In this document: positions 1 through 64,000 of the stretch, piece after piece
Numbering within the stretch: position 1 is the stretch's first letter
Layout of the letters: every line of letters starts with the position of its first letter
Origin: Parapedobacter koreensis
GTDB lineage: Bacteria > Bacteroidota > Bacteroidia > Sphingobacteriales > Sphingobacteriaceae
Direction of reading: 5' to 3'
Length of the DNA: 64,000 nt
NCBI RefSeq assembly: GCF_900109365.1
Contig: NZ_FNZR01000003.1
Location: 620,001 to 684,000, forward strand
Translations under genes and position numbers: made by a program
Notes under the pieces: model-generated
The model's input: the letters and a program-made list of their open reading frames with translations, nothing else
The model's database searches: none
Told to the model about the DNA's origin: nothing

Positions 1-1009
1 GTTGGGCGTAGCCTACAATGGGGCCAGGAGCCAAGACAACTTGATTGTCGGGAGCCATGGCTGTGGCGGGCCTCAACAGGTTGAATAATGGGTTTTGCGC
101 AGCCAATTGGCTGGTGGACGAGTCAGTAGCCAACGAATCCTGGTTGGCCCCAAGGGCGGCCAGCAGTCCTGCGTCTGTGCTATCTGCTTTGGCGGTGTCA
201 ACAGCACCACTTTGAGTTGCTTTTTCGGCATCTTTAAGTGTAGTTGCCAGTGCGCTATTTACATTTTCCAACATGGGGTAAATCTCCATGTTGTCATAGG
301 TTTGCCAGAATTCCAATCGGGCAGAGCCTTGCAAAAGCTTGCGCACACGATCTTCATCGGTAACGCCAGGCAGTTCAATAAGGATGCGATTGGTTCCTTG
401 CTGCAACTGGATGTTGGGAGAAGTAACACCAAATTTATCGATACGCGTACGTAATACTTTAAATGAGTTGTCAATAGCGTTGGTTGCTTCACGTTCGAGG
501 AAACTTTCTACCTGTGCATCGGTGCTATTGGGCTTTACATAAGCCGTATTGTCCTTCGTGGCAAAGAAACTGGCTAACGATGTATTGGGGCTGAGTTTTT
601 TAAATTCTTCTACAAATAGACTGACATATCCATTTTGGCTGTTTTTGCTCCGAACGTTGGCATTTTCCAATGCCTTGTTAAAATTGTCGTCCTTCGGACT
701 ATTGGCCAGGTTACGCACCAACTCCTGCAACGACACTTCCATGGTCACATTCATACCGCCCTTCAAGTCCAGTCCCAACGCAATTTCATTTCCTTTGGCT
801 TCGCGGTAGGTATAGTTGGCAATGCCCAAATTGTATACCACTTCTCCAGCCATGGAATCTAAATACGCCTTCTCTTTTGCCATGTCACCTTTGGCGTACG
901 CCACGGCATCCCGTTCCACCTTGCGGGTTACAAATGTGAACGATAGGGAATAGAGACACGCAATGGTGACCACTACTACCAAAAATTTAATCAGCCCTTT
1001 ACCTTGCAT
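1..1009 (-). CDS. secD: Protein translocase SecD (probably SecDF), N-terminal part, cut by window edge
   Basis: Only the first 336 codons are inside the window; the gene runs off the left end. SecD/SecDF is the proton-driven inner-membrane partner of SecYEG that pulls preproteins across the membrane. The start ATG is at 1009-1007. The product has one N-terminal membrane segment (about residues 6-27) followed by a large periplasmic region. It carries the SecD hallmark LGLDLKGG near residue 80 and, further on, the P1 motifs IELPGVTDEDRV and SARLEFW. Bacteroidota usually have SecD and SecF fused, but the SecF half cannot be seen here. A TACCTTTG element lies on the same strand at 1075-1068. Confidence 0.93.
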   Translation of the reverse strand, partial: MQGKGLIKFLVVVVTIACLYSLSFTFVTRKVERDAVAYAKGDMAKEKAYLDSMAGEVVYNLGIANYTYREAKGNEIALGLDLKGGMNVTMEVSLQELVRNLANSPKDDNFNKALENANVRSKNSQNGYVSLFVEEFKKLSPNTSLASFFATKDNTAYVKPNSTDAQVESFLEREATNAIDNSFKVLRTRIDKFGVTSPNIQLQQGTNRILIELPGVTDEDRVRKLLQGSARLEFWQTYDNMEIYPMLENVNSALATTLKDAEKATQSGAVDTAKADSTDAGLLAALGANQDSLATDSSTSQLAAQNPLFNLLRPATAMAPDNQVVLAPGPIVGYAQ

Positions 1010-1067
1010 TTTCTTTCGTTAACTTGTGTCAATCTGTTCTTTATATACAAAATTTTGTTAAGAACGG

Positions 1068-1075
1068 CAAAGGTA
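1068..1075 (-). promoter_or_regulatory. Bacteroidota -7 element (TACCTTTG) upstream of secD
   Basis: Read on the minus strand the bases are TACCTTTG, matching the Bacteroidota consensus TAnnTTTG. The box lies 58 bases before the secD ATG. No clear -33 TTTG was identified, so this rests on the -7 box alone. Confidence 0.5.
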
Positions 1076-1136
1076 TAAAATTTTTGTATAAAGAAAGGGT
1101 AATTTTATAGTTTATTGTGCGCGTATCCTGTTTTTG

Positions 1137-2297
1137 CTAACTGGTTATGTGCTTGATTTTTGTCGTCAGCATGACGATGATGATACCCATGGAGGCGATG
1201 ACCCCATAGGCGGCTTGAAGTCCGGTAAATTCGGCTATAAAACCGATAAGCGGTGGCCCTACCAGAAAGCCACAAAAACCAATTGTGCTCACCGCAGCAA
1301 GGGCTGATCCAGCAGACAGCTTTCCTGACCGTCCAGCAAGGCTGTATACTAGGGGGATGATGGCTGAAGATCCGATACCGACCATCAAAAAGGCAAAGAT
1401 GACAACCCCGAAATTGGGAAAAGCAACGGCAAGGAGTAATCCGGTGGAACTCAAGACACCGCTCAGTACCAATGTCGTTTTTGCTCCGAAACGCCTTACG
1501 GTCCAATCGGATAGAAACCTGCCGCCGGCCATACTGAAGAGAAACGCGCTTAAGCCATAGCCTACCAACTGCTTTTCCGCATGCACGACTTGTTCCATGT
1601 AAATGCCACTCCAGTCATATAAGGTTCCTTCTCCAATCATGGCACAGAAGGCGATGGCACCCAATACGGCCAAGGGTTTGTCCGGTACGGCAAACAACGG
1701 TTCTTTTTTTTGCTGATGCGCCCGATCGTGAGAAATTAGGTAGGCTGTGATGCCGATGACCGCCAGCACGGCGGCTGATGTGATCACGGCAAAATGGTGA
1801 AGCGGTACGATATGGCGATCAATCATCAATGCACCAATACCGGCACCGACGAACCCGGCGATGCTCCACATGCCATGAAACGCACCCATGATGGGTTTTT
1901 CATAATGCTTGCTAAGTGTCACCGCCTGTGTATTGACTGCAATGTTGAGCAAATTGCCGGATGCTCCAAAAAGGATAAGGTTAGCCATCAGGCCATACAT
2001 ATGGGGCCAATAACCAATACCTGTCAGGAATAACGCATATAATGTAGCTGCCGTAAAGACTACGCGTTTGCTTCCCAGGCGGCCAATAATCCAACCTGAA
2101 ATGGGCAACGACACCAACGTGCCGATAGGCAACGCAAATAACACTACACCTAATTGCCCTTCTGATAACCCCAGCATGTTTTTGATGTCTGGAATCCGGG
2201 AGGCCCATGATGCAAAGCATAGTCCATAAATAAAAAAGGCGATGCCAATGGCAATACGGTGGAGGCGAGGGGGACGGTTCAGTGCAGGGAGTTCCAT
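1137..2297 (-). CDS. MFS transporter, YbjJ-like
   Basis: A 386-residue polytopic membrane protein of the major facilitator superfamily. It opens with a segment containing SWASRIPDIKNMLGLSEGQLG and then GRLGSKRV, the loop 2-3 signature of the YbjJ-type subgroup, and has about 12 hydrophobic helices. I place the start at ATG 2297 (MELPALN...). The frame is open 26 codons further upstream, but that stretch (LQTPHLRFFCC...) does not resemble a family N-terminus and would run toward the divergent gene at 2425. The substrate is unknown. It stands alone and ends about 60 bases from the putative secD promoter. Confidence 0.85.
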   Translation of the reverse strand: MELPALNRPPRLHRIAIGIAFFIYGLCFASWASRIPDIKNMLGLSEGQLGVVLFALPIGTLVSLPISGWIIGRLGSKRVVFTAATLYALFLTGIGYWPHMYGLMANLILFGASGNLLNIAVNTQAVTLSKHYEKPIMGAFHGMWSIAGFVGAGIGALMIDRHIVPLHHFAVITSAAVLAVIGITAYLISHDRAHQQKKEPLFAVPDKPLAVLGAIAFCAMIGEGTLYDWSGIYMEQVVHAEKQLVGYGLSAFLFSMAGGRFLSDWTVRRFGAKTTLVLSGVLSSTGLLLAVAFPNFGVVIFAFLMVGIGSSAIIPLVYSLAGRSGKLSAGSALAAVSTIGFCGFLVGPPLIGFIAEFTGLQAAYGVIASMGIIIVMLTTKIKHITS

Positions 2298-2424
2298 GGT
2301 GCTGTCTGAAGAAAACGGTACAAAAATACAACAAAAAAACCGCAAATGCGGGGTTTGTAAAAATGTAAAGGCCAATCCAAGTTTGGCAAACTATTTGTTT
2401 ACTTTCTGCAAAAGTATTTTAACT

Positions 2425-2913
2425 ATGAAAACAGTTGCACTATCATTATTAGTCGCTTCAATCCTCGTATTGGGCGTACAGGAAGTCAACGCACAGACTC
2501 GTTACAGAACGGCGTTAGGTGTGGGAATCGACGTGGGTGACGGGCCGACGTTGGGGGGGCCACAGATCAAGCATTTTTTTGATGGCACCAATGCCGGAAA
2601 TGCGCAAGTGTTATTTGGTAATGACGTTACGGTATTGGGTGTGGATTATTCATACAACCAGACTATCCGCGGAACAAACGGATTGAACTGGTACATCGGT
2701 GTAGGCCCGCAATTAGCCTTTGTCGACAACGGCCGGTGGTGGGGTGGCGACGACGAAACCTATATTGCCATTCGCCCTGCGGTAGGTTTAGAGTTCAAGA
2801 TTCCATCCGCGCCTTTGGCTTTCCATTTCGATTGGAAACCTTGGTGGAACCTGTCCAACAATACCTTTTTTGAACCCGCGAGGTTCACTTTGGGATTTAA
2901 GTTTACACTTTAA
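2425..2913 (+). CDS. Small secreted beta-rich protein of unknown function
   Basis: A 162-residue protein with a clean signal peptide (MKTVALSLLVASILVLGV..., probable cleavage after VNA-Q). The mature part is rich in Gly, aromatic residues and alternating hydrophobics and ends in the aromatic string FTLGFKFTL. That looks like a small outer-membrane beta-barrel C-terminus, but I do not recognise a named family. The start at ATG 2425 is chosen because it begins the signal peptide; the upstream in-frame extension is not signal-like. It is transcribed away from the MFS gene and is followed by a strong hairpin. Confidence 0.72.
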   Translation: MKTVALSLLVASILVLGVQEVNAQTRYRTALGVGIDVGDGPTLGGPQIKHFFDGTNAGNAQVLFGNDVTVLGVDYSYNQTIRGTNGLNWYIGVGPQLAFVDNGRWWGGDDETYIAIRPAVGLEFKIPSAPLAFHFDWKPWWNLSNNTFFEPARFTLGFKFTL

Positions 2914-2935
2914 GTAAAAAAGCAAAAATCCAAGC

Positions 2936-2973
2936 GGCCCCGGTGATTCGCATGAAGCGGAATCACCGGGGCC
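2936..2973. terminator. Strong hairpin between the secreted-protein gene and guaB
   Basis: Two perfect 14-base arms (GGCCCCGGTGATTC at 2936-2949 and its complement at 2960-2973) surround a 10-base loop. No T-run follows on the plus strand; on the minus strand the hairpin is followed by T-rich sequence. It may terminate or protect the 3' end of the upstream mRNA, but it is not a textbook intrinsic terminator. Confidence 0.6.
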
Positions 2974-3057
2974 ACTGGAATTGTCAAACAAATGACACGA
3001 TTATAGCACGGGTTGGTCATGATGGTCATTTTCTTTGCATAAGACACAAAAAAGTAG

Positions 3058-3065
3058 TAATTTTG
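3058..3065 (+). promoter_or_regulatory. -7 element (TAATTTTG) of the guaB promoter
   Basis: TAATTTTG fits TAnnTTTG and lies 33 bases before the guaB ATG, giving an expected leader of about 30 bases. Confidence 0.6.
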
Positions 3066-3080
3066 CCCGGCAAATAGTAA

Positions 3081-4574
<1,494 letters not shown>

Positions 4575-4604
4575 TGCCAGGTTATTTTTGAGATCTAGAA
4601 AAAG

Positions 4605-4646
4605 GCCATAAAAAGGGTAATGCAACTGTATTGCCCTTTTTATGGC
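4605..4646. terminator. Bidirectional terminator between guaB and the DJ-1/PfpI gene
   Basis: Perfect 13-base arms (GCCATAAAAAGGG at 4605-4617 and its complement at 4634-4646) enclose a 16-base loop. The arms carry runs of A and T, so the structure can work for both convergent transcripts. It touches the stop codon of the minus-strand gene. Confidence 0.75.
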
Positions 4647-5221
4647 TAGCTGATATGGATGCCCAGGAGCTTATAAAATTCACTCAGGATGGCAGGATGA
4701 CCGGGCCAGGCCGGGGAGGTTACCAGATTCCCGTCTACAATGGCCTCGGTCGCCGCAATGTTTTTCCATGTGCCTCCGGCCAGCTCGATATCGGGACCGA
4801 CGGCAACATAAGCGGTGAGCGTACGTCCGGAAAGCACCCGTGCTGCTGTAAGGATTTGAATGGCATGGCATATCGCTGCCACAGGTTTGTTTGTGTCAAA
4901 AAAATGTCGCGTAATGTCCAACACCCGCTGATTTAAGCGGATATATTCCGGTGCCCGCCCACCCGCGATGTACAACCCATCATAGGTGCTTGCATCCACC
5001 GTGTCAAAATCGGCTGTAATGGCGAAACGGTGCCCCTGTGTTTCTTTATACGTTTGATCACCTACAAAGTCATGGATCGCTGTTGGGACGGTATCACCTT
5101 TTTTGCGTTCGGGCGCGATGGTGTCTACCGATAATCCTACCGATAGCATGGCTTGATAAGGCACCATTGCTTCGTAATCTTCTACATAATCACCTACTAA
5201 TAACAAAATTCGCTTTGCCAT
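4646..5221 (-). CDS. DJ-1/PfpI family protein
   Basis: A 191-residue cytosolic protein of the DJ-1/PfpI class I glutamine-amidotransferase-like fold. It has the nucleophile elbow AAICHAIQ with Cys118 and an acidic residue in the N-terminal YVEDYEAMVPYQ. Members are proteases, glyoxalases/deglycases or chaperones; which one applies here is not decidable. The ATG at 5221 is used because residues match the family from MAKRILLLVGDYVEDYE; the frame extends 32 codons upstream without resemblance. It starts 49 bases after the lysine aminotransferase gene on the same strand, so the two may be cotranscribed. Confidence 0.88.
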   Translation of the reverse strand: MAKRILLLVGDYVEDYEAMVPYQAMLSVGLSVDTIAPERKKGDTVPTAIHDFVGDQTYKETQGHRFAITADFDTVDASTYDGLYIAGGRAPEYIRLNQRVLDITRHFFDTNKPVAAICHAIQILTAARVLSGRTLTAYVAVGPDIELAGGTWKNIAATEAIVDGNLVTSPAWPGHPAILSEFYKLLGIHIS

Positions 5222-5270
5222 AATAATTGTTTTTGAGGATGTGTACAATTCGATTTGTGCGTTCAAATTA

Positions 5271-6602
5271 CTAAATACTTGACAAAACATCGGCAGCAAT
5301 TGCCATTCCTTTGTCAATATCTGACGTTTGCATAATCAATGCCGGCCTGAACCGGATAGAACGCTGGCCACAGCCGAGAAATAACGCACCTTGCTCCATA
5401 CTTGCTTTCAAAAAAGCGTCACGAGACCATTTTTCTGGAAAGTCAAAGGCACACAGCAGCCCTTGGCCACGTACGTTAGATAGCAAGGGGTATGCTGCAG
5501 CTAGTTCGTGCAGCTGTTGTTGCAGATAGCCGCCTGTATTCTCCACATGTGCCAGCAGTAGGTCTTCTTCGATAATTTCAAGTATTTTCGTTGCTCGTAC
5601 CATATCCGCCAAATTACCACCCCATGTAGAGTTGATACGGGAGGGTACACGGAATACATTGTTCTCAATCTGGTCTATGCGGGTACTGGCAAGGATTCCA
5701 CATACCTGCATTTTCTTACCAAAGGCAATAATATCCGGGCGGGCCCGCTCGCCAAAATGCTCGTGGCACCAGAATTTGCCGGTCAGCCCAACACCGGTCT
5801 GTATCTCGTCATAGATCAGTAATGCGTCGTTCTCGTCAGCCAATACACGGAGTTGTTCCATGAAGGCACGCCGGAAATGGTTGTCGCCTCCCTCAGCTTG
5901 TATCGGTTCAATGATGATTGCGCAGATATCGTCCTTATGTAGGGTAAATGCCTGTTTTATCTGATCGATTGCTTGTTGTTCCCGTTTTTGGGCGTCCTCT
6001 AGGTTTTCGGCTGTCAACGGGAAGGCCAATTTGGGATTGCTTACTCTCGGCCAATCAAATTTGGCAAACCACTTGGTCTTATCGGGCTGCGTGTTGGTAA
6101 GGCTTAGGGTATAACCTGAGCGACCGTGAAACGCTTGTTCGAAATGGAGTACTTTGGTGCCCTTTTCGATCGTATACCCTTTTTCGAAGTTTTTCTGTAC
6201 TTTCCAATCCATGGCCGCTTTCAGCGCATTTTCAATGGCTAAAGCCCCGCCGGAAACAAAGAATGCATGGGGTAGGTAAGATGGAATGGCCACCCGTGCG
6301 AATGTGGCAACAAACTGGGCATATTCTACAGTATAGATATCCGAGTTTGACGGATTGGTCAGCGCAGCACGGAGGAGGCTTCTGCAAAACGCTTCGTCAC
6401 CCGTCATCTTGGTATGGTTATACCCCAAGGGAACAGAAGCGAAACATGTAAAGAAATCAATTAGTTCGCGTTGATGCATGGAGTCGTAAATGGTGACCCC
6501 ATGGCTGCGCTCCATGTCAAAGGTGAGATCATACCCATCCGCCAAGATATGCTTGGCCAGTATATCGCGCACTTCACCCGGTGTTAAGGTTATTTTATAC
6601 AT
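5271..6602 (-). CDS. lat: L-lysine 6-aminotransferase
   Basis: A 443-residue PLP enzyme of the class III aminotransferase fold, expected to transfer the epsilon-amino group of lysine to 2-oxoglutarate, giving alpha-aminoadipate semialdehyde/piperideine-6-carboxylate. Features include the Lat-type N-terminus (VRDILAKHILADGYDLTFDMERSHG), FFVSGGALAIENALKAAMDWK, and the PLP lysine in IAFGKKMQVCGIL (Lys296/297). Length matches Lat rather than the shorter ornithine/acetylornithine enzymes. It leads a probable two-gene unit with the DJ-1 gene, and TATATTTG lies 24 bases upstream. Confidence 0.9.
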   Translation of the reverse strand: MYKITLTPGEVRDILAKHILADGYDLTFDMERSHGVTIYDSMHQRELIDFFTCFASVPLGYNHTKMTGDEAFCRSLLRAALTNPSNSDIYTVEYAQFVATFARVAIPSYLPHAFFVSGGALAIENALKAAMDWKVQKNFEKGYTIEKGTKVLHFEQAFHGRSGYTLSLTNTQPDKTKWFAKFDWPRVSNPKLAFPLTAENLEDAQKREQQAIDQIKQAFTLHKDDICAIIIEPIQAEGGDNHFRRAFMEQLRVLADENDALLIYDEIQTGVGLTGKFWCHEHFGERARPDIIAFGKKMQVCGILASTRIDQIENNVFRVPSRINSTWGGNLADMVRATKILEIIEEDLLLAHVENTGGYLQQQLHELAAAYPLLSNVRGQGLLCAFDFPEKWSRDAFLKASMEQGALFLGCGQRSIRFRPALIMQTSDIDKGMAIAADVLSSI

Positions 6603-6625
6603 GGCTATAACGGATTGGTTATGTC

Positions 6626-6633
6626 CAAATATA
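6626..6633 (-). promoter_or_regulatory. -7 element (TATATTTG) of the lat promoter
   Basis: On the minus strand TATATTTG matches TAnnTTTG and precedes the lat ATG (6602) by 23 bases. Confidence 0.6.
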
Positions 6634-6686
6634 CCGTTTTGGGAGACGGTTCACAAACTTTTTTGGAGCAAAATGCATCTTTTGAT

Positions 6687-7592
6687 TTAGGTTTCCGGCG
6701 TGTCAAACTGCTCATGCATGCCTAATATGCCGGTGAGACCTCCAGTATGGATAAGGAGGATGGATTGGCCGGGCTGGAAATAGTTGCAGGCTGCTAAATC
6801 AAAAACAGCATAACACAGCTTGCCTGTATAAACGGGCTCAATCAGGATGCCGGTTTGTCTAGCAAACATTTTTATAAACGTGTTTAGCACAGGTGTGGTT
6901 TTGGCATATCCTCCAAAATGGTAAGCTGTGTGAAGGATGATGGCGTTTGCTTGCTGGGCATTATAGAGCTTAGCAACGGCCTCCTTGATGAATGTACCAC
7001 CAGCCAATACCGGCACGCCATGGAGCTGGGTATGTGAACCGTGCAGGGTCTTTGCCATGGAAAGCCCCGCCAAGGTGGTACCTGTGCCGCAAGCGCAGAA
7101 AATATGGTCATAAGTTTGGCTCAGTCCATCGAGAATTTCGGCGCATCCTTGTGCGCCTTCTAGACTATACCCGCCTTCGTCTATGAAATAAGCTTGGTCA
7201 TCCTGCCCGTAATATTGCCTGAAGAGCTCGTGCTTGTCTTTATAGGCTGCACGGGTGACAAACTGCAATTCCATGCCGAAGATGTTGCACAAGGACAGGT
7301 TGGGATTCGATACCGGCTCTCCGCGGACAAAAGCGGTAGTTTTGAAGCCGAATTTGGCACCTGCACAGGCCGCTGCCAATAAGTGGTTGGACCACGGTCC
7401 ACCGAACGTGACCAAGTGCTTTTTGCCTTGGTCATATGCGGTCTGCAACACGTACTTCAGCTTACGCCATTTATTGCCGGAGATAAACGGATGAATCCTA
7501 TCATCACGTTTCATATGAACGGTGATCCCCTTTTCTTTAAACAGTGGGAAATCGAGCGGTTCAACCGGGCTATGAAAGTCAAAGGGCAACAT
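6687..7592 (-). CDS. PLP-dependent D-cysteine desulfhydrase / ACC deaminase family protein
   Basis: A 301-residue fold-type II PLP enzyme. It shows the PLP-lysine segment SGNKWRKLKYVL and the phosphate/substrate loop TFGGPWSNHLLAAA. The family acts on D-cysteine (to pyruvate, H2S and ammonia) or 1-aminocyclopropane-1-carboxylate, and sequence alone does not choose between them. The ATG at 7592 is preferred over the TTG four codons upstream, which falls inside the palindromic promoter region. It is divergent from rluD. Confidence 0.85.
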   Translation of the reverse strand: MLPFDFHSPVEPLDFPLFKEKGITVHMKRDDRIHPFISGNKWRKLKYVLQTAYDQGKKHLVTFGGPWSNHLLAAACAGAKFGFKTTAFVRGEPVSNPNLSLCNIFGMELQFVTRAAYKDKHELFRQYYGQDDQAYFIDEGGYSLEGAQGCAEILDGLSQTYDHIFCACGTGTTLAGLSMAKTLHGSHTQLHGVPVLAGGTFIKEAVAKLYNAQQANAIILHTAYHFGGYAKTTPVLNTFIKMFARQTGILIEPVYTGKLCYAVFDLAACNYFQPGQSILLIHTGGLTGILGMHEQFDTPET

Positions 7593-7600
7593 GTTGTTTT

Positions 7601-7641
7601 GCAAAATTAGCCAAAATGCGCGGCATTTTAGCTAATTTTGC
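7601..7641. promoter_or_regulatory. Palindromic divergent promoter between the desulfhydrase gene and rluD
   Basis: Two 19-base arms (7601-7619 and 7623-7641) with a single mismatch flank a 3-base centre. Each arm contains TAATTTTG, on the minus strand at 7609-7602 and on the plus strand at 7633-7640. The palindrome therefore presents two outward-facing -7 elements, 9 bases from one ATG and 4 bases from the other. Confidence 0.65.
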
Positions 7642-7644
7642 GCC

Positions 7645-8688
7645 ATGTCGGACGATTTGGAATTGCAGGAATCAGATGAGCAGGATTTATTTGAGCACCT
7701 GCGTATTGTCGTAGATAAGGGGCAGGCGTTGCTGCGCATTGATAAGTTCTTGATGAATAGGGTAGAAAACGCATCCCGCAACCGTATCCAAAATGCCATT
7801 ATCGCTGGAACGGTACTTGTCAATGGGCAGCAGATAAAGGCCAGCTATAAAGTAAAACCGTCGGACATTATTTCGGTAGTACTGCCGCACCCACCACGTG
7901 ATACGGAAGTCTATCCCGAAAACATTCCGTTGGACATCTTATATGAAGACGATGACCTGCTCGTTGTCAATAAACCCGCAGGTATGGTGGTGCATCCGGG
8001 TTATAATAATTATACAGGTACGTTGGTCAATGCGTTGGTGTACCATTTTTCCAGTTTCCCGCAATTGCCGGGCAATGATGGCCGTCCGGGGCTGGTGCAC
8101 CGGATTGACAAGGATACCAGCGGCCTGCTCGTCGTTGGTAAAAACGAATGGGCGCTGACTTACTTGGCGAAACAGTTTTTTGACCATAGCATATCCCGTA
8201 AATACCTCGCATTGGCTTGGGGAGATATCACAGAAGACGGCACTGTGACAGGATATATTGGACGCAGTGTAAAAGATCGAAAGGTCATGGCTGTATATGA
8301 CGATCCAGATAAAGGGAAATGGTCGGTAACCCACTACCATGTGTTGGAGCGGCTTGGCTATGTGACATTGATTGAGTGCCAATTGGAAACAGGGCGAACA
8401 CATCAGATACGTGCGCATATGCAATCCATCGGTCATCCGTTGTTTAACGATGTAATATATGGGGGCGACCGTATCTTGAAAGGTACTGTATTTACTAAAT
8501 ATAAACAGTTTGTCGAGAATTGCTTTGCGTTGCTGCCCCGGCAGGCTCTTCATGCCCAAAGTCTCGGATTCATACACCCCACATCCCGGAAATCAATGGC
8601 ATTCAGCACACCATTGCCCGATGATTTTCGTTTATGCCTGGAAAAGTGGCGTGGATATGTGAGTTCCGATCTTAATTTTTCAATTTGA
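7645..8688 (+). CDS. rluD: RluA/RluD-family 23S rRNA pseudouridine synthase
   Basis: A 347-residue cytosolic RNA-modifying enzyme. An S4 RNA-binding domain (about residues 25-90, with LRIDKFLMNRVENASRNRIQNAI) precedes the catalytic domain. That domain has the diagnostic HRIDKDTSGLLVVGK, in which Asp155 is the catalytic aspartate. Domain order and length match RluD, which modifies helix 69 of 23S rRNA, although RluC-like targets cannot be excluded. The ATG at 7645 is 4 bases after its -7 element, suggesting a leaderless mRNA. The aminotransferase gene begins 5 bases after its stop. Confidence 0.92.
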   Translation: MSDDLELQESDEQDLFEHLRIVVDKGQALLRIDKFLMNRVENASRNRIQNAIIAGTVLVNGQQIKASYKVKPSDIISVVLPHPPRDTEVYPENIPLDILYEDDDLLVVNKPAGMVVHPGYNNYTGTLVNALVYHFSSFPQLPGNDGRPGLVHRIDKDTSGLLVVGKNEWALTYLAKQFFDHSISRKYLALAWGDITEDGTVTGYIGRSVKDRKVMAVYDDPDKGKWSVTHYHVLERLGYVTLIECQLETGRTHQIRAHMQSIGHPLFNDVIYGGDRILKGTVFTKYKQFVENCFALLPRQALHAQSLGFIHPTSRKSMAFSTPLPDDFRLCLEKWRGYVSSDLNFSI

Positions 8689-8693
8689 TAATA

Positions 8694-9542
8694 ATGCCAG
8701 TACACTATATTGATTTTAATAATAAGCATGTACCTGAAAAGGAGAATGTCCTGACAGCAGACAACCGGGCATTTCGATATGGCGATGGACTGTTTGAGAC
8801 GATGCGATGGATGGATGGGGACATCCGTTTTTTGCATCACCATGTCGATCGGCTACAGGAAGGTATGCGCATGCTCCAACTGGAGCATGCGCATACTTTT
8901 GATGCGCATTTTATCCGATCCCGAGCTACCGCATTGGTTAACAAGAATGGGCTGAGCAGCAAGCACGTGCGCGTGAGGCTTCAGGTATATCGGGATGGCG
9001 AAGGTCTTTATAGCCCACAGCAAAACAAAGCAGCTTATGTCATGAGCGTGGCTCCACTTGATGCCGATGATGTGAAGCACCGCAAACTCGGGTTGATTGT
9101 GGATGTTTACTCCGAATATCGGAAACCCTACAGCGAATTGTCGAAACTTAAATCTGCAAATGCGCTGATATATGTCATGGCCGGATTATACCGTAAAAAG
9201 AAAGGATTGGATGACGTGCTGATATTGAACCAAGAAGGGTTTCTCTGTGAGTCGCTGAGCGCTAATATTTTCGTATGGTATGGTAAAAAGCTTTACACAC
9301 CGGCGATTAGTGAAGGTTGTGTAGACGGTGTAATGCGAAAAGCAATCATAGACATTGCCTTGGACAGTGGACTGGAAGTGATTGAAGCCCAAATAAGCCC
9401 CGACATTATGAATGAGGCAGAGGAAATTTTTCATACAAATGCTATCCATGGTGTACAATGGGTAATGGGATACAAGCAAAAACGTTATTTCAACCGGATA
9501 TCGCGCATGCTGCAGGAACGGCTTGCCATGGTCAATTGCTGA
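8694..9542 (+). CDS. Class IV aminotransferase (BCAT/4-amino-4-deoxychorismate lyase-like)
   Basis: A 282-residue fold-type IV PLP enzyme. It has the N-terminal ADNRAFRYGDGLFETMRW, the catalytic lysine in SKLKSANALIYVMAG, and the PLP-phosphate region DVLILNQEGFLCESLSANIF. The family includes branched-chain aminotransferase, D-amino-acid aminotransferase and PabC. The length fits PabC or D-AAT-like members, and I do not assign one. I use ATG 8694, five bases after the rluD stop, not the upstream TTG. A perfect 16-base inverted repeat lies inside the coding sequence at 8863-8896. The last 11 bases overlap the convergent plug gene. Confidence 0.85.
   Translation: MPVHYIDFNNKHVPEKENVLTADNRAFRYGDGLFETMRWMDGDIRFLHHHVDRLQEGMRMLQLEHAHTFDAHFIRSRATALVNKNGLSSKHVRVRLQVYRDGEGLYSPQQNKAAYVMSVAPLDADDVKHRKLGLIVDVYSEYRKPYSELSKLKSANALIYVMAGLYRKKKGLDDVLILNQEGFLCESLSANIFVWYGKKLYTPAISEGCVDGVMRKAIIDIALDSGLEVIEAQISPDIMNEAEEIFHTNAIHGVQWVMGYKQKRYFNRISRMLQERLAMVNC
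8863..8896. repeat. Perfect 16-base inverted repeat within the class IV aminotransferase gene
   Basis: Arms GTATGCGCATGCTCCA (8863-8878) and TGGAGCATGCGCATAC (8881-8896) are exact reverse complements with a 2-base centre. The segment is in frame and encodes residues of the GMRMLQLEHAHTF stretch. Because of the symmetry the opposite strand encodes nearly the same peptide. Confidence 0.9.
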
Positions 9543-10830
9543 CTTCTTCGGCATACCCGACAAGCTCATCCCATGTGGTGCCTGGTCGTCGATTGTATAC
9601 GAGAATCTGATAGGTATTGCCGGTTTCAAAGTGATTCCCATTGGAAAAAGAGGGATCCACTTTGCCCTCGGGATTTACGTATACATATTCATAGTCATAC
9701 AAACCCTGCTTAAGTAGGATCGTGCATTGCCATTTCTGCTGCTGCGCATGGTAGACCATCTCATTGGAACCGTCGCGGACATAACCATTGAACCCACCCA
9801 CAACGTATACGGAGCCATCCGTTACGGCATCGTCTTCAAGGGTAAAAGTGACCTTCACGTAATCGGATTCGGTATCAGCATCAGCTTTGTCCTGGTTACG
9901 GATAAAAAAAGATCCATTTTCATCGAACACATTGGCATATGATGCCTCGCCATAATTTTTGTCAGGAGTGAGTTCTACACTGACGGCGCTGTCTAACTGG
10001 ATATTGGCCACCCGTTCTGACGCTAAGCGCAGGCTGCGCAAATCAATGTACCTAAATTCATTGCCGCCACCAAAATCCAAGGTCTTATTGTCATTATAGG
10101 TGAGTTCGTTATTACCGACAAAAAGGGGGCTGGTCAACCACTGTTGTACATCAGGGCGTTGGTTTTGCATCACCAAGATCTTGATATCCTGGTAGGGATT
10201 ATTGACGGTGAGTCCACCTGTGTTGACCTTCAAGTTCAACTTTTGGTTGGTGCTACGCTTGGTGACATCAACGGAGGGTGCCAATTGTGGAACGATGGCC
10301 ATTAACGGTGCCAGTACATAGAAGCGCCTGCTGATGATGAGGCGGCTTTTATCAGCATCCTCGTATACTTTCAACAGGTAGTTACCTGCTAATTTGGGCC
10401 TTATATTGCTGGTTGGGAAATCAACGCGGTAATGCGTGTAGGGCAGGATCGTATTTACCGATGGTTGGTATTCCCGGATGCGTTCCTCATTAAATCCTTC
10501 GGCATATTCCAGGGGAGAAAGTTTGCTCGGGTTCCAATGGGCATCGCAATGCTCGATGCTGAAATAGTAGTTGCGAACATCAGCCCTCAGGTCGTCAAAG
10601 GCCAGCATGAGTTGACCATCGCCATGCAGCTCGATTACGGGCAGGGCATTTTCCTGTTCTACAGGAAAAAATTGGACGCTTTTGATGGCAGCTAAGTAAT
10701 TCGTATTGTCGTATAACAATTCCTGTTGTGGGCTGCGCTCACGAGATACCCGTTTTTTCTTCGGTTTTTGTGCCATTAAACCGAGGCCAACATGGATGAG
10801 AATTAAGACTATGCCGAAATTTCTTATCAT
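9532..10830 (-). CDS. DUF5103 / type IX secretion system plug-like protein
   Basis: A 432-residue secreted or periplasmic protein specific to Bacteroidota. It has a short hydrophobic signal sequence (MIRNFGIVLILIHVGLGLMAQ) and then a DUF5103 body, with NYYFSIEHCDAHWNPSKLSPLEYAEGF as the first recognisable block and a C-terminal beta-rich region containing VYVVGGFNGY. DUF5103 members were identified as the Plug that closes the SprA translocon of the type IX secretion system; that role is from family knowledge and is not shown here. It is downstream of the ABC-F gene on the same strand (6-base gap). Confidence 0.8.
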   Translation of the reverse strand: MIRNFGIVLILIHVGLGLMAQKPKKKRVSRERSPQQELLYDNTNYLAAIKSVQFFPVEQENALPVIELHGDGQLMLAFDDLRADVRNYYFSIEHCDAHWNPSKLSPLEYAEGFNEERIREYQPSVNTILPYTHYRVDFPTSNIRPKLAGNYLLKVYEDADKSRLIISRRFYVLAPLMAIVPQLAPSVDVTKRSTNQKLNLKVNTGGLTVNNPYQDIKILVMQNQRPDVQQWLTSPLFVGNNELTYNDNKTLDFGGGNEFRYIDLRSLRLASERVANIQLDSAVSVELTPDKNYGEASYANVFDENGSFFIRNQDKADADTESDYVKVTFTLEDDAVTDGSVYVVGGFNGYVRDGSNEMVYHAQQQKWQCTILLKQGLYDYEYVYVNPEGKVDPSFSNGNHFETGNTYQILVYNRRPGTTWDELVGYAEEVSN

Positions 10831-10836
10831 AAATAG

Positions 10837-12753
10837 CTATCCCTCCAACATCATGATTTCCTCAGCCAGTTTTTCCCACTGGCCTTGTAGCAAAACCAAC
10901 TCTTTCTTCAAACTGTCGTAGTGTAGGGACGTTTCACTTAATTTTGCTTGGTTTGTATAGATACTTTCGTCAGCTATCAAAGCTTCAGCGGCCTTGGAAG
11001 CTTTTTCGAGTTCGTTAATGCGCTGTTCGATGCCTTCCAGTTCCTTATTCAGCTTTTTAGCTTGTCGATCCTTGTCTTCATTTTTTGGCGCAGGCGCAGG
11101 CTTAGGCGTTGTTTTGGCTGGCTTTGCACCACCTTTTTCTACGCTGGCTTTCGGAATCCGTTTAGCCTGCCATTCCTCATATTCCTGATATGTGCCGGGA
11201 TACTCCTTGATTTTTCGGTCTTCGATGTACCAGATCTTATTAGCAACATTATCCAGTAAATAGCGGTCGTGGGACACCACGATAAACGTGCCTTCAAACT
11301 GCGTGAGTGCTTGGATGAGGATATTGACCGATTGGATGTCTAAGTGATTGGTCGGTTCGTCCAGCACAAGGAAATTGGCATCGGCCGTGAGCGCTTTAGC
11401 CAACGCCACCCTGGATTTTTCGCCACCCGAAAGCACCCGTATTTTTTTGAATGCATCGTCACCTGTAAACAGGAAACACCCAAGGATGGAGCGAAGTTCC
11501 GTCTCTGTATGCTTGGGAGCAAATGCCTGCAGCTCTTGCAGGATCTCATGGTCAAGGTGCAGAGCCTCCAGTTGGTGCTGTGCAAAAAACGTCTGCGTGA
11601 CATTGTGCCCAGTTTCACATGTTCCGGAAAAATTGTTGTCAGCGTTGGCTACGATGCGCAGCAACGTTGATTTGCCCTTTCCATTGGCTCCGATAAGTGC
11701 AATTTTATCGCCTTTTTCAATGATAGCATCCGCGTGTTCGAGGATAGGCACTCCGGGGTATGACTTGCTTACATCTTCCAGTCGTACGACATGCCTGCCA
11801 GATTGCCTGCTAAACTTAAATCGGAAATTGACAGAAGGGTTGTAGTCTTCCACATCTTCCACTTTTTCCATGCGTTCGAGTGCCTTGATACGTGATTGCA
11901 CCATTTTTGCCTTGCTGGCCTTGGCACGAAACCGCTCGATGAGCCGTTCTTCTTGTTTGATTTTGGCTTGTTGATTTTTATATTGATTACCCTGTATCTC
12001 TTCGCGCAATGCCTTTTCTTCCAGATAGAAACTGTAATTTCCGGCATATTGGATCAACTTTCCCCGTTTGGACTCCACGATGGAGTCTACCACTCGGTCA
12101 AGAAAATACCGATCGTGTGAGACAATAACAATTGCCCCTTCGAATGCTTGCAAATAGCTTTCGAGCCACTTGATAGAAGGAAGATCCAGGTGGTTCGTCG
12201 GCTCGTCGAGCAGCAAGATATCGGGTGTCTGGAGCAGTATCCTCGCCAGCATCACCCGCATGCGCCAGCCACCAGAAAATTCAGCGAGCTGCCTTTGTTG
12301 GTCACTTTCGCTGAAGCCTAGGCCAGCAAGGATCTCATGTGCGCGGTATTCAATGTTATACCCATCCAAGGCTTCGAACTCCATTTGCTTATCACTTAAT
12401 TTCTGAATGAGGTCGTCCGAATAGTCCGTCTCTAATCTTTTGAGCAACCGCTCGATTTCCGTATGCAGCTGGTTTTGGCGTTCAAAAGCTTCCATGGCCA
12501 CATGCAAGATGCTCTTATCGGATTGATAGGAGAGCAAATCTTGATTGAGGTAACCGATTTTGATGTCTTTAGCCATGGAGATAGTTCCCGAAGTGGGGGC
12601 ATAATCACCAACAATGAGCTTCAGTAAAGTGGTTTTTCCCGTTCCGTTGGCTCCGATGAGCCCGGTTTTATCCCCGGGCTTGATGTGCCAGTTGGCCTCG
12701 TCATATAACGCACGCGCGCCTATTTCAAATGTAAGGTTATTTATCGCAATCAT
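10837..12753 (-). CDS. ABC-F family ATPase, Uup-like
   Basis: A 638-residue soluble protein with two ABC ATPase domains and no membrane segments. Walker A motifs GANGTGKTT and GANGKGKST, signatures FSGGWRMRV and [15 protein letters not shown], and two DEPTNHLD Walker B blocks are visible. An arm/linker lies between the domains, and a charged coiled-coil C-terminal domain (about residues 530-638) points to the Uup subgroup. ABC-F proteins act on ribosomes; Uup affects branched DNA/ribosome processes. The ATG at 12753 is chosen because the ATPase begins [20 protein letters not shown]; an upstream extension would cross the pyrD start. Confidence 0.92.
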
Positions 12754-12761
12754 TTCGTGTG

Positions 12762-12769
12762 CAAAGGTA
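12762..12769 (-). promoter_or_regulatory. -7 element (TACCTTTG) of the ABC-F gene
   Basis: On the minus strand TACCTTTG lies 8 bases before the ATG at 12753, implying a very short or absent leader. Confidence 0.6.
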
Positions 12770-12813
12770 CGAAAAAGTGGGAAGTTGGAAGACCGACGTT
12801 GGGAGCCCGATGT

Positions 12814-12841
12814 CTCAAATCTCAAATCCCAAATCTCAAAT
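12814..12841 (+). repeat. Heptamer tandem repeat (CTCAAAT x4)
   Basis: Four 7-base units, CTCAAAT, CTCAAAT, CCCAAAT and CTCAAAT, run without gaps between the two divergent promoters of the ABC-F and pyrD genes. It is noncoding. A fifth partial unit (CTAAA) follows. Confidence 0.85.
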
Positions 12842-12849
12842 CTAAAGCC

Positions 12850-12857
12850 TACCTTTG
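12850..12857 (+). promoter_or_regulatory. -7 element (TACCTTTG) of pyrD
   Basis: TACCTTTG is separated from the pyrD ATG by only 5 bases, so transcription should begin at or next to the start codon. Confidence 0.65.
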
Positions 12858-12862
12858 CAACC

Positions 12863-13891
12863 ATGTATAAACTCGTAAAACCATTCCTTTTTTCACTTGA
12901 CCCTGAATCTGCGCACCGGCTTGTTTCCGGTGGTCTAAGGTCAGTTAGCAAGCTATGGGGCAGCAAACGATTGCTGAAATCGATTTACGGTTATCACCAT
13001 CCCGCGCTTGAGCGCGAGGTGTTTGGCCTGAAATTCAAAAATCCTGTAGGACTTGCGGCGGGCTTTGACAAAAACGCCGAATATGTGGAAGAAATGGCCG
13101 CTTTGGGGTTTGGATTTATTGAAATCGGTACAGTGACACCCCGCCCGCAGCCTGGAAACGATAAACCCCGCTTGTTCCGGTTGGTTGAAGACCAGGCGTT
13201 GATCAATCGCATGGGCTTCAACAACCAAGGCGTAGATGTGGCAGCTACTCGGTTGAGGCATCTGAAAAACCGCCAGCATATTATTATCGGGGGGAATATC
13301 GGAAAAAATAAAACAACACCGAATGAAGAAGCGGTAAGTGATTACATCAAGTGCTTTGACGCATTATTCGATGTGGTAGACTATTTTGTGGTCAATGTGA
13401 GCTCTCCGAATACACCGGGCCTCCGCGCATTGCAAGATAAGGAGCCCTTGACCCACATTTTGAATACATTGCAACAACGTAACCTTAAAGGAGGTGTTGC
13501 TAAGCCGTTGTTGCTTAAAATAGCGCCAGATCTCACAGACCTGCAATTGGATGACATCATAACCATTGTACAGGATACAGGCATTGCTGGCGTCATCGCG
13601 ACCAATACCACTATTGACCGCCATGGGCTGAGGGACGAACAGCGCTGGCGGGCTGAGATGGGGGGGCTGAGCGGTCTACCATTAGCCAGGCGCGCTACAG
13701 AAGTCATCCGGTATTTGGCCACAAAATCCAACCACGCATTTCCAATAGTCGGCGTAGGCGGAATACATTCGCCGCAAGATGCCCTTGAAAAATTGGAAGC
13801 CGGGGCCTCGTTGGTGCAATTATACACGGGGTTTATTTACGAAGGGCCGGGTTTGATAAAGCGTATATGCAAAAAAATAGCCCATGGATAA
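12863..13891 (+). CDS. pyrD: Dihydroorotate dehydrogenase (quinone), class 2
   Basis: A 342-residue membrane-associated FMN enzyme oxidising dihydroorotate to orotate with quinone, step four of pyrimidine synthesis. The N-terminal helical extension ([20 protein letters not shown]) marks class 2. The FMN/substrate region contains [14 protein letters not shown] and [14 protein letters not shown], and the active-site loop [11 protein letters not shown] holds the catalytic serine near residue 180. I take ATG 12863: the open frame extends far upstream through the heptamer repeat and into the ABC-F gene, which is a shadow. A terminator hairpin overlaps its stop codon. Confidence 0.96.
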
Positions 13892-13903
13892 GTGTCCATG
13901 GGC
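13880..13903. terminator. Bidirectional terminator between pyrD and the TPR gene
   Basis: Perfect 9-base arms (GCCCATGGA at 13880-13888 and TCCATGGGC at 13895-13903) with a 6-base loop that contains the pyrD stop codon. On the minus strand the stem is followed by TATTTTTTT, a good intrinsic terminator for the TPR operon. Confidence 0.8.
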
Positions 13904-13931
13904 TTGTAAATAAAAACTTAAATCCGATAGC

Positions 13932-15104
13932 CTATTGTAGCGCGTCGATACGAGCCTGTAATTCATCAATCTTGGCCTGATCTTCTTTAATCTCGTAGTA
14001 TTTCTTCAGGTTGGTCAGTGCCAGGTAAGACTTGCCATCCACTTCAACTGCCTTTTGTAAAAAAGGCAATGCAGAATCAAAGATCTCATAAGCATTTTTA
14101 ATCTCGGTGTCGTATTCCGATTGGGCAAGATTTGCATTGTTTGTTTTATTGAAATGGTCGATACCCTTGTTCAGGATCAACCCGCCAAGATTGATGTTTG
14201 CATCCAGGTAGCTTGGATCAATTTCCAATGCTTTCCGATAGGCAGCTTCTGCTTTTTCCAAATCACCGGTTTCGCTGTATGCTATTCCCAGGTAATAGTG
14301 CAGGTTCTTGTTGCCCGGTTCTTTAGCCACTTGCTCGTTAATGGTGTTGATGATCTTTTCCTGGTTGCCGGCCATGAGGTTCAATTCGATGTTTTGCGTA
14401 GCCAGCTCACTATCCCCAGGGTATTTGCTGGATCCAATTTCAGCATATTTGATCGCATTGGTGGTATCGCCTTGCATCAGGTACAGTCTGGAAACGTCCA
14501 ATATGATTTGCCGGTTATTTGAAAAACTGTCAATAGGCACCAGTTCGACATATTTAGCCAATGCTTTGTCGTAATTTTGGGAGTTTACAGCAGCCAGTCC
14601 CGAATAATACAATAAAGTGGTATCACCAGGAAGGTAGTTCAGCCCTTTATCAAAGGCTGTGTATGCAGTCTCGAAATCTTGGCTATCCCACGCTTTTACG
14701 CCTTTATTCAGTTCATGCTGCGCTAGAATAGAATTAAGGATGCTCAAATTTTGCTCATTTTGCTTTTCCGAATCTAAGCCAACAGCTTTTTCTCGTGCTT
14801 CCACAGCTTTTTGGATGTAACCTTCCGATGCCTCGGTCGAATCCAACAAAGCCAAATCAGCATTTACCAACGCGTAATATGTCCACGTTTCAGCGAGCTC
14901 TTTTGTTTTTTCATTTTCTAAGGCTTTTTCCAATGCCTCGTTGGCGGCGTTCAAGTCACTTACGCCCAATGTGGCATTTCCAATAGATTTTACTTCATTG
15001 AACTTATCATAGCTGGCTTTCGCCTTTCTCAGGTTACTGGTTTGCGAAAAAGCCACTGATGTGGAAAAAACCAGTGCACCTAACAAAATGGATTTCACTT
15101 TCAT
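13932..15104 (-). CDS. Exported tetratricopeptide-repeat protein
   Basis: A 390-residue protein with a signal peptide (MKVKSILLGALVFSTSVAFSQ) followed by TPR units across most of the length; the clearest is NLHYYLGIAYSETGDLEKAEAAYRKALEIDP near residue 270. It is probably periplasmic and forms a helical scaffold for protein contacts; no enzyme domain is visible. It starts 4 bases after the stop of another TPR gene, which itself overlaps gyrA. The three genes are thus almost certainly one operon, the function of which is not known to me. Confidence 0.85.
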   Translation of the reverse strand: MKVKSILLGALVFSTSVAFSQTSNLRKAKASYDKFNEVKSIGNATLGVSDLNAANEALEKALENEKTKELAETWTYYALVNADLALLDSTEASEGYIQKAVEAREKAVGLDSEKQNEQNLSILNSILAQHELNKGVKAWDSQDFETAYTAFDKGLNYLPGDTTLLYYSGLAAVNSQNYDKALAKYVELVPIDSFSNNRQIILDVSRLYLMQGDTTNAIKYAEIGSSKYPGDSELATQNIELNLMAGNQEKIINTINEQVAKEPGNKNLHYYLGIAYSETGDLEKAEAAYRKALEIDPSYLDANINLGGLILNKGIDHFNKTNNANLAQSEYDTEIKNAYEIFDSALPFLQKAVEVDGKSYLALTNLKKYYEIKEDQAKIDELQARIDALQ

Positions 15105-15108
15105 GATC

Positions 15109-16218
15109 TTAGTTTATTGTGAGTTGATTTAATATATTGTTTACTCGTTCCAATTGAATGATATCCCCCGACTGGTCGTATAGTACCGCAAGGGATTTTA
15201 GCGTATTTACTTCAGAAGGCTTGATTTGGTTTGCCCTCAACAGGTATTCCTGTGCTTTGCTTTGTTTTTCTTCGTCGGCAGGGTTGGCAACGTACTCTTT
15301 TAAATATAACAGCCCCAGCTCAAGATTGCCGTCAAAATTATTGTTGTCCAGGCTTATGACCTTCTCATAATGTTTTTTGGCGTTGGCATAGTTGCCTTCC
15401 ATCTCATTCGCGTAGCCTGCGATATAGTTTAAATTTACATTCTCTGGTTCGTGTGCAATAGCTTCGTCTACAATGGGTACGATAGCCGAATAGGCTTCAT
15501 TGGCCACATACGTATTGATAAGCGCAAATAATATTTCCTTGTCTTCAGGAAATTGCTCCCTACCAGTGAGTAAAGTGTTCAACACATCTTTGTTGCTTCC
15601 TTTCTTTTTGTAAAGGGCGGTCAACTCAAGGATGTAGGCGGGGGAGGAGGTCTCCCGTTGGCTGATAAATGTTTGATAGCGCTGGATGGCGTCATCCACT
15701 CCGCCGATTTTGGTGCCCAATACGGCAAGGTTGTGTTTCACGTCAATAGCAGAACCGCTGATCGAATCTACTTTGCGGTATTGGAGGAAAGCTTCTTCGT
15801 AATTAGCAGCGGTCACCGCCCGATTAGCTTTGATCAAGTATGCATTGGCCACTGAACGCCTAATGTAGTTGATTTCAGGGCCATGATCATATCCTTGCTG
15901 CTTATTGTTTGTCAATCGCCTGAGTGCGGCGGCCGCCACATCGATGGGATCGGCCGTGTATTTTTGGGTGCGATTGGAATCAACTACCGCCAATGTGCTA
16001 TACACCAAGCCCCGCAGCAAAATATTACGGAAGCTTACCGAATCACGTTTTGTCTTAAAGGCATCATCCGCAAATTTTCGGGCTGCCTCCAAGTATTTGA
16101 AATCTTTGGATTTGGTATATAATGCAAAATTGTTGTTACCCTCTTTTAAGTTGGATTGTGCAACTGCCGGTAGGGTGATCACTGCAGACAAGGCAGCGAC
16201 AAAAACTGCTTTAGTCAT
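15109..16218 (-). CDS. Exported tetratricopeptide-repeat protein downstream of gyrA
   Basis: A 369-residue protein. The start is placed at ATG 16218 ([21 protein letters not shown]), a typical signal peptide; this overlaps the gyrA stop by 8 bases. The frame is open further into gyrA but the added residues are basic and unlike a signal. TPR-like helices run through the chain, for example [30 protein letters not shown] in the C-terminal half. No catalytic domain is seen. With the next gene it makes a pair of exported TPR proteins tied to gyrase expression. Confidence 0.85.
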
Positions 16219-18772
16219 CCAATTCCGTTTGCGGCGACTCGTTGTTGTTTTCATCGGTATTTTCACTGCTTGCTTGATTTTCTCCATTAATTTCTTCGTC
16301 CTCATGTTCCACCTTGGCCACAGAGGCGATTTCATCATCGCCTTTAAGGCTAATCAGGCGTACTCCCTGCGTAGCTCTTCCCATCACCCGCAATTCGCTG
16401 ACAGCTATGCGGATAACAATGCCCGACTTATTGATAATCATCAGGTCATCATTATCTGTCACATCTTTGATGGCCACCAATTTACCAGTTTTTTCAGTTA
16501 CATTGATGGTTTTGACGCCTTTGCCACCGCGATTGGTCACCCGGTAGTCCTCGATATCCGTCCGTTTTCCATAACCTTTTTCGGATACGACCAACACGGT
16601 AGTTTCGAAATTATTCACACTAATCATGCCAACTACTTCGTCGTTTGACCCCGCCAACGTCACGCCGCGTACGCCGGTAGCCGTACGTCCCATAGGGCGT
16701 ACCGTGGATTCATTGAAGCGGATAGCCCTGCCAGACCGCAGGGCCATAACGATTTCGCTATTGCCGTCAGTAAGGCAGGCTTCCAACAGTTGGTCCCCAT
16801 CGGCGATATTGATGGCGTTGATGCCATTGGCACGTGGTCGCGAATAAGCCTCCAGGGATGTTTTCTTGATGGTGCCGCGTTTCGTACACATGATGATGAA
16901 ATTGTTCTCAAGGTATTCCTGATCCTTGAGGTTTTTCACCTTGATATAGGCCTTGATCTTTTCTTCCTTGGGGATATTGATGATATTTTGGATAGCACGG
17001 CCTCGCGAGGTGCGGCTACCTTCGGGAATTTCAAACGCCCGCAACCAAAAACAACGTCCCGTTTCCGTGAAAAACAGCATGTAATTGTGTGCCGAAGCTG
17101 TAATGATGTGCTCCGTGAAGTCCTCTTCACGGGTGTTGGTACCCAAAGAGCCCTTGCCACCACGGCTTTGCCTGCGGTATTCGCTCAATGGTGTACGTTT
17201 AACGTAGCTTTCATGTGAGATGGTAATAACGACGTCTTCATCTTCGATGAAATCTTCCATCCGCATATCCTCGGCTGAGTGCACAATGATCGAGCGGCGT
17301 TCATCACCGTATTTATCTTTTACTTCCAGCAATTCATCCTTGATGATGCTCATCCGGAGTCCCTCGTCTTCCAAGATGGATTTCAAGTATTCGATGGTTT
17401 TCATCAATTCGGCGTACTCCTCTTTGATTTTGTCGCGTTCTAGTCCAGTAAGACGACGCAGCGTCATATCCAGTATAGCACGCGCCTGGATATCGGAAAG
17501 GCCGAATTTTTCCATCAAGCCTACCCGTGCATCATCCGGAGTCTCCGACGAACGGATAAGCTGGATGACTTCATCAAGGTGGTCGAGCGCAATGAGCAAC
17601 CCTTCCAAAATATGCGCCCTTTTTTCGGCCTCTGCAAGTTCGAACTTTGTACGACGTACCACCACTTCATGGCGATGCTCTACAAAATGGACGATCATGT
17701 CCTTCAGGTTGAGCAGCATAGGCCGCCCATGCACTAAAGCAATGTTATTGACACTGAATGAGGTCTGTAGCGCCGTATATTTATATAGATTGTTTAATAC
17801 GATGGATGCATTTGCATCGCGTTTGATGTCGTATACGACACGCAGGCCATGCCTATCAGACTCGTCGCGGATTTCGGAAATTCCCTCCAGCTTTTTTTCG
17901 TTGACCAAATCGGCTGTGCGCTTGATCATGTCCGATTTGTTTACTTGGTAAGGGATCTCCGTTACGATGATCTGTTCACGGCCACTTTTTGTACTTTCAA
18001 TTTCCGCTTTGGCCCGCATTACAATGCGACCCCGGCCGGTATGGAAAGCTTCTTGCACACCTACATGGCCGTAAATAATGGCACCTGTTGGGAAATCAGG
18101 CCCCTTGATATGCTGCATCAGTTCGGATATCTCGATATCCCGATTGTCAATGAAGGCGATAATGCCATCGACGACCTCGGAGAGGTTGTGGGGAGCCATG
18201 TTAGTAGCCATACCCACGGCGATACCCGATGCGCCATTAACCAATAAATTGGGGATACGGGTGGGAAGCACTGTAGGCTCTTCAAGCGAATCATCAAAAT
18301 TGAGCTGGTAATCAATGGTATCTTTATTGATGTCGGAGAGCAATTCCTCAGCTATTTTCTTCAGCCGTGCTTCTGTATAACGCATGGCCGCTGGCGGATC
18401 ACCGTCAACTGATCCATAATTTCCTTGTCCGTCAATCAGCGGGTACCGCAAACTCCAGTCCTGCGCCATACGAACCATGGTGTCATATACCGACGAATCG
18501 CCATGAGGGTGGTATTTACCCAACACATCACCTACGATACGTGCTGATTTTTTATAAGGTTTGCCGCTGGTTACGCCCAAGTCGAGCATGCCGTACAGTA
18601 CGCGGCGGTGTACAGGCTTTAATCCATCCCGCACATCGGGTAGTGCGCGGGAAACGATGACGGACATTGAATAGTCAATGTAAGCCGACTTCATTTGATC
18701 TTCAATATTGATGGGGATGATCCGGTCATCTGCCGGAAGGAGGTTGTTGTCGTTTTCTGTTTCTTCAGCCAT
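16211..18772 (-). CDS. gyrA: DNA gyrase subunit A
   Basis: An 853-residue topoisomerase subunit that cuts and rejoins DNA to introduce negative supercoils with GyrB. The breakage-reunion domain starts [31 protein letters not shown], has catalytic Tyr132 in AMRYTEARL, and a quinolone region reading [17 protein letters not shown]. The Ser and Asp positions usually altered in resistance keep their usual residues. The C-terminal beta-pinwheel includes the GyrA-box QRRGGKG variant SRGGKGSLG. An acidic, Asn/Glu-rich tail ends the protein. It leads an operon with two exported TPR proteins. Confidence 0.97.
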
Positions 18773-18811
18773 TATTCGTTTTCAATCTTGAATCACTAAG
18801 CACAACAAAAT

Positions 18812-18829
18812 ATAAGCTGGTTAGCTTAT
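18812..18829. promoter_or_regulatory. Short perfect inverted repeat upstream of gyrA
   Basis: ATAAGCT-GGTT-AGCTTAT, 7-base arms with a 4-base centre, lies 40 bases before the gyrA ATG. Its position suits an operator or a 5' leader hairpin; no function is demonstrated. Confidence 0.4.
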
Positions 18830-18933
18830 TGCGCATGCGAAATTAAGAATTTTTTGGTGAAACTATAATTGTTTTTTGTGGTGTACAGCAGGTCGGGTCG
18901 GTAACCTACCGAGCAGTAAAAGGACGTGGATTT

Positions 18934-18962
18934 TTGAAATCTATGAAAGATCTGTAACTTTG
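18934..18962 (+). promoter_or_regulatory. Bacteroidota promoter of the mechanosensitive channel gene
   Basis: TTG at 18934-18936 and TAACTTTG at 18955-18962 are separated by 18 bases, fitting the TTG/TTTG-N19-TAnnTTTG pattern. The start codon is 50 bases downstream. Confidence 0.6.
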
Positions 18963-19012
18963 CCCCATATTATTCTTCTTTATTTGCAATTCCGCAGATT
19001 TATTGCCTTGTC

Positions 19013-20338
19013 ATGCTGATTATGGAAATGGATACAGTAGCCAATTCGTCAAATTTTATTTATCAATGGAGCTATAATAAGCTCATTGCATGGGGGATTC
19101 CCGAAACAGAAGCCAACCTTATTAATCTATTTGTATTATTAGGGTTATTGCTTGTTTTTTTGCTTATTGTTGATTTCGTTGTTCGCAAGGTATTAGTAAA
19201 TGCCCTAACCGCGGCAGCACGTAAATCCCCCATAAAATTTGATGACTATCTGGTACGCAATAAGGCGTTAGTACACTTTGCGCGGCTCATACCCCTCATT
19301 GTCTCCATCAACTTCATCCCAGTGGTTTTTTTCGGCTTTCCTGCTTGGATTGAACCCGTAAGGAAGTTTATTGATGTCTTGCTTGTGTTTGGCTGGGTGA
19401 TGCTTTTGCGTGCATTGTTCCGTTCGGTACGCGACCACCTCCGGACAAAAAAGGGTTTTCAGGACAAGCCATTGGATAGTTATCTGCAAGTTGTCAACAT
19501 TTTTATGTTTTTCATTGCCGGTGTAATCGTCTTTTCTATGATCACAGGTAAGTCTCCTTGGGCCTTTCTCGGTGCCTTGGGTGCAGCCTCGGCGATTCTA
19601 ATGTTGGTTTTCAAAGATACGATTCTTGGCTTCGTGGCCAGTATACAAGTATCTACCAATGACATGGTGCGCGTGGGCGATTGGATTGAAATGCCTAAAT
19701 ACGGCGCTGATGGCGACGTCATCGAAATCAACCTGAATACGGTAAAGATACAGAATTGGGATAAAACCATCACCACCGTACCAACTTATTACCTAATCAC
19801 TGATTCATTCAAAAACTGGCGGGGAATGCAAAATGCAGGAGGAAGACGTATCAAACGGGCTATTCATGTCAAGATGTCGTCTGTCCGGTACTTGACCACA
19901 GAAGAAATTGAACGGTTGAAGAAAATCCAACTATTAAAATCCTATATTGAGGATCGACAAGCTGAAATCAATCAATACAACGAACAAACCCATGCCGATC
20001 GTTCAATGCCAGTAAACGGGCGGAATATGACCAACGTAGGATTATTTCGGCAATACATCAATCGCTATGCGCAAAATCATCCACAGATACGTCAAGACAT
20101 GACCTTATTAGTACGTCAATTACAGCCTACAGCGCATGGTTTACCCATTGAATTGTATATGTTTACGGCAGATACCCGTTGGGCGATTTATGAAGGCATT
20201 ATGTCCGACATCTTTGACCACCTATTGGCAGCTATTAAGTATTTTGAACTGGAAATATTTGAAGCGCCGGCATCGGATGATATCCGAAGTTTGCGGCTAT
20301 CCGCATTGGCCCCGGATAAAAACCGTCATCCTGCTTAG
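19013..20338 (+). CDS. MscS-family mechanosensitive channel, YbdG-like
   Basis: A 441-residue inner-membrane protein. Hydrophobic helices occur at about residues 38-60, 88-110, 118-138 and 160-185. The pore/beta-domain signature is seen in GALGAASAILMLVFKDTILGFVASIQVSTNDMVRVGDWIEMP, followed by VIEINLNTVKIQNWDKTITTVPTYYLI. The loop insertion and C-terminus resemble E. coli YbdG, which responds to osmotic down-shock. It may start at ATG 19013 or the internal ATG two or four codons later. It is transcribed alone and overlaps the convergent gene by 4 bases. Confidence 0.9.
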   Translation: MLIMEMDTVANSSNFIYQWSYNKLIAWGIPETEANLINLFVLLGLLLVFLLIVDFVVRKVLVNALTAAARKSPIKFDDYLVRNKALVHFARLIPLIVSINFIPVVFFGFPAWIEPVRKFIDVLLVFGWVMLLRALFRSVRDHLRTKKGFQDKPLDSYLQVVNIFMFFIAGVIVFSMITGKSPWAFLGALGAASAILMLVFKDTILGFVASIQVSTNDMVRVGDWIEMPKYGADGDVIEINLNTVKIQNWDKTITTVPTYYLITDSFKNWRGMQNAGGRRIKRAIHVKMSSVRYLTTEEIERLKKIQLLKSYIEDRQAEINQYNEQTHADRSMPVNGRNMTNVGLFRQYINRYAQNHPQIRQDMTLLVRQLQPTAHGLPIELYMFTADTRWAIYEGIMSDIFDHLLAAIKYFELEIFEAPASDDIRSLRLSALAPDKNRHPA

Positions 20339-20847
20339 CGGTCGCGGGCATCGTTGATTACACGTATCACCTCGTCGACTACCGATTTGGCTGCTTCCAG
20401 CATTTTTGGATTGCCACCAAAATCAGCGTCAAGGGTTACTGTTTTACGCTTTTCCTTATAGTTAAATTGGAGGTAAAAACGTGGGGTAGCCCTTACCGTG
20501 CCGCTTGCCGGGGATTGTGTAGTGTCTGCTGAAGTCATGTCATCAGGGAGGTTCCAAAATCCCAGCTGGGCCGCTTTGCCATGAAGATGGCGAAGATCGT
20601 CTTCCCGCAGCAGTATAGTATCCGTTACCAAGGAATCATTTCTGTTGAGGTATTGATAAATTCCTGTTTTGGAGTTGAAGTGGTTGACCAAGCTGTCGCC
20701 TTCGCCATATTTCAATACAATGGATTCAAAATCGGAAAACCGGTAAGGAGCATTCCGGATCAATTGGCTATAATAGACATAGCAGTATAATGCGAAAGGA
20801 ACGATGATGCATATGGCAAGAAAGATCTTTTTATTTTGTTCGCTCAT
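20335..20847 (-). CDS. Membrane-anchored hypothetical protein
   Basis: A 170-residue protein starting at ATG 20847 (MSEQNKKIFLAICIIVPFALYCYVYY): a short cytosolic tail, one transmembrane helix (about residues 8-27) and an exported soluble domain. No known motif is recognised. The soluble part has the phrases FSDFESIVLKYGEGDSLVN and RFYLQFNYKEKRKTVTLDADFGG, suggestive of a small beta-rich domain. It overlaps the channel gene by 4 bases at its 3' end (convergent) and sits just downstream of the M3 peptidase gene in the opposite direction of reading order; it may be independent. Confidence 0.65.
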   Translation of the reverse strand: MSEQNKKIFLAICIIVPFALYCYVYYSQLIRNAPYRFSDFESIVLKYGEGDSLVNHFNSKTGIYQYLNRNDSLVTDTILLREDDLRHLHGKAAQLGFWNLPDDMTSADTTQSPASGTVRATPRFYLQFNYKEKRKTVTLDADFGGNPKMLEAAKSVVDEVIRVINDARDR

Positions 20848-20906
20848 GACGGAATTGAAATGTGGCAGCAAAAGTACATAAAAATCCGAAGCTGGTCAGA
20901 CCTTAT

Positions 20907-22931
20907 TCAAGCTACCAATCCTGCCCGCTTGAGCAACGCCTGCGGCTCCGGCCTGCGGCCTCTAAACCGAATGAAAAGTTCCATCGGATCTATGGTACCG
21001 CCACTGCTGAGCAGCGCCTTGAATTTGGCGGCTGTCTCAGGATTGAAGATGCCGGTTTCTTTGAAATATGAGAAAGCATCGGCATCAAGCACCTCCGCCC
21101 ATTTGTAGGAATAATACCCCGCGGAATAACCACCCGCAAAGATGTGGGAGAAGGAGGTGCTCTGTGCCGTACCGGACACATCGGGGTATAGCTGCGTGTC
21201 GCGCACCGTATCTTTTTCAAACTGTTCGACGGATATGTCAGGGGATAGCTTGCCGGTATGGTAAGCCATGTCAAGCAAGCCGAAACCGAGTTGGCGTACG
21301 GTTTGGTAGCCCTCCATGAAGTTGGCCGCAGCTACGATTTTATCAATTTCTTCTTCGGGCAATGGTTCGCCAGTTTGGTGGTGCCGAGCGAAGGAGCGCA
21401 GGAAATCTTTTTCGTAGCAATAGTTTTCCATAAACTGGGAGGGGAGCTCTACGAAATCCCAATAGACATTAGTGCCAGACAGGCTTTCGAACGTGGTGTC
21501 GGCCAGCATGCCATGCAGGGCGTGCCCAAATTCATGGAATAGGGTGGTCACCTCATTGAACGTGAGCAGCGAGGGCACCTCGCCCACGGGGCGAGCAAAG
21601 TTACATACGATGGAGATGTGGGGGCGCACTTGCTGGTCGTTTTCTTTCCATTGTCCGCGATAGGCCGTCATCCAAGCCCCGGCCCGCTTACCTTCACGCG
21701 GATGCCAATCGGTATACAACAGGGCTTTATGCTGGCCATTTTCCAACACTTCGTATACAACCACCTCGGGGTGATAGGTAGGAATGTCCGTACGGAGTTC
21801 AAAGATCAGTCCGTACAGCCTGCTTGCGGCATCAAAGGCCGCTTCGAGCACCTGGGGAAGGGGGAAATATGGCTTTAGTGCTTCTTCCGACAAGTTAAAC
21901 GTGGTCTCCCGCAATTTTTCTGCATAATAGGCATGGTCGTAAGGCATGGTGGTCGAGATGCCATCGGCTTCAGCCAATGCCTGCAACTTAGTTACCTCCT
22001 GTATAGCATGAGGTTTGGCCTTTTGCAGCAGATCGTGCAGGAAGTCCAGCACGATGGCAGGAGAAGAAGCCATGCGCTCTTGAAGCACAAAATCAGCGTG
22101 GGTGCCGAATCCAAGCAATTTGGCCCTGCGGTCACGTAGCGCCACGATATCACGCACGATACCCTCATTGTTGTATTCATTGGCCTTCAGCGCACGGGTG
22201 GCCGACGCCAGGTAAAGCTCCTTGCGCAGATCGCGGTTGGCCGCATATTTCATGAATGGCACGAAGCTGGGGAAATGCAGGGTGAACACCCAGCCTTCGA
22301 GCTGACGCTTTTCTGCTTCGGCTTTTGCAGCCGCCAGGATGGAGTCCGGTAAACCCGCCAATTGTTTTTTATCCAGTATATGCAGGTGGTATGCATTGGT
22401 TTCTTGCAATACGTTTTGGGAAAACTTCATCGTCAATGTTGCCAATTGTTTGTCGATTTCACGTAGTTTTTCCTTGTCTTCAGCTGATAACAATGCACCA
22501 TTACGGGCAAAGCCCTTATACGTTTTATCCAGCAGCCGAGCTTCTTCACCTGTCAGTGCAGACTCATTTACCGCATCATGTACTTGCTTTATCCGCTGGA
22601 ACAGCCCTTCGTTGAGCATAATGTCATTGCTGTATTCAGCGAGGACGGGTGATAATTCCTGTGCAAGCTGCTGGATTTCGTCATTGGTTTCCGCAGCATC
22701 AAGGTTGAAGAAAGCAGCAGAGACGATGTTAAGTTGCTTCCCTGCATAGTCCATCGCAGCTATGGTGTTGGCGAAGTCCGGCGTGCTTGGATTGCTGACA
22801 ATGGCGTTGATTTCCTGCTTGGCCTCTTCGATGAGTTGGAGGATAGCCGGTTTGAAATGTGCTGGTTTGAGGGCTTGAAAAGGGATACTATCGAAGGGTG
22901 TGCCAAAAGGCTTCAACAAAGGATTGTCCAT
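20907..22931 (-). CDS. M3 family oligopeptidase (Dcp/OpdA-like)
   Basis: A 674-residue zinc metallopeptidase cleaving short peptides in the cytosol. The zinc motif HEFGHALHG lies near residue 466 and the third ligand region follows in FVELPSQFMENYCYE. Length and the start (NPLLKPFGTPFDSIPFQAL) match the OpdA/Dcp group and no signal peptide is seen. Whether it is an oligopeptidase or a dipeptidyl carboxypeptidase is not resolved. TAAGTTTG on the minus strand at 22985-22978 is a probable promoter. Confidence 0.93.
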   Translation of the reverse strand: MDNPLLKPFGTPFDSIPFQALKPAHFKPAILQLIEEAKQEINAIVSNPSTPDFANTIAAMDYAGKQLNIVSAAFFNLDAAETNDEIQQLAQELSPVLAEYSNDIMLNEGLFQRIKQVHDAVNESALTGEEARLLDKTYKGFARNGALLSAEDKEKLREIDKQLATLTMKFSQNVLQETNAYHLHILDKKQLAGLPDSILAAAKAEAEKRQLEGWVFTLHFPSFVPFMKYAANRDLRKELYLASATRALKANEYNNEGIVRDIVALRDRRAKLLGFGTHADFVLQERMASSPAIVLDFLHDLLQKAKPHAIQEVTKLQALAEADGISTTMPYDHAYYAEKLRETTFNLSEEALKPYFPLPQVLEAAFDAASRLYGLIFELRTDIPTYHPEVVVYEVLENGQHKALLYTDWHPREGKRAGAWMTAYRGQWKENDQQVRPHISIVCNFARPVGEVPSLLTFNEVTTLFHEFGHALHGMLADTTFESLSGTNVYWDFVELPSQFMENYCYEKDFLRSFARHHQTGEPLPEEEIDKIVAAANFMEGYQTVRQLGFGLLDMAYHTGKLSPDISVEQFEKDTVRDTQLYPDVSGTAQSTSFSHIFAGGYSAGYYSYKWAEVLDADAFSYFKETGIFNPETAAKFKALLSSGGTIDPMELFIRFRGRRPEPQALLKRAGLVA

Positions 22932-22977
22932 GGATAAAAAATTGAGCCATCCGTTTTACTGGCGGCAGTTAACTGGT

Positions 22978-22985
22978 CAAACTTA
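22978..22985 (-). promoter_or_regulatory. -7 element (TAAGTTTG) of the M3 peptidase gene
   Basis: On the minus strand TAAGTTTG precedes the ATG at 22931 by 46 bases. Confidence 0.5.
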
Positions 22986-22989
22986 GATA

Positions 22990-23011
22990 AACTTGCTTTT
23001 ATATGCAAGTT
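22990..23011 (-). terminator. Small hairpin after hrpB
   Basis: AACTTGC (22990-22996) and GCAAGTT (23005-23011) form a 7-base stem with an 8-base A/T loop, 14 bases beyond the hrpB stop codon. No long T-run follows, so termination is tentative. Confidence 0.4.
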
Positions 23012-23024
23012 GGCGCGCAGTTTT

Positions 23025-25538
23025 CTAATCTGCTGCGTCTTTTGGAACCCATGGTTTTTTGGATATGCCCCGTATGGCCTGTGCCTTTAGGGGGTCTTCA
23101 GGCCATGCGTGCTTCGGATACCGCCTTTTAAGTTCCTTGCGTATTTCGAAATAGGCAGTCTGCCAGAAGCTACGCAAATCGGCGGTCACTTGTACGGGTT
23201 TGAAGCCCGGGGACAGGAGGTGTAGCACGATAGGCATTTGGCCATCGTTTACGCGAGGCGTATCTATGAGCCCGAATACCTCTTGCAGGCGCACGGCCAA
23301 TACCGGTGATTCGCCTTGGGGCGAGTAATGTAGCTTGATGGTGGAGCCACTTGGAACATCGAGGGTCGCAGGAGCTAAGTGGTCTAATGCCCGTTGCTGG
23401 TTGTAATCCAAGCTGTGGTGAAGCATGTTATGTAAATCCAATTTTTTCAATTCCTCTGCCTTGCGGATGCCCCGGAGGTAGGGTATGAGCCATTGTTCGG
23501 GATGCTGGAGTAAGGTAGCTGTCGTTACGTCGGGCCATCCTTCCTTAGTGCGCCACTGCCGGAGGCTAAGCACACGGTTTTGCCACTGCGCTATTGCACC
23601 GTTGAAAGGGAGTAATTGTGCCCCTTCCCTGCGGATGGCTTCACAGATCACTTCGATGGCCACGTCTTCATCCAGCGAGGGTAGCGGAGACGATGAGAGA
23701 ACGATGTTGCCAATGCGGCGATCTTGCGTGGCTACAATGCCTCCTTTTTGAGTGTCCCAGATGATACGCTGGGTTTCTTGGACAAAGGGAGATAGGTCGT
23801 TAGGGTTGACTACGGACGTCAAAAACGCCTTGCCCAATCCGTCACGGGCATCTAAAAGCGCGATGACCAGCCACGGTTCATGGGCGAGATCGTCTTCGGG
23901 CGGGACGACCGCCCGTTTGCCATTAGCCAGTTGGTAGGTGCCGTTGGCATTTCCCCTGGCTTTTGCGATACGCTCCGGATAAGCATGTGCCAGCAGTAAG
24001 CCAGCATGATACGGATCGATTGCCTCGTTTTCCGCTTGTGTATGGAGTAATTTACGATAAGAACGGGCAATTTTCTCTATATTGTCAAAGCGTTTGCCTT
24101 GGTTCCCGAAAACCCTATGCTTGCGCAACGCTTCGATGCGGAGGTTGATATCCGTGCCGGCCTCGCGGCCAAGCGGATCACGCTCTTCAAGCAGCGCGGC
24201 GATGTCCGTAGCGAGGCTAGCCATACCGAGGCGTTTGCCCTCCAGCAACATCTGGGCGATGCGGGGGTGGCATGGCAGGGCATGAATGGCTTTACCCAGT
24301 GGTGTAATTTTTCCTTCTTCGAGTGCTCCCAGCCCATGGAGCAAGTCGCGGGCCTGCGCCGCCGTAGTGGATGGTGGGTTAGTAAGCCAGTTCAGTTGCT
24401 TAATATCTTGTATGCCCCATTGGGCGGCATCGAGTAAGAGCGAGGTCAAATCGGCTTCCAGAACCTCCGGTGTCCGGTAGGCAGCCATCCGCTGCTCGGT
24501 GGCTGCCGACCACATGCGGTAGCAGGTGCCTGGCCCGAGCCTGCCAGCACGTCCGGTACGTTGGTCTGCTGCATCTCGTGAAATGCGCGAAGTTTTTAGG
24601 CGAGATAAGCCCGAAGGAGGGTCGAATACCAGCGTTCGGGTGTAGCCACAGTCGATCACTACGGCAATGCCTGTTATGGTGAGGCTGGTCTCCGCGATGG
24701 ACGTAGCCAACACGATTTTCCGCTGTCCATTGCGGTTAGGCTGGATGGCCGCATGTTGTTCGGCCAATGACAACTGCCCGTAAAGCGGATGGATAGCTGC
24801 ACCTGCTGGATTGGCACGGAGCAACTGCTCACAGGCGCGGATTTCTGCCTCGCCCGGTAGAAAGGCAAGGATATCACCTTGTTTTTCGCGGCAGGCGCGG
24901 ATGATGATACGGGCGCACGCTTCAGGCAATTGGCGTGGATCTGGTTCGTCCGTATAGATGACCTCCACGGGATACATTCGTCCTTGGCTTTCTACGGTTG
25001 GTGCACCAAGCAGGGCAGCGAGCTGGCGGGTATCCAATGTGGCCGACATGACCAGCAGCCGGAGATCGGGACGCAACACTTGTTGGCTCTCACGGCATAG
25101 TACCATGGACAGATCGGTGTGCAGTCGCCGTTCATGGAATTCATCGAAAATAACAATGCCTACGTCTTCCAGCGCGTTGTCCTGATGGAGCATGCGGGTG
25201 AGGATGCCTTCTGTGACTACCTCAATGCGCGTGCGTGCGGAAGTCTGGTTTTCGAAGCGTACACGATACCCCACGGTCTCGCCAGCTTTTTCGCCCAGCA
25301 AGGATGCCATACGATGGGCAATGCTGCTTGCAGCCAGCCGACGCGGTTCGAGCATGATGATTTTCCTGCCGTGCAGCCAGGGCTCGTCCAGCAGTGCCAG
25401 CGGCACGATGGTACTTTTTCCAGCCCCTGGTGGAGTACTGAGGATAAGGGTGTTAGATTCAGTAAGATATTGCCTTACTTGAGGTATAGCCTCAATGATA
25501 GGAAGATCGGTATGAGCTGGATCAAAACGTGTAGCCAT
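23025..25538 (-). CDS. hrpB: ATP-dependent RNA helicase HrpB
   Basis: An 837-residue DEAH/RHA-type superfamily 2 helicase. Walker A STPPGAGKSTIVPLAL lies near residue 32, the Walker B/motif II is DEFH (VIFDEFHERRL), and motif VI is DQRTGRAGRLGPG. The HrpB-specific C-terminal domain follows, with RPLK-like end KAQAIRGISKKPWVPKD. Length is normal for HrpB. The biological role of bacterial HrpB is poorly defined. ATG 25538 starts the family-like MATRFDPAHTDLPIIEAIP; the upstream frame would overlap the SNF2 gene. It is divergent from the SNF2 helicase with 36 bases between start codons. Confidence 0.93.
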   Translation of the reverse strand: MATRFDPAHTDLPIIEAIPQVRQYLTESNTLILSTPPGAGKSTIVPLALLDEPWLHGRKIIMLEPRRLAASSIAHRMASLLGEKAGETVGYRVRFENQTSARTRIEVVTEGILTRMLHQDNALEDVGIVIFDEFHERRLHTDLSMVLCRESQQVLRPDLRLLVMSATLDTRQLAALLGAPTVESQGRMYPVEVIYTDEPDPRQLPEACARIIIRACREKQGDILAFLPGEAEIRACEQLLRANPAGAAIHPLYGQLSLAEQHAAIQPNRNGQRKIVLATSIAETSLTITGIAVVIDCGYTRTLVFDPPSGLSRLKTSRISRDAADQRTGRAGRLGPGTCYRMWSAATEQRMAAYRTPEVLEADLTSLLLDAAQWGIQDIKQLNWLTNPPSTTAAQARDLLHGLGALEEGKITPLGKAIHALPCHPRIAQMLLEGKRLGMASLATDIAALLEERDPLGREAGTDINLRIEALRKHRVFGNQGKRFDNIEKIARSYRKLLHTQAENEAIDPYHAGLLLAHAYPERIAKARGNANGTYQLANGKRAVVPPEDDLAHEPWLVIALLDARDGLGKAFLTSVVNPNDLSPFVQETQRIIWDTQKGGIVATQDRRIGNIVLSSSPLPSLDEDVAIEVICEAIRREGAQLLPFNGAIAQWQNRVLSLRQWRTKEGWPDVTTATLLQHPEQWLIPYLRGIRKAEELKKLDLHNMLHHSLDYNQQRALDHLAPATLDVPSGSTIKLHYSPQGESPVLAVRLQEVFGLIDTPRVNDGQMPIVLHLLSPGFKPVQVTADLRSFWQTAYFEIRKELKRRYPKHAWPEDPLKAQAIRGISKKPWVPKDAAD

Positions 25539-25545
25539 GGGTTGA

Positions 25546-25570
25546 CAAAGATAGGAAAAGGATATATTTG
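25546..25570. promoter_or_regulatory. Back-to-back -7 elements of hrpB and the SNF2 helicase gene
   Basis: TATCTTTG on the minus strand (25553-25546) is 7 bases from the hrpB ATG. TATATTTG on the plus strand (25563-25570) is 4 bases from the SNF2 ATG. Only 9 bases separate the two elements, so each promoter's -33 region must lie inside the other gene. Confidence 0.6.
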
Positions 25571-25574
25571 CAGC

Positions 25575-28500
25575 ATGCTTGAATTCCAGGGATCCCATAG
25601 CTTTATTTTCCGCAATGCGGTAGTAGACCAGCTTTCCGAGCAAACTTTCGACATGGCGGGCGAAGGCGGGTTATTGGAAGATATCCCAGTTGTGCTTTCC
25701 ACACAACCGGTAACGCTGGACGTGGATGCTGGGGTGTTTACCTGCCGCTTGAAAGACGGCAGGCAGGCAGCAGTAGGGATCGTGCAGGAAAATGGACAGG
25801 TCACGTTGTCCAGTGATCTGCCCGGCTTGCCAGGTATATTGAACCCGGTGGAAGCGACGGTGCTTACCGCCATTTTGCGGCGGGAGGAGCTGGGCGTATT
25901 TTTCCGTCCTTCGCTGCGTAGCCGAAGGCTTCGGCAGGCGGCCATAGCCTACGGATTAGAACACGAGCCGGATCTTGATCGTTACCTGATGCCGGTATTT
26001 GCAGAAGGGCGGCTGACCATCCAGCCTCGCTTGGCAGGTTTGCTGCCAATCAACTCGCCCAAGCTACGCGAACTGGGTGAACAGGCGGGCCGCCAACAAC
26101 ACCGAGGGCTTGCAGGCACACCGCTGACCGAGCGAACCATTGCCGTCATCAGCCGACATAAATATTATCGGAATCCGGTAGTGGAACTCATTGATTCCGA
26201 TCGAACCAAGTCGAACAGTCTGAAGGCGCCTTTTACGCGCGTCGATCCACTTAAACTGCTTACATCGGCCGCGAGCGTTGATGAAGCCAAGTTTTATGCT
26301 GCTATTGCCAGACTCCAGCAAGTACGCGAAGGTGATCGCACAGCATCCGATTTGGAGGCGTTGGAAACTATTCTTAAAAATGACCGTGGTTATCCATTTT
26401 ACTACCATGACGACCAATGGGGCGAGAACTTTTCTTCCAAATCGCTCGTGCCGGTGAAAGCCACCCTGCTACCGGATAAGGTACGTTTGTCGGTCAGGGC
26501 GGAGGGAGCATTCTATGCTATAATGGGCGAGATTACCCTAGCGGGGAAATTGCACGCCCTGCATGAACTATCCCTCAAATTCAATTATTTTTTTCTGCTG
26601 AAGGACACGTTATACCTTGTGGATAACGTCTTGATACTTTCCGTGGCGGCGCTGTTGAAAGAAAGCGGCGGTAAATTGCTCATCCATGCCAGCAAGTACC
26701 GGGATTTTCAACGGCAGCTATTGGATAAACTGGCTGACAGCATTCGCGTGGAATACCCCGACGTCAAATCAGGGACGGTACAGCAACTCATCGAAATGGG
26801 CTTTACGGCCCCTCTTGAGCGGCTGATTTACCTGTCGGACTTTGGCAACCACGTGATGATTATTCCCGTCGTACGTTATGGAGAGGCAGAGGTGGCCATC
26901 CGTACCGAAAAACAGGTCAAGGCAGTGGATGGGAAAGGGAATGATTTTCTGGTGCCGAGGGATGACGATTTTGAGCAGGCGTTTATGGCGTTATTAATCA
27001 AGCAACACCCTCATTTGCCTGAGCAACTGGATAATCAGCTGTACTACTTCTACTTGCATAAGAAGTATTTCCTCGACGAAGAATGGTTTTTATCTGCATT
27101 TGATGTATGGCATGAAGCTAAAATTGAAGTGTTTGGTTTCAACGAACTGACAAGTAATAAACTAAATCCAAATAGGGTAACTGTTGATATCAAAGTCATC
27201 AGTGGATTGAACTGGTTCAATGCCACACATGAGGTGCGTTTCGGGAAGAAAAAAGCATCGTTAAAAAAAATCCAGGCAGCCCTGCGCAATAAGCGCAGGT
27301 ATGTAGCTTTGGATGACGGTACGATGGGTATTCTCCCACAAGAGTGGCTCGAAAAGTTTGCACAGTATTTCGAGGCGGGGGAAGTGGTAGACGATGAAAC
27401 CATCCGCTTTGCCAAAGTTAATTTCGATACAGTAACTACACTTTACGATGCAGCGATGCTGGATGAAACCGCAACTGCTGAGATAGGGGTGCTACGTGAA
27501 CGGATTGCTAATTTCGAATCCATACAGCCGGTGGCCGAGCCCCGTGAATTGACCGTACGGCTCCGTCCGTACCAACGGCAGGGGCTGGATTGGCTCGGTT
27601 TTCTGGATAGCTTTAATTTCGGTGGAATATTAGCGGATGAAATGGGCTTGGGAAAAACCGTGCAAATCATTGCCTTCATGCTGTCGCAACGGGAGAACGG
27701 GCGCACAGGTACTGATCTGGTGGTTGTGCCTGCTACGTTGATTTTCAATTGGCAGCGGGAGTTGGCTACATTGGCTCCTTCGCTGACATTGCTCACCTTG
27801 TATGGAGTTGGCCGCACGAAGTCTGTCGAAACCATCAGCCGGCATGACGTGGTGCTGACTTCTTACGCTACATTGCTGGCTGATATCCGCTTTTTGAAAA
27901 ACGTCGCTTTTAACTATGTATACCTCGATGAATCCCAGAATATTAAGAATCCCGATTCGCAGCGGTATAAGTCGGCCAAGCTCTTGCAGGCACGCAACCG
28001 GATAGCCATCAGCGGGACACCTTTTGAAAACAGCTCGTTTGATTTATATGGACAGCTATCGTTTGCGTGTCCCGGCCTGTTGGGCGACAAGCGGTATTTT
28101 CGTGACGTATATGCCAAACCCATCGACCAGTTCAAGAACCAGAAGCGACGTAAGGAGCTTCAGCAAAAAATACAGCCGTTCATCTTGCGGCGCACCAAGC
28201 AAGACGTGGCTGCGGACCTGCCTGAAAAGGTTTCGATGGTATTGTACAGCGAGATGGGCGACCGGCAACGCAAGATATATGATGCCTACGAAAAGGAATT
28301 CCGTGATTTCATCTCCGCCCTGTCGGGTGAAGAACTGGACAATAGCCCAATGCATATGCTCCGTGGCCTGACCCGCCTCCGGCAAATCTGCAATTCGCCC
28401 GCCCTGCTGCCCGATGGAATGCTAAACACCCCTGTGTCTGCCAAAATCGAGCTGCTGAAAGAGCAAATTCAGGACAAATCCCCATACCACAAAGTGGTGA

Positions 28501-28937
28501 TCTTTTCGCAGTTTGTATCGATGCTTCACTTAGTTGGTCATATGCTGGATGGCATCGGTGTCCGATACGTAAGCCTCACCGGTAGCACGCGTGCACGGGA
28601 ACAGGTGGTCAACACCTTTCAGGAAGATCCCGAGGTTCGTGTCTTCCTCGTAAGCCTTAAGGCGGGTGGCACAGGACTGAACCTCACTGCAGCAGAGATC
28701 GTGTATTTGGTGGATCCGTGGTGGAATCCCGCTGTGGAAAACCAAGCAATAGACCGTGTGCACCGCATCGGCCAGGAAAAGAAGGTAATGGCGTACCGCT
28801 TGGTGACCCCCAACACGGTGGAAGAAAAAGTATTGCAATTGCAAGCTGCCAAAGACGCATTGGCGGATGGGCTGGTGCGTAATGATAGTTCGTTTTTCCG
28901 GACGCTGGACAAGGAGCGGTTATTGGGATTATTGTAG
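25575..28937 (+). CDS. SNF2-family DEAD/DEAH helicase-like ATPase
   Basis: A 1120-residue protein with a long unassigned N-terminal half (about 1-650) and a C-terminal SNF2 ATPase. Motif I is DEMGLGKTVQ near residue 690, motif II is DESQ (YLDESQNIKN) near 786, and the helicase C-terminal domain has SLKAGGTGLNLTAAEIVYLVDPWWNPAVENQAIDRVHRIGQ. Bacterial SNF2 proteins translocate on double-stranded DNA and remodel protein-DNA complexes; some belong to defence islands, but no defence partner is nearby. ATG 25575 is 4 bases after its -7 box; the open frame upstream is the shadow of hrpB. Confidence 0.92.
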   Translation: MLEFQGSHSFIFRNAVVDQLSEQTFDMAGEGGLLEDIPVVLSTQPVTLDVDAGVFTCRLKDGRQAAVGIVQENGQVTLSSDLPGLPGILNPVEATVLTAILRREELGVFFRPSLRSRRLRQAAIAYGLEHEPDLDRYLMPVFAEGRLTIQPRLAGLLPINSPKLRELGEQAGRQQHRGLAGTPLTERTIAVISRHKYYRNPVVELIDSDRTKSNSLKAPFTRVDPLKLLTSAASVDEAKFYAAIARLQQVREGDRTASDLEALETILKNDRGYPFYYHDDQWGENFSSKSLVPVKATLLPDKVRLSVRAEGAFYAIMGEITLAGKLHALHELSLKFNYFFLLKDTLYLVDNVLILSVAALLKESGGKLLIHASKYRDFQRQLLDKLADSIRVEYPDVKSGTVQQLIEMGFTAPLERLIYLSDFGNHVMIIPVVRYGEAEVAIRTEKQVKAVDGKGNDFLVPRDDDFEQAFMALLIKQHPHLPEQLDNQLYYFYLHKKYFLDEEWFLSAFDVWHEAKIEVFGFNELTSNKLNPNRVTVDIKVISGLNWFNATHEVRFGKKKASLKKIQAALRNKRRYVALDDGTMGILPQEWLEKFAQYFEAGEVVDDETIRFAKVNFDTVTTLYDAAMLDETATAEIGVLRERIANFESIQPVAEPRELTVRLRPYQRQGLDWLGFLDSFNFGGILADEMGLGKTVQIIAFMLSQRENGRTGTDLVVVPATLIFNWQRELATLAPSLTLLTLYGVGRTKSVETISRHDVVLTSYATLLADIRFLKNVAFNYVYLDESQNIKNPDSQRYKSAKLLQARNRIAISGTPFENSSFDLYGQLSFACPGLLGDKRYFRDVYAKPIDQFKNQKRRKELQQKIQPFILRRTKQDVAADLPEKVSMVLYSEMGDRQRKIYDAYEKEFRDFISALSGEELDNSPMHMLRGLTRLRQICNSPALLPDGMLNTPVSAKIELLKEQIQDKSPYHKVVIFSQFVSMLHLVGHMLDGIGVRYVSLTGSTRAREQVVNTFQEDPEVRVFLVSLKAGGTGLNLTAAEIVYLVDPWWNPAVENQAIDRVHRIGQEKKVMAYRLVTPNTVEEKVLQLQAAKDALADGLVRNDSSFFRTLDKERLLGLL

Positions 28938-28943
28938 GTGGCT

Positions 28944-30173
28944 TTACCGTACCGCTATCCGTTTGTCCCTGAACACCAAGAGAAATAACACAGCTAATGC
29001 CAGCGCATAACCTGAAAAGGTAAACCAGATGCTGGGCCAATCCCGTATACCTTCTGTGCTGGTAAAATGGTCGACAACCCAGCCACTGCCATAACCGCCG
29101 ATGATGGCACCAAAACCGTTGGTCATGACCATAAACAGCCCCTGTGCGCTGGATCGGATTTTACGATCGGCAACTTTTTCGACATATAATGAGCCGGAAA
29201 TATTAAAGAAATCAAATGCCATCCCGTAAATAATCATCGATAATACCAGCAAGTAGAGTTTATCATCTGGATTGCCCATCCCGAAAAGTCCAAACCGGAG
29301 CACCCATGCGAGGATACTGAATAGGATAACATTGCGAATACCGAATCGGGTAAGGAAAAATGGAATCAGCAAAATAAAAAACGTTTCAGAAATCTGGGAA
29401 ATAGACAGCAAGAGGTTGGGGTGCTGTACGCCGAAGGAATCGGGATAGATGGCCTTGAAATCATCCAAAAACGGCCCACCGAAGGCGTTGGTGATTTGCA
29501 GTGCGGCACCAAGCATCAACGAAAAAATAAAAAACAGGGCTGTATCCTTGTGCTTGAATAGGATAAACGCATCGAGCCCCAGTGAAGATGCCAGCGACTT
29601 TTGGCGGGTCTCATCGAGGAAAGGGGGAGAGGGCGGTACCGTAAAGGCGTAGCATCCGAGAAAAATCCCGGCACCGGCGGCCTGGTATAGCTGGTGGGTG
29701 CTTTTGGTCCATCCCATGAAATCGACAGCCCACATTGCAACGATGAATCCGACAGTGCCCCAGACACGGATGGGAGGGAAAGCTTTGACCACATCGTATC
29801 CCTTACGTGTCAATACATTGTAGCATACGGAGTTGGACAGTGCTAATGTAGGCATGTAAAACAACGAATTGATGAGCATGAGGATATAGAAGGTCTGAAA
29901 ATCGGTCACGCGCGTAGCTGCAATCAGTGCGCTGGCGCCGATGAAGTGTGATACCGCAAATACGCGCTCGGCATTGATCCACCGATCGGCCACGATGCCC
30001 AATAGGCCGGGCATGAATACCGAGGCAATGCCCATGGTAGAATAAACGGAGCCAATTTGCAATCCTGAAAAGCCCAGCTGAGCTCCCATATATCCGCCCA
30101 GGGAAATGAGCCATGAACCCCAGACGAAGAATTGCAAGAAATTCATGACCGTGAGTCGGATTTTTATTGACAT
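28944..30173 (-). CDS. MFS nucleoside:H+ symporter-type transporter
   Basis: A 409-residue membrane protein with about 12 helices. The N-terminus (MNFLQFFVWGSWLISLGGYMG) and the VRVWGTVGF-like segment PPIRVWGTVGFIVAMW are typical of the nucleoside:H+ symporter branch (NupG/XapB) of the major facilitator superfamily. The substrate is inferred from the family only. It converges on the SNF2 gene (6-base gap) and is followed upstream by the nuclease gene 20 bases away on the same strand, a possible two-gene unit. Confidence 0.85.
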   Translation of the reverse strand: MSIKIRLTVMNFLQFFVWGSWLISLGGYMGAQLGFSGLQIGSVYSTMGIASVFMPGLLGIVADRWINAERVFAVSHFIGASALIAATRVTDFQTFYILMLINSLFYMPTLALSNSVCYNVLTRKGYDVVKAFPPIRVWGTVGFIVAMWAVDFMGWTKSTHQLYQAAGAGIFLGCYAFTVPPSPPFLDETRQKSLASSLGLDAFILFKHKDTALFFIFSLMLGAALQITNAFGGPFLDDFKAIYPDSFGVQHPNLLLSISQISETFFILLIPFFLTRFGIRNVILFSILAWVLRFGLFGMGNPDDKLYLLVLSMIIYGMAFDFFNISGSLYVEKVADRKIRSSAQGLFMVMTNGFGAIIGGYGSGWVVDHFTSTEGIRDWPSIWFTFSGYALALAVLFLLVFRDKRIAVR

Positions 30174-30193
30174 CGTTGGTGAGGTCTCTTCAG

Positions 30194-30802
30194 TTATGAT
30201 GATTTTCTGCGGGTGATTTCATCACGGATTCGGGCTGCCTTCTCATACATTTCTTCCGCTAATGCTTTGGACAACGTTTCCTGCAATTGTTCATCGGTCA
30301 TGGACGAGAAGGAGGAAGTTTCTTTTGGAACGATAGCCTCTGGATCGTTAGCACCCGATGACTCTATATTTTCAAGAAATACAAAATCATTGCCCTCGAT
30401 GACAATACCCGCGGAGGCTAATATAAACTCATACGTGTATACCGGAGCTTTAAAGCGCACGGCCAAGGCGATGGCGTCCGAAGTACGTGCATCTATTTCG
30501 GTTTGTTTATGGCCATCATTAAAGATGATTTTGGCATAGAAAATACCATCTACCAAATTATAGATAACCACTTCGTCGATCCGGATGTGATAAGTTTCAG
30601 CAAATGTCTTGAATAAATCGTGGGTCAATGGCCGACTGGGTGTCATCTTTTCAATTTCAATGGCAATGGCTTGTGCTTCAAATCCACCGATGATGATGGG
30701 GAGACGACGACGTCCGGACACTTCTCCTAAGACTAGTGCATAAGCCCCGGATTGGGTTTGGCTATAGGATAAACCGACGATATCTAATTTAATCTTTTTC
30801 AT
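30194..30802 (-). CDS. Bifunctional nuclease (DUF151) family protein with UVR motif
   Basis: A 202-residue cytosolic protein. Residues 1-130 are the bifunctional nuclease domain, recognised from LPIIIGGFEAQAIAIEIEKM...RPLTHDLF and IDARTSDAIALAVRFKAPVYT. A C-terminal UvrB/UvrC-type motif (LQETLSKALAEEMYEKAARIRDEI) occupies about 165-195. DUF151 proteins were described as nucleases for RNA and DNA; the UVR tail usually mediates protein contact. The pair is common in Bacteroidota. ATG at 30802. Confidence 0.9.
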   Translation of the reverse strand: MKKIKLDIVGLSYSQTQSGAYALVLGEVSGRRRLPIIIGGFEAQAIAIEIEKMTPSRPLTHDLFKTFAETYHIRIDEVVIYNLVDGIFYAKIIFNDGHKQTEIDARTSDAIALAVRFKAPVYTYEFILASAGIVIEGNDFVFLENIESSGANDPEAIVPKETSSFSSMTDEQLQETLSKALAEEMYEKAARIRDEITRRKSS

Positions 30803-30843
30803 GCCTGATTGGGTGCACGATCACAAAGATGCGAATTGTTATT

Positions 30844-30888
30844 GAAAAAAGCCGCTACATTTATTCATTTATGCCATAAAAATAGCGG
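30844..30888 (-). terminator. Intrinsic terminator after etfA
   Basis: CCGCTA (30852-30857) and TAGCGG (30883-30888) form the closing stem of a larger A/T-rich hairpin. On the minus strand it is followed by GC and six T residues. It lies 22 bases past the etfA stop. Confidence 0.65.
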
Positions 30889-30910
30889 TATTCCGAGGGG
30901 AAACAAACAA

Positions 30911-31885
30911 TTAATCGCCTTTATACGCTTTAATAGCAGCTGTCAGCTTAGGTACCACTTCAAATGCATCTCCTACAATGCCATAATCAGCCACTTTGAA
31001 AAATGGTGCCTCGGGATCTTTGTTGATAACGACGATGGTTTTTGACGAACTGACTCCTGCTAAATGTTGGATAGCGCCTGATATACCTATGGCAATGTAC
31101 AATTTAGGGCTTACCGTAATGCCTGTTTGGCCGACATGTTCTGAATGTGGGCGCCATCCGGCATCGGATACCGGTTTTGAGCAAGCTGTGGCTGCACCCA
31201 GTACCTCGGCTAATTCTTCAATCATTCCCCAATGTTCAGGCCCTTTGAGACCCCGGCCACCGGAAACTACGATTTCAGCATCCGGCAGTGATACGCTGTC
31301 CGTGGTACGTACAATATCTTGGATGACAGTCGTGAGATCGTTAGCCGCTACTTGCGGATTGAACGCTTCTACCCGTGCATTTCCGCCGATTTCCCGCACT
31401 TCAAAGGTATTTACATTAAGTGAGATGACTTTCCTGTCAGAAACCAGTTCGGCCATTGCAAAAGCTTTGCCCGAGAAGGCTGTTTTCTTCACGGTAAGTT
31501 TGCCGGATTCGAACACGGGCAGTTCTACGGCACCGTCGGCCAATCCGCCTTTGAGTTTCGCGGCCACGCGGGGAGCCAAACCCTTTCCGCTGAATGAATT
31601 GGAGATAATCACCAAGGGAGCATCGACATGGTCGGCCGCTGCCGCAATGACTGATGCGTATGCCTGATTAATAAATTGTTTAAGCTCATTGGCAGCCACA
31701 TGTAATACGGTAGTCGCCCCATACTTGCCAAGGGAGATGAGCTCGGATTCGTCCACGGGGCCGATGGATATCGCTGTGACGGAAGTATCCAAGGTATCGG
31801 CAATGGCCTTTGCGTAAGAGACTGCTTCGTATGCGGGCTTTCTGAATGAGCCGGCTGTATGTTCGGCATATACTAAGACTGACAT
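30911..31885 (-). CDS. etfA: Electron transfer flavoprotein alpha subunit
   Basis: A 324-residue FAD-binding subunit that with EtfB carries electrons from acyl-CoA and related dehydrogenases to the quinone pool. The C-terminal FAD domain shows VVSGGRGLKGPEHW, the segment KPVSDAGWRPHSEHVGQTG and LYIAIGISGAIQHLAG. N-terminal domain I is intact. It lies 50 bases after etfB on the same strand and ends at an intrinsic terminator. No ETF:quinone oxidoreductase or acyl-CoA dehydrogenase is in the window. Confidence 0.96.
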   Translation of the reverse strand: MSVLVYAEHTAGSFRKPAYEAVSYAKAIADTLDTSVTAISIGPVDESELISLGKYGATTVLHVAANELKQFINQAYASVIAAAADHVDAPLVIISNSFSGKGLAPRVAAKLKGGLADGAVELPVFESGKLTVKKTAFSGKAFAMAELVSDRKVISLNVNTFEVREIGGNARVEAFNPQVAANDLTTVIQDIVRTTDSVSLPDAEIVVSGGRGLKGPEHWGMIEELAEVLGAATACSKPVSDAGWRPHSEHVGQTGITVSPKLYIAIGISGAIQHLAGVSSSKTIVVINKDPEAPFFKVADYGIVGDAFEVVPKLTAAIKAYKGD

Positions 31886-31935
31886 GTTCGTTATATTCGT
31901 TTTTCCTTAATTTTTTGGACCTGACGGCATGCGGA

Positions 31936-32673
31936 TTAAATTACTTTTGCTTTGTTGTGGAGCAAATCGACCAATTTGCCGACGTCATTGGCATTTACCA
32001 AGGCAACGGTACCCCGTGGCTCTGGAGTTTCGTATCGGACGATACGCGACAGCACGGGCACATCTATGGGATCGATGACCACCAGTGGTTTTGTGCGGGC
32101 ACTCATGATGCCACGCATATTGGGAATGCGGGGTTCGGCGACTCCTTCGGCCGTACCGGCAACCAACGGTAAGGGAATCGACAATACTTCTTCTCCTCCT
32201 TCGATTTCACGTGCTATCGTGGCCATGTTGCTGTCTATTTCGATTTTCTTGGCTGTAGATACCGATGGGATGCTTAGCAGTTCGCCTACCAAGGCCGCCA
32301 TTTGGGCACCGTTATAATCAATGGATTCCCGGCCGGTGAGGATGACGTCGAAATGTTTGCTTTTTGCATAATTGGCTATTTGATGGGCTACGAACCACGC
32401 GTCACGCGGTGTCGCATTGACGCGCACGGCGTCGTCTGCACCTGTGGCCAGAGCTTTTCTGATGGTTGATTCGGTAGTGGACTCGCCGACGTTGATGACG
32501 GTAACGGTGCCTTTCCCTCCTTCGGCTAAACCAATAGCTTTTGATAACGCGATTTCGTCATACGGATTGACAATATATTGAAGCCCAGCTGTGTTGAGCG
32601 AAGTGTTGTCATTGGAAAATGTGATCTTTGAAGTAGTATCCGGGACATTACTGATGCAGACTAATATGTTCAT
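31936..32673 (-). CDS. etfB: Electron transfer flavoprotein beta subunit
   Basis: A 245-residue AMP-binding subunit of the heterodimeric electron transfer flavoprotein. It starts MNILVCISNVPDTTSKI, has the family phrases GLQYIVNPYDEIALSKAIGLAE and LTGRESIDYNGAQMAALVGELL, and is close to the usual 250 residues. It precedes etfA in the usual order and is divergent from a small TPR gene. Confidence 0.96.
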   Translation of the reverse strand: MNILVCISNVPDTTSKITFSNDNTSLNTAGLQYIVNPYDEIALSKAIGLAEGGKGTVTVINVGESTTESTIRKALATGADDAVRVNATPRDAWFVAHQIANYAKSKHFDVILTGRESIDYNGAQMAALVGELLSIPSVSTAKKIEIDSNMATIAREIEGGEEVLSIPLPLVAGTAEGVAEPRIPNMRGIMSARTKPLVVIDPIDVPVLSRIVRYETPEPRGTVALVNANDVGKLVDLLHNKAKVI

Positions 32674-32763
32674 ATCAACTGGTTTTGCACAAAAATCGAC
32701 AAACTTTTGTTTTTATACAAATCGGAAGTCCAAAGCCCACCACGAGAAGTACCGGAAAAGTAG

Positions 32764-32771
32764 TATGTTTG
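32764..32771 (+). promoter_or_regulatory. -7 element (TATGTTTG) of the small TPR gene
   Basis: TATGTTTG matches TAnnTTTG and lies 15 bases before ATG 32787. Confidence 0.5.
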
Positions 32772-32786
32772 CGATTCTTAATTGAC

Positions 32787-33128
32787 ATGACTATGGGCGA
32801 TAGGCTACAGCAGTTAATTGGTTTTCTCGCAGAAAGTCCCCAAGATCCTTTCCTAACGTATGCATTGGCGACCGAATATTTAAAATTAGGCCAATCCGAC
32901 AAAGCAGTTCAGTATTTCGAGGAGTTGCTGGTTCGCCATCCGGATTACGTAGGGACCTACTATCATTTAGGAAAACTATACGAGGCACTGGACAGGAGAG
33001 AAGAAGCCATAGCCATTTACGAAAAAGGCATGCGTGCCGCGACCAAGAAGCGCGACATGCATGCTTTATCCGAATTGCAAGCCGTCTATCGCATTGCAAC
33101 CGGCATGGATGAAGATGATAATGAATAA
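32787..33128 (+). CDS. Small TPR protein
   Basis: A 113-residue cytosolic protein with roughly two and a half tetratricopeptide repeats: DPFLTYALATEYLKLGQSDKAVQYFEELL, then TYYHLGKLYEALDRREEAIAIYEKGM. The acidic tail is GMDEDDNE. Start is ATG 32787 or the ATG two codons later. The stop is directly followed, convergently, by a small hypothetical gene. The function is presumably protein-protein contact; no partner is evident. Confidence 0.8.
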   Translation: MTMGDRLQQLIGFLAESPQDPFLTYALATEYLKLGQSDKAVQYFEELLVRHPDYVGTYYHLGKLYEALDRREEAIAIYEKGMRAATKKRDMHALSELQAVYRIATGMDEDDNE

Positions 33129-33329
33129 CTATACCGTGCCGGGGTTGCTGATGTCGGCAGGGGAATCATGTCTCCTTTTATGATTGCGATCGGCAAAGCT
33201 TTCCTTGTCTATGTCCGTGACATGCTCCGCTTCGGCTACGATGTCATTTTCATCTTTCCGCTCTTTGGTTAGCGGTTTACTGTTCCTACTATCCTTGGGG
33301 ACAGTTGTTAATTGATTTTTCCTTTCCAT
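33129..33329 (-). CDS. Small hydrophilic hypothetical protein
   Basis: A 66-residue, highly charged, probably disordered protein without cysteine or hydrophobic segments. It is supported by a good ribosome binding site (AAAGGAG about 7 bases before ATG 33329) and by fitting exactly between its neighbours. I do not recognise a family. Confidence 0.45.
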   Translation of the reverse strand: MERKNQLTTVPKDSRNSKPLTKERKDENDIVAEAEHVTDIDKESFADRNHKRRHDSPADISNPGTV

Positions 33330-33424
33330 GACTGCTCTCCTTTCTGTTTTTGCTTATAGAGAAAACAGCCAGCAACATCCATTGTTTGGATAAATTGGGA
33401 TTTGTATGCCGAAGGGGATTGGTG

Positions 33425-34561
33425 CTATGCTTTTTCTAAGCAAAGTTCCCGTAATTTGCCAACCACGAAATCAATCTCCTCGCGTGTGTTGTTTTTGCAA
33501 AACGAAAAACGGACACAAGGCCGCTTGGTGTCTGCTCCGATTGCGCTTAATACGTGCGACCCGATGTCCGATCCCGAACTACAGGCGCTTCCACCGGAGG
33601 CTGAGATGCCAGCAATATCCAGGTTGAATAACATCATATCCGCAATATCGGTGCACGGAAACGAAACATTAAGCACCGTATATAAACTGTTTTCAGGCGC
33701 AATATCGCCATTGAATCGAATGTCTTGGATCTGCCCCTTCAATTGCGCCGTCATGTACTCCTTCAATCCTTGGATATACTGGCGGTGCTCGTCCATATGG
33801 GTATAAGCAAGTTCAAGCGCCTTGGCTAATCCTACGATGCCATATACATTCTCGGTGCCACCCCGCATGTTGCGTTCCTGTGCACCGCCGTAAATAAAAG
33901 GTTTGATTTTCGTGTTATGATTCACGTAAAGGAACCCGATGCCTTTCGGGCCATGGAATTTATGTGCTGCGCCGGTTACAAAATCGATCTGCAATTTAGC
34001 CAAATCATGTGCGTAATGCCCCATGGTCTGCACGGTATCCGAGTGGAAGAGCGCATTGTATTGCTTACTTAATGCCGATACATATTCAATGTCGGTCAAC
34101 GTGCCGATTTCATTATTAGCATGCATCAGCGATACAAACGAACGGGGATGGTCGTTCAATAACTTTTCCAGTTGAAGGAGATCGATATGCCCTTGGGCAT
34201 CCACATCGAGTAAGCTGAGTTGGATGGTGCCGTTTTTTTGCAATTCTTCAAGTGTATGCAGTACCGCGTGATGTTCCAAAGGTGAAGTAATGGCATGCGT
34301 GATGCCGTTATCGATAATCCCCCGGACGATTGCGGTGTTATCCGCTTCGGTACCACCCGATGTAAAGAAAATCTCGGCGGGTGCCGCATTCAACAGGCCC
34401 GCTATGGTTTTGCGAGCTTTTTCTACGATGGTCTTTACCTGCCTTCCATGTGCATGGATGGATGACGGGTTGCCATAGTGCGTTTCCATGGTTTCTACCA
34501 TGGCCTTGAGTACTTGGGGATCAAGTGCCGTGGTGGCTGCATTATCTAAATAAACTTGCAT
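33425..34561 (-). CDS. Cysteine desulfurase (NifS/IscS-like)
   Basis: A 378-residue fold-type I PLP enzyme that takes sulfur from cysteine as an enzyme-bound persulfide for Fe-S clusters or tRNA thiolation. It has the N-terminal YLDNAATTALDPQVL, the PLP lysine in GAAHKFHGPKGIGFLY, and the sulfur-carrying cysteine in SGGSACSSGSD. The insertion pattern fits the group I/IscS-like class. ATG 34561 gives the family N-terminus; the longer frame would begin inside the promoter. TACCTTTG lies 4 bases before the ATG. Confidence 0.93.
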   Translation of the reverse strand: MQVYLDNAATTALDPQVLKAMVETMETHYGNPSSIHAHGRQVKTIVEKARKTIAGLLNAAPAEIFFTSGGTEADNTAIVRGIIDNGITHAITSPLEHHAVLHTLEELQKNGTIQLSLLDVDAQGHIDLLQLEKLLNDHPRSFVSLMHANNEIGTLTDIEYVSALSKQYNALFHSDTVQTMGHYAHDLAKLQIDFVTGAAHKFHGPKGIGFLYVNHNTKIKPFIYGGAQERNMRGGTENVYGIVGLAKALELAYTHMDEHRQYIQGLKEYMTAQLKGQIQDIRFNGDIAPENSLYTVLNVSFPCTDIADMMLFNLDIAGISASGGSACSSGSDIGSHVLSAIGADTKRPCVRFSFCKNNTREEIDFVVGKLRELCLEKA

Positions 34562-34565
34562 GGTG

Positions 34566-34573
34566 CAAAGGTA
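34566..34573 (-). promoter_or_regulatory. -7 element (TACCTTTG) of the cysteine desulfurase gene
   Basis: On the minus strand TACCTTTG is followed by four bases and then the start codon, so the mRNA is expected to be leaderless. Confidence 0.65.
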
Positions 34574-34664
34574 AGCAACAAAAGTAAAATTTTTTGAAAT
34601 GTTTTCATGGGCTATTCGTCTATAAGAGGGAGGGATGATATAACGGGTTAACGACGTTGAAAAA

Positions 34665-35207
34665 ATGACGCACGAAAAGCAAAGCAACATCACGGTGACG
34701 ATAACGTCCTATGGAAAGGGATTGCTTGGCTTCATTCGCAAACACGTAAATAACGATGCTGATGCTGAGGATATCTTGCAAGATGTATGGTACCAGTTGA
34801 GCACGGTAATCAATACACGGCCTGTGGAGCAAGTTGGTGCTTGGCTTTATCGGGTAGCGCGGAATCGGATCATAGACAAACGGCGGAAGAAAACAGAAGA
34901 ACTGTTGCCGTATAAAGTCAATGACGATGGCGATACCGTGCTGGCGGTGGCCTCCATGATTACCAATGATAATCCGGAAACCGCTTATCGGGAGCGTGTC
35001 GTTTGGCAGCGGTTTTATGCGGCCTTGGATAAACTGCCCCAAGCACAGCGCGATGTATTTGTCTGGCATGAACTGGAGCGCATACCTTTTGCGGAAATTG
35101 CCGCTTTTACGGGAGAACCCATCAGCAAATTGGTATCCAGGAAGCACCACGCCGTGTTGTTTTTAAGAAAGCAATTGAAAGTTTTTTATGATGAATTGAT
35201 GGATTGA
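34665..35207 (+). CDS. ECF-type RNA polymerase sigma factor
   Basis: A 180-residue sigma-70 family protein. Region 2 lies at about residues 18-80 (GFIRKHVNNDADAEDILQDVWYQL and WLYRVARNRIIDKRRKK). Region 4 at about 118-170 has LDKLPQAQRDVFVWHELERIPFAEIAAFTGEP. No anti-sigma factor of the FecR type is next to it; instead two small genes follow within 20 bases each. It is divergent from the cysteine desulfurase gene. Confidence 0.9.
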   Translation: MTHEKQSNITVTITSYGKGLLGFIRKHVNNDADAEDILQDVWYQLSTVINTRPVEQVGAWLYRVARNRIIDKRRKKTEELLPYKVNDDGDTVLAVASMITNDNPETAYRERVVWQRFYAALDKLPQAQRDVFVWHELERIPFAEIAAFTGEPISKLVSRKHHAVLFLRKQLKVFYDELMD

Positions 35208-35222
35208 TAATTTGTAATAGGC

Positions 35223-35588
35223 ATGAAAAAGTTATTTAAAAGTAAAATTAGGTTTGTAGTTATTCCCATTGTCGCACTGGCGTTTGTTTTTTTGGTGGGC
35301 TATGTGGTGATGACTCTTTGGAACTACACATTGCCCGCATTGCTTGGTGTAAAAACCATCACACTTTGGCAGGCTATGGCGTTGTTTTTCCTGTGTAAAA
35401 TTTTGTTTGGCTTTGGCGGTAGCGGCCCCAAAAAGGGGCGATCTCATTGGAAAGGAGGCAGGGCGATGCATGGCGCATTCGACCAAATGGACGAAGCAGA
35501 TAAAAGCCGATTCGGGGCCTACATGCGCTGGAAGTCCTGTGGCTGGAATGACACGGCCGATACCTCGGAAGAAAAAGAAGATCGTTAG
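35223..35588 (+). CDS. Small membrane protein downstream of an ECF sigma factor
   Basis: A 121-residue protein with two hydrophobic helices (about residues 10-32 and 44-62). A Gly/Lys-rich linker (GFGGSGPKKGRSHWKGG) and a hydrophilic tail containing AFDQMDEADKSRFGAYM follow. It begins 15 bases after the sigma gene. Its size, topology and position suggest a membrane partner, perhaps a regulator, but no anti-sigma motif is seen and I do not recognise the family. Confidence 0.75.
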   Translation: MKKLFKSKIRFVVIPIVALAFVFLVGYVVMTLWNYTLPALLGVKTITLWQAMALFFLCKILFGFGGSGPKKGRSHWKGGRAMHGAFDQMDEADKSRFGAYMRWKSCGWNDTADTSEEKEDR

Positions 35589-35608
35589 AAAAACGCAAAC
35601 GAAAAAAA

Positions 35609-35833
35609 ATGAGTGAAATTTTAATATTTAAAACCAGTGTAGCTACTGTGACACACGTACAGCAGGTGGCGTCGTTATTCAAATCGATTGAATCCATTAA
35701 GCACTGGAGCTTTGATTTGGAAGATTGCGATCGGATTCTGCGGGTAGTCGCATCGGATCTCCAGCCTGAAATCATTGTGCGGTCGCTAATCGTTGCAGGC
35801 ATAAGCTGTGAACACCTGGATTACGAATTGTAA
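35609..35833 (+). CDS. Small HMA-fold-like protein without metal cysteines
   Basis: A 74-residue protein. Its pattern (EILIFKTSVATVTHVQQVASLFKSIESIKHWSFDLEDCDRILRVVASDLQPEIIVRSLIVAGISCEHL) resembles the beta-alpha-beta-beta-alpha-beta layout of heavy-metal-associated domains. The usual CxxC of the first loop is absent (TSVATV). It starts 20 bases after the membrane-protein gene, completing a three-gene unit with the sigma factor. The fold assignment is an inference. Confidence 0.7.
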   Translation: MSEILIFKTSVATVTHVQQVASLFKSIESIKHWSFDLEDCDRILRVVASDLQPEIIVRSLIVAGISCEHLDYEL

Positions 35834-35892
35834 ACGAGTAAAGATAAGTACGTCAATAGCCAGCCGAATAGCTATTTATCAAAATGAATGCT

Positions 35893-35900
35893 TACCTTTG
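35893..35900 (+). promoter_or_regulatory. -7 element (TACCTTTG) of the 43-codon gene
   Basis: TACCTTTG lies 7 bases before ATG 35908. Confidence 0.6.
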
Positions 35901-35907
35901 CACGGCA

Positions 35908-36039
35908 ATGGAAGCTAAACAACCAGATAAAGAAGATTATAGTTTTTGGACACGTTATAAGCGTTTTGCCGGAAATGAAATTCTGCTATATGTGATTATG
36001 GTGGTTGGTATTCTATTGGGAATTATTATATTTAGTTGA
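35908..36039 (+). CDS. Small single-pass membrane protein (43 residues)
   Basis: An ORF of 43 codons that is easily missed. It begins MEAKQPDKEDYSFWTRYKRF, a charged N-terminal half, followed by one hydrophobic helix (LLYVIMVVGILLGIIIFS) running to the stop. It has its own TACCTTTG promoter element 7 bases upstream and fits exactly in the gap before the exonuclease gene, 53 bases later. Codon use looks ordinary. The function is unknown; the topology suits a small regulator of a membrane complex. Confidence 0.7.
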   Translation: MEAKQPDKEDYSFWTRYKRFAGNEILLYVIMVVGILLGIIIFS

Positions 36040-36092
36040 TTTTCAATTAGTAGTTTATCTATACCTAAAGCACTCCGCAAAACAAATGTAGC

Positions 36093-37076
36093 ATGAATCT
36101 CAAATTAAACCGTCCCTTGGCGTTTTTTGACTTGGAGACAACAGGCGTGAATGTTTCTGTCGATCGCATTGTGGAAATTTCCATCCTCAAGGTTTCTCCG
36201 GATGGCCGTGAAGCGGTGAAAACGTTGCGAATAAATCCCGGAATCCCCATACCGGTGGAATCATCGCTATTTCATGGCATTTATGACGAAGATATCAAGG
36301 AAGCACCAGTCTTCAAAGATGTAGCGCGTGAACTGGCGGATTTCATTGGTAATGCAGATTTGGCGGGATACAACTCCAATAAATTTGACATTCCCATGTT
36401 GATGGAGGAATTTATCCGTGCAGGTGTAGATTTTTCATTGGATGGCCGGCACTTCGTCGATGTACAAAATATCTTCCACCAGATGGAACAACGTACATTG
36501 AAAGCTGCCTATCGCTTCTATTGCGACAGTAATCTGGACAATGCCCACAGCGCGGAAAGCGATGTAAGAGCAACATATGAAGTGTTGAAATCGCAATTGG
36601 ATCGTTATCAAGGCACAGAATGGGAAGACAAACTCGGCAATAGAAGCGTACCGGTAGTCAATGATGTGGAAGCTTTACACCGCTTTACCAACTTAAGCCG
36701 TCCGGTGGATTTTGCGGGAAGAATGGTGTTCAACGAACAAGGTGACGAAGTATTCAATTTCGGAAAACACAAAGGCCGGTCCGTAGAAGAAGTTTTTACC
36801 ATTGAACCCAGTTACTATTCATGGATGATGCAAGGCGATTTCCCATTGTATACAAAAAAATGCTTGGACAAAATATGGCAACGGTTTCGAGCAAAACAGA
36901 AGGAGCAGCGCGTCATCGCCAATAAGTCGGATACAGCGGTGAAGTCGGCACCTATGGTTGCTTCACCCAATCAGGAAAAACGTGATTACAAGCAACAGCA
37001 CCAACGCCCTAAACCAAAAACGGGACCGATAACTGCGGACATGCTGAAGAGCTTACAGGAGAAGTTTGGGAAATGA
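36093..37076 (+). CDS. DEDDh 3'-5' exonuclease with ExoX-type C-terminal domain
   Basis: A 327-residue protein. The exonuclease domain (about 1-180) has motif I FFDLETTG (Asp13, Glu15), motif II in DLAGYNSNKFDIPML and motif III in DNAHSAESDVRATYEVL, all as in DnaQ/epsilon. The C-terminal part (about 225-275) carries VFNFGKHKGRSVEEV and SYYSWMMQGDFP, matching the small domain found after ExoX-like nucleases. A basic, Gln/Lys-rich linker precedes the final helix. It is probably a DNA-repair or RNA-processing exonuclease rather than the polymerase III subunit. Confidence 0.88.
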   Translation: MNLKLNRPLAFFDLETTGVNVSVDRIVEISILKVSPDGREAVKTLRINPGIPIPVESSLFHGIYDEDIKEAPVFKDVARELADFIGNADLAGYNSNKFDIPMLMEEFIRAGVDFSLDGRHFVDVQNIFHQMEQRTLKAAYRFYCDSNLDNAHSAESDVRATYEVLKSQLDRYQGTEWEDKLGNRSVPVVNDVEALHRFTNLSRPVDFAGRMVFNEQGDEVFNFGKHKGRSVEEVFTIEPSYYSWMMQGDFPLYTKKCLDKIWQRFRAKQKEQRVIANKSDTAVKSAPMVASPNQEKRDYKQQHQRPKPKTGPITADMLKSLQEKFGK

Positions 37077-37136
37077 CAAACGCATGTTGAATTAGCCAAA
37101 GGAAAGCCGTATTTTTGCATGTTAAATAAATAACTT

Positions 37137-38090
37137 ATGTCACAAGAGAACGAACATGTAAAATGTTTAATCATAGGCTCCGGCCCGGCAGGTTATACAG
37201 CAGCCATTTATGCCGCCCGGGCTGATCTTAGGCCTGTCCTCTATACAGGTATTGTGCCAGGTGGCCAGCTTACCCAAACGACAGATGTGGAGAATTTTCC
37301 CGGTTATCCTGACGGTGTGCAAGGCCAGCAGATGATGGAGGATTTCAGAAAGCAGGCAGAGCGATTTGGCACCGATATACGTTTTGGCTACATCACTTCC
37401 GTAGATTTTTCAGGTGACGTCCACAAAGTAGTGGTAGATGGCGAAAAAACAGTGACGGCCGAAACTGTCATCATTGCCACCGGGGCCACAGCGAAATGGC
37501 TGGGGCTTGAAAGCGAGCAAAAATACAATGGTTTTGGTGTATCTGCTTGCGCGGTTTGCGATGGTTTCTTTTTCAGGAAGCAAGATGTAGCTATCGTGGG
37601 AGCAGGGGATACCGCCGCAGAAGAGGCAACATATTTGGCCAAGCTCGCCAATAAAGTGCATATGCTTGTACGCAGGGATGACTTTCGTGCTTCCAAGGCC
37701 ATGCAGCACCGTGTGTTGAATACGCCGAACATTGAAATACATTACAGTACGGAAGCGAAAGAAATCGTCGGCGACGGGCAGAATGTCACCGGTGTATTGG
37801 TGTATAATAATCAGACCCTTGAAGAAAAATTAATTCCGGTGACAGGGTTTTTCGTTGCCATCGGACATAAGCCCAATACCGAGCTTTTCCAGGACATCTT
37901 GGATATGGATACCAACGGTTACCTGATCACCAAATCAGGCAGTACGCGGACGAATATCGATGGTGTATTTGCGTGTGGTGATGTACAAGATCATATTTAC
38001 CGCCAAGCGGTGACCGCAGCTGGCTCAGGTTGCATGGCTGCACTGGAAGCTGAGCGATACCTTGCAGCCAAGGAACACGCGATCGCATAG
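37137..38090 (+). CDS. trxB: Thioredoxin reductase
   Basis: A 317-residue flavoprotein that reduces thioredoxin with NADPH. It has the FAD motif IIGSGPAGYTAAIYAARA, the redox pair Cys138-Ala-Val-Cys141 (SACAVCDGFFF), the NADPH motif GAGDTAAEEATYLA and the C-terminal FACGDVQDHIYRQAVTAAGSGCMAA. It is transcribed alone from a TATTTTTG element near 37109 and converges on the rhodanese gene. Confidence 0.97.
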   Translation: MSQENEHVKCLIIGSGPAGYTAAIYAARADLRPVLYTGIVPGGQLTQTTDVENFPGYPDGVQGQQMMEDFRKQAERFGTDIRFGYITSVDFSGDVHKVVVDGEKTVTAETVIIATGATAKWLGLESEQKYNGFGVSACAVCDGFFFRKQDVAIVGAGDTAAEEATYLAKLANKVHMLVRRDDFRASKAMQHRVLNTPNIEIHYSTEAKEIVGDGQNVTGVLVYNNQTLEEKLIPVTGFFVAIGHKPNTELFQDILDMDTNGYLITKSGSTRTNIDGVFACGDVQDHIYRQAVTAAGSGCMAALEAERYLAAKEHAIA

Positions 38091-38108
38091 CATTGGCATT
38101 TTACCACT

Positions 38109-38615
38109 TTAATTGTCGTACCTCCGCGATCCGTTTTGAAGCCATCGCGCCCAGCTGACGTCATAGACATGGATTTCAGTGGTCTGTATGTTGCTGGCGT
38201 TGTACACAGGATTGTATTGGTTTATCCATTCATAAATGCCGCCAAATAGGTTGTACACGTGCTGATAACCCGCTTTTTGCAATTTTTCGCCAATACGTTC
38301 GCTGCGGTTGCCAATAGCGCAATAGACAACGATGGTATCAGTCTTGGGAATATCGTAGACTTTGCGCATATCAAACCACACATAGCCGACATGCCGGGCA
38401 TGCTTCATGTGGCTTATATCAAATTCCGTTTGTTCCCGTGTATCGAGTATAACGACACCCTGTTTCATCATTGTTTTCAGATCGGTTGTAGTAATTGTTG
38501 GCACAGTGTGCCGATAGGCACGATTTAGCCAAGTGGCAAATTCGGGGTTAAGGGTCGTGTCTTGCTGTCCATTCCCCAAGGCCAGCCCCATCAATGTAAC
38601 GAACAGCCGCATCAT
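38109..38615 (-). CDS. Exported single-domain rhodanese
   Basis: A 168-residue protein with a hydrophobic N-terminus (MRLFVTLMGLALG) and one rhodanese domain (about 40-130). The active-site cysteine is Cys99 in VYCAIGNRSER and the domain includes VVILDTREQTEFDISHMKHA. It can act as a sulfurtransferase on persulfides. The start ATG (38615) overlaps the stop of the CstB-like gene in the ATGA arrangement, so translation is probably coupled; the longer frame upstream is a shadow. Confidence 0.85.
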   Translation of the reverse strand: MMRLFVTLMGLALGNGQQDTTLNPEFATWLNRAYRHTVPTITTTDLKTMMKQGVVILDTREQTEFDISHMKHARHVGYVWFDMRKVYDIPKTDTIVVYCAIGNRSERIGEKLQKAGYQHVYNLFGGIYEWINQYNPVYNASNIQTTEIHVYDVSWARWLQNGSRRYDN

Positions 38616-39952
38616 GTCGTAGGGACAAAATCCAGAATGGCCGTACTCATGTCCTGTACCTCGGCATCGGCTAGTGCAGCCGCGACGATACTCGAACCGA
38701 TAGCCGATCGGTATCCGCCTGCACAATGCACGGCAATCGGCCGAACGGTGGAAATTAAGTGCGCTTGTCCACGAAGTTCAGGCAAGGGGATGTTGATGGA
38801 CGATTTAAAAATCGGATTGGTTTCCGCTTCATCACGGTTCCGGATATCCACGATGGTATAATCTTCCTGATGGTTTTTAAAATACTCAGCATCAAACGGA
38901 ACCGTCTGTATCGGCCCTCCAGCGATTACAAATTGGCCTTTCACTTGCTGCTCGTAGCCAATTTTGGCTGCCTTTTCAAGGAGTGTCCGTAGTTGCCTGA
39001 TATCCTCAGCAAATAGATAGAACGATTCACCGGGATGAACGACCGTCCCCAGCCACGTTTCAAACCGCAGCCCGTCAGGTATATTGATGCTGCCGGGTAA
39101 ATGCCCTGCTCTGAATTGTATCTGTGGCCTGCCATCAATGATAAGGGTACCTATGCTTATTTCAGCTAAATCATGGAGTAGGGGAATTGCATCGATACTT
39201 GCTTGGAATGCGCTTGCACCCTTCTTATTGAGCAATACATCAAATTCAAAATAACTGGGAATAAACGGCTGTCTTTCGATGGCTAACGCTACAAACTCGT
39301 CCTCACTCATCGGCTGCAAAGCGTAATTGTCATGAAGTTCTTTTCCAATGGTACTATAACGGTCACTTCCCATGTTTTTTCCGCAAAGTGATCCCGGACC
39401 ATGGGCAGGATAGACCAAGACATGTGCGGGAAGTGTCACCAGTTTCTCGCGTAAGGAATGATACAGTTGCTTAGCTAATGCGATGGCTTTAGTGGTAATG
39501 TTTCCTACATTCTCCCTTAAATCGGGTCGGCCCACATCCCCGACGAAAAGTGTGTCGCCGGTAAATACCGCATAAGGATTGCCATGAACATCCAACAATA
39601 AAATGCAGATGCTATCGGGTGAATGCCCGGGTGTATTGATGGCGCTTAGCGTATATTCACCCAAGGCAATCTCGTCGCCATCGTCGAATGGCACGTGGGG
39701 GTATTCGGCACCCACTAACTTACTGGCATAGATGGTTGCTCCAGTAAGCCGATGCAATTCCAAGTGCGAGCTGGCAAAATCGGCATGGGGGTGCGTTTCA
39801 ATGACAACAGTAATTGCCACATGGTGTTGTGCTGCATAATCCAAATAAGGCTGTGGATCACGTGCCGGATCTATTACAGCCATCTGGCCATCGCTGACGA
39901 TGGCGTAAGAGGCATGGGACAACCCGTTGTCGTAAAACTGATGTACATGCAT
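38612..39952 (-). CDS. Metallo-beta-lactamase fold persulfide dioxygenase-rhodanese (CstB-like)
   Basis: A 446-residue fusion. The N-terminal metallo-beta-lactamase domain (about 1-250) has ETHPHADFASSHLEL (His54, His56, Asp58), NTPGHSPDS and FTGDTLFVGDVGRPD. Two rhodanese-like domains follow: the first (about 255-345) lacks a clear catalytic cysteine, and the second ends with the active loop VHCAGGYRS (Cys410). This order is that of CstB, which oxidises persulfides and passes sulfur on, yielding thiosulfate. ATG 39952 is used; an upstream TTG is not. It is overlapped by the small rhodanese gene. Confidence 0.85.
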   Translation of the reverse strand: MHVHQFYDNGLSHASYAIVSDGQMAVIDPARDPQPYLDYAAQHHVAITVVIETHPHADFASSHLELHRLTGATIYASKLVGAEYPHVPFDDGDEIALGEYTLSAINTPGHSPDSICILLLDVHGNPYAVFTGDTLFVGDVGRPDLRENVGNITTKAIALAKQLYHSLREKLVTLPAHVLVYPAHGPGSLCGKNMGSDRYSTIGKELHDNYALQPMSEDEFVALAIERQPFIPSYFEFDVLLNKKGASAFQASIDAIPLLHDLAEISIGTLIIDGRPQIQFRAGHLPGSINIPDGLRFETWLGTVVHPGESFYLFAEDIRQLRTLLEKAAKIGYEQQVKGQFVIAGGPIQTVPFDAEYFKNHQEDYTIVDIRNRDEAETNPIFKSSINIPLPELRGQAHLISTVRPIAVHCAGGYRSAIGSSIVAAALADAEVQDMSTAILDFVPTT

Positions 39953-40021
39953 AGGGCATAAATTTGGACACAAAGATAGGGAAAATGTTTTGGCCGGAAA
40001 TTAATTCGTACTTTGGCCTTC

Positions 40022-40903
40022 ATGCGGACAGACTATTTGATTTGTGCATTGGTATTGGCCAGTATGCTGGTTAATTGCGCATTTGGGCAAAGTGAAACGG
40101 CATTTGGCGAACGGCAAGCTGTTGGTAAAATCACAAATGGCAGCATCAATGAGGCATCTGGGTTAGTTGCTTCCGGAGAAAACCCAAGGTATTTTTGGAC
40201 ACATAATGACAGCGGCGATAAAGCACGAATATTTCTCATCGATGATTCGGCTAACCATAAAAAGACCTACTACCTACAAGGGATTGTAGCCCATGATTGG
40301 GAAGATATCGGGATGATGGAGCGACAGGGGACACATTATTTGATAGTTGGAGATATTGGCGACAACGGGGCGAAACGTCGTTCCATAACCATACATGTTT
40401 TTGAGGAACCCAAGCTAGTTGATCATTCGCCAACGGTGGATACAATTCCCAAGAATAAGATAGCCTCTTTTACATTGAAATACGAAGATGGTCCGCGAGA
40501 TGCCGAATCGCTGTTTTTCGATCCCCTGGATGGACGGCTTTATCTTATTAGCAAGCGGGAACCAGCCGTGGGGGTGTATTGGACAGATCTGCCGGATGTT
40601 CCCAGAGACACCTTAATCCTTCGGAAAACGGCGAGCTTGCCACTTACGTTCATTACCGCAGCGGATATCAGTGTGGATGGTAGGGAATTGTTGATGAAAA
40701 ATTTGCTGGGTGTGTTTTATTGGACGCGAAGACCTGGCGAATCCGTGCCGCAGATGCTGAGCAGGCCCGGAATAAGGTTGCCTTACCTCCCGGAGCCGCA
40801 GGGGGAGGCGATTGCCTTTTCCCGTGATGGGAAAAGTTATTACACATTGAGTGAAAAAGCCTTCGGCATGGACGTAATTTTATATTTTTACAAACGATTA
40901 TAA
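40022..40903 (+). CDS. Secreted hypothetical protein, beta-propeller-like
   Basis: A 293-residue protein starting at ATG 40022 with a signal peptide (LICALVLASMLVNCAFGQ). The mature part has repeated beta-rich phrases such as GSINEASGLVASGENPRYFWTHNDSGD, HYLIVGDIGDN and RDAESLFFDPLDGRLYLISKRE. These suggest a propeller of the kind found in many secreted Bacteroidota proteins. No enzyme motif is recognised. The hydrolase gene follows 28 bases later on the same strand, perhaps cotranscribed. Confidence 0.7.
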   Translation: MRTDYLICALVLASMLVNCAFGQSETAFGERQAVGKITNGSINEASGLVASGENPRYFWTHNDSGDKARIFLIDDSANHKKTYYLQGIVAHDWEDIGMMERQGTHYLIVGDIGDNGAKRRSITIHVFEEPKLVDHSPTVDTIPKNKIASFTLKYEDGPRDAESLFFDPLDGRLYLISKREPAVGVYWTDLPDVPRDTLILRKTASLPLTFITAADISVDGRELLMKNLLGVFYWTRRPGESVPQMLSRPGIRLPYLPEPQGEAIAFSRDGKSYYTLSEKAFGMDVILYFYKRL

Positions 40904-40931
40904 CACACGGGTTATACCAACATTATTCGAT

Positions 40932-41753
40932 ATGCAAACAAAAGTTTCCTTGTTCATTGCAATGCTCATGTTGGGCATCACAAACGCCCATGCCGCTAAA
41001 GTAGATACCGTATCCGTACCCAGTAAGGTCATGGATAAAACGATTAAGGCTGTGATTATTACACCGGATGGGTATACCATTAAAGACACATTGCCGGTGG
41101 TGTATGTATTGCATGGTTATGGCGGCAACTATTCCGATTGGGTAAACAATGTCCCGGAATTAAAAAATACCGTCGACCTTCATCGCTTTATCATCGTATG
41201 CCCGGATGGTGGCTTCAGCAGTTGGTATTGGGATAGCCCGGTAGATCAATCGTTTCGATATGAAACCTTCGTGTCCAACGAATTGGTTGCATGGGTGGAT
41301 GCCCAATATCATACCATCAGAAGTCCGAAAGGCCGTGCCATCACCGGCTTAAGCATGGGGGGACACGGCGCGCTTTATTTAGCTATGAGGCATTTGGACG
41401 TTTACGGTGCCGCCGGCAGTACGGCCGGTGGGGTAGATATCCGGCCTTTTCCGCTCAATTGGGATATGGCCAAACGATTGGGAAGCTATGCCCAATACCC
41501 AGACCGCTGGGAAGAATATACGGTCATTAATATGACACATCGCCTTACCCCGAATGCTTTGGCATTAATAATTGATTGTGGAACAGAGGATTTCTTCTAT
41601 GGTGTAAACGAACGCTTGCATCGGAAATTGTTGGACAGGAACATTCCGCATATGTATATCACGGGACCGGGGGCGCATAACTGGGCCTATTGGAAACAGT
41701 CGATAGGGTATCAATTGTTGTATTTCACTCGATTTTTTACGACCACTAAATAA
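40932..41753 (+). CDS. Secreted esterase (S-formylglutathione hydrolase/EstD-like)
   Basis: A 273-residue exported alpha/beta hydrolase. After a signal peptide (KVSLFIAMLMLGITNAHA), the oxyanion region is VVYVLHGYGGNYSDW, the nucleophile elbow GLSMGGHGALYLAMR carries Ser, and the histidine region is GPGAHNWAYWKQ. The family includes feruloyl and acetyl esterases and formylglutathione hydrolases; the signal peptide argues for an extracytoplasmic ester-cleaving role, substrate unknown. Confidence 0.85.
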   Translation: MQTKVSLFIAMLMLGITNAHAAKVDTVSVPSKVMDKTIKAVIITPDGYTIKDTLPVVYVLHGYGGNYSDWVNNVPELKNTVDLHRFIIVCPDGGFSSWYWDSPVDQSFRYETFVSNELVAWVDAQYHTIRSPKGRAITGLSMGGHGALYLAMRHLDVYGAAGSTAGGVDIRPFPLNWDMAKRLGSYAQYPDRWEEYTVINMTHRLTPNALALIIDCGTEDFFYGVNERLHRKLLDRNIPHMYITGPGAHNWAYWKQSIGYQLLYFTRFFTTTK

Positions 41754-41890
41754 GTATTGTATTTATTTGATTTTCAATTAATTGTGTTGTTTTTGTAAAA
41801 AAATATGACTTTTTTGAATAAATTAGTTGGAAATGTCACCTAATTTTCCATATTTTTATTGCGCAAACCGACTAATTATAAACTTAAAAG

Positions 41891-41926
41891 GTCCTGATTG
41901 TTGAGCAATCGGGACTTTTATTTTTT
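41891..41926 (+). terminator. Intrinsic terminator after the esterase gene
   Basis: GTCCTGATTG (41891-41900) pairs with CAATCGGGAC (41906-41915) with one T-G pair around a 5-base loop. It is followed by TTTTATTTTTT. It ends the two-gene secreted-protein unit. Confidence 0.8.
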
Positions 41927-41972
41927 ATACACGACCCTAACGGGTGAGTGGCCCGTTAGGCAATAATGGCGA

Positions 41973-42272
41973 TCAGGTGTTTCGGTTACCGGATAATTCT
42001 TGTTGCAACCTTAGTTGGTCGACATTATGTTTTGCGGCAAAGGTCTCGGCTTTCTCCGCGAAACCACTCAACAGTTCGGTAATGGCATCCGAATTTTCGG
42101 CTGTGCGCTGATAGATATCAGGCAATACATTTTCCAGCCGACTGTCTCCCAGTTCAATATTGTCTACTTCCACCTTGCCTATTTTTTCCAATACCGCCTG
42201 TTGGCTCCGCTTTAAATCTTCCAGCTCTCGGACGATTTTCTCCATCAATTCGAATTTTTTCAATGTGTCCAT
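41973..42272 (-). CDS. Small coiled-coil hypothetical protein
   Basis: A 99-residue hydrophilic protein of predominantly helical, heptad-like character (KFELMEKIVRELEDLKRSQQAVLEKIG, then DQLRLQQELSG). No membrane segment or known domain is seen. It is divergent from the TPR gene at 42411, and the space between them holds repeated TTAGTTA motifs. Confidence 0.6.
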   Translation of the reverse strand: MDTLKKFELMEKIVRELEDLKRSQQAVLEKIGKVEVDNIELGDSRLENVLPDIYQRTAENSDAITELLSGFAEKAETFAAKHNVDQLRLQQELSGNRNT

Positions 42273-42324
42273 AATATGCCTTTTATTTTAATGAAAACAG
42301 GAAAAAGCAAAAAAGGTTTTGTTT

Positions 42325-42362
42325 TAACTAACACATTAGTTATATTGCGAATACTTTAGTTA
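42325..42362. promoter_or_regulatory. Candidate operator: three TTAGTTA motifs
   Basis: TAACTAA (42325-42331) and TTAGTTA (42336-42342) form a perfect dyad with a CACA centre. A further TTAGTTA occurs at 42356-42362, exactly 20 bases (two helical turns) after the second. The site lies between the coiled-coil gene and the TPR gene. Confidence 0.5.
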
Positions 42363-42410
42363 TTAATGCGTCGTTTGACAGGATTTGCTTAACAACAAAC
42401 GTATTCGATT

Positions 42411-43580
42411 ATGAAAGACATCACTTATGTTACCATTGGACTTTGCACTTGGCTGTCGGCCGTAGTAGGGATAGCCCAAAGTCAGGAGTTGGATAATGGC
42501 CGATTAGTTGAGCTTTATCAGAACCAGCAGTATCATGAGGCCGCCGAGTACCTCCGGAGTTTTTATCCAGACACCATAGCCGAACCTACAATACTGAGCC
42601 GCCTGGGCTACAGTTACCGCATGGCGGGTGACTACGGCAAGGCCACATTATATTATATGCGCCTGTATGACCAGGACAGCTCGAACGTTTCCACACTGTT
42701 GAATTTGGCTGCTATCAACATCCAACGGGGTCAATATCCGGCTGCAATAAACTATTACCAGCGTATCGTTGCGATAGATAGCAACCGCGCGGATGTATAC
42801 GATGCCCTTTCTGGACTGATGCGAAGGCGTGGGGATTTGGAAATAGCGTATGGGTATCTGAAAAGGGCAAACCACATACAACCAACAAATAGCGATATTG
42901 CTTATGACTTTGCCCGACTGTGTATGGATCTGGAGCGCTACACCGAGGCGGACACCGTTTTGCAACTAGCATTGGCTGCTGATCCCCAGCATGGCATGCT
43001 GTTGCTCGGAAAATTGCAAGTAGCTGATAAACTGAAACAATATCCGGAGATGGTGGCGTTGGGGGAGCGCCTGGTGGAATTGGCCGATGAAAGCCAGCAG
43101 GTACTGGCCTTGCTGGCCAAGGGGTATTTCCATACGGACGATTTTATTAAATGCGAGCAAACTTACGAACGGCTGCTGGAACTTCATGGTCGGATGGGCG
43201 AGATTGATTATTACTACCTTGCCATGGCTTATAAGGCAACGAAGCAATATGAGGAAGCGCTGGAATCTATGGACAAGGTGCTGGAATTAGCGATTTCGCC
43301 CAACACTGCCTTTTATTATGGGCGCAAGGCCGATTTGCATGACTTGGCCAACCAACCGTCGGCCTCGGCTTCAAATTACCTGCGCAGTTTCCAATTTGAA
43401 GTGATACCCATGCACTATTACAGCCTTGCCGTGTTGTATGATCGCAAGCTCAGCGATACACGCAATGCCCTGCGGTATTACCGTCTATACCTCAAACAGA
43501 ATCCTCCCCGGGAAGAAAGTCGGTATGTAGACTATGTAACGCAACGGATTGAAGAATTAGTACAGAAAAATACACGATAG
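42411..43580 (+). CDS. Exported tetratricopeptide-repeat protein
   Basis: A 389-residue protein with an N-terminal signal-like segment (MKDITYVTIGLCTWLSAVVGIAQSQ) and about eight TPR units across residues 30-370. Examples are SRLGYSYRMAGDYGKATLYYMRLY and NLAAINIQRGQYPAAINYYQRIVAID. It is probably periplasmic and serves as a scaffold. It stands immediately upstream of the molybdenum operon, but a separate promoter follows it. Confidence 0.85.
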   Translation: MKDITYVTIGLCTWLSAVVGIAQSQELDNGRLVELYQNQQYHEAAEYLRSFYPDTIAEPTILSRLGYSYRMAGDYGKATLYYMRLYDQDSSNVSTLLNLAAINIQRGQYPAAINYYQRIVAIDSNRADVYDALSGLMRRRGDLEIAYGYLKRANHIQPTNSDIAYDFARLCMDLERYTEADTVLQLALAADPQHGMLLLGKLQVADKLKQYPEMVALGERLVELADESQQVLALLAKGYFHTDDFIKCEQTYERLLELHGRMGEIDYYYLAMAYKATKQYEEALESMDKVLELAISPNTAFYYGRKADLHDLANQPSASASNYLRSFQFEVIPMHYYSLAVLYDRKLSDTRNALRYYRLYLKQNPPREESRYVDYVTQRIEELVQKNTR

Positions 43581-43670
43581 CCCTATGTTAAAAGCAATTA
43601 AACAACTTACCGCCAATCAAGGCAATGCAGGTTGAGGCGCAATCCCAAGCGTAACAATAAAGTCACCGGT

Positions 43671-43701
43671 TTGCATAAATTCTCCGTTACTGTTATATTT
43701 G
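43671..43701 (+). promoter_or_regulatory. Promoter of the molybdenum-cofactor operon
   Basis: TTG at 43671-43673 and TATATTTG at 43694-43701 (20-base spacing) match the Bacteroidota promoter. The first gene of the operon starts at 43749, leaving a leader of about 45 bases. No other promoter-like element of this quality was noticed before 57 kb. Confidence 0.6.
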
Positions 43702-43748
43702 ATACCATGTATCAATAGGGAAAAGGTCTCACGTTTAAACTCCTGATT

Positions 43749-44195
43749 ATGAAACTTCACATAAATGGCCATGTTTATGACATTGATGTGCCGGAGACTA
43801 CCAGTTTATTGGACACACTGCGGATTTACCTGAAACTCACGGGCAGCAAATATGGTTGTGGGGAAGGTGTCTGCGGTGCCTGCCGGGTGCTCGTTGATGG
43901 GCATGCCACACCATCGTGTATCACACCGGTCGCCAGTGTGCAGCATAAGGAAGTGGTTACCATTGAAGGGTTGGCGAAAGACGGTCGGCTTCATCCCATA
44001 CAACAGGCGTTTTTGGACGAAGACGCCTTTCAATGTGCTTATTGTACATCGGGCATGGTCATTTCTGCGGTTGCACTGAAAAATAGAAACCCAAGACCAA
44101 GTCGGCAAGAAATTATTGACGCCATGCAAGTCAATATCTGCCGATGCTGTGCCTACCCGCGTATCATGAAAGCGATAAGTAACGCACAATCTTAA
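43749..44195 (+). CDS. (2Fe-2S)-binding subunit of a molybdenum hydroxylase
   Basis: A 148-residue protein carrying two [2Fe-2S] clusters. The plant-ferredoxin type is bound by YGCGEGVCGACRVLVDG plus a later cysteine (TPSC). The second has AFQCAYCTSG and NICRCCAYPR. It matches the CoxS/XdhC-A/IorA family small subunit and passes electrons from the Mo site. It begins the operon and its Mo partner follows 12 bases downstream. No FAD subunit is present. Confidence 0.94.
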   Translation: MKLHINGHVYDIDVPETTSLLDTLRIYLKLTGSKYGCGEGVCGACRVLVDGHATPSCITPVASVQHKEVVTIEGLAKDGRLHPIQQAFLDEDAFQCAYCTSGMVISAVALKNRNPRPSRQEIIDAMQVNICRCCAYPRIMKAISNAQS

Positions 44196-44207
44196 TAAAA
44201 TAAGGCC

Positions 44208-46316
44208 ATGGACAAATCGACCACAGCAACATTGGAAAATACGGCTACCATCACCAGACGGAATTTTTTCAGGTTGCTTGGCGGTGGCGTCGCCGTTGTG
44301 GTGTCCCAGTCATGCATATACGGTTGGGCAGATTCGCCTGCTGTTGGAAAGGATTTGACGGTTGACGACGATTCGATCGCAGCTTGGATTCACATCCATG
44401 AAGACGGAAAAGTATCGGTATTTACCGGTAAAGTAGAGGTCGGACAGAATATCCGGACGTCGTTGGCGCAGGTGGTAGCCGAGGAGCTTTTCGTGTCCAT
44501 ACAGCGCATCACCATGATAATGGGAGATACATTGATGACCCCGTACGATGCGGGCACGTTTGGGAGCCGTAGCATACCTTATATGGGGCCGCAGTTGCGG
44601 AAGGCAGCGGCTTCTCTCCGAAAAGCATTGTTGGAGAAAGCTGCGAAGGCGTTAAAGGTGCCTGTGGAATCCCTTCGGACCGAAGCAGGGGAGATTGTCC
44701 ACGATGCGTCAAACAGCACGTTGCCATACGGTTCTCTTACCCGTGGTGAGAAGCTATTGCTTCCCATAGACGAAGAGGTGGCCCTAATCGCTGCCGATAG
44801 CTGGACGGTGGCCGGTACGTCGGTGCCTAAAGTAAACGGGCATGATTTCGTCACGGGCAAACACCAGTATACGTCGGACATGGCATTGCCCGATATGGTC
44901 TACGGAAAAATACTCCGTGCCCCGGCCTACGGAATGACGTTGGTTGCTGCCGATATCGAAAAAGCAAGGACTATTCCTGGTGTGACCGTTGTGGAAGCGG
45001 GCGATTTCATTGGCGTAGTCGCGCCCGATCCACAAATGGCAACCAATGCGCTGGCCGCGATATCGGTACAGTGGGATGCATCCCCGCAACCGTCGAAGGC
45101 GGATATTTTTTCCTACTTGAAGGAAAATGCCCAGCAGGGCAGGGAAGATGACGGTACACAGCGGGAGACCCGCCGCGTGTTTGATGCATCGGAAAACCGT
45201 TTGGAACACCGAGTGGAAGTCCAATATATCGCGCATGTCCCCTTGGAGCCGCGAGCGGCGGTTGCCCAATGGGATGGCAGCCAGCTGACCGTATGGACGG
45301 GCACTCAACGGCCTTTCGGTGTGCAAGAGGAACTCGCCGGGGCATTTTCCGTGGCTAAAGAACAGGTGCGGGTGATCATGCCCGATACAGGGTCGGCCTA
45401 TGGGGGCAAGCACAGCGGTGAAGCAGCTGTAGAGGCTGCGCGGCTGGCTAAAGCGGTAGGCAAAGCGGTGAAAGTCGTATGGACGCGCGAAGAAGAATTT
45501 AAGTGGGCGTACTTCCGGCCTGCAGGGCTTATTGAAGTCGCCGCAGCGTTGGATAGCGACGGTTCGATCGCCTCTTGGGAGTTTCATAATTACAATTCGG
45601 GCAATGCAGGTATCGACTTCCCTTACCGGGCGAGGACGAAGCACATCCAATATCATCCTTCCCGGACACCGCTGAAGCAGGGGTCGTACCGGGGGCTTGC
45701 TGCTACGGCTAACGTATTTGCCATCGAATGCATGATGGACGACTTAGCGAGGCAACTGCGGGTTGATCCCTTGGATTTCCGATTGCGCCAATTGACAGAC
45801 GAACGTATGCAGGCCGTATTGGAAACTGCGGCAGAGCGGTTTGGCTGGAAAGAAGCGAAGGCGGCCGGGCATGGATTCGGCATTGCCTGTGGTTTCGTAA
45901 AGAATTCCTATATCGCCACTTGCGCAGAAGTGGCCTATGACCGCTCGGATGAACAACTGCATGTAATCCGGTTGGTGGCTGCCTATGATTGCGGGGCAAT
46001 TGTCAACCCCAAACATTTAGAGAATCAGGTGCTTGGCGCCATTTTGCAAGGGCTTGGTGGCGCATTATTCGAAGAAATCGACTTCCGGGATGGCCGTATC
46101 TTGAATCCCACGTTATCCAGCTACCGGGTACCCCGCTTTTCTGATATTCCGCCACTGGACATTGTATTAATAGGTAGAAAAGATGTCCCTTCGGCTGGAG
46201 CCGGTGAAACGCCGATTGTAGGTACTGCTCCCGCTATACGTAATGCGATTGCTGATGCGACGGGTATCAAGTTGCATAAACTGCCCATGATTCCTCAAGG
46301 ATTAAAAAACAACTAA
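44208..46316 (+). CDS. Molybdopterin-binding subunit of a xanthine dehydrogenase-family enzyme
   Basis: A 702-residue Mo hydroxylase large subunit. A Tat-like signal (TRRNFFRLLGGGVAVVVSQSC) indicates export. The aldehyde oxidase/xanthine dehydrogenase a/b hammerhead domain (about 215-330, VNGHDFVTGKHQYTSDMALPDM) precedes the Mo-binding domain. The catalytic Glu lies in GAGETPIVGTAPAIRNAI near residue 675. It should hydroxylate an aldehyde or N-heterocycle with electrons passing to the adjacent 2Fe-2S subunit. The substrate is unknown. It precedes a second, distinct pair. Confidence 0.93.
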   Translation: MDKSTTATLENTATITRRNFFRLLGGGVAVVVSQSCIYGWADSPAVGKDLTVDDDSIAAWIHIHEDGKVSVFTGKVEVGQNIRTSLAQVVAEELFVSIQRITMIMGDTLMTPYDAGTFGSRSIPYMGPQLRKAAASLRKALLEKAAKALKVPVESLRTEAGEIVHDASNSTLPYGSLTRGEKLLLPIDEEVALIAADSWTVAGTSVPKVNGHDFVTGKHQYTSDMALPDMVYGKILRAPAYGMTLVAADIEKARTIPGVTVVEAGDFIGVVAPDPQMATNALAAISVQWDASPQPSKADIFSYLKENAQQGREDDGTQRETRRVFDASENRLEHRVEVQYIAHVPLEPRAAVAQWDGSQLTVWTGTQRPFGVQEELAGAFSVAKEQVRVIMPDTGSAYGGKHSGEAAVEAARLAKAVGKAVKVVWTREEEFKWAYFRPAGLIEVAAALDSDGSIASWEFHNYNSGNAGIDFPYRARTKHIQYHPSRTPLKQGSYRGLAATANVFAIECMMDDLARQLRVDPLDFRLRQLTDERMQAVLETAAERFGWKEAKAAGHGFGIACGFVKNSYIATCAEVAYDRSDEQLHVIRLVAAYDCGAIVNPKHLENQVLGAILQGLGGALFEEIDFRDGRILNPTLSSYRVPRFSDIPPLDIVLIGRKDVPSAGAGETPIVGTAPAIRNAIADATGIKLHKLPMIPQGLKNN

Positions 46317-46330
46317 CTAACTAAATAATT

Positions 46331-46786
46331 ATGGCAACATTAAAGCTAACCGTCAACAGAAAGGAATACGAGGTAGATGCTGACCCACAGATGCCGTTGC
46401 TGTGGGTACTTCGTGATTTCATTGGCCTCACGGGCACAAAGTTTGGATGCGGCATTGCCCAGTGCGGCGCATGTACTGTACATGTAGGAGACGCTGCGGT
46501 GCGGTCGTGCTCCATTCCGGTGGAAAGTGTCGTCAACCAGCCCATCACCACGATCGAAGGGCTTTCCGACGATGGCAGCCACCCCGTACAGCAGGCATGG
46601 GAGACGATCGATGTACCTCAATGCGGCTATTGCCAGGCGGGACAAATCATGACAGCTGTGGCACTCCTAAAACAAAATCCGAATCCAACGGATGAAGATA
46701 TCAATGCGTCCATGACCAACATTTGCCGTTGCGGTACATACAACCGCATCAAAAAAGCCATTAGGCTGGCTGCCGAAGAGGTTTAG
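46331..46786 (+). CDS. (2Fe-2S)-binding subunit, IorA-like (second pair)
   Basis: A 151-residue two-cluster ferredoxin-type subunit. It has [18 protein letters not shown] plus SC for the first cluster, and [22 protein letters not shown] with [11 protein letters not shown] for the second. It fits the alpha subunit of isoquinoline 1-oxidoreductase-type enzymes. It follows the first large subunit by 14 bases and precedes its own large subunit by 56 bases. Confidence 0.95.
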
Positions 46787-46842
46787 CGAGTAGGCTGATT
46801 GCCGTGCAATTAGTGGATTGACAATTTTAAAAAAGCAAAATA

Positions 46843-48975
46843 ATGAACACGCAACAACATACCGTAAGCAGAAGGGATTTTATCCGCATCAGCGCTTTCG
46901 CCGGGGGAGGTCTCGTATTGGGCTTCAACCTTTTTTCTTCGTGCAGCCCGCAACAAGGAGAAGGCGTGATATATGATCTGAATGCATTTGTTAAAATAGA
47001 TACCAATGGAGCAATCACCCTGATGAATCCCAATCCGGAAATCGGGCAGGGAGTAAAGACTGCCTTGCCCATGCTGGTAGCCGAAGAGCTCGACGTGGAT
47101 TGGAAGGCTGTGAAGGTGGAACAGGCTGGATTGGATACTGAAAAATATAGACGCCAAATTGCTGGAGGCAGTGGCTCCATCCGCGACAGTTGGGAGTCTT
47201 TCCGCAAAGCGGGCGCTACCGCGCGGCAGATGCTCATCAATGCGGCGGCAGCCACGTGGGGTGTGGCACCGGAAAGCTGCACGACGGAAAAGGGACAAGT
47301 AGTGCATGCTGATTCGGGCAAGAAACTTGGCTATGGCAAACTGGTTGAACAGGCCGCGACTATGGAAGTTCCGGCTGACGCAGCCGTGAAATCCATTACG
47401 TCTTTTGCCATTATTGGCCAATGGATCCCGAATGTAGACAACCGGGCCATTGTGACGGGGCAATACAAATACGGTATAGATACCAAGCGTGAGGGAATGA
47501 AGTATGCTGCCCTCGTGCGCCCTCCTGCCTTTGGCCAGACATTAAAATCTTATGACGACACCGAAGCGATGCAACAGCAGGGCGTTGAAAAAGTACTCCG
47601 TATCGATAACAAAATTGCCGTATTGGGCCGATCGACCTGGGAAGTGATGCAGGGAGCAAAAAAAATTAAGGCCGAATGGGAAGATGGCCCTACTATGGAA
47701 AGCACAGCCGATTACCTACGCAATTTCCGTGAAACCGTGGCGAAGCGTCCCGCAGGTAATCCGCAACGCAAGGATGGCGACGTACAACGGGCATATCAAA
47801 GTGGCGGGACCAAGGTTTTCGAGGCAGTATATGAAGCTCCTTTCTTGGCACACAATACCATGGAGCCGATGAACTTTTTTGCCGACGTACGTGCCGATGG
47901 AGTGGAGCTCTATGGCCCGATACAGACACCGGAACGCACACGGACCACGGTAGCAAAGCTCGTGGATATGCCGGAAGAAAAGGTAACAGTGATGATGACC
48001 CGCATGGGCGGCGGCTTCGGGCGGCGCCTCATGTCTGATTTTGTTGAAGAAGCGACATTGGTTTCCAAGGCGGCGGGAGTGCCTGTAAACTTAATCTGGT
48101 CTCGCGAAGATGATATGGGCGGCGGCTATTACCGGCCAATGTGTACTTACCGGTATAAGGCAGCGGTGGATGCCGACGGACGGCTTACGGCATGGCAACA
48201 TCAATCCGTTGGCACGACGGGCAGTCCCGCACGGGCGGGCAGTTTCCCCGCAGGCGCCGTACCCAATTTGCAGGTAGATGCGCAGGAATACAAAACACCG
48301 GTGACCACCGCTCCGTGGCGCGGGCCTATCCACAATTTTATTGCCTTTTCCGAACAATCATTTTTTGATGAAGTTGCCCACGCCGTCGGAAAAGATCCGG
48401 TAGCTTTCCGGTTGGAAGTACTCGATCAAGCGAAGCAGCAACCCACAGGCGAATTGGAATACGATCCCGATCGCTTTGCTGGCGTTATTAAGAAAGCTGC
48501 GGAGATGGCCGGATGGGGTGCATCCAAAGGTCCGAACATTTTCCAGGGCATCGCGGCCCAATATTCGTTCAACTCCTACGTCGCGCAGGTAGCCGAGGTG
48601 GAGAAGCGCGACGATGGGAAACTGAAAATCAAGAAAATTTATTGTGCGGTCGACTGTGGGATTGTGGTCAATAAAAGTGGTGCCGAAAATGTCGTGGAAG
48701 GCGGTATCATCGATGGCATCGGCCATGCGATGTACCCCGAATTGACCCTCACGCGAGGTAAGCCGGATCAGGTGAATTTCAATACCTACCGCATGATTCG
48801 TATGGCGGAAGTGCCCGAGATTGACATCCAATTTATCGAAAATGATATTGCCCCCACCGGATTGGGTGAGCCAGGGCTACCGCCTGCGGGTCCTGCGGTG
48901 GCCAACGCGGCATTTGCCGCTACGGGCGTACGGTTGCGGACACAGCCCTTTATCAAGAGTGGACTATTTGCCTAA
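46843..48975 (+). CDS. Isoquinoline 1-oxidoreductase beta subunit-like (IorB), second Mo hydroxylase
   Basis: A 710-residue Mo-binding subunit with a Tat-like signal ending in a lipobox-like cysteine (VSRRDFIRISAFAGGGLVLGFNLFSSC). Domain order is IorB-like: an N-terminal Mo-binding part (NGAITLMNPNPEIGQGVKTALPMLVAEELDVDW), hammerhead insert, and C-terminal catalytic region with GLGEPGLPPAGPAVANAAF holding the active Glu. It is clearly different from the first large subunit. The exported Cys may be lipid-modified. IorAB enzymes oxidise N-heterocycles or aldehydes; the substrate here is unassigned. Confidence 0.94.
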   Translation: MNTQQHTVSRRDFIRISAFAGGGLVLGFNLFSSCSPQQGEGVIYDLNAFVKIDTNGAITLMNPNPEIGQGVKTALPMLVAEELDVDWKAVKVEQAGLDTEKYRRQIAGGSGSIRDSWESFRKAGATARQMLINAAAATWGVAPESCTTEKGQVVHADSGKKLGYGKLVEQAATMEVPADAAVKSITSFAIIGQWIPNVDNRAIVTGQYKYGIDTKREGMKYAALVRPPAFGQTLKSYDDTEAMQQQGVEKVLRIDNKIAVLGRSTWEVMQGAKKIKAEWEDGPTMESTADYLRNFRETVAKRPAGNPQRKDGDVQRAYQSGGTKVFEAVYEAPFLAHNTMEPMNFFADVRADGVELYGPIQTPERTRTTVAKLVDMPEEKVTVMMTRMGGGFGRRLMSDFVEEATLVSKAAGVPVNLIWSREDDMGGGYYRPMCTYRYKAAVDADGRLTAWQHQSVGTTGSPARAGSFPAGAVPNLQVDAQEYKTPVTTAPWRGPIHNFIAFSEQSFFDEVAHAVGKDPVAFRLEVLDQAKQQPTGELEYDPDRFAGVIKKAAEMAGWGASKGPNIFQGIAAQYSFNSYVAQVAEVEKRDDGKLKIKKIYCAVDCGIVVNKSGAENVVEGGIIDGIGHAMYPELTLTRGKPDQVNFNTYRMIRMAEVPEIDIQFIENDIAPTGLGEPGLPPAGPAVANAAFAATGVRLRTQPFIKSGLFA

Positions 48976-48976
48976 A

Positions 48977-50134
48977 ATGAAGCGACAGCCCATCTATTTA
49001 GATTATAACGCGACAACCCCATGCGATCCTCGGGTGGTGAATGCTATGCTGCCCTATTTTACTCAGCAATACGGCAATGCTGCGAGCGCCGATCATGGCT
49101 ATGGCTGGTACGCCCGGGAAGCGGTGGAAGACGCACGCGAGCAGGTGGCCCGGCTGGTGGGTGCCCGTGCCAATCAGGTGGTCTTTACCTCGGGCGCTAC
49201 CGAATCCATCAACTTGGCACTGAAGGGGATTGCCGAAGCAAGGGCAGGACAAGGCAAGCATATCATTACCTGCAAGACGGAGCATAAAGCGGTGCTGGAT
49301 ACTTGTGCTTATTTAGAAAGACGGGGCTACCGGGTAACTTATCTCGATGTTGATAGACAAGGCAGACTTTTATTGGAAGCTTTGGAGCCCTCAATTGGTG
49401 AGGACACCATCTGCATTGCGCTGATGTATGCCAACAATGAAACCGGGGTCATTCATCCGGTCAGGGCTATTGGTGCCATCGCCCGGAATCATGGAATACC
49501 TTTTCTTTGTGATGCTACGCAAGCTGTCGGCAAGATACCTGTGCATGTAGCAGCTGATGCCATTGATCTCTTAGCTTGCTCAGCACATAAGCTGTATGGT
49601 CCAAAAGGTGTTGGAGCGCTTGTGATCCATGACCCGAAGTTGCGAGCCACCTTATCGCCTCAGCAGCACGGAGGCAACCATGAAGGAGGACTGCGGAGCG
49701 GTACATTAAATACAGCCGGTATCGTTGGATTTGGGAAAGCTGCGGAACTGTGTTATAGCCAGATGGCGACAGATGCGGAACGGATGGAACAATTCCGGGA
49801 CAGACTGGAGCATGATGTGCTGAAGAATATCCCGGACGTCATCATCAATGGGAAGATTGAGCGGTTGCCCCACGTGAGCAATTTGCTCTTGCCCCACGGC
49901 AATGCCGAACACGTGTTGCTGGCCTTGTCGCCGTATCTCGCGCTAAGCCGTGGTAGTGCCTGTTCTGGACTCGTGCAACGACCGTCGCACGTGTTGAAAG
50001 CGATGGGGTTGGACGATGCGGAGGCCGATCGCACCATCCGTATCAGCTTAGGGCGGTTTACGCATTCGGAAGAAATAGACGAAGTGGTGGATCGGCTCAC
50101 GCAGGTTGTTTTAGCGACAGTGTTGGCCAATTAA
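48977..50134 (+). CDS. Cysteine desulfurase of the molybdenum operon
   Basis: A 385-residue NifS-like PLP enzyme. YLDYNATTPCDPRVVNAML opens the chain, the PLP lysine lies in SAHKLYGPKGVGAL and the persulfide cysteine in LSRGSACSGLVQRPSHVL. Start ATG 48977 is one base after the preceding stop. Its place between the Mo hydroxylases and XdhC suggests it supplies the sulfido ligand of the Mo site, as in Moco sulfuration; this is inferred from context. It is distinct from the desulfurase at 33.4-34.6 kb. Confidence 0.92.
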   Translation: MKRQPIYLDYNATTPCDPRVVNAMLPYFTQQYGNAASADHGYGWYAREAVEDAREQVARLVGARANQVVFTSGATESINLALKGIAEARAGQGKHIITCKTEHKAVLDTCAYLERRGYRVTYLDVDRQGRLLLEALEPSIGEDTICIALMYANNETGVIHPVRAIGAIARNHGIPFLCDATQAVGKIPVHVAADAIDLLACSAHKLYGPKGVGALVIHDPKLRATLSPQQHGGNHEGGLRSGTLNTAGIVGFGKAAELCYSQMATDAERMEQFRDRLEHDVLKNIPDVIINGKIERLPHVSNLLLPHGNAEHVLLALSPYLALSRGSACSGLVQRPSHVLKAMGLDDAEADRTIRISLGRFTHSEEIDEVVDRLTQVVLATVLAN

Positions 50135-50154
50135 GTTGGAATACCGGTAGTTAG

Positions 50155-51909
50155 ATGAAGGAAATCAAGCAAATTATTGCGGCATATGAAAGTGCCCATT
50201 TGCAACGGCAGCGATCGGCACTGGCCACCGTTGTGCACATCGATGGCTCTTCTTATCGAAGTCCAGGCGCGCGTATGTTGATTACGGAAGACGGCAGGCT
50301 CACCGGAGCGATTAGTGGCGGTTGCCTCGAAGGGGATGCCCTGCGTAAAGCCCTACTGGTCATGATGGAGGGTACCCCCATGCTGGTCACTTATGACACG
50401 TCGGAAGAAGGCGGTTCGGTGCTGGGCATTGGGCTTGGCTGCAACGGTATCATCCGTGTATTGATAGAACCTATAGCTGACGACATGGAAGAAACACCTA
50501 TTTCGTTGTTGAAACGTATCGTGGGAAAGCGTGATCCATCGATATTGGTGACGTTTTTCACCCCTGGCAATAAAAAGAGCAGTGCTCAGGGTACTTATAT
50601 TGCTGTGGTTGCAGGACACGCTCATACAACGGACGCTGCACTTCCCATCCCTTATGAGCATATAAATCAGGATATTCAGCGCGTAATGGTGGGGCAGCAT
50701 ACCGCTTTCATCGCCTATGAATCGGTACATGAGGAAGGGGGTATAATCGCCTGCATAGCCTATGTAGCCCCTGCGCCTGCTTTAATTGTGGCCGGAGCAG
50801 GCAACGATGTGTTGCCATTGGCACAACTGGCAGCATTGCTGGGGTGGGACATTACCTTGATTGACGGTCGGCCAGCCTATGCCACTGCCGGACGTTTTCC
50901 CGACTGCCAGGTGATCATATCGGAACCCGATGCCGCCTTGAAACAAGTGGTCATTGATGACCGGACGGCCATCGTCTTGATGTCGCACAACTATGCTTAC
51001 GACAAAGCCATGTTGAAAGCCGTGCTCGGCAGCCGTGCACGTTATATTGGCATATTGGGCCCCATAGCAAAACGCCAGCGGATGCTGCAGGAGTTAACAG
51101 AAGAAAGCACCGCTATTCCGCATACGGGCTACGCATCGATCTACGGCCCTGTCGGTCTGGATATCGGTGCGGAGACGTCCGAAGAAATTGCGTTGGCTAT
51201 CATGGCGGAGATACAGGCCGTCTTCGCCGGGCGACACGGCGGCCACCTGCGGGGTTTAACCGGCAAGATACACCAGCGGCAGACGCTCATTACGCCTTCC
51301 TTACACGCATATGGCATCCTGCTACTGGCCGCCGGCGAGTCAAAACGAATGGGTACACCCAAGCAGCAGTTGCCCTATCAAGGGCGTACATTATTGCAAC
51401 ATGCTGTCCAAGCAGCATTGGGTGTGGGGACTGAACATACGGTGGTGGTGTTGGGGGCAGCAGCAGCAACAATGGCACAGCAGCTGGAAGGCGCTGACGT
51501 AACTATCGTTGCGAATGGTGATTATGCATCGGGTATGGCGACCTCCATTGTAAGTGGCTTAACGCATATTATGATGCATCACCCAAATGTATCCTACCTG
51601 CTTGTCATGTTATGCGACCAACCGCATGTCAATACCGCGCACCTACAGGCGCTGATTCATAAGCAGCAGTTGACGGGAGCATCGGTTACTGCCAGCTACT
51701 ATGCTGGAAGAAAGGGGGTGCCTGCACTTTTTCATCGGTCGGTCTTTTCCAAATTACTGACCTTGACAGGCGATACCGGGGCAAAACATGTGATAGAAAG
51801 CTTTGGGGATGAAGTCGCTACTGTGGCATTCCCCCAAGGGGCGGTAGACGTGGATACCCGTGAGGCCTATCAACAAACTGTTAGCGGAAATATTGTTAAC
51901 TTGCGCTGA
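50155..51909 (+). CDS. XdhC-MocA fusion: Mo cofactor sulfuration chaperone and cytidylyltransferase
   Basis: A 584-residue fusion. Residues 1-360 form an XdhC protein: an N-terminal CoxI domain (AISGGCLEGDALRKALL) and a Rossmann domain (LIVAGAGNDVLPLAQLAALLGWDITLIDGRPAYAT, about 206-240). Residues about 385-584 form a MocA/MobA nucleotidyltransferase, with ILLLAAGESKRMGTPKQQLPYQG and MLCDQPHVN. XdhC inserts the sulfido ligand and protects the cofactor, and MocA adds CMP to give molybdopterin cytosine dinucleotide. The domains are usually separate. It follows the desulfurase by 20 bases. Confidence 0.93.
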   Translation: MKEIKQIIAAYESAHLQRQRSALATVVHIDGSSYRSPGARMLITEDGRLTGAISGGCLEGDALRKALLVMMEGTPMLVTYDTSEEGGSVLGIGLGCNGIIRVLIEPIADDMEETPISLLKRIVGKRDPSILVTFFTPGNKKSSAQGTYIAVVAGHAHTTDAALPIPYEHINQDIQRVMVGQHTAFIAYESVHEEGGIIACIAYVAPAPALIVAGAGNDVLPLAQLAALLGWDITLIDGRPAYATAGRFPDCQVIISEPDAALKQVVIDDRTAIVLMSHNYAYDKAMLKAVLGSRARYIGILGPIAKRQRMLQELTEESTAIPHTGYASIYGPVGLDIGAETSEEIALAIMAEIQAVFAGRHGGHLRGLTGKIHQRQTLITPSLHAYGILLLAAGESKRMGTPKQQLPYQGRTLLQHAVQAALGVGTEHTVVVLGAAAATMAQQLEGADVTIVANGDYASGMATSIVSGLTHIMMHHPNVSYLLVMLCDQPHVNTAHLQALIHKQQLTGASVTASYYAGRKGVPALFHRSVFSKLLTLTGDTGAKHVIESFGDEVATVAFPQGAVDVDTREAYQQTVSGNIVNLR

Positions 51910-51911
51910 TC

Positions 51912-52895
51912 ATGATGCTGGATACTTACCATAGAAAACATACTTACCTGCGCATTTCGCTTACCGATGTGTGTAATCTCCGATGTTTCTATTGTATGCC
52001 GGATGAAAGCTACGATTTCATGCCCATGAAGCATCTGATGCAACCACCTGAGATCGAAATGATTGCCAAGGTATTTGTTGAGCTTGGTGTGACCAAAATC
52101 CGTCTTACAGGAGGCGAGCCCTTGGCCCGGCGGGATTTTGATGATATCGTGTTGCGGCTTTCCGCATTGCCCGTGGAGCTGACGCTGACCACCAATGCTA
52201 CCTTGCTGCATCAGCACGTTGGCGCATTGCAACTGGCCGGTATACGCAACCTCAATATCAGTCTGGATACACTTTCTCCAGAACGATTTCAGCAGCTTAC
52301 CCGTAGGGATAAATTTAGTCTTACCATGCGCAATATCCGGATGGCTATCGATCGCGGATTTCAGGTAAAAATCAACATGGTGGTGATGAAGGGGGTTAAT
52401 GTCGATGAAGTGCTTGACTTCGTGGCATGGACGAAGGACGAGCCTATCGATGTGCGGTTCATCGAATTTATGCCATTTGCGGGCAATCGGTGGACAGGCG
52501 AGCAAGTGTTTGCCAAGCAGGATATCATGGATCTGATCACCGCGCGATATGCCGCTATTCCGTTACACCAAGATCCACATGCGACGAGCCAACCTTATGC
52601 AATACCGGGCCATCGGGGTACGTTCGCGGTCATTAGTACGATGAGTGCTCCCTTCTGTGCCGGTTGTAACCGCATGCGGCTCACGGCCGATGGCAAGATG
52701 AAAAACTGCCTGTTTTCGAAGACCGAAAGCGACTTACTTTCGGCAGTGCGTGGCGGTAAGCCACTTGAGCACCTTATCAGGGAAAATATTTTAGGAAAAG
52801 CGGAGAAGCTCGGCGGACAGTTCGGGGATGTGCCTTTTGAGAATATCATTGGCGATCAGCTTGTGAATCGGAGTATGATCAGTATTGGGGGATAA
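51912..52895 (+). CDS. moaA: GTP 3',8-cyclase, molybdenum cofactor synthesis protein A
   Basis: A 327-residue radical SAM enzyme that with MoaC turns GTP into cyclic pyranopterin monophosphate. The radical SAM motif is VCNLRCFYCMP (CxxxCxxC) near residue 21. The second iron-sulfur motif is CAGCNRMRLTADGKMKNCLFS near the C-terminus. TGGEPLARRDFDDIV is the expected SAM-binding block. It starts 2 bases after the XdhC-MocA stop; a second ATG is one codon later. Confidence 0.96.
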   Translation: MMLDTYHRKHTYLRISLTDVCNLRCFYCMPDESYDFMPMKHLMQPPEIEMIAKVFVELGVTKIRLTGGEPLARRDFDDIVLRLSALPVELTLTTNATLLHQHVGALQLAGIRNLNISLDTLSPERFQQLTRRDKFSLTMRNIRMAIDRGFQVKINMVVMKGVNVDEVLDFVAWTKDEPIDVRFIEFMPFAGNRWTGEQVFAKQDIMDLITARYAAIPLHQDPHATSQPYAIPGHRGTFAVISTMSAPFCAGCNRMRLTADGKMKNCLFSKTESDLLSAVRGGKPLEHLIRENILGKAEKLGGQFGDVPFENIIGDQLVNRSMISIGG

Positions 52896-52908
52896 TAGTT
52901 TAATCGAC

Positions 52909-53421
52909 ATGCGATTGATATCAAAATTTCTAATGGCCACAGCGGTTGTCATCACCGGGATGTCGGTCGCTTCAGCCCAAGATGCTAAACCCGCCATGGA
53001 AATCAGCGGGAATGTAGCGGCTCCTTTGCAACTTACGGCGACGGATCTGCAAGGAATGGTTCGCAGTTCGGTCAGCATCCCCAATAGAAGCGGCGATGGT
53101 ATACGGCGTTATGAGGGTGTAGCCCTATGGCGACTCCTCGACAGTGTAGGTGTTTCTACTGAAAAACTGAATGCCAAAGACATTGCCAAACGCTATTTAA
53201 CGGTACGGGGGGCTGATGGGTTCGAGGTGGTTTTTTCGTTGGCTGAATTAGGCCGTGCATATGCAGAAGACGAAGTGATACTGGCAGACCGGATGGATGG
53301 GCAACCGTTGCCAGCGAGCCGCGGGTCTTTCCAAATCATTGTGCCGGGGGATTTGCGACCGACCCGCAACTGCTATCAGGTAATTGCGCTGACGGTACAC
53401 GAAACAAACAAGGGCCAATAA
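52909..53421 (+). CDS. Small exported sulfite-oxidase-fold protein without the Mo cysteine
   Basis: A 170-residue protein with a signal peptide (MRLISKFLMATAVVITGMSVASAQ). The mature domain resembles the molybdopterin-binding core of the sulfite oxidase/YedY family (GIRRYEGVALWRLLDSVGV and QIIVPGDLRPTRNCYQVIALTV). The segment where the family carries its Mo-ligating cysteine (V-x-C-A-G-N) shows no cysteine. It may bind or shuttle pterin, or interact with the oxidoreductases. It lies between moaA and moeA, with its stop overlapping the moeA start by one base. Confidence 0.8.
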   Translation: MRLISKFLMATAVVITGMSVASAQDAKPAMEISGNVAAPLQLTATDLQGMVRSSVSIPNRSGDGIRRYEGVALWRLLDSVGVSTEKLNAKDIAKRYLTVRGADGFEVVFSLAELGRAYAEDEVILADRMDGQPLPASRGSFQIIVPGDLRPTRNCYQVIALTVHETNKGQ

Positions 53422-54641
53422 TGTCAAACGGGAAATATCAAAGCAGTCAAATCATTTCAGTTGCCGAAGCTAAGGCTATTTTGAATGCGCAAGCTTTCGA
53501 GCGGAAGACCGTTCGCAAAAGCTTGCCGGAGGCGGTGGGTCAGGTGTTGGCAGAAGATGTCTGTGCTCAAGTGGATGTTCCGGCCTTTGATCAATCATCG
53601 ATGGACGGCTATGCATTCACGTTTGCCGATTGGAAGCCCGGCGTTACACTGGCTGTTGTCGGCAAGATCCCCGCCGGAGCAAGTGGCCAACTGGCCGTAG
53701 GAATGGGGGAGGCCGCGCGTATTTTCACGGGGGCGCCACTGCCGGAAGGCACGGACACGGTGGTCATGCAAGAACGGACTGAGGAGATTAGCGGTCAACT
53801 GCGTATCGATCAGGTAGATTTGAAGCAAGGCGATCACACACGGACACGTGGCGCTGAAATTAATAGGGGGGAAGTCGCGTTGGTGCAGGGTATGCCCCTT
53901 ACCGCTGCGGCAATCGGTTTCCTTGCCGGCGTGGGGTGTGATCAGGTGGTTGTCTATGCACTACCGACGGTGGCATTGGTCATCACCGGTGACGAACTAC
54001 AGCAACCCGGGAAACCACTATTGCACGGTGAGGTGTATGAAGCTTCTTCATCCATGCTACGGGCAGCGCTGGCTCAGATGGGCATTGCTGACGTACAGGT
54101 CTATTATGCGGAAGATACGTTGGAAGGAACCATCAAAGTGCTGGACACAGCATTGCAAGTTTCGGATGTGGTGCTGCTTACCGGAGGTGTCAGCGTAGGT
54201 GAATATGATTTTGTAGTGCAGGCTGCAAGCCGCTGTGGCGTGCAACAACTGTTCCACCGCGTGAGACAACGGCCCGGAAAGCCGCTTTATGCAGGGCGAA
54301 AAGCTAATCAGCCGATATTCGGATTGCCTGGCAACCCATCTTCCGTATTGACCTGTTTCTACCAGTATGTATGGCCCCAGCTGCGTAAGCTTACTGGACA
54401 TAATGACACACTCACTGCTTTGCGGGTGCCTTTGGCGGCGGCATATGATAAACACAACCAGCTCACTCATTTTTTGAAGGGGGTATACCGGGATGGTTAT
54501 GCCACGATTCTCCCTGCTCAGGAGTCCTATCGTATGCGTACCTTTGCCGTTGCCAATTGCCTCGTGGTACTCGATGAAGCTATGCGCCATTATGATGCGA
54601 ACGAATTAGTTGATATTCATTTATTGCCCAGCTATGGATAG
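53421..54641 (+). CDS. moeA: Molybdopterin molybdenumtransferase
   Basis: A 406-residue enzyme that inserts molybdate into adenylylated molybdopterin. It has the N-terminal VPAFDQSSMDGYAF, the MoeA substrate loop RIFTGAPLPEGTDTVVMQE, the central MogA-like domain LVITGDELQQPG and LTGGVSVGEYDFV, and FGLPGNPSSVLTCFYQYV. Full length for the family. It overlaps the gene before it by one base and the exporter gene after it by 8 bases, so translation is coupled. Confidence 0.96.
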   Translation: MSNGKYQSSQIISVAEAKAILNAQAFERKTVRKSLPEAVGQVLAEDVCAQVDVPAFDQSSMDGYAFTFADWKPGVTLAVVGKIPAGASGQLAVGMGEAARIFTGAPLPEGTDTVVMQERTEEISGQLRIDQVDLKQGDHTRTRGAEINRGEVALVQGMPLTAAAIGFLAGVGCDQVVVYALPTVALVITGDELQQPGKPLLHGEVYEASSSMLRAALAQMGIADVQVYYAEDTLEGTIKVLDTALQVSDVVLLTGGVSVGEYDFVVQAASRCGVQQLFHRVRQRPGKPLYAGRKANQPIFGLPGNPSSVLTCFYQYVWPQLRKLTGHNDTLTALRVPLAAAYDKHNQLTHFLKGVYRDGYATILPAQESYRMRTFAVANCLVVLDEAMRHYDANELVDIHLLPSYG

Positions 54642-55374
54642 TGTACTTTGGTTTTATGTATTGCTGTTTGCCGTAGCGTTCTTGTATTCATCGGTTGGCC
54701 ATGGCGGGGCCAGCGGTTATTTGGCGCTGATGGCACTGTTTGGCGTCACACCGGATGTCATGAAGCCCACGGCGCTGCTGCTCAACCTGTTTGTTTCGCT
54801 GACGTCGTTTACTTTTTATTACCGTGGGCATTACTTCAATCGTAAACTGTTCGTTCCGCTGGCGGTAGCCTCGGTACCCATGGCGTTTGTAGGAGGGATG
54901 ATGGCTATCCAATCAGATATTTATAAAAGGATGCTGGGGATTTTCTTGCTAATACCCGTTATTCGCTTTCTGTTTTTCAGTGATATTCAGGTCAATCGGA
55001 CGATAAATCCTAAGACCGGGTGGTTGTTGTTCATCGGTGCTGCGATTGGTCTGCTCTCAGGAATGCTGGGTATCGGTGGTGGCGTCATCCTATCGCCTGT
55101 GTTGCTATTGCTGGCATGGACAGACCAGAAACAAGCAGCGGCCATCAGCGCACTGTTCATTTTTGTCAATTCCCTATCTGGCTTGGTGGGCCAACTTACC
55201 CAAGGTATCCAATTCAGCACGGATATGGTCGCCTATGTGGTCGTTGCCTTTTCCGGAGGACTATTAGGATCTTATTTTGGTGCTATGCGTTTTCCGCAGC
55301 GGACCATCAAATTTTTGCTGGCCGGGGTGCTGGCTGTGGCTTCATTTAAATTATTTTTGCCGAACATATGGTGA
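54634..55374 (+). CDS. TauE/SafE family membrane exporter
   Basis: A 246-residue polytopic protein with about 8 hydrophobic helices. It has SSVGHGGASGYLALMALFGV, KPTALLLNLFVS, and the second repeat GLLSGMLGIGGGVILSPVLLLLAW. TauE/SafE members move sulfite, sulfoacetate or other organosulfur anions. Here it is tightly embedded in the Mo operon (8-base overlap with moeA, 7 with moaD). A role in handling sulfur oxyanions or molybdate is plausible but not shown. Confidence 0.87.
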   Translation: MDSVLWFYVLLFAVAFLYSSVGHGGASGYLALMALFGVTPDVMKPTALLLNLFVSLTSFTFYYRGHYFNRKLFVPLAVASVPMAFVGGMMAIQSDIYKRMLGIFLLIPVIRFLFFSDIQVNRTINPKTGWLLFIGAAIGLLSGMLGIGGGVILSPVLLLLAWTDQKQAAAISALFIFVNSLSGLVGQLTQGIQFSTDMVAYVVVAFSGGLLGSYFGAMRFPQRTIKFLLAGVLAVASFKLFLPNIW

Positions 55375-55610
55375 ATGGCACATTATCGCTGCAATTTTTT
55401 GGACGGCTGATGGATCTCACAGGCTGTTCAACGGTTTCCGTGCCTATGGTAGGCGACACGGACGAGCTCCGCCAGAGGCTCTTTGAGCAGTATCCTGCAC
55501 TTCGGGAGGCCACGTATGTGGTAGCGGTCGACCGGAAAATTGTCCGCCAAAATACGCCGCTTACCGAGGCGGCTGAAATTGCTTTATTGCCACCCTTTTC
55601 GGGGGGATAA
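55368..55610 (+). CDS. moaD: Molybdopterin synthase sulfur carrier subunit
   Basis: An 80-residue beta-grasp protein ending in FSGG, with the C-terminal Gly-Gly that is adenylylated and thiocarboxylated before donating sulfur to cyclic pyranopterin monophosphate. LPPFSGG is the expected end of the family. No MoeB activator is in the window, so activation must come from elsewhere in the genome. Confidence 0.94.
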   Translation: MVNGTLSLQFFGRLMDLTGCSTVSVPMVGDTDELRQRLFEQYPALREATYVVAVDRKIVRQNTPLTEAAEIALLPPFSGG

Positions 55611-55621
55611 GTTAACATCAC

Positions 55622-56062
55622 ATGGAAACAACAATGCAGACGATTTTCATTCAGGGCGCTATTTCGACGACCATGGTCGCCCAAAGCATCCAACGATATG
55701 CTACGGATATGGCCATCGGTGCACATTCTTGTTTTATTGGTCAGGTACGGGCGGACCTTGTTGAAGGGAAGGAAGTGGTTGCCATAGAATATACGGCATA
55801 TCAGGCCATGGCTGATGAGCAACTGCAAATCCTGGCTGCCGACATTTATAAGCGTTATACACTGAATGGAATCATCGTGAAGCATAGCTTGGGCATGGTA
55901 GCAGCGGGCGAAATTTGCCTCCTAGTGCTTGCGGTTGCCGGACATCGCCGGGCCGCCATGGACGCTTGTGGTGAACTTGTAGATCGGATAAAAAACGAAC
56001 TGCCTATTTGGGGCAAGGAATATTTTGCTGGAGACGGATACCAATGGAAGATCAATCAATGA
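55622..56062 (+). CDS. moaE: Molybdopterin synthase catalytic subunit
   Basis: A 146-residue protein that with MoaD inserts the dithiolene sulfurs. Family features include GAHSCFIGQVRADLVEGKEVVAIEYTAYQAMADEQ, IIVKHSLGMVAAGEICLLVLAVAGHRRAAMDACGELVDRIKNELPIWGKE. The strongly conserved Lys of the KxxxxxWGKE region is present. Start ATG 55622 (or the second ATG at 55634) follows moaD by 11 bases. Confidence 0.95.
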   Translation: METTMQTIFIQGAISTTMVAQSIQRYATDMAIGAHSCFIGQVRADLVEGKEVVAIEYTAYQAMADEQLQILAADIYKRYTLNGIIVKHSLGMVAAGEICLLVLAVAGHRRAAMDACGELVDRIKNELPIWGKEYFAGDGYQWKINQ

Positions 56063-56063
56063 C

Positions 56064-56972
56064 ATGGTAGACATTACACATAAAACGGTGACCCTCCGCC
56101 AGGCCGTTGCATTGGCATCGGTAGAAGCTTCAAGTGAGGAAACGATACAGGCGATAGTAGCGCGAAGGGTACCAAAGGGTGACGTATTTGAATTTTCGCG
56201 GGCGGCGGGTCTATTAGCCATCAAGAAGACCAGTGATGTGGTTCCCGATTGCCATCCATTGCCCATTGAATATGCAGCCATCACCTATGGCGTGGAAGGC
56301 CTGCGTATCAATATCCGTGTCGAAGTGCAGACGATTTACAAGACAGGAGTGGAAGTGGAAGCCATGCATGGTGCAATGATTGCAGCACTTACCCTCTATG
56401 ATATGCTCAAGCCTATTGATAAGCATTTGGAAATCAATTCAGTGAAGCTTGAAAGCAAAAAAGGAGGCAAGTCGGATAATAAGCCTACGGTGGTACCCGG
56501 TTTTAAATGTGCGGTGGTGGTCTGTTCGGATCGTGTTTCGGCGGGTATTCAGGCAGATGTATCAGGGAGGTTATTGGTCGATATGCTGGAGCAGCGGGGG
56601 ATAAACCCCAACGAATTTACCATTGTGCCGGACGAGGTCGCTAAAATTCAGGAAAAGGCAAAAGCCCTGCATGGGCAGGGATATGATTTGGTGCTTTTCA
56701 GTGGGGGGACAGGGCTATCCATTCGTGATGTCACTCCTGAAGCTATTAAGCCTTTGCTTGATCAAGAGATACTCGGCGTGATGGAGGCGGCGCGGGCGTA
56801 CGGCCAGCAGCGTACACCAATGGCCATGCTATCCCGGGGAGTGGCCGGATTCATGGGAAACACCTTGATCATAACATTACCCGGTTCTCCGAACGGCGTG
56901 CGAGAAACGATGGATGTCCTATTTCCGGCAATCCTGCATGTGTTCAACATACGGGGTGGAGCGGGGCACTAA
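56064..56972 (+). CDS. MoaC-MogA/MoaB fusion, molybdopterin biosynthesis
   Basis: A 302-residue bifunctional protein. The first part (1-155) is MoaC, with VSxA-like VTLRQAVALASVEASSEETIQAI, KTSDVVPDCHPLPI and VEAMHGAMIAALTLYDMLK. The second (about 162-302) is MogA/MoaB, with AVVVCSDRVSAGIQADVSGRLL, LFSGGTGLSIRDVTPEAI and ITLPGSPNGVRE. Together they provide cyclic pyranopterin formation and adenylylation of molybdopterin. ATG 56064 is one base after the moaE stop, ending the 13-gene operon. Confidence 0.94.
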   Translation: MVDITHKTVTLRQAVALASVEASSEETIQAIVARRVPKGDVFEFSRAAGLLAIKKTSDVVPDCHPLPIEYAAITYGVEGLRINIRVEVQTIYKTGVEVEAMHGAMIAALTLYDMLKPIDKHLEINSVKLESKKGGKSDNKPTVVPGFKCAVVVCSDRVSAGIQADVSGRLLVDMLEQRGINPNEFTIVPDEVAKIQEKAKALHGQGYDLVLFSGGTGLSIRDVTPEAIKPLLDQEILGVMEAARAYGQQRTPMAMLSRGVAGFMGNTLIITLPGSPNGVRETMDVLFPAILHVFNIRGGAGH

Positions 56973-56991
56973 AATATCTCACCATTCCTTG

Positions 56992-57021
56992 TTGCGATAT
57001 AAGGAAAAACTTTTATTTTTG
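56992..57021 (+). promoter_or_regulatory. Promoter of tRNA-Ser
   Basis: TTG at 56992-56994 and TATTTTTG at 57014-57021 are separated by 19 bases, exactly the Bacteroidota consensus spacing. The tRNA begins 21 bases downstream. Confidence 0.75.
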
Positions 57022-57041
57022 CAGCCCCAATAGCATAGCAC

Positions 57042-57132
57042 GGAGAGGTGTCAGAGTGGTCGAACGAGCACGCCTGGAAAGTGTGTATACGTGTTGAGCG
57101 TATCGAGGGTTCGAATCCCTCCCTCTCCGCCA
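57042..57132 (+). tRNA. tRNA-Ser (anticodon GGA)
   Basis: The acceptor arms GGAGAGG (57042-57048) and CCTCTCC (57122-57128) pair fully, with discriminator G at 57129 and an encoded CCA at 57130-57132. The anticodon loop reads CTGGAAA with GGA. A long variable arm (ending GAGCGTATCGAG region) marks it as class II, and the T-loop has GGTTCGAATCC. It reads UCC and UCU codons. Confidence 0.96.
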
Positions 57133-57144
57133 CCCAAAATGAAG

Positions 57145-57172
57145 CCCGACGGAAGTCGGGTTTTGTTGTTTT
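57145..57172 (+). terminator. Intrinsic terminator after tRNA-Ser
   Basis: CCCGAC (57145-57150) and GTCGGG (57155-57160) form a stem with a GGAA tetraloop, followed by TTTTGTTGTTTTT. Confidence 0.85.
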
Positions 57173-57327
57173 TAAGGCATGCCAACGAGACCAGAGTTAA
57201 TCATCAGCCTGCTCATTGTTGGCGCCCGGAGGGGTTGTAAACGGCATATACAGCACCTCCCGGTTTCCACAATGGCCTGCAGGCGATCATTAACTTCCGC
57301 ATTATGCTTTTAGCACTTTTTGTTTGC

Positions 57328-57690
57328 TTATTTTGACCAAACAGCAAGTTCATAGCCGTCCAAATCTGTGAATTGAAAGCGTTTCCCTCCGGGAAAATTG
57401 AAGGTATCTTTTACAATAGTACCTCCAGCGCTTATCACTTTATCTTTGCTCGCTTCAATATCTTCTGAATAGAGAATGACTAAGATACTTCCATTAATCG
57501 GTTCCCCATAGGTAAAGCCTCCATCAACATAGTCGCCTTCAAATGCAGTGTATTCTTGTCCATAATCTGTAAACTTCCAACTAAAACATTTCGCATAAAA
57601 ATCCTTGGCTCGGACAATGTCCTTTGAAAGAAATTCAATGTATTGCACTTGTTCATGTTTTAGCTTTTTTTGCTGGTCAATTGTAGCCAT
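57328..57690 (-). CDS. VOC (glyoxalase/dioxygenase-fold) family protein
   Basis: A 120-residue protein of the vicinal-oxygen-chelate fold. It has VQYIEFLSKDIVRAKDFYAKCFSWKFTDYG in the first half and the closing FTDLDGYELAVWSK, as in 4-oxalocrotonate/lactoylglutathione-like small enzymes. Metal residues in this subgroup vary, so an enzymatic role is not certain. It is divergent from nothing and lies beside an AraC regulator gene; TAAATTTG on the minus strand at 57717-57710 is a likely promoter. Confidence 0.83.
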   Translation of the reverse strand: MATIDQQKKLKHEQVQYIEFLSKDIVRAKDFYAKCFSWKFTDYGQEYTAFEGDYVDGGFTYGEPINGSILVILYSEDIEASKDKVISAGGTIVKDTFNFPGGKRFQFTDLDGYELAVWSK

Positions 57691-57709
57691 GATATCATTT
57701 ATTTTTTTA

Positions 57710-57717
57710 CAAATTTA
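57710..57717 (-). promoter_or_regulatory. -7 element (TAAATTTG) of the VOC gene
   Basis: TAAATTTG on the minus strand lies 19 bases before the ATG at 57690. Confidence 0.5.
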
Positions 57718-57758
57718 CAGGTCTACCATCAATCCGACTTTGGAAAAATGCGACAAAA

Positions 57759-58496
57759 TCAAAAAAGGGAAGGAGAGGTTCCCGTATATCGTTTTATAGC
57801 ATTGGTCAGGTGGGCGTGATCGTAATAACCGCAGTCAACAGCGATGTCCAGTAGGCTTTGCTGTTGTTTATTGCGTTTAATTTTTGAAAGAGCTGTTTTG
57901 AAACGCACGATGTTAACAAACTCTTTTGGACTCACGCCAATATATTGTTTGAAACTTCTTTCCAGTTGCCTTACGGTGGTATGATTTCTTTTTGCCAATG
58001 AATCAATACTGATTTGGCCGCCAGCTGTTTGAACGTCCCTTATCACGTTGGATAGGTTATGTCTGGTGTCACTCAGCCTGTTCAGAAAATAAGCGTTGAG
58101 ATAGGGAATGGGGTGCCGTTTTATTTTATGAATGTCAGGCGAAATGGATTGCGTAAATTCGATGGTCTTGTCGGTGATTTCATCCATGGAGACATAATTG
58201 CCATAAAATGACGAAAAGGCCGCAGGTTTGAAGCGGATTCCCAAAAGTCTATTCGATGTGCTCACAAAGGTTTCTTTAAAGGTGGTCATTGTCCCGACCA
58301 AATAAGCTTTTTCTGGATGCATGGTTACGATTCCATCATCCGCCTTGTATTCTTCCCCTAAGTTAACAATCAAATCAACGCAACCGTCTGGCAATATGAT
58401 TTCTTTATCACATTGCTTCCCGACACCTTCTACCGTCCAAAAAGCATCGATGAAGTCTAGCAAATCGGGATGAGGTTTTACTTGGTTATAAATCAT
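57759..58496 (-). CDS. AraC-family transcriptional regulator
   Basis: A 245-residue DNA-binding protein. The C-terminal helix-turn-helix pair (about 150-240) has DSLAKRNHTTVRQLERSFKQYIGVSPKEFVNIVRFKTAL and DIAVDCGYYDHAHLTNAIKRYTGTSPSLF. The N-terminal domain (DAFWTVEG...DGCVDLIVNLGEEY) matches the DUF6597/AraC effector type. It lies between the VOC gene and an alpha/beta hydrolase and may control one or both. Confidence 0.9.
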   Translation of the reverse strand: MIYNQVKPHPDLLDFIDAFWTVEGVGKQCDKEIILPDGCVDLIVNLGEEYKADDGIVTMHPEKAYLVGTMTTFKETFVSTSNRLLGIRFKPAAFSSFYGNYVSMDEITDKTIEFTQSISPDIHKIKRHPIPYLNAYFLNRLSDTRHNLSNVIRDVQTAGGQISIDSLAKRNHTTVRQLERSFKQYIGVSPKEFVNIVRFKTALSKIKRNKQQQSLLDIAVDCGYYDHAHLTNAIKRYTGTSPSLF

Positions 58497-58715
58497 TGCT
58501 TTTCTTTAGTCAGTTGTTTTCTGCAAGAAACGATACTGGTCGCTTGCAGAACAAAAATACGTATTTAATTCAGTGCTGCCTAAACGTTTTCCGCCGATTT
58601 AGGAGCGCTGTTGGGCAGATAAAATAATGAAGTAACGGTATTAACAAAAAATCGGCTAAAAGGAATGGCAGTAAAAGAGTAAATTTAACCACGAATAGCC
58701 ATAAAAATAGATCGT

Positions 58716-59768
58716 ATGAAAAATTCGCAAACCCCGGCAAATAGGCAGCGGAAAAGCTCGCGGCTGAAGAAAATTTTTATCCGAACAGGTATAGCGGCAA
58801 TTGGTATATTTCTTTTGGTTTTTCTGGCATTTAAGTTCTCGCCTTGGCCATCAAGCCTATTGATTCGGTATGCCTTTACAAAAGGGGCGGTCAAAGCAAG
58901 TGACGCCCTGGCAAAACATGTCCCTGACGGAATTTCGCAAATCCTTGAGCAGCAATATGACGCAAAAGACAAGGATGCTTTTCTGGACGTATATTATCCA
59001 TCGGCAATAGCAAATACCGAGCGGCAATTGCCAGTTATTGTATGGATACATGGCGGAGGCTGGGTGTCAGGGCGTAAAGAAGATATAGCGAATTACTGCA
59101 AAATATTAGCCGGCAAAGGCTACACCACTGTATCTGTAGATTATTCCATTGCTCCCGAAAAACAATACCCAACACCGCTTAAACAAATCAATATCGCACT
59201 GGCTTATATGGTAGCGAATGCAAAACGCCTGCATATTGATACAACACATTTTTTCCTTGCTGGCGATTCGGGAGGTGCGCATATTGCCGCGCAGACAGGC
59301 AGTATAATAAGCAACAGCGATTATGCGCGATTACTGAATATCATGCCCGGCATTAAGCTTTCCCAGCTTTCGGGACTCATTTTGTACTGCGGGCCCTATG
59401 ATGCGGAGCATATCAATTTGAATGGCGGTTTTGGGTCGTTCCTTAGGAGTATATTGTGGGCTTATATGGGTAAGAAAGATTTTACCAAAACTCCGCTCTT
59501 TAAAACTTTTTCCGTGATCAATTATATTGACAGTAATTTTCCGCCCTCTTTTATTTCAGCAGGCAACGGTGATCCGCTGCACACGCAATCGGAAACATTG
59601 GCGAGAAAGCTGGCCTTATTAAATGTTCAGGTAGATACGCTCTTTTTTGCTCCGGATTACGTACCTTCTTTACCGCATGAGTATCAGTTTAATATGGATA
59701 TAGATGCTGGTAAGGAGGCATTGTCTCAATCACTTGTGTTTCTTGACAAGGTATTGTATAACCAATAA
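58716..59768 (+). CDS. Alpha/beta hydrolase, HSL/carboxylesterase family, membrane-anchored
   Basis: A 350-residue protein. After a basic N-terminus there is a membrane anchor or signal (about residues 20-45). The oxyanion region VIVWIHGGGWVSGRK and the nucleophile elbow FLAGDSGGAHIAAQTG (Ser in GDSGG) are typical of the hormone-sensitive lipase family. The acid and histidine are likely in NGDPLHTQSETLA and SLPHEYQF. The substrate is unknown. It is divergent from the AraC gene. Confidence 0.87.
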   Translation: MKNSQTPANRQRKSSRLKKIFIRTGIAAIGIFLLVFLAFKFSPWPSSLLIRYAFTKGAVKASDALAKHVPDGISQILEQQYDAKDKDAFLDVYYPSAIANTERQLPVIVWIHGGGWVSGRKEDIANYCKILAGKGYTTVSVDYSIAPEKQYPTPLKQINIALAYMVANAKRLHIDTTHFFLAGDSGGAHIAAQTGSIISNSDYARLLNIMPGIKLSQLSGLILYCGPYDAEHINLNGGFGSFLRSILWAYMGKKDFTKTPLFKTFSVINYIDSNFPPSFISAGNGDPLHTQSETLARKLALLNVQVDTLFFAPDYVPSLPHEYQFNMDIDAGKEALSQSLVFLDKVLYNQ

Positions 59769-59908
59769 GGGAACGGGAAACAAACGGACAATAAGGGGAA
59801 AGTGTTGCGTTTTCGTAAAGATTCTCAACAAGCCGCCAAACAAGCAAATTTAAACTCCCTTTTGATGAATTCGTTGCTTATCTAAATAATATTCAAAAAC
59901 TTTGTATC

Positions 59909-60100
59909 ATGGCTTTATTAACCATCAAGGTTCCGCAAAATGCTAAATCCCGCATCACTGAGTTCGTGAAGGAACTTGGTGGTGAGGTTCTTTCCGTAAA
60001 AAGGGAGTCATCAGACGCCAAGAAGGAAGTGCTGTTGAAGGGAATTGAACAAGGCCTTAGCGAGGTAAGGCAGATACGTGCGGGAAAAACCAAATTCTAA
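59909..60100 (+). CDS. Antitoxin-like small protein
   Basis: A 63-residue protein (MALLTIKVPQNAKSRITEFVKELGGEVLSVKRESSDAKKEV...). It has the short ribbon-helix-helix-like N-terminus followed by a basic, partly helical tail that is common for antitoxins paired with RelE/ParE-type toxins in Bacteroidota. The frame directly downstream encodes a truncated toxin-like sequence. It could also be an unpaired remnant. Confidence 0.55.
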   Translation: MALLTIKVPQNAKSRITEFVKELGGEVLSVKRESSDAKKEVLLKGIEQGLSEVRQIRAGKTKF

Positions 60101-60284
60101 ACCATGGCTGACCTACTACGTGAAGAGCAATAAAATACACCTAACGCCCTACTTTTACAAAAAAGCAAAACGGCTGCTGAAAAAATACAAGACGCAAGAG
60201 GAATTTGCATTTTTGATAGGGCGGGATGTAGCAGAACCTGGCTTGCCTGGCGCGGGAGAAAGGTGGACCTGCCAGTCCGCTTGA
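60078..60284 (+). pseudogene. Truncated RelE/ParE-type toxin remnant
   Basis: The frame contains KIHLTPYFYKKAKRLLKKYKTQEEF, typical of the first third of a RelE-type toxin. It then changes to an unrelated GRDVAEPGLPGAGERWTCQSA and stops at 60284. A GTG at 60078 or 60120 could start it, overlapping the antitoxin gene in the usual way. An intact toxin would be about 90 residues with a conserved C-terminal half, which is missing. Just downstream, GACCTGC occurs three times (60266, 60290, 60335), hinting at a small inserted element. Confidence 0.45.
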
Positions 60285-60389
60285 GGATTGACCTGCCCAA
60301 TAAGGAAATAAATGTGTGCCGCATTTAACAAATCGACCTGCAAATTTGGATTTTTCCATACCTTTACGTTCCTAAAACGGCTGAAAATC

Positions 60390-60974
60390 ATGGAAACGCT
60401 GAAAAACCTAACGGATCAGGAGTTGGTTGGTTTGCTAAACCAGAACAGCGAGCCTGCGTATACCGAACTGTACCACCGGTATTGGTCCAGCTTGTATAGC
60501 AGTGTTTACAACCGCATCCGTGACCGCGAAATCTGCCAAGATATCGTACAGGAAGTGTTTTTGGATGTCTGGCGGCGTCGGGATGAACTCCGTGCGGATA
60601 GCCTGTCAGCTTACCTGCATACCTCGGCCCGTTTTCTGGCTTACAGGCGCTTGGCGAGGCAGTCGCATCGGGCACCCTATTACGAAACGTTCGAGCAGAC
60701 GCTCCTATCCAGCCTGTTTGCGGACAACACCTTACTTGAGGGCGAACTTCGGCAATTATTGGATCGGTGGATTGCCGCCCTTCCCGATAAACGCCGCCGT
60801 ATCTTTTTGCTTCACTTTGCCGATAACCTACCTACCGACAAGATCGCCGAGCAGCTCGGATTATCGCGCAAGACCGTGCAAAACCAGCTGACTACAGCCT
60901 ATGCTGAACTCCGCGCTAAGTATGCCCATTACCTTGCCCTGCTTTGCACGCTGACGCTGTGGAAAGGATGGTGA
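60390..60974 (+). CDS. ECF-type RNA polymerase sigma factor (SusC-linked)
   Basis: A 194-residue sigma-70 family protein. It has METLKNLTDQELVGLLNQNSEPAYTELYHRYW, region 2 with REICQDIVQEVFLDVWRRRDEL, and region 4 with AALPDKRRRIFLLHFADNLPTDKIAEQLGLSRKTVQNQLTTAY. It is followed by FecR and a SusC receptor with an STN domain, the standard arrangement in which the receptor signals to the sigma factor. ATG 60390 is used; the longer frame includes upstream noncoding sequence. Confidence 0.93.
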   Translation: METLKNLTDQELVGLLNQNSEPAYTELYHRYWSSLYSSVYNRIRDREICQDIVQEVFLDVWRRRDELRADSLSAYLHTSARFLAYRRLARQSHRAPYYETFEQTLLSSLFADNTLLEGELRQLLDRWIAALPDKRRRIFLLHFADNLPTDKIAEQLGLSRKTVQNQLTTAYAELRAKYAHYLALLCTLTLWKGW

Positions 60975-61056
60975 AATTTTTTTTTGGTTTCTTTTGGGAT
61001 TTTTTTCGGGTTGTGTCACATACACCATAGCGGCGCGGTATAAGCCCCATTAATGG

Positions 61057-62274
61057 ATGGAAAGACTCAACATTGGTAAACAACTAAGGCGAATGGTCAG
61101 ACGGTATGTCAAGGGCCGGGCTACGCCGCAGGAAAGTGACTTCCTGGATGCCTGGGACCATTACCTCGATACCCACCACGATGCGTTCGCGCGTCTGCCC
61201 CAACAAGAGCGTGATGCTATCCAAGATACCATATTGGATGAACTGAAATCAGTGATCCACACTTCCAAGCCCCGTCAAACCACTATTTATCGCTGGGCTC
61301 CGTATGCCGCCGCCATGCTCATCGCCGTGACTGCCGCTACATGGATTTTCTTCGGTGACGCTATTGTCCACTATAAAGCGACCATCGTCAACGCGGAAGA
61401 TATCGTGCCAGGCACGAACCGTGCTACGCTCACACTGGCCGATGGCCGGACGATTGATTTGAGCGAAACGCAAACAGGAATTATCATCGACGAAGGGATT
61501 ACTTATGCGGATGGCACGGATTTGACTTCTGGGGATGGAAAATCTGCAGAAATCGCAAAGCTATCGGCTGAAATCGTAAATGAGCTCGTACTTACTACCC
61601 CAAAGGGAGGTACGTATCAAGTCACCCTTCCCGATGGCAGTCGCGTCTGGCTCAACGCCAGTAGTGCGCTCAAATACCCATCCCGATTCTCGGGAAAGGA
61701 AAGGGTGGTGTTTTTGGAGGGCGAAGCTTACTTCGATATTAAGTCTATGCCGCTCCCGGCAGGATTGCCCGCGCCGATTGGTCGGGAGGGCATAGGGAGG
61801 TTGCCATTTAAAGTAATTACGAATAACCAAACAATCGAAGTCCTTGGCACCGAGTTCAACATTTCCGCTTACGCTGAAGACGCTGATACGAAGACAACCC
61901 TTGTAGAAGGATCGGTGCAGCTATCCCCACTTGGCGGGGGCAGGGTAGTGACCCTCTCTCCAGGCCAACAAGCCATTACTCGCGGATCGGCTATCGAAAC
62001 CAAACGAGTGGATACCGAACCCTACACCGCCTGGAAAGACGGATTTTTCTATTTCGATCGGTTGCCCACGCAGGCTGCTATTGCACAATTGGCGCGATGG
62101 TATGATCTTGATGTCATATATGAGGGAAAACTGGCAGACGTGAATATGTTTGCCTATATCGAACGGAACAAGCCGTTAAGTGCCGTGCTCAAAGCGCTGG
62201 AAAAAAGCGGGTTGAAATTTAGGGTGAGCCAGTCCGGCAAACGGAACCAATTAATTGTTTTGGGAGAACAATAA
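61057..62274 (+). CDS. FecR-family anti-sigma factor
   Basis: A 405-residue membrane regulator with a cytosolic N-terminal part (about 1-79), one transmembrane helix (about 80-100) and a periplasmic FecR domain. Key stretches are TPKGGTYQVTLPDGSRVWLNASSALKYPSRF, GEAYFDIK, and TIEVLGTEFNISAYAED, and the chain ends with the DUF4974-like YERNKPLSAVLKALEKSGLKF. It holds the upstream sigma factor and receives the signal from the TonB receptor. Residues about 231-250 form an unusual Pro/Gly-rich insert within the FecR core. Confidence 0.93.
   Translation: MERLNIGKQLRRMVRRYVKGRATPQESDFLDAWDHYLDTHHDAFARLPQQERDAIQDTILDELKSVIHTSKPRQTTIYRWAPYAAAMLIAVTAATWIFFGDAIVHYKATIVNAEDIVPGTNRATLTLADGRTIDLSETQTGIIIDEGITYADGTDLTSGDGKSAEIAKLSAEIVNELVLTTPKGGTYQVTLPDGSRVWLNASSALKYPSRFSGKERVVFLEGEAYFDIKSMPLPAGLPAPIGREGIGRLPFKVITNNQTIEVLGTEFNISAYAEDADTKTTLVEGSVQLSPLGGGRVVTLSPGQQAITRGSAIETKRVDTEPYTAWKDGFFYFDRLPTQAAIAQLARWYDLDVIYEGKLADVNMFAYIERNKPLSAVLKALEKSGLKFRVSQSGKRNQLIVLGEQ
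61746..61794. repeat. Imperfect inverted repeat forming an in-frame insert in the FecR gene
   Basis: The left arm starts TATGCCGCTCCCG (61746-61758). The right arm CGGGAGGGCATA (61783-61794) is its reverse complement except for one missing base. The segment encodes Pro/Gly/Leu-rich residues between YFDIK and FKVITNN, where FecR relatives usually have only a few residues. Confidence 0.55.
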
Positions 62275-62493
62275 GCTATTGAACCAAATTTTGATAACCA
62301 ATATTGTAAACACTAAAGAGGAACAAGAATGATGAAAACGTAACGACTTACCAAACACAGTTAATGCTATCCACGCAAAAAAACGGATGATGCTGATCAC
62401 ATCACCCGCTTAGTTTGTCTGGATCTGATATCCGGCAGTTGTTTGAAAGCGAGCCGAAAACCAATTAGTTAACCATCCAAACAGGACAAATAT

Positions 62494-64000
62494 ATGATAT
62501 TTACACGATGTGTAAAGGCCCGTTATTGGCCTTCTGACCAATTATTACTGATTATGAAGTTAGCGATTTTCTTAACTTTTGCATTTGCATTCCATGCCAT
62601 AGCGGAAAGCAAAGCGCAAAAGATTACGCTTAGCGCAAGAAACATCAGCCTTCGCGAGGCGATGAAAGAAATTCAGAAACAACAAGGGTATTCTTTTTTA
62701 TTTCGGGGCGATGATATTGCGGACACACGCGTTGATGTCCAATTGATCGAGGTGGATTTTGCCGATGCAATGCGCCAGATCTTGGATAAACGGGGTCTTG
62801 ACTGGTCATTGGAGGACGGGATTGTCACCATCATGGCAAAGTCTTTACCTCGATCTGATCAGTTTGCCTCGCCCCATTCATTGCCGCAATTACAACGTAC
62901 CATTACTGGCCAGGTTACAGACGAACAGGGTAGTTTGCTGGCTGGGGTGACTGTGACAGTGAAGGGGACACCAGTGGCTGTTACGACAGACGATTCCGGT
63001 CATTACCAAGTAGCTATTCCAACCAACGGAAATACGCTGGTATTTACCATGGTAGGCTTCGAGACTTTGGAGCGGTCAATAGTGGATCAAACCGTGATTG
63101 ATGTTTCAATGAGCGCATCAATAAGTGACTTGGATGAAGTGGTGGTGGTGGGCTATGGTACGCAACGTAAAGGTGATCTTACAGGTTCGATTTCCTCCGT
63201 AACCGCCAAGGAACTGGGCGATAGGGTAGCGACCGATTTGGGTTCGCTGCTGCAAGGGAAAGTGCCGGGGCTGGATGTGTCGCAGGGTGCCATCCGGGTC
63301 CGTGGCGTTACCACGCTCAACAATAGTAATCCGCTTATTATTGTAGACGGCATTTGGGGTGGGGCCTATAATCCGAATAATGTTGAACGCATAGAAGTAT
63401 TGAAAGATGCATCATCAACTGCTATATATGGCGCCAGGGGTGCCAATGGTGTTATCCTTATCACAACTAAAAGTGGCCATCCGGGTCAGTTAAACGTGAC
63501 AGCAAATGTATTTAACGGACTTAACTTTTTCCCCAAGAAATGGGATTTGTTAAATGCAAGCCAATACGTCGATTTTGCCTCCGATGCTGTGCTGAATTCA
63601 GGGGGAACATTACCGGAGAACCTAACGAATCCTGAATCGCGGATTGACGTGACAGACTGGCAAGATGAAATGTATAAAACCGGTCATCAGGTCGAAGTCA
63701 ATCTGGGATTCTCCGGAGGGACAGAGAAAGGCATATATGCGTTATTTGCCGGCTATCGGCACAACGATGGAATCATGCTTGGAAGCGAAGCTTCCAACAA
63801 TTTTTTCCTGCAAGGCAAAAACGAGTTCAGATTGACCAAGTGGTTTAAAGGCGGACTGAATTTGTCCATTGATTATGGAAGGTTTAAGTCCGGTTGGGTC
63901 TTTGGTAGCGAGATATATCAAGGGTTACCTTATATTCCGGTGTATGATCCCGACAATTCGAACGGGTTGGGATACGGTGATTCCAACACACAGCTTGATG
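62494..64000 (+). CDS. SusC/RagA-type TonB-dependent receptor with STN domain, cut by window edge
   Basis: The gene begins at ATG 62494 and runs off the right end (502 codons visible). The order seen is: a signal-anchor region (about 20-42), an STN domain (about 43-110, ITLSARNISLREAMKEIQKQQG), a carboxypeptidase-like regulatory beta-sandwich (about 128-205, ITGQVTDEQGSLLAGVTVTVKG), and the plug. The plug has the SusC landmark DEVVVVGYGTQRKGDLTGSISSV near residue 214 and ASSTAIYGARGANGVILITTK. The receptor takes up a large substrate (glycan or similar) and the STN domain signals to FecR. Confidence 0.96.
   Translation, partial: MIFTRCVKARYWPSDQLLLIMKLAIFLTFAFAFHAIAESKAQKITLSARNISLREAMKEIQKQQGYSFLFRGDDIADTRVDVQLIEVDFADAMRQILDKRGLDWSLEDGIVTIMAKSLPRSDQFASPHSLPQLQRTITGQVTDEQGSLLAGVTVTVKGTPVAVTTDDSGHYQVAIPTNGNTLVFTMVGFETLERSIVDQTVIDVSMSASISDLDEVVVVGYGTQRKGDLTGSISSVTAKELGDRVATDLGSLLQGKVPGLDVSQGAIRVRGVTTLNNSNPLIIVDGIWGGAYNPNNVERIEVLKDASSTAIYGARGANGVILITTKSGHPGQLNVTANVFNGLNFFPKKWDLLNASQYVDFASDAVLNSGGTLPENLTNPESRIDVTDWQDEMYKTGHQVEVNLGFSGGTEKGIYALFAGYRHNDGIMLGSEASNNFFLQGKNEFRLTKWFKGGLNLSIDYGRFKSGWVFGSEIYQGLPYIPVYDPDNSNGLGYGDSNTQLD

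Follow-up and report, generated by a model that had tools for sequence, protein, structure and literature searches.

A TSUP-family membrane protein as candidate molybdate importer in a thirteen-gene molybdenum cofactor operon of Parapedobacter koreensis

Known molybdenum uptake systems and related protein families

ModABC, an ABC transporter, is usually the one molybdenum importer of a molybdenum-using genome and lies next to the moa genes. A 2018 survey, in the part of it available, counted 278 molybdenum-using bacteria without a known molybdenum transporter and raised the possibility of additional uptake systems (PMC6147048). Unlike ModABC, a TSUP (TauE/SafE) transporter is one membrane protein without ATPase or binding protein, and the family members treated in the available part of its literature are linked to sulfur oxyanions and sulfonates (PMC5840216). 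PruR is a periplasmic pterin-binding protein encoded in Proteobacteria next to DcpA-type regulators; according to the sections of its description at hand, small PruR-like proteins are frequently annotated as molybdopterin-dependent oxidoreductases (PMC13259868). Among the matches listed from the open-library literature, we found no paper proposing a TSUP protein as molybdate transporter.

Here we describe a molybdenum cofactor (Moco) operon of Parapedobacter koreensis whose TSUP gene is, judging from its genomic context, very probably the molybdate importer missing from many Bacteroidota. While the operon itself is ordinary for this phylum, the proposed transporter is new: the TSUP subtype would offer a specific, widespread and easily tested answer to the missing molybdenum transporters. 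If this is correct, the label 'sulfite exporter TauE/SafE' is a misnomer within moa clusters, and PF01925 acquires a role in metal nutrition.

Gene content and sequence signals of the operon

The window analysed, a 64-kb stretch of DNA, holds at 43749-56972 a run of 13 plus-strand open reading frames separated by at most 56 bases (ORF list, with some starts refined by hand); the junctions are, in order, gaps of 12, 14, 56, 1, 20, 2 and 13 bases, overlaps of 1, 8 and 7, and gaps of 11 and 1. Pfam and NCBIfam provided the family assignments. The first half encodes two enzyme pairs: a [2Fe-2S] subunit (43749-44195; PF01799, 1.2e-29) followed by a xanthine-oxidase-family large subunit with the Tat motif TRRNFF and a GAGE motif at 664 (44208-46316; PF20256, PF02738), and a second [2Fe-2S] subunit (46331-46786; PF01799, 2.4e-28) with a second large subunit carrying the Tat motif SRRDFI and a GLGE motif at 673 (46843-48975; PF20256, PF02738). 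The nearest solved relative of the first large subunit is the large subunit of the aldehyde dehydrogenase 8gy3 (chain 8gy3_C) but, in contrast to other enzymes of the family, the operon has no FAD or cytochrome subunit. An IscS/NifS-type cysteine desulfurase comes next (48977-50134; PF00266, 2e-80; under the cut-off of the NCBIfam IscS/NifS model), and then a fusion of the sulfuration chaperone XdhC with the cytidylyltransferase MocA (50155-51909; PF02625, PF13478, PF12804), which scored 127.8 bits against the 186.45 bits required by the MocA equivalog TIGR03310 and only 40.2 bits with the MobA model.

MoaA (51912-52895; TIGR02666, 333 bits, over cut-off) precedes a small exported SUOX-fold, PruR-like protein (52909-53421; PF00174, 1.7e-8) and MoeA (53421-54641; PF03453, PF00994, PF03454). 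Between moeA and moaD lies the TSUP/TauE gene (54634-55374; PF01925, 1.4e-33), and the operon ends with MoaD, whose C-terminus is GG (55368-55610; PF02597, 7e-13), MoaE (55622-56062; PF02391, 5.7e-26) and the second of the two fusion products, MoaC-MogA or MoaCB (56064-56972; Pfam; NF002947, 387.7 bits against a cut-off of 285). This arrangement bears out the preliminary description of a compact one-strand block of Moco synthesis with two Tat-motif hydroxylases, and adds the two genes, PruR-like and TSUP, that its pathway list lacked.

The block is compatible, from its layout, with a single transcription unit. Upstream of the first gene, TTTG (43670-43673) and TATATTTG (43694-43701) on the plus strand read by eye as what we take to be the Bacteroidetes-type promoter consensus, and the site was also returned by a sigma-70 scan of 42500-58500 that was at chance level (18 sites against 19.5 expected). 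Terminator-like sites numbered 24 against 17.0 expected; several weak ones lie on the plus strand inside the operon, and the hairpin with the most pairs of all (13) lies at 57138-57167, behind a plus-strand tRNA-Ser(GGA) (57042-57132) located 3' of the operon. No Moco riboswitch exceeded the gathering score in the 64-kb window and no ModE was detected at E<=1e-8 in the genome.

Elsewhere in the genome, a search for MoaA, one of the checks that the preliminary description had proposed for other moa/moe genes, returned no second copy; since the full-length MoaA is the only one, no other serves the two hydroxylases. These are also the only xanthine-oxidase-family large subunits (four matching stretches representing two genes), and the only PF00174 protein is that of the operon. 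For the DMSO-reductase family nothing convincing turned up in the genome; the only match, a weak one of 1004 aa, has counterparts in relatives that lack MoaA. The same description held that the operon lacks MoeB, which is true of it and of the two most similar congener clusters, L092 and L093, while two other clusters of this genus, L070 and L081, do have moeB. It had further taken the operon to be a self-contained module. Nearly the whole Moco set is present, but an E1-like ThiF/MoeB-rhodanese protein is encoded outside the operon, beside thiH, and to that extent the operon does not stand alone.

Gene order is conserved in a congener (G028, locus L092) for every gene except the SUOX-like one. 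In another (G087), the enzyme half (L123) and the biosynthesis half (L093) lie ~290 kb apart and are therefore separable.

The TSUP subtype and its distribution relative to ModA

The TSUP protein matches PF01925 over residues 8-239 of 245 with 117 bits against a gathering cut-off of 32.6, and shares with the TauE/SafE family a two-part layout in which either half has a glycine-rich turn. It has 10 helices, two of them short. It differs in the turn itself: two paralogues of the family read G-G-G-G-S-I-L-T-x-P, whereas the first half of the moa-linked subtype reads G-[HFM]-G-G-[AG]-[ST]-[GS]-Y. A profile of the subtype (A1) scored its members at 155 bits or more and the two paralogues at 25 and 46. 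Five residues, H23, S27, N51, R111 and K166 (TSUP numbering), do not vary across alignment A1. The predicted model had no Foldseek match in the PDB at E<=0.001, nor did any PDB sequence match profile A1 at E<=0.1; the best match by VIA was BacA/UppP (Z 7.8, rmsd 5.2, 229 residues), a likeness that may be just a common arrangement. The best 80 relatives come from Pedobacter, Chryseobacterium, Flavobacterium, Chitinophaga and Emticicia, among other genera, and 71 of them are accompanied by at least two Moco genes in the fetched stretch.

The genome contains no ModA match at E<=0.001, and ModB and ModC are absent from the operon. The importer searches covered ModA and MOT1 (PF16983). As for MOT1, we rejected it as the transporter of this genome, where PF16983 gave only three partial matches of 22-33 bits (best 32.7) in frames of 529-556 aa; such weak matches occur in 107 of 121 genomes, MoaA-less ones included, reach 38 bits and are probably SulP proteins.

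We then compared the occurrence of TSUP and ModA in a family sample of 65 genomes with a full-length MoaA (over 250 bits, weaker radical-SAM matches being excluded), counting ModA only over its cut-off and seeking TSUP in the fetched stretches around moaA. TSUP alone was found in the moa cluster of 39 genomes, ModA alone in 23, both in one and neither in two (G004, G041; Fisher p 3e-14). The genome with both (G037) has two moa clusters, TSUP being in one and ModA in the other. Two genomes with MoaA in fragments and no ModA match (G102, G112) are not among the 65. Matches to the ModA model below the cut-off were scored as absent; they are the sole ModA match in 10 family genomes, seven of them with TSUP only (G013, G050, G063, G081, G094, G096 and G113; 31-50 bits, frames of about 307-316 aa), and occur also in three genomes without a full-length MoaA (G064, G083, G105).

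A phylum sample of 198 genomes, sharing four MoaA-positive genomes with the family sample, was scored at E<=1e-25 for the subtype (profile A1, at most 10 or 14 candidates per genome) and at E<=1e-15 for ModA. The subtype was present in 36 genomes, all of them MoaA-positive and 35 without ModA. Among the 36 MoaA-positive Bacteroidia (32 outside the family), 27 have TSUP (25 outside), seven have ModA (five outside) and none has both; outside this class, 21 MoaA-positive genomes have neither. The subtype was confined to genomes that make Moco and took the place of other molybdenum importers, the exceptions being G037 and two further ModA-positive genomes, G294 and G316 (Pedobacter sp. Leaf216). 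These results suggest that the preliminary description, which held that a molybdenum transporter is absent, was probably wrong, because ModA is missing but the gene at 54634-55374 very probably encodes the importer.

Candidate route of molybdenum and its alternatives

In the explanation that we favor, with a probability of about 0.83 for the whole, Moco would be made by MoaA, MoaC-MogA, MoaD, MoaE and MoeA, converted with MocA-XdhC and the cysteine desulfurase into a cytosine-dinucleotide (MCD) form and sulfurated, and loaded into the two Tat-exported, two-subunit xanthine-oxidase-family enzymes. Molybdate would be imported by TSUP, a Bacteroidota subtype standing in for ModABC, and the exported PruR-like protein would be a periplasmic accessory of molybdenum uptake or sensing. 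The sequences themselves show gene content, order and families, the absence of ModA and the fact that TSUP and ModA hardly ever share a genome, whereas the molybdate substrate, the import direction, co-transcription, the MCD form and the PruR-like role are inferred.

Molybdate resembles sulfur oxyanions and known TSUP proteins are tied to the latter, so a specificity for molybdate is a candidate property only. The strongest competitor, although an improbable one, is that the substrate of TSUP is not molybdate but a sulfur compound such as sulfite, thiosulfate or sulfate, in connection with cofactor sulfuration or the desulfurase, consistent with the TauE/SafE annotation, with the sulfur-linked members in the portion of PMC5840216 available and with the presence of desulfurase and XdhC in the same operon. 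However, the subtype is also found in moa clusters (L102-L109) with no desulfurase or XdhC in the fetched stretch; a gene of the PF00384 family nearby, encoding about 1170-1200 aa, is probably a nitrate reductase. Moreover, a sulfur substrate would leave unexplained the exclusion of ModA, the substitution by MOT1 and the pairs of modE and tsup. In G191 and G281, the only MoaA-positive Bacteroidia of the phylum sample that have neither ModA nor TSUP, a MOT1-type gene, unrelated to the TSUP family, is found about 5 kb from moaA (in G191, PF16983 at E 4e-57, 192 bits). In 14 loci, out of 17 with both genes, tsup is preceded within 100 bp by a ModE-type gene in the same orientation; such pairs occur in Winogradskyella and Tamlana, and the counts are slightly high because some fetched loci are doubled (e.g. 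L066/L205, L056/L230, L108/L125, L129/L159). The eight of the 17 that were checked with the curated model encode proteins of only 110-126 aa below the family cut-off, and therefore may not bind molybdate. In L132 and L133 it is ModABC that adjoins the ModE-type gene.

Somewhat less probable still, the exclusion could be a by-product of co-inherited ancestral types of moa cluster, with molybdate entering through TupABC, WtpABC or SulP; the importer searches were for ModA and MOT1, and the weak PF16983 matches are widespread. Against this stand about 11 phylogenetically independent swaps. A MoaA tree of 98 rows contained 11 independent pairs differing in ModA, in which, over random pairings, TSUP changed opposite to ModA in a mean of 10.5 and the same way in none (p about 0.001); the tree excludes the second moaA copies of G119, G015 and G082 as well as the cut locus L108, and G037, entered once per cluster, gave agreeing runs when omitted or scored as 'both'. 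Comparisons within genera also argue against co-inheritance: the ModA-positive locus L191 has the labelled gene order of L160, L161, L179 and L181 minus tsup only and, in another genus, the labelled gene order of L058 and L056 differs solely by the absence of tsup from the ModA-positive member. Separately, L096 lacks the tsup of L091, and moeA is missing as well.

It is very unlikely that TSUP protects the cell by exporting surplus molybdate or tungstate, or that it carries oxyanions in general with low affinity: while TauE/SafE names imply export and direction is unreadable from sequence, an exporter is expected beside an importer, yet ModA is missing from the phylum-sample carriers as given above and, over cut-off, from 48 of the 49 searched genomes among the best tsup relatives with at least two Moco genes alongside (five of these 49 hold only sub-cut-off matches). 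An operon without transporter, as first described, with molybdenum supplied non-specifically, would fit the lack of ModA in the genome and is equally improbable given the exclusion, the independent swaps and the ModE-type neighbors.

Returning to the molybdate-import reading, the PruR-like protein shares with PruR its size (about 170 aa), an N-terminal secretion signal (Sec-like, by eye), the SUOX fold and the absence of a Cys ligand, as PruR is described in the available part of PMC13259868, and its model has PruR (7kom) as best PDB match. We ruled out that it is a molybdenum enzyme, as no Mo-ligating Cys is conserved in 30 sequences and the signal is Sec-like rather than Tat-like. In contrast to PruR, it has no DcpA/DTB regulator partner among the 13 genes and belongs to Bacteroidota proteins that adjoin molybdenum transporters or ModE-type genes, a context that would provide a function-linked setting for small PruR-like proteins. 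More speculatively, many Bacteroidota might possess a new molybdenum route in which the TSUP inner-membrane secondary carrier works with the periplasmic PruR-like protein, handling molybdate or a pterin signal of molybdenum demand, and in some species with a ModE-linked TonB receptor and a di-haem MauG-like protein through which molybdenum, possibly chelated, would cross the outer membrane. A PruR-like gene also lies within 2.5 kb of ModABC in 14 cases.

Content and arrangement of the operon

The preliminary description of a compact, one-strand operon held up: 43749-56972 (+) is taken up by 13 genes that overlap in three places and are otherwise no more than 56 bases apart, and a tRNA-Ser gene followed by a hairpin lies 3' of them. 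Pfam and NCBIfam assigned the first five genes to a [2Fe-2S] subunit, a xanthine-oxidase-family large subunit with a Tat motif, a second such pair and a cysteine desulfurase; genes 6 to 9 to an XdhC-MocA fusion (50155-51909), MoaA, a small PF00174 protein (52909-53421) and MoeA; and genes 10 to 13 to a TSUP protein (54634-55374), MoaD, MoaE and a MoaC-MogA fusion. Gene-order comparison showed that the congener G028 (locus L092) keeps this order minus the PF00174 gene, and that in the congener G087 the enzyme block (L123) and the biosynthesis block (L093) lie ~290 kb apart. From these arrangements, the long operon is a variable assembly of separable modules and is ordinary in kind. Among the annotated loci, the XdhC-MocA fusion was seen only in the window, the two congeners (L092 and L123) and Chitinophaga skermanii (L200), the two genes being separate elsewhere.

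The genome carrying the window (5.55 Mb, 27 contigs, 99.99% complete) encodes a single full-length MoaA, as a genome-wide search for this protein showed. Its two xanthine-oxidase-family large subunits and its one PF00174 protein all belong to the operon, and no convincing match to a DMSO-reductase-family enzyme was found in it. A second cysteine-desulfurase-like gene was read by eye at 33425-34693 (-), away from the operon. The reported absence of MoeB is true of the operon, where the gene is missing at 55610-55622, but elsewhere in the genome an E1-like ThiF/MoeB protein with a rhodanese domain adjoins thiH. The MoaD C-terminus is Gly-Gly, and the E1-like protein could charge MoaD. L092 and L093 also lack moeB, many related clusters carry it between moaD and moaE, and congeners whose clusters are of a different type (L070, L081) have it.

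TSUP as a candidate molybdate importer

The operon had also been described as lacking a molybdenum transporter. This is probably wrong, since its TSUP (TauE/SafE, PF01925) is a candidate importer that is nearly exclusive with ModA, the binding protein of the ModABC molybdate importer, across genomes. When 68 MoaA stretches fetched from other genomes of the family were set against the window, a TSUP gene turned up within the majority of the moa clusters. Among 65 family genomes with full-length MoaA (>250 bits), 39 had TSUP in the moa cluster but lacked ModA above the cut-off, 23 had ModA and no TSUP in the cluster, two (G004, G041) had no ModA and no TSUP seen near the moa genes, and only G037, with two moa clusters, had one of each (Fisher p 3e-14 for the exclusion). 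ModA matches below the cut-off (31-50 bits) in 7 of the 39 TSUP-only genomes were counted as negative; similar matches occurred in three genomes without full-length MoaA. The TSUP gene of G058 lies in a neighbouring stretch (L151) together with moeB, moaD, moaE and moeA. In this sample, each of the 24 genomes with ModA has modB and modC adjoining modA, and modC reads as two pieces in L134. The window's own genome gave no ModA match at E ≤ 0.001.

Shared ancestry alone is an unlikely cause of the exclusion. ModA changed at least 16 times on a tree built from the MoaA of 98 loci, and in 11 independent pairs taken on well-supported branches, averaged over random pairings, TSUP ran opposite to ModA in 10.5 and the same way in 0 (median p 0.001). 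Omitting G037 gave the same outcome; scoring it as having both gave 12 pairs, 10.0 of them against (p 0.002). The ModA-positive locus L191 has the labelled gene order of the same-genus loci L160, L161, L179 and L181 with tsup alone missing, and the ModA-positive L058 has that of L056, again minus tsup.

Across the phylum (198 genomes, of which four MoaA-positive ones are common to the family sample), a profile built from 22 moa-linked TSUPs (A1, E ≤ 1e-25) matched 36 genomes. MoaA was present in all 36, compared with 116 of 198 overall, and ModA (E ≤ 1e-15) was missing from all except G294. The 36 MoaA-positive genomes of the class Bacteroidia comprised 27 with TSUP, 7 with ModA, none with both and 2 with neither (25, 5, 0 and 2 without the window's family). 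Both genomes with neither (G191, G281) carry a MOT1-type gene (PF16983, an unrelated molybdate transporter family) ~5 kb from moaA (L167, 3338-4627; L180, 3778-4956), a type found in no other locus among L055-L279; one importer, recognised or proposed, can thus be named for each of the 36. Outside Bacteroidia, MoaA-positive genomes divided into 8 with TSUP only, 50 with ModA only, 1 with both and 21 with neither.

A species-collection scan for the TSUP gave at least 589 relatives, and the best 80 of these included Chitinophaga, Pedobacter, Chryseobacterium, Flavobacterium, Winogradskyella and Emticicia. At least two cofactor genes lay within the fetched stretch in 71 of these 80; among the 49 genomes searched from this set, one had ModA over the cut-off and five more had only sub-cut-off matches. 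The single genome with both is Pedobacter sp. Leaf216 (L206), where the moeA and mocA frames beside tsup are split, perhaps through decay of the cluster or assembly errors.

On these comparative genomic grounds, molybdate would enter through the TSUP carrier. MoaA, MoaC, MoaD, MoaE and MogA would yield adenylated molybdopterin, into which MoeA would insert molybdate; MocA would add CMP, XdhC and the desulfurase would then sulfurate the cofactor, and the two xanthine-oxidase-family enzymes would be exported via Tat as folded pairs. The steps other than uptake are established for these protein families. PMC6147048 counts 278 bacteria that use Mo but have no known transporter for it. We found no proposal of a TSUP molybdate transporter in the open literature searched, including passages of PMC5840216, PMC3445992 and PMC11582611; priority is not certain because subscription papers and preprints fall mostly outside this coverage.

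PruR-like and ModE-type neighbours

The PF00174 protein model (pLDDT 88.4) was nearest to PruR, a pterin-binding periplasmic protein (7kom, E 7e-9; 7rkb, with neopterin), followed by sulfite dehydrogenases. PruR is described in PMC13259868 as a secreted protein of ~170 aa with a SUOX fold and without the Mo-ligating cysteine. Across an alignment of 30 sequences of the PF00174 protein, D103, E113 and R153 are invariant and no cysteine is conserved. The fetched loci hold 56 PruR-like ORFs: 31 of them, from 30 loci, have tsup at most 300 bp away, 14 have modA at most 2.5 kb away, and the remaining 11 include that of the window, where moeA intervenes before tsup. These positions indicate that the gene tends to accompany a molybdenum transporter of either kind.

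ModE gave no match at E ≤ 1e-8 in the window's genome. A ModE-type gene is present in 17 of 141 loci with the moa-type TSUP, in 14 of them upstream of tsup on the same strand and <100 bp away. The two Emticicia loci L270 and L272 have it on the opposite strand, 61-64 bp from tsup, along with a nearby TonB-receptor-like gene (a Pfam match confirms the one of L272); their stretches yielded no moa genes. Eight of the 17 (L249, L254, L261, L262, L179, L277, L270, L272) matched TIGR00637 at E 4e-15 to 2e-27, all below the family cut-off and with the length of the ModE DNA-binding part only; the other nine were assigned by similarity to L270 and L272. Finally, a ModE-type gene, a TonB receptor, a CCP_MauG di-haem protein and a PruR-like protein cluster in L128 (8325-12400), L129 (4448-8597; the same gene is contained in L159) and L130 (6001-10093; the one analysed with Pfam), possibly forming a molybdenum-regulated outer-membrane system.
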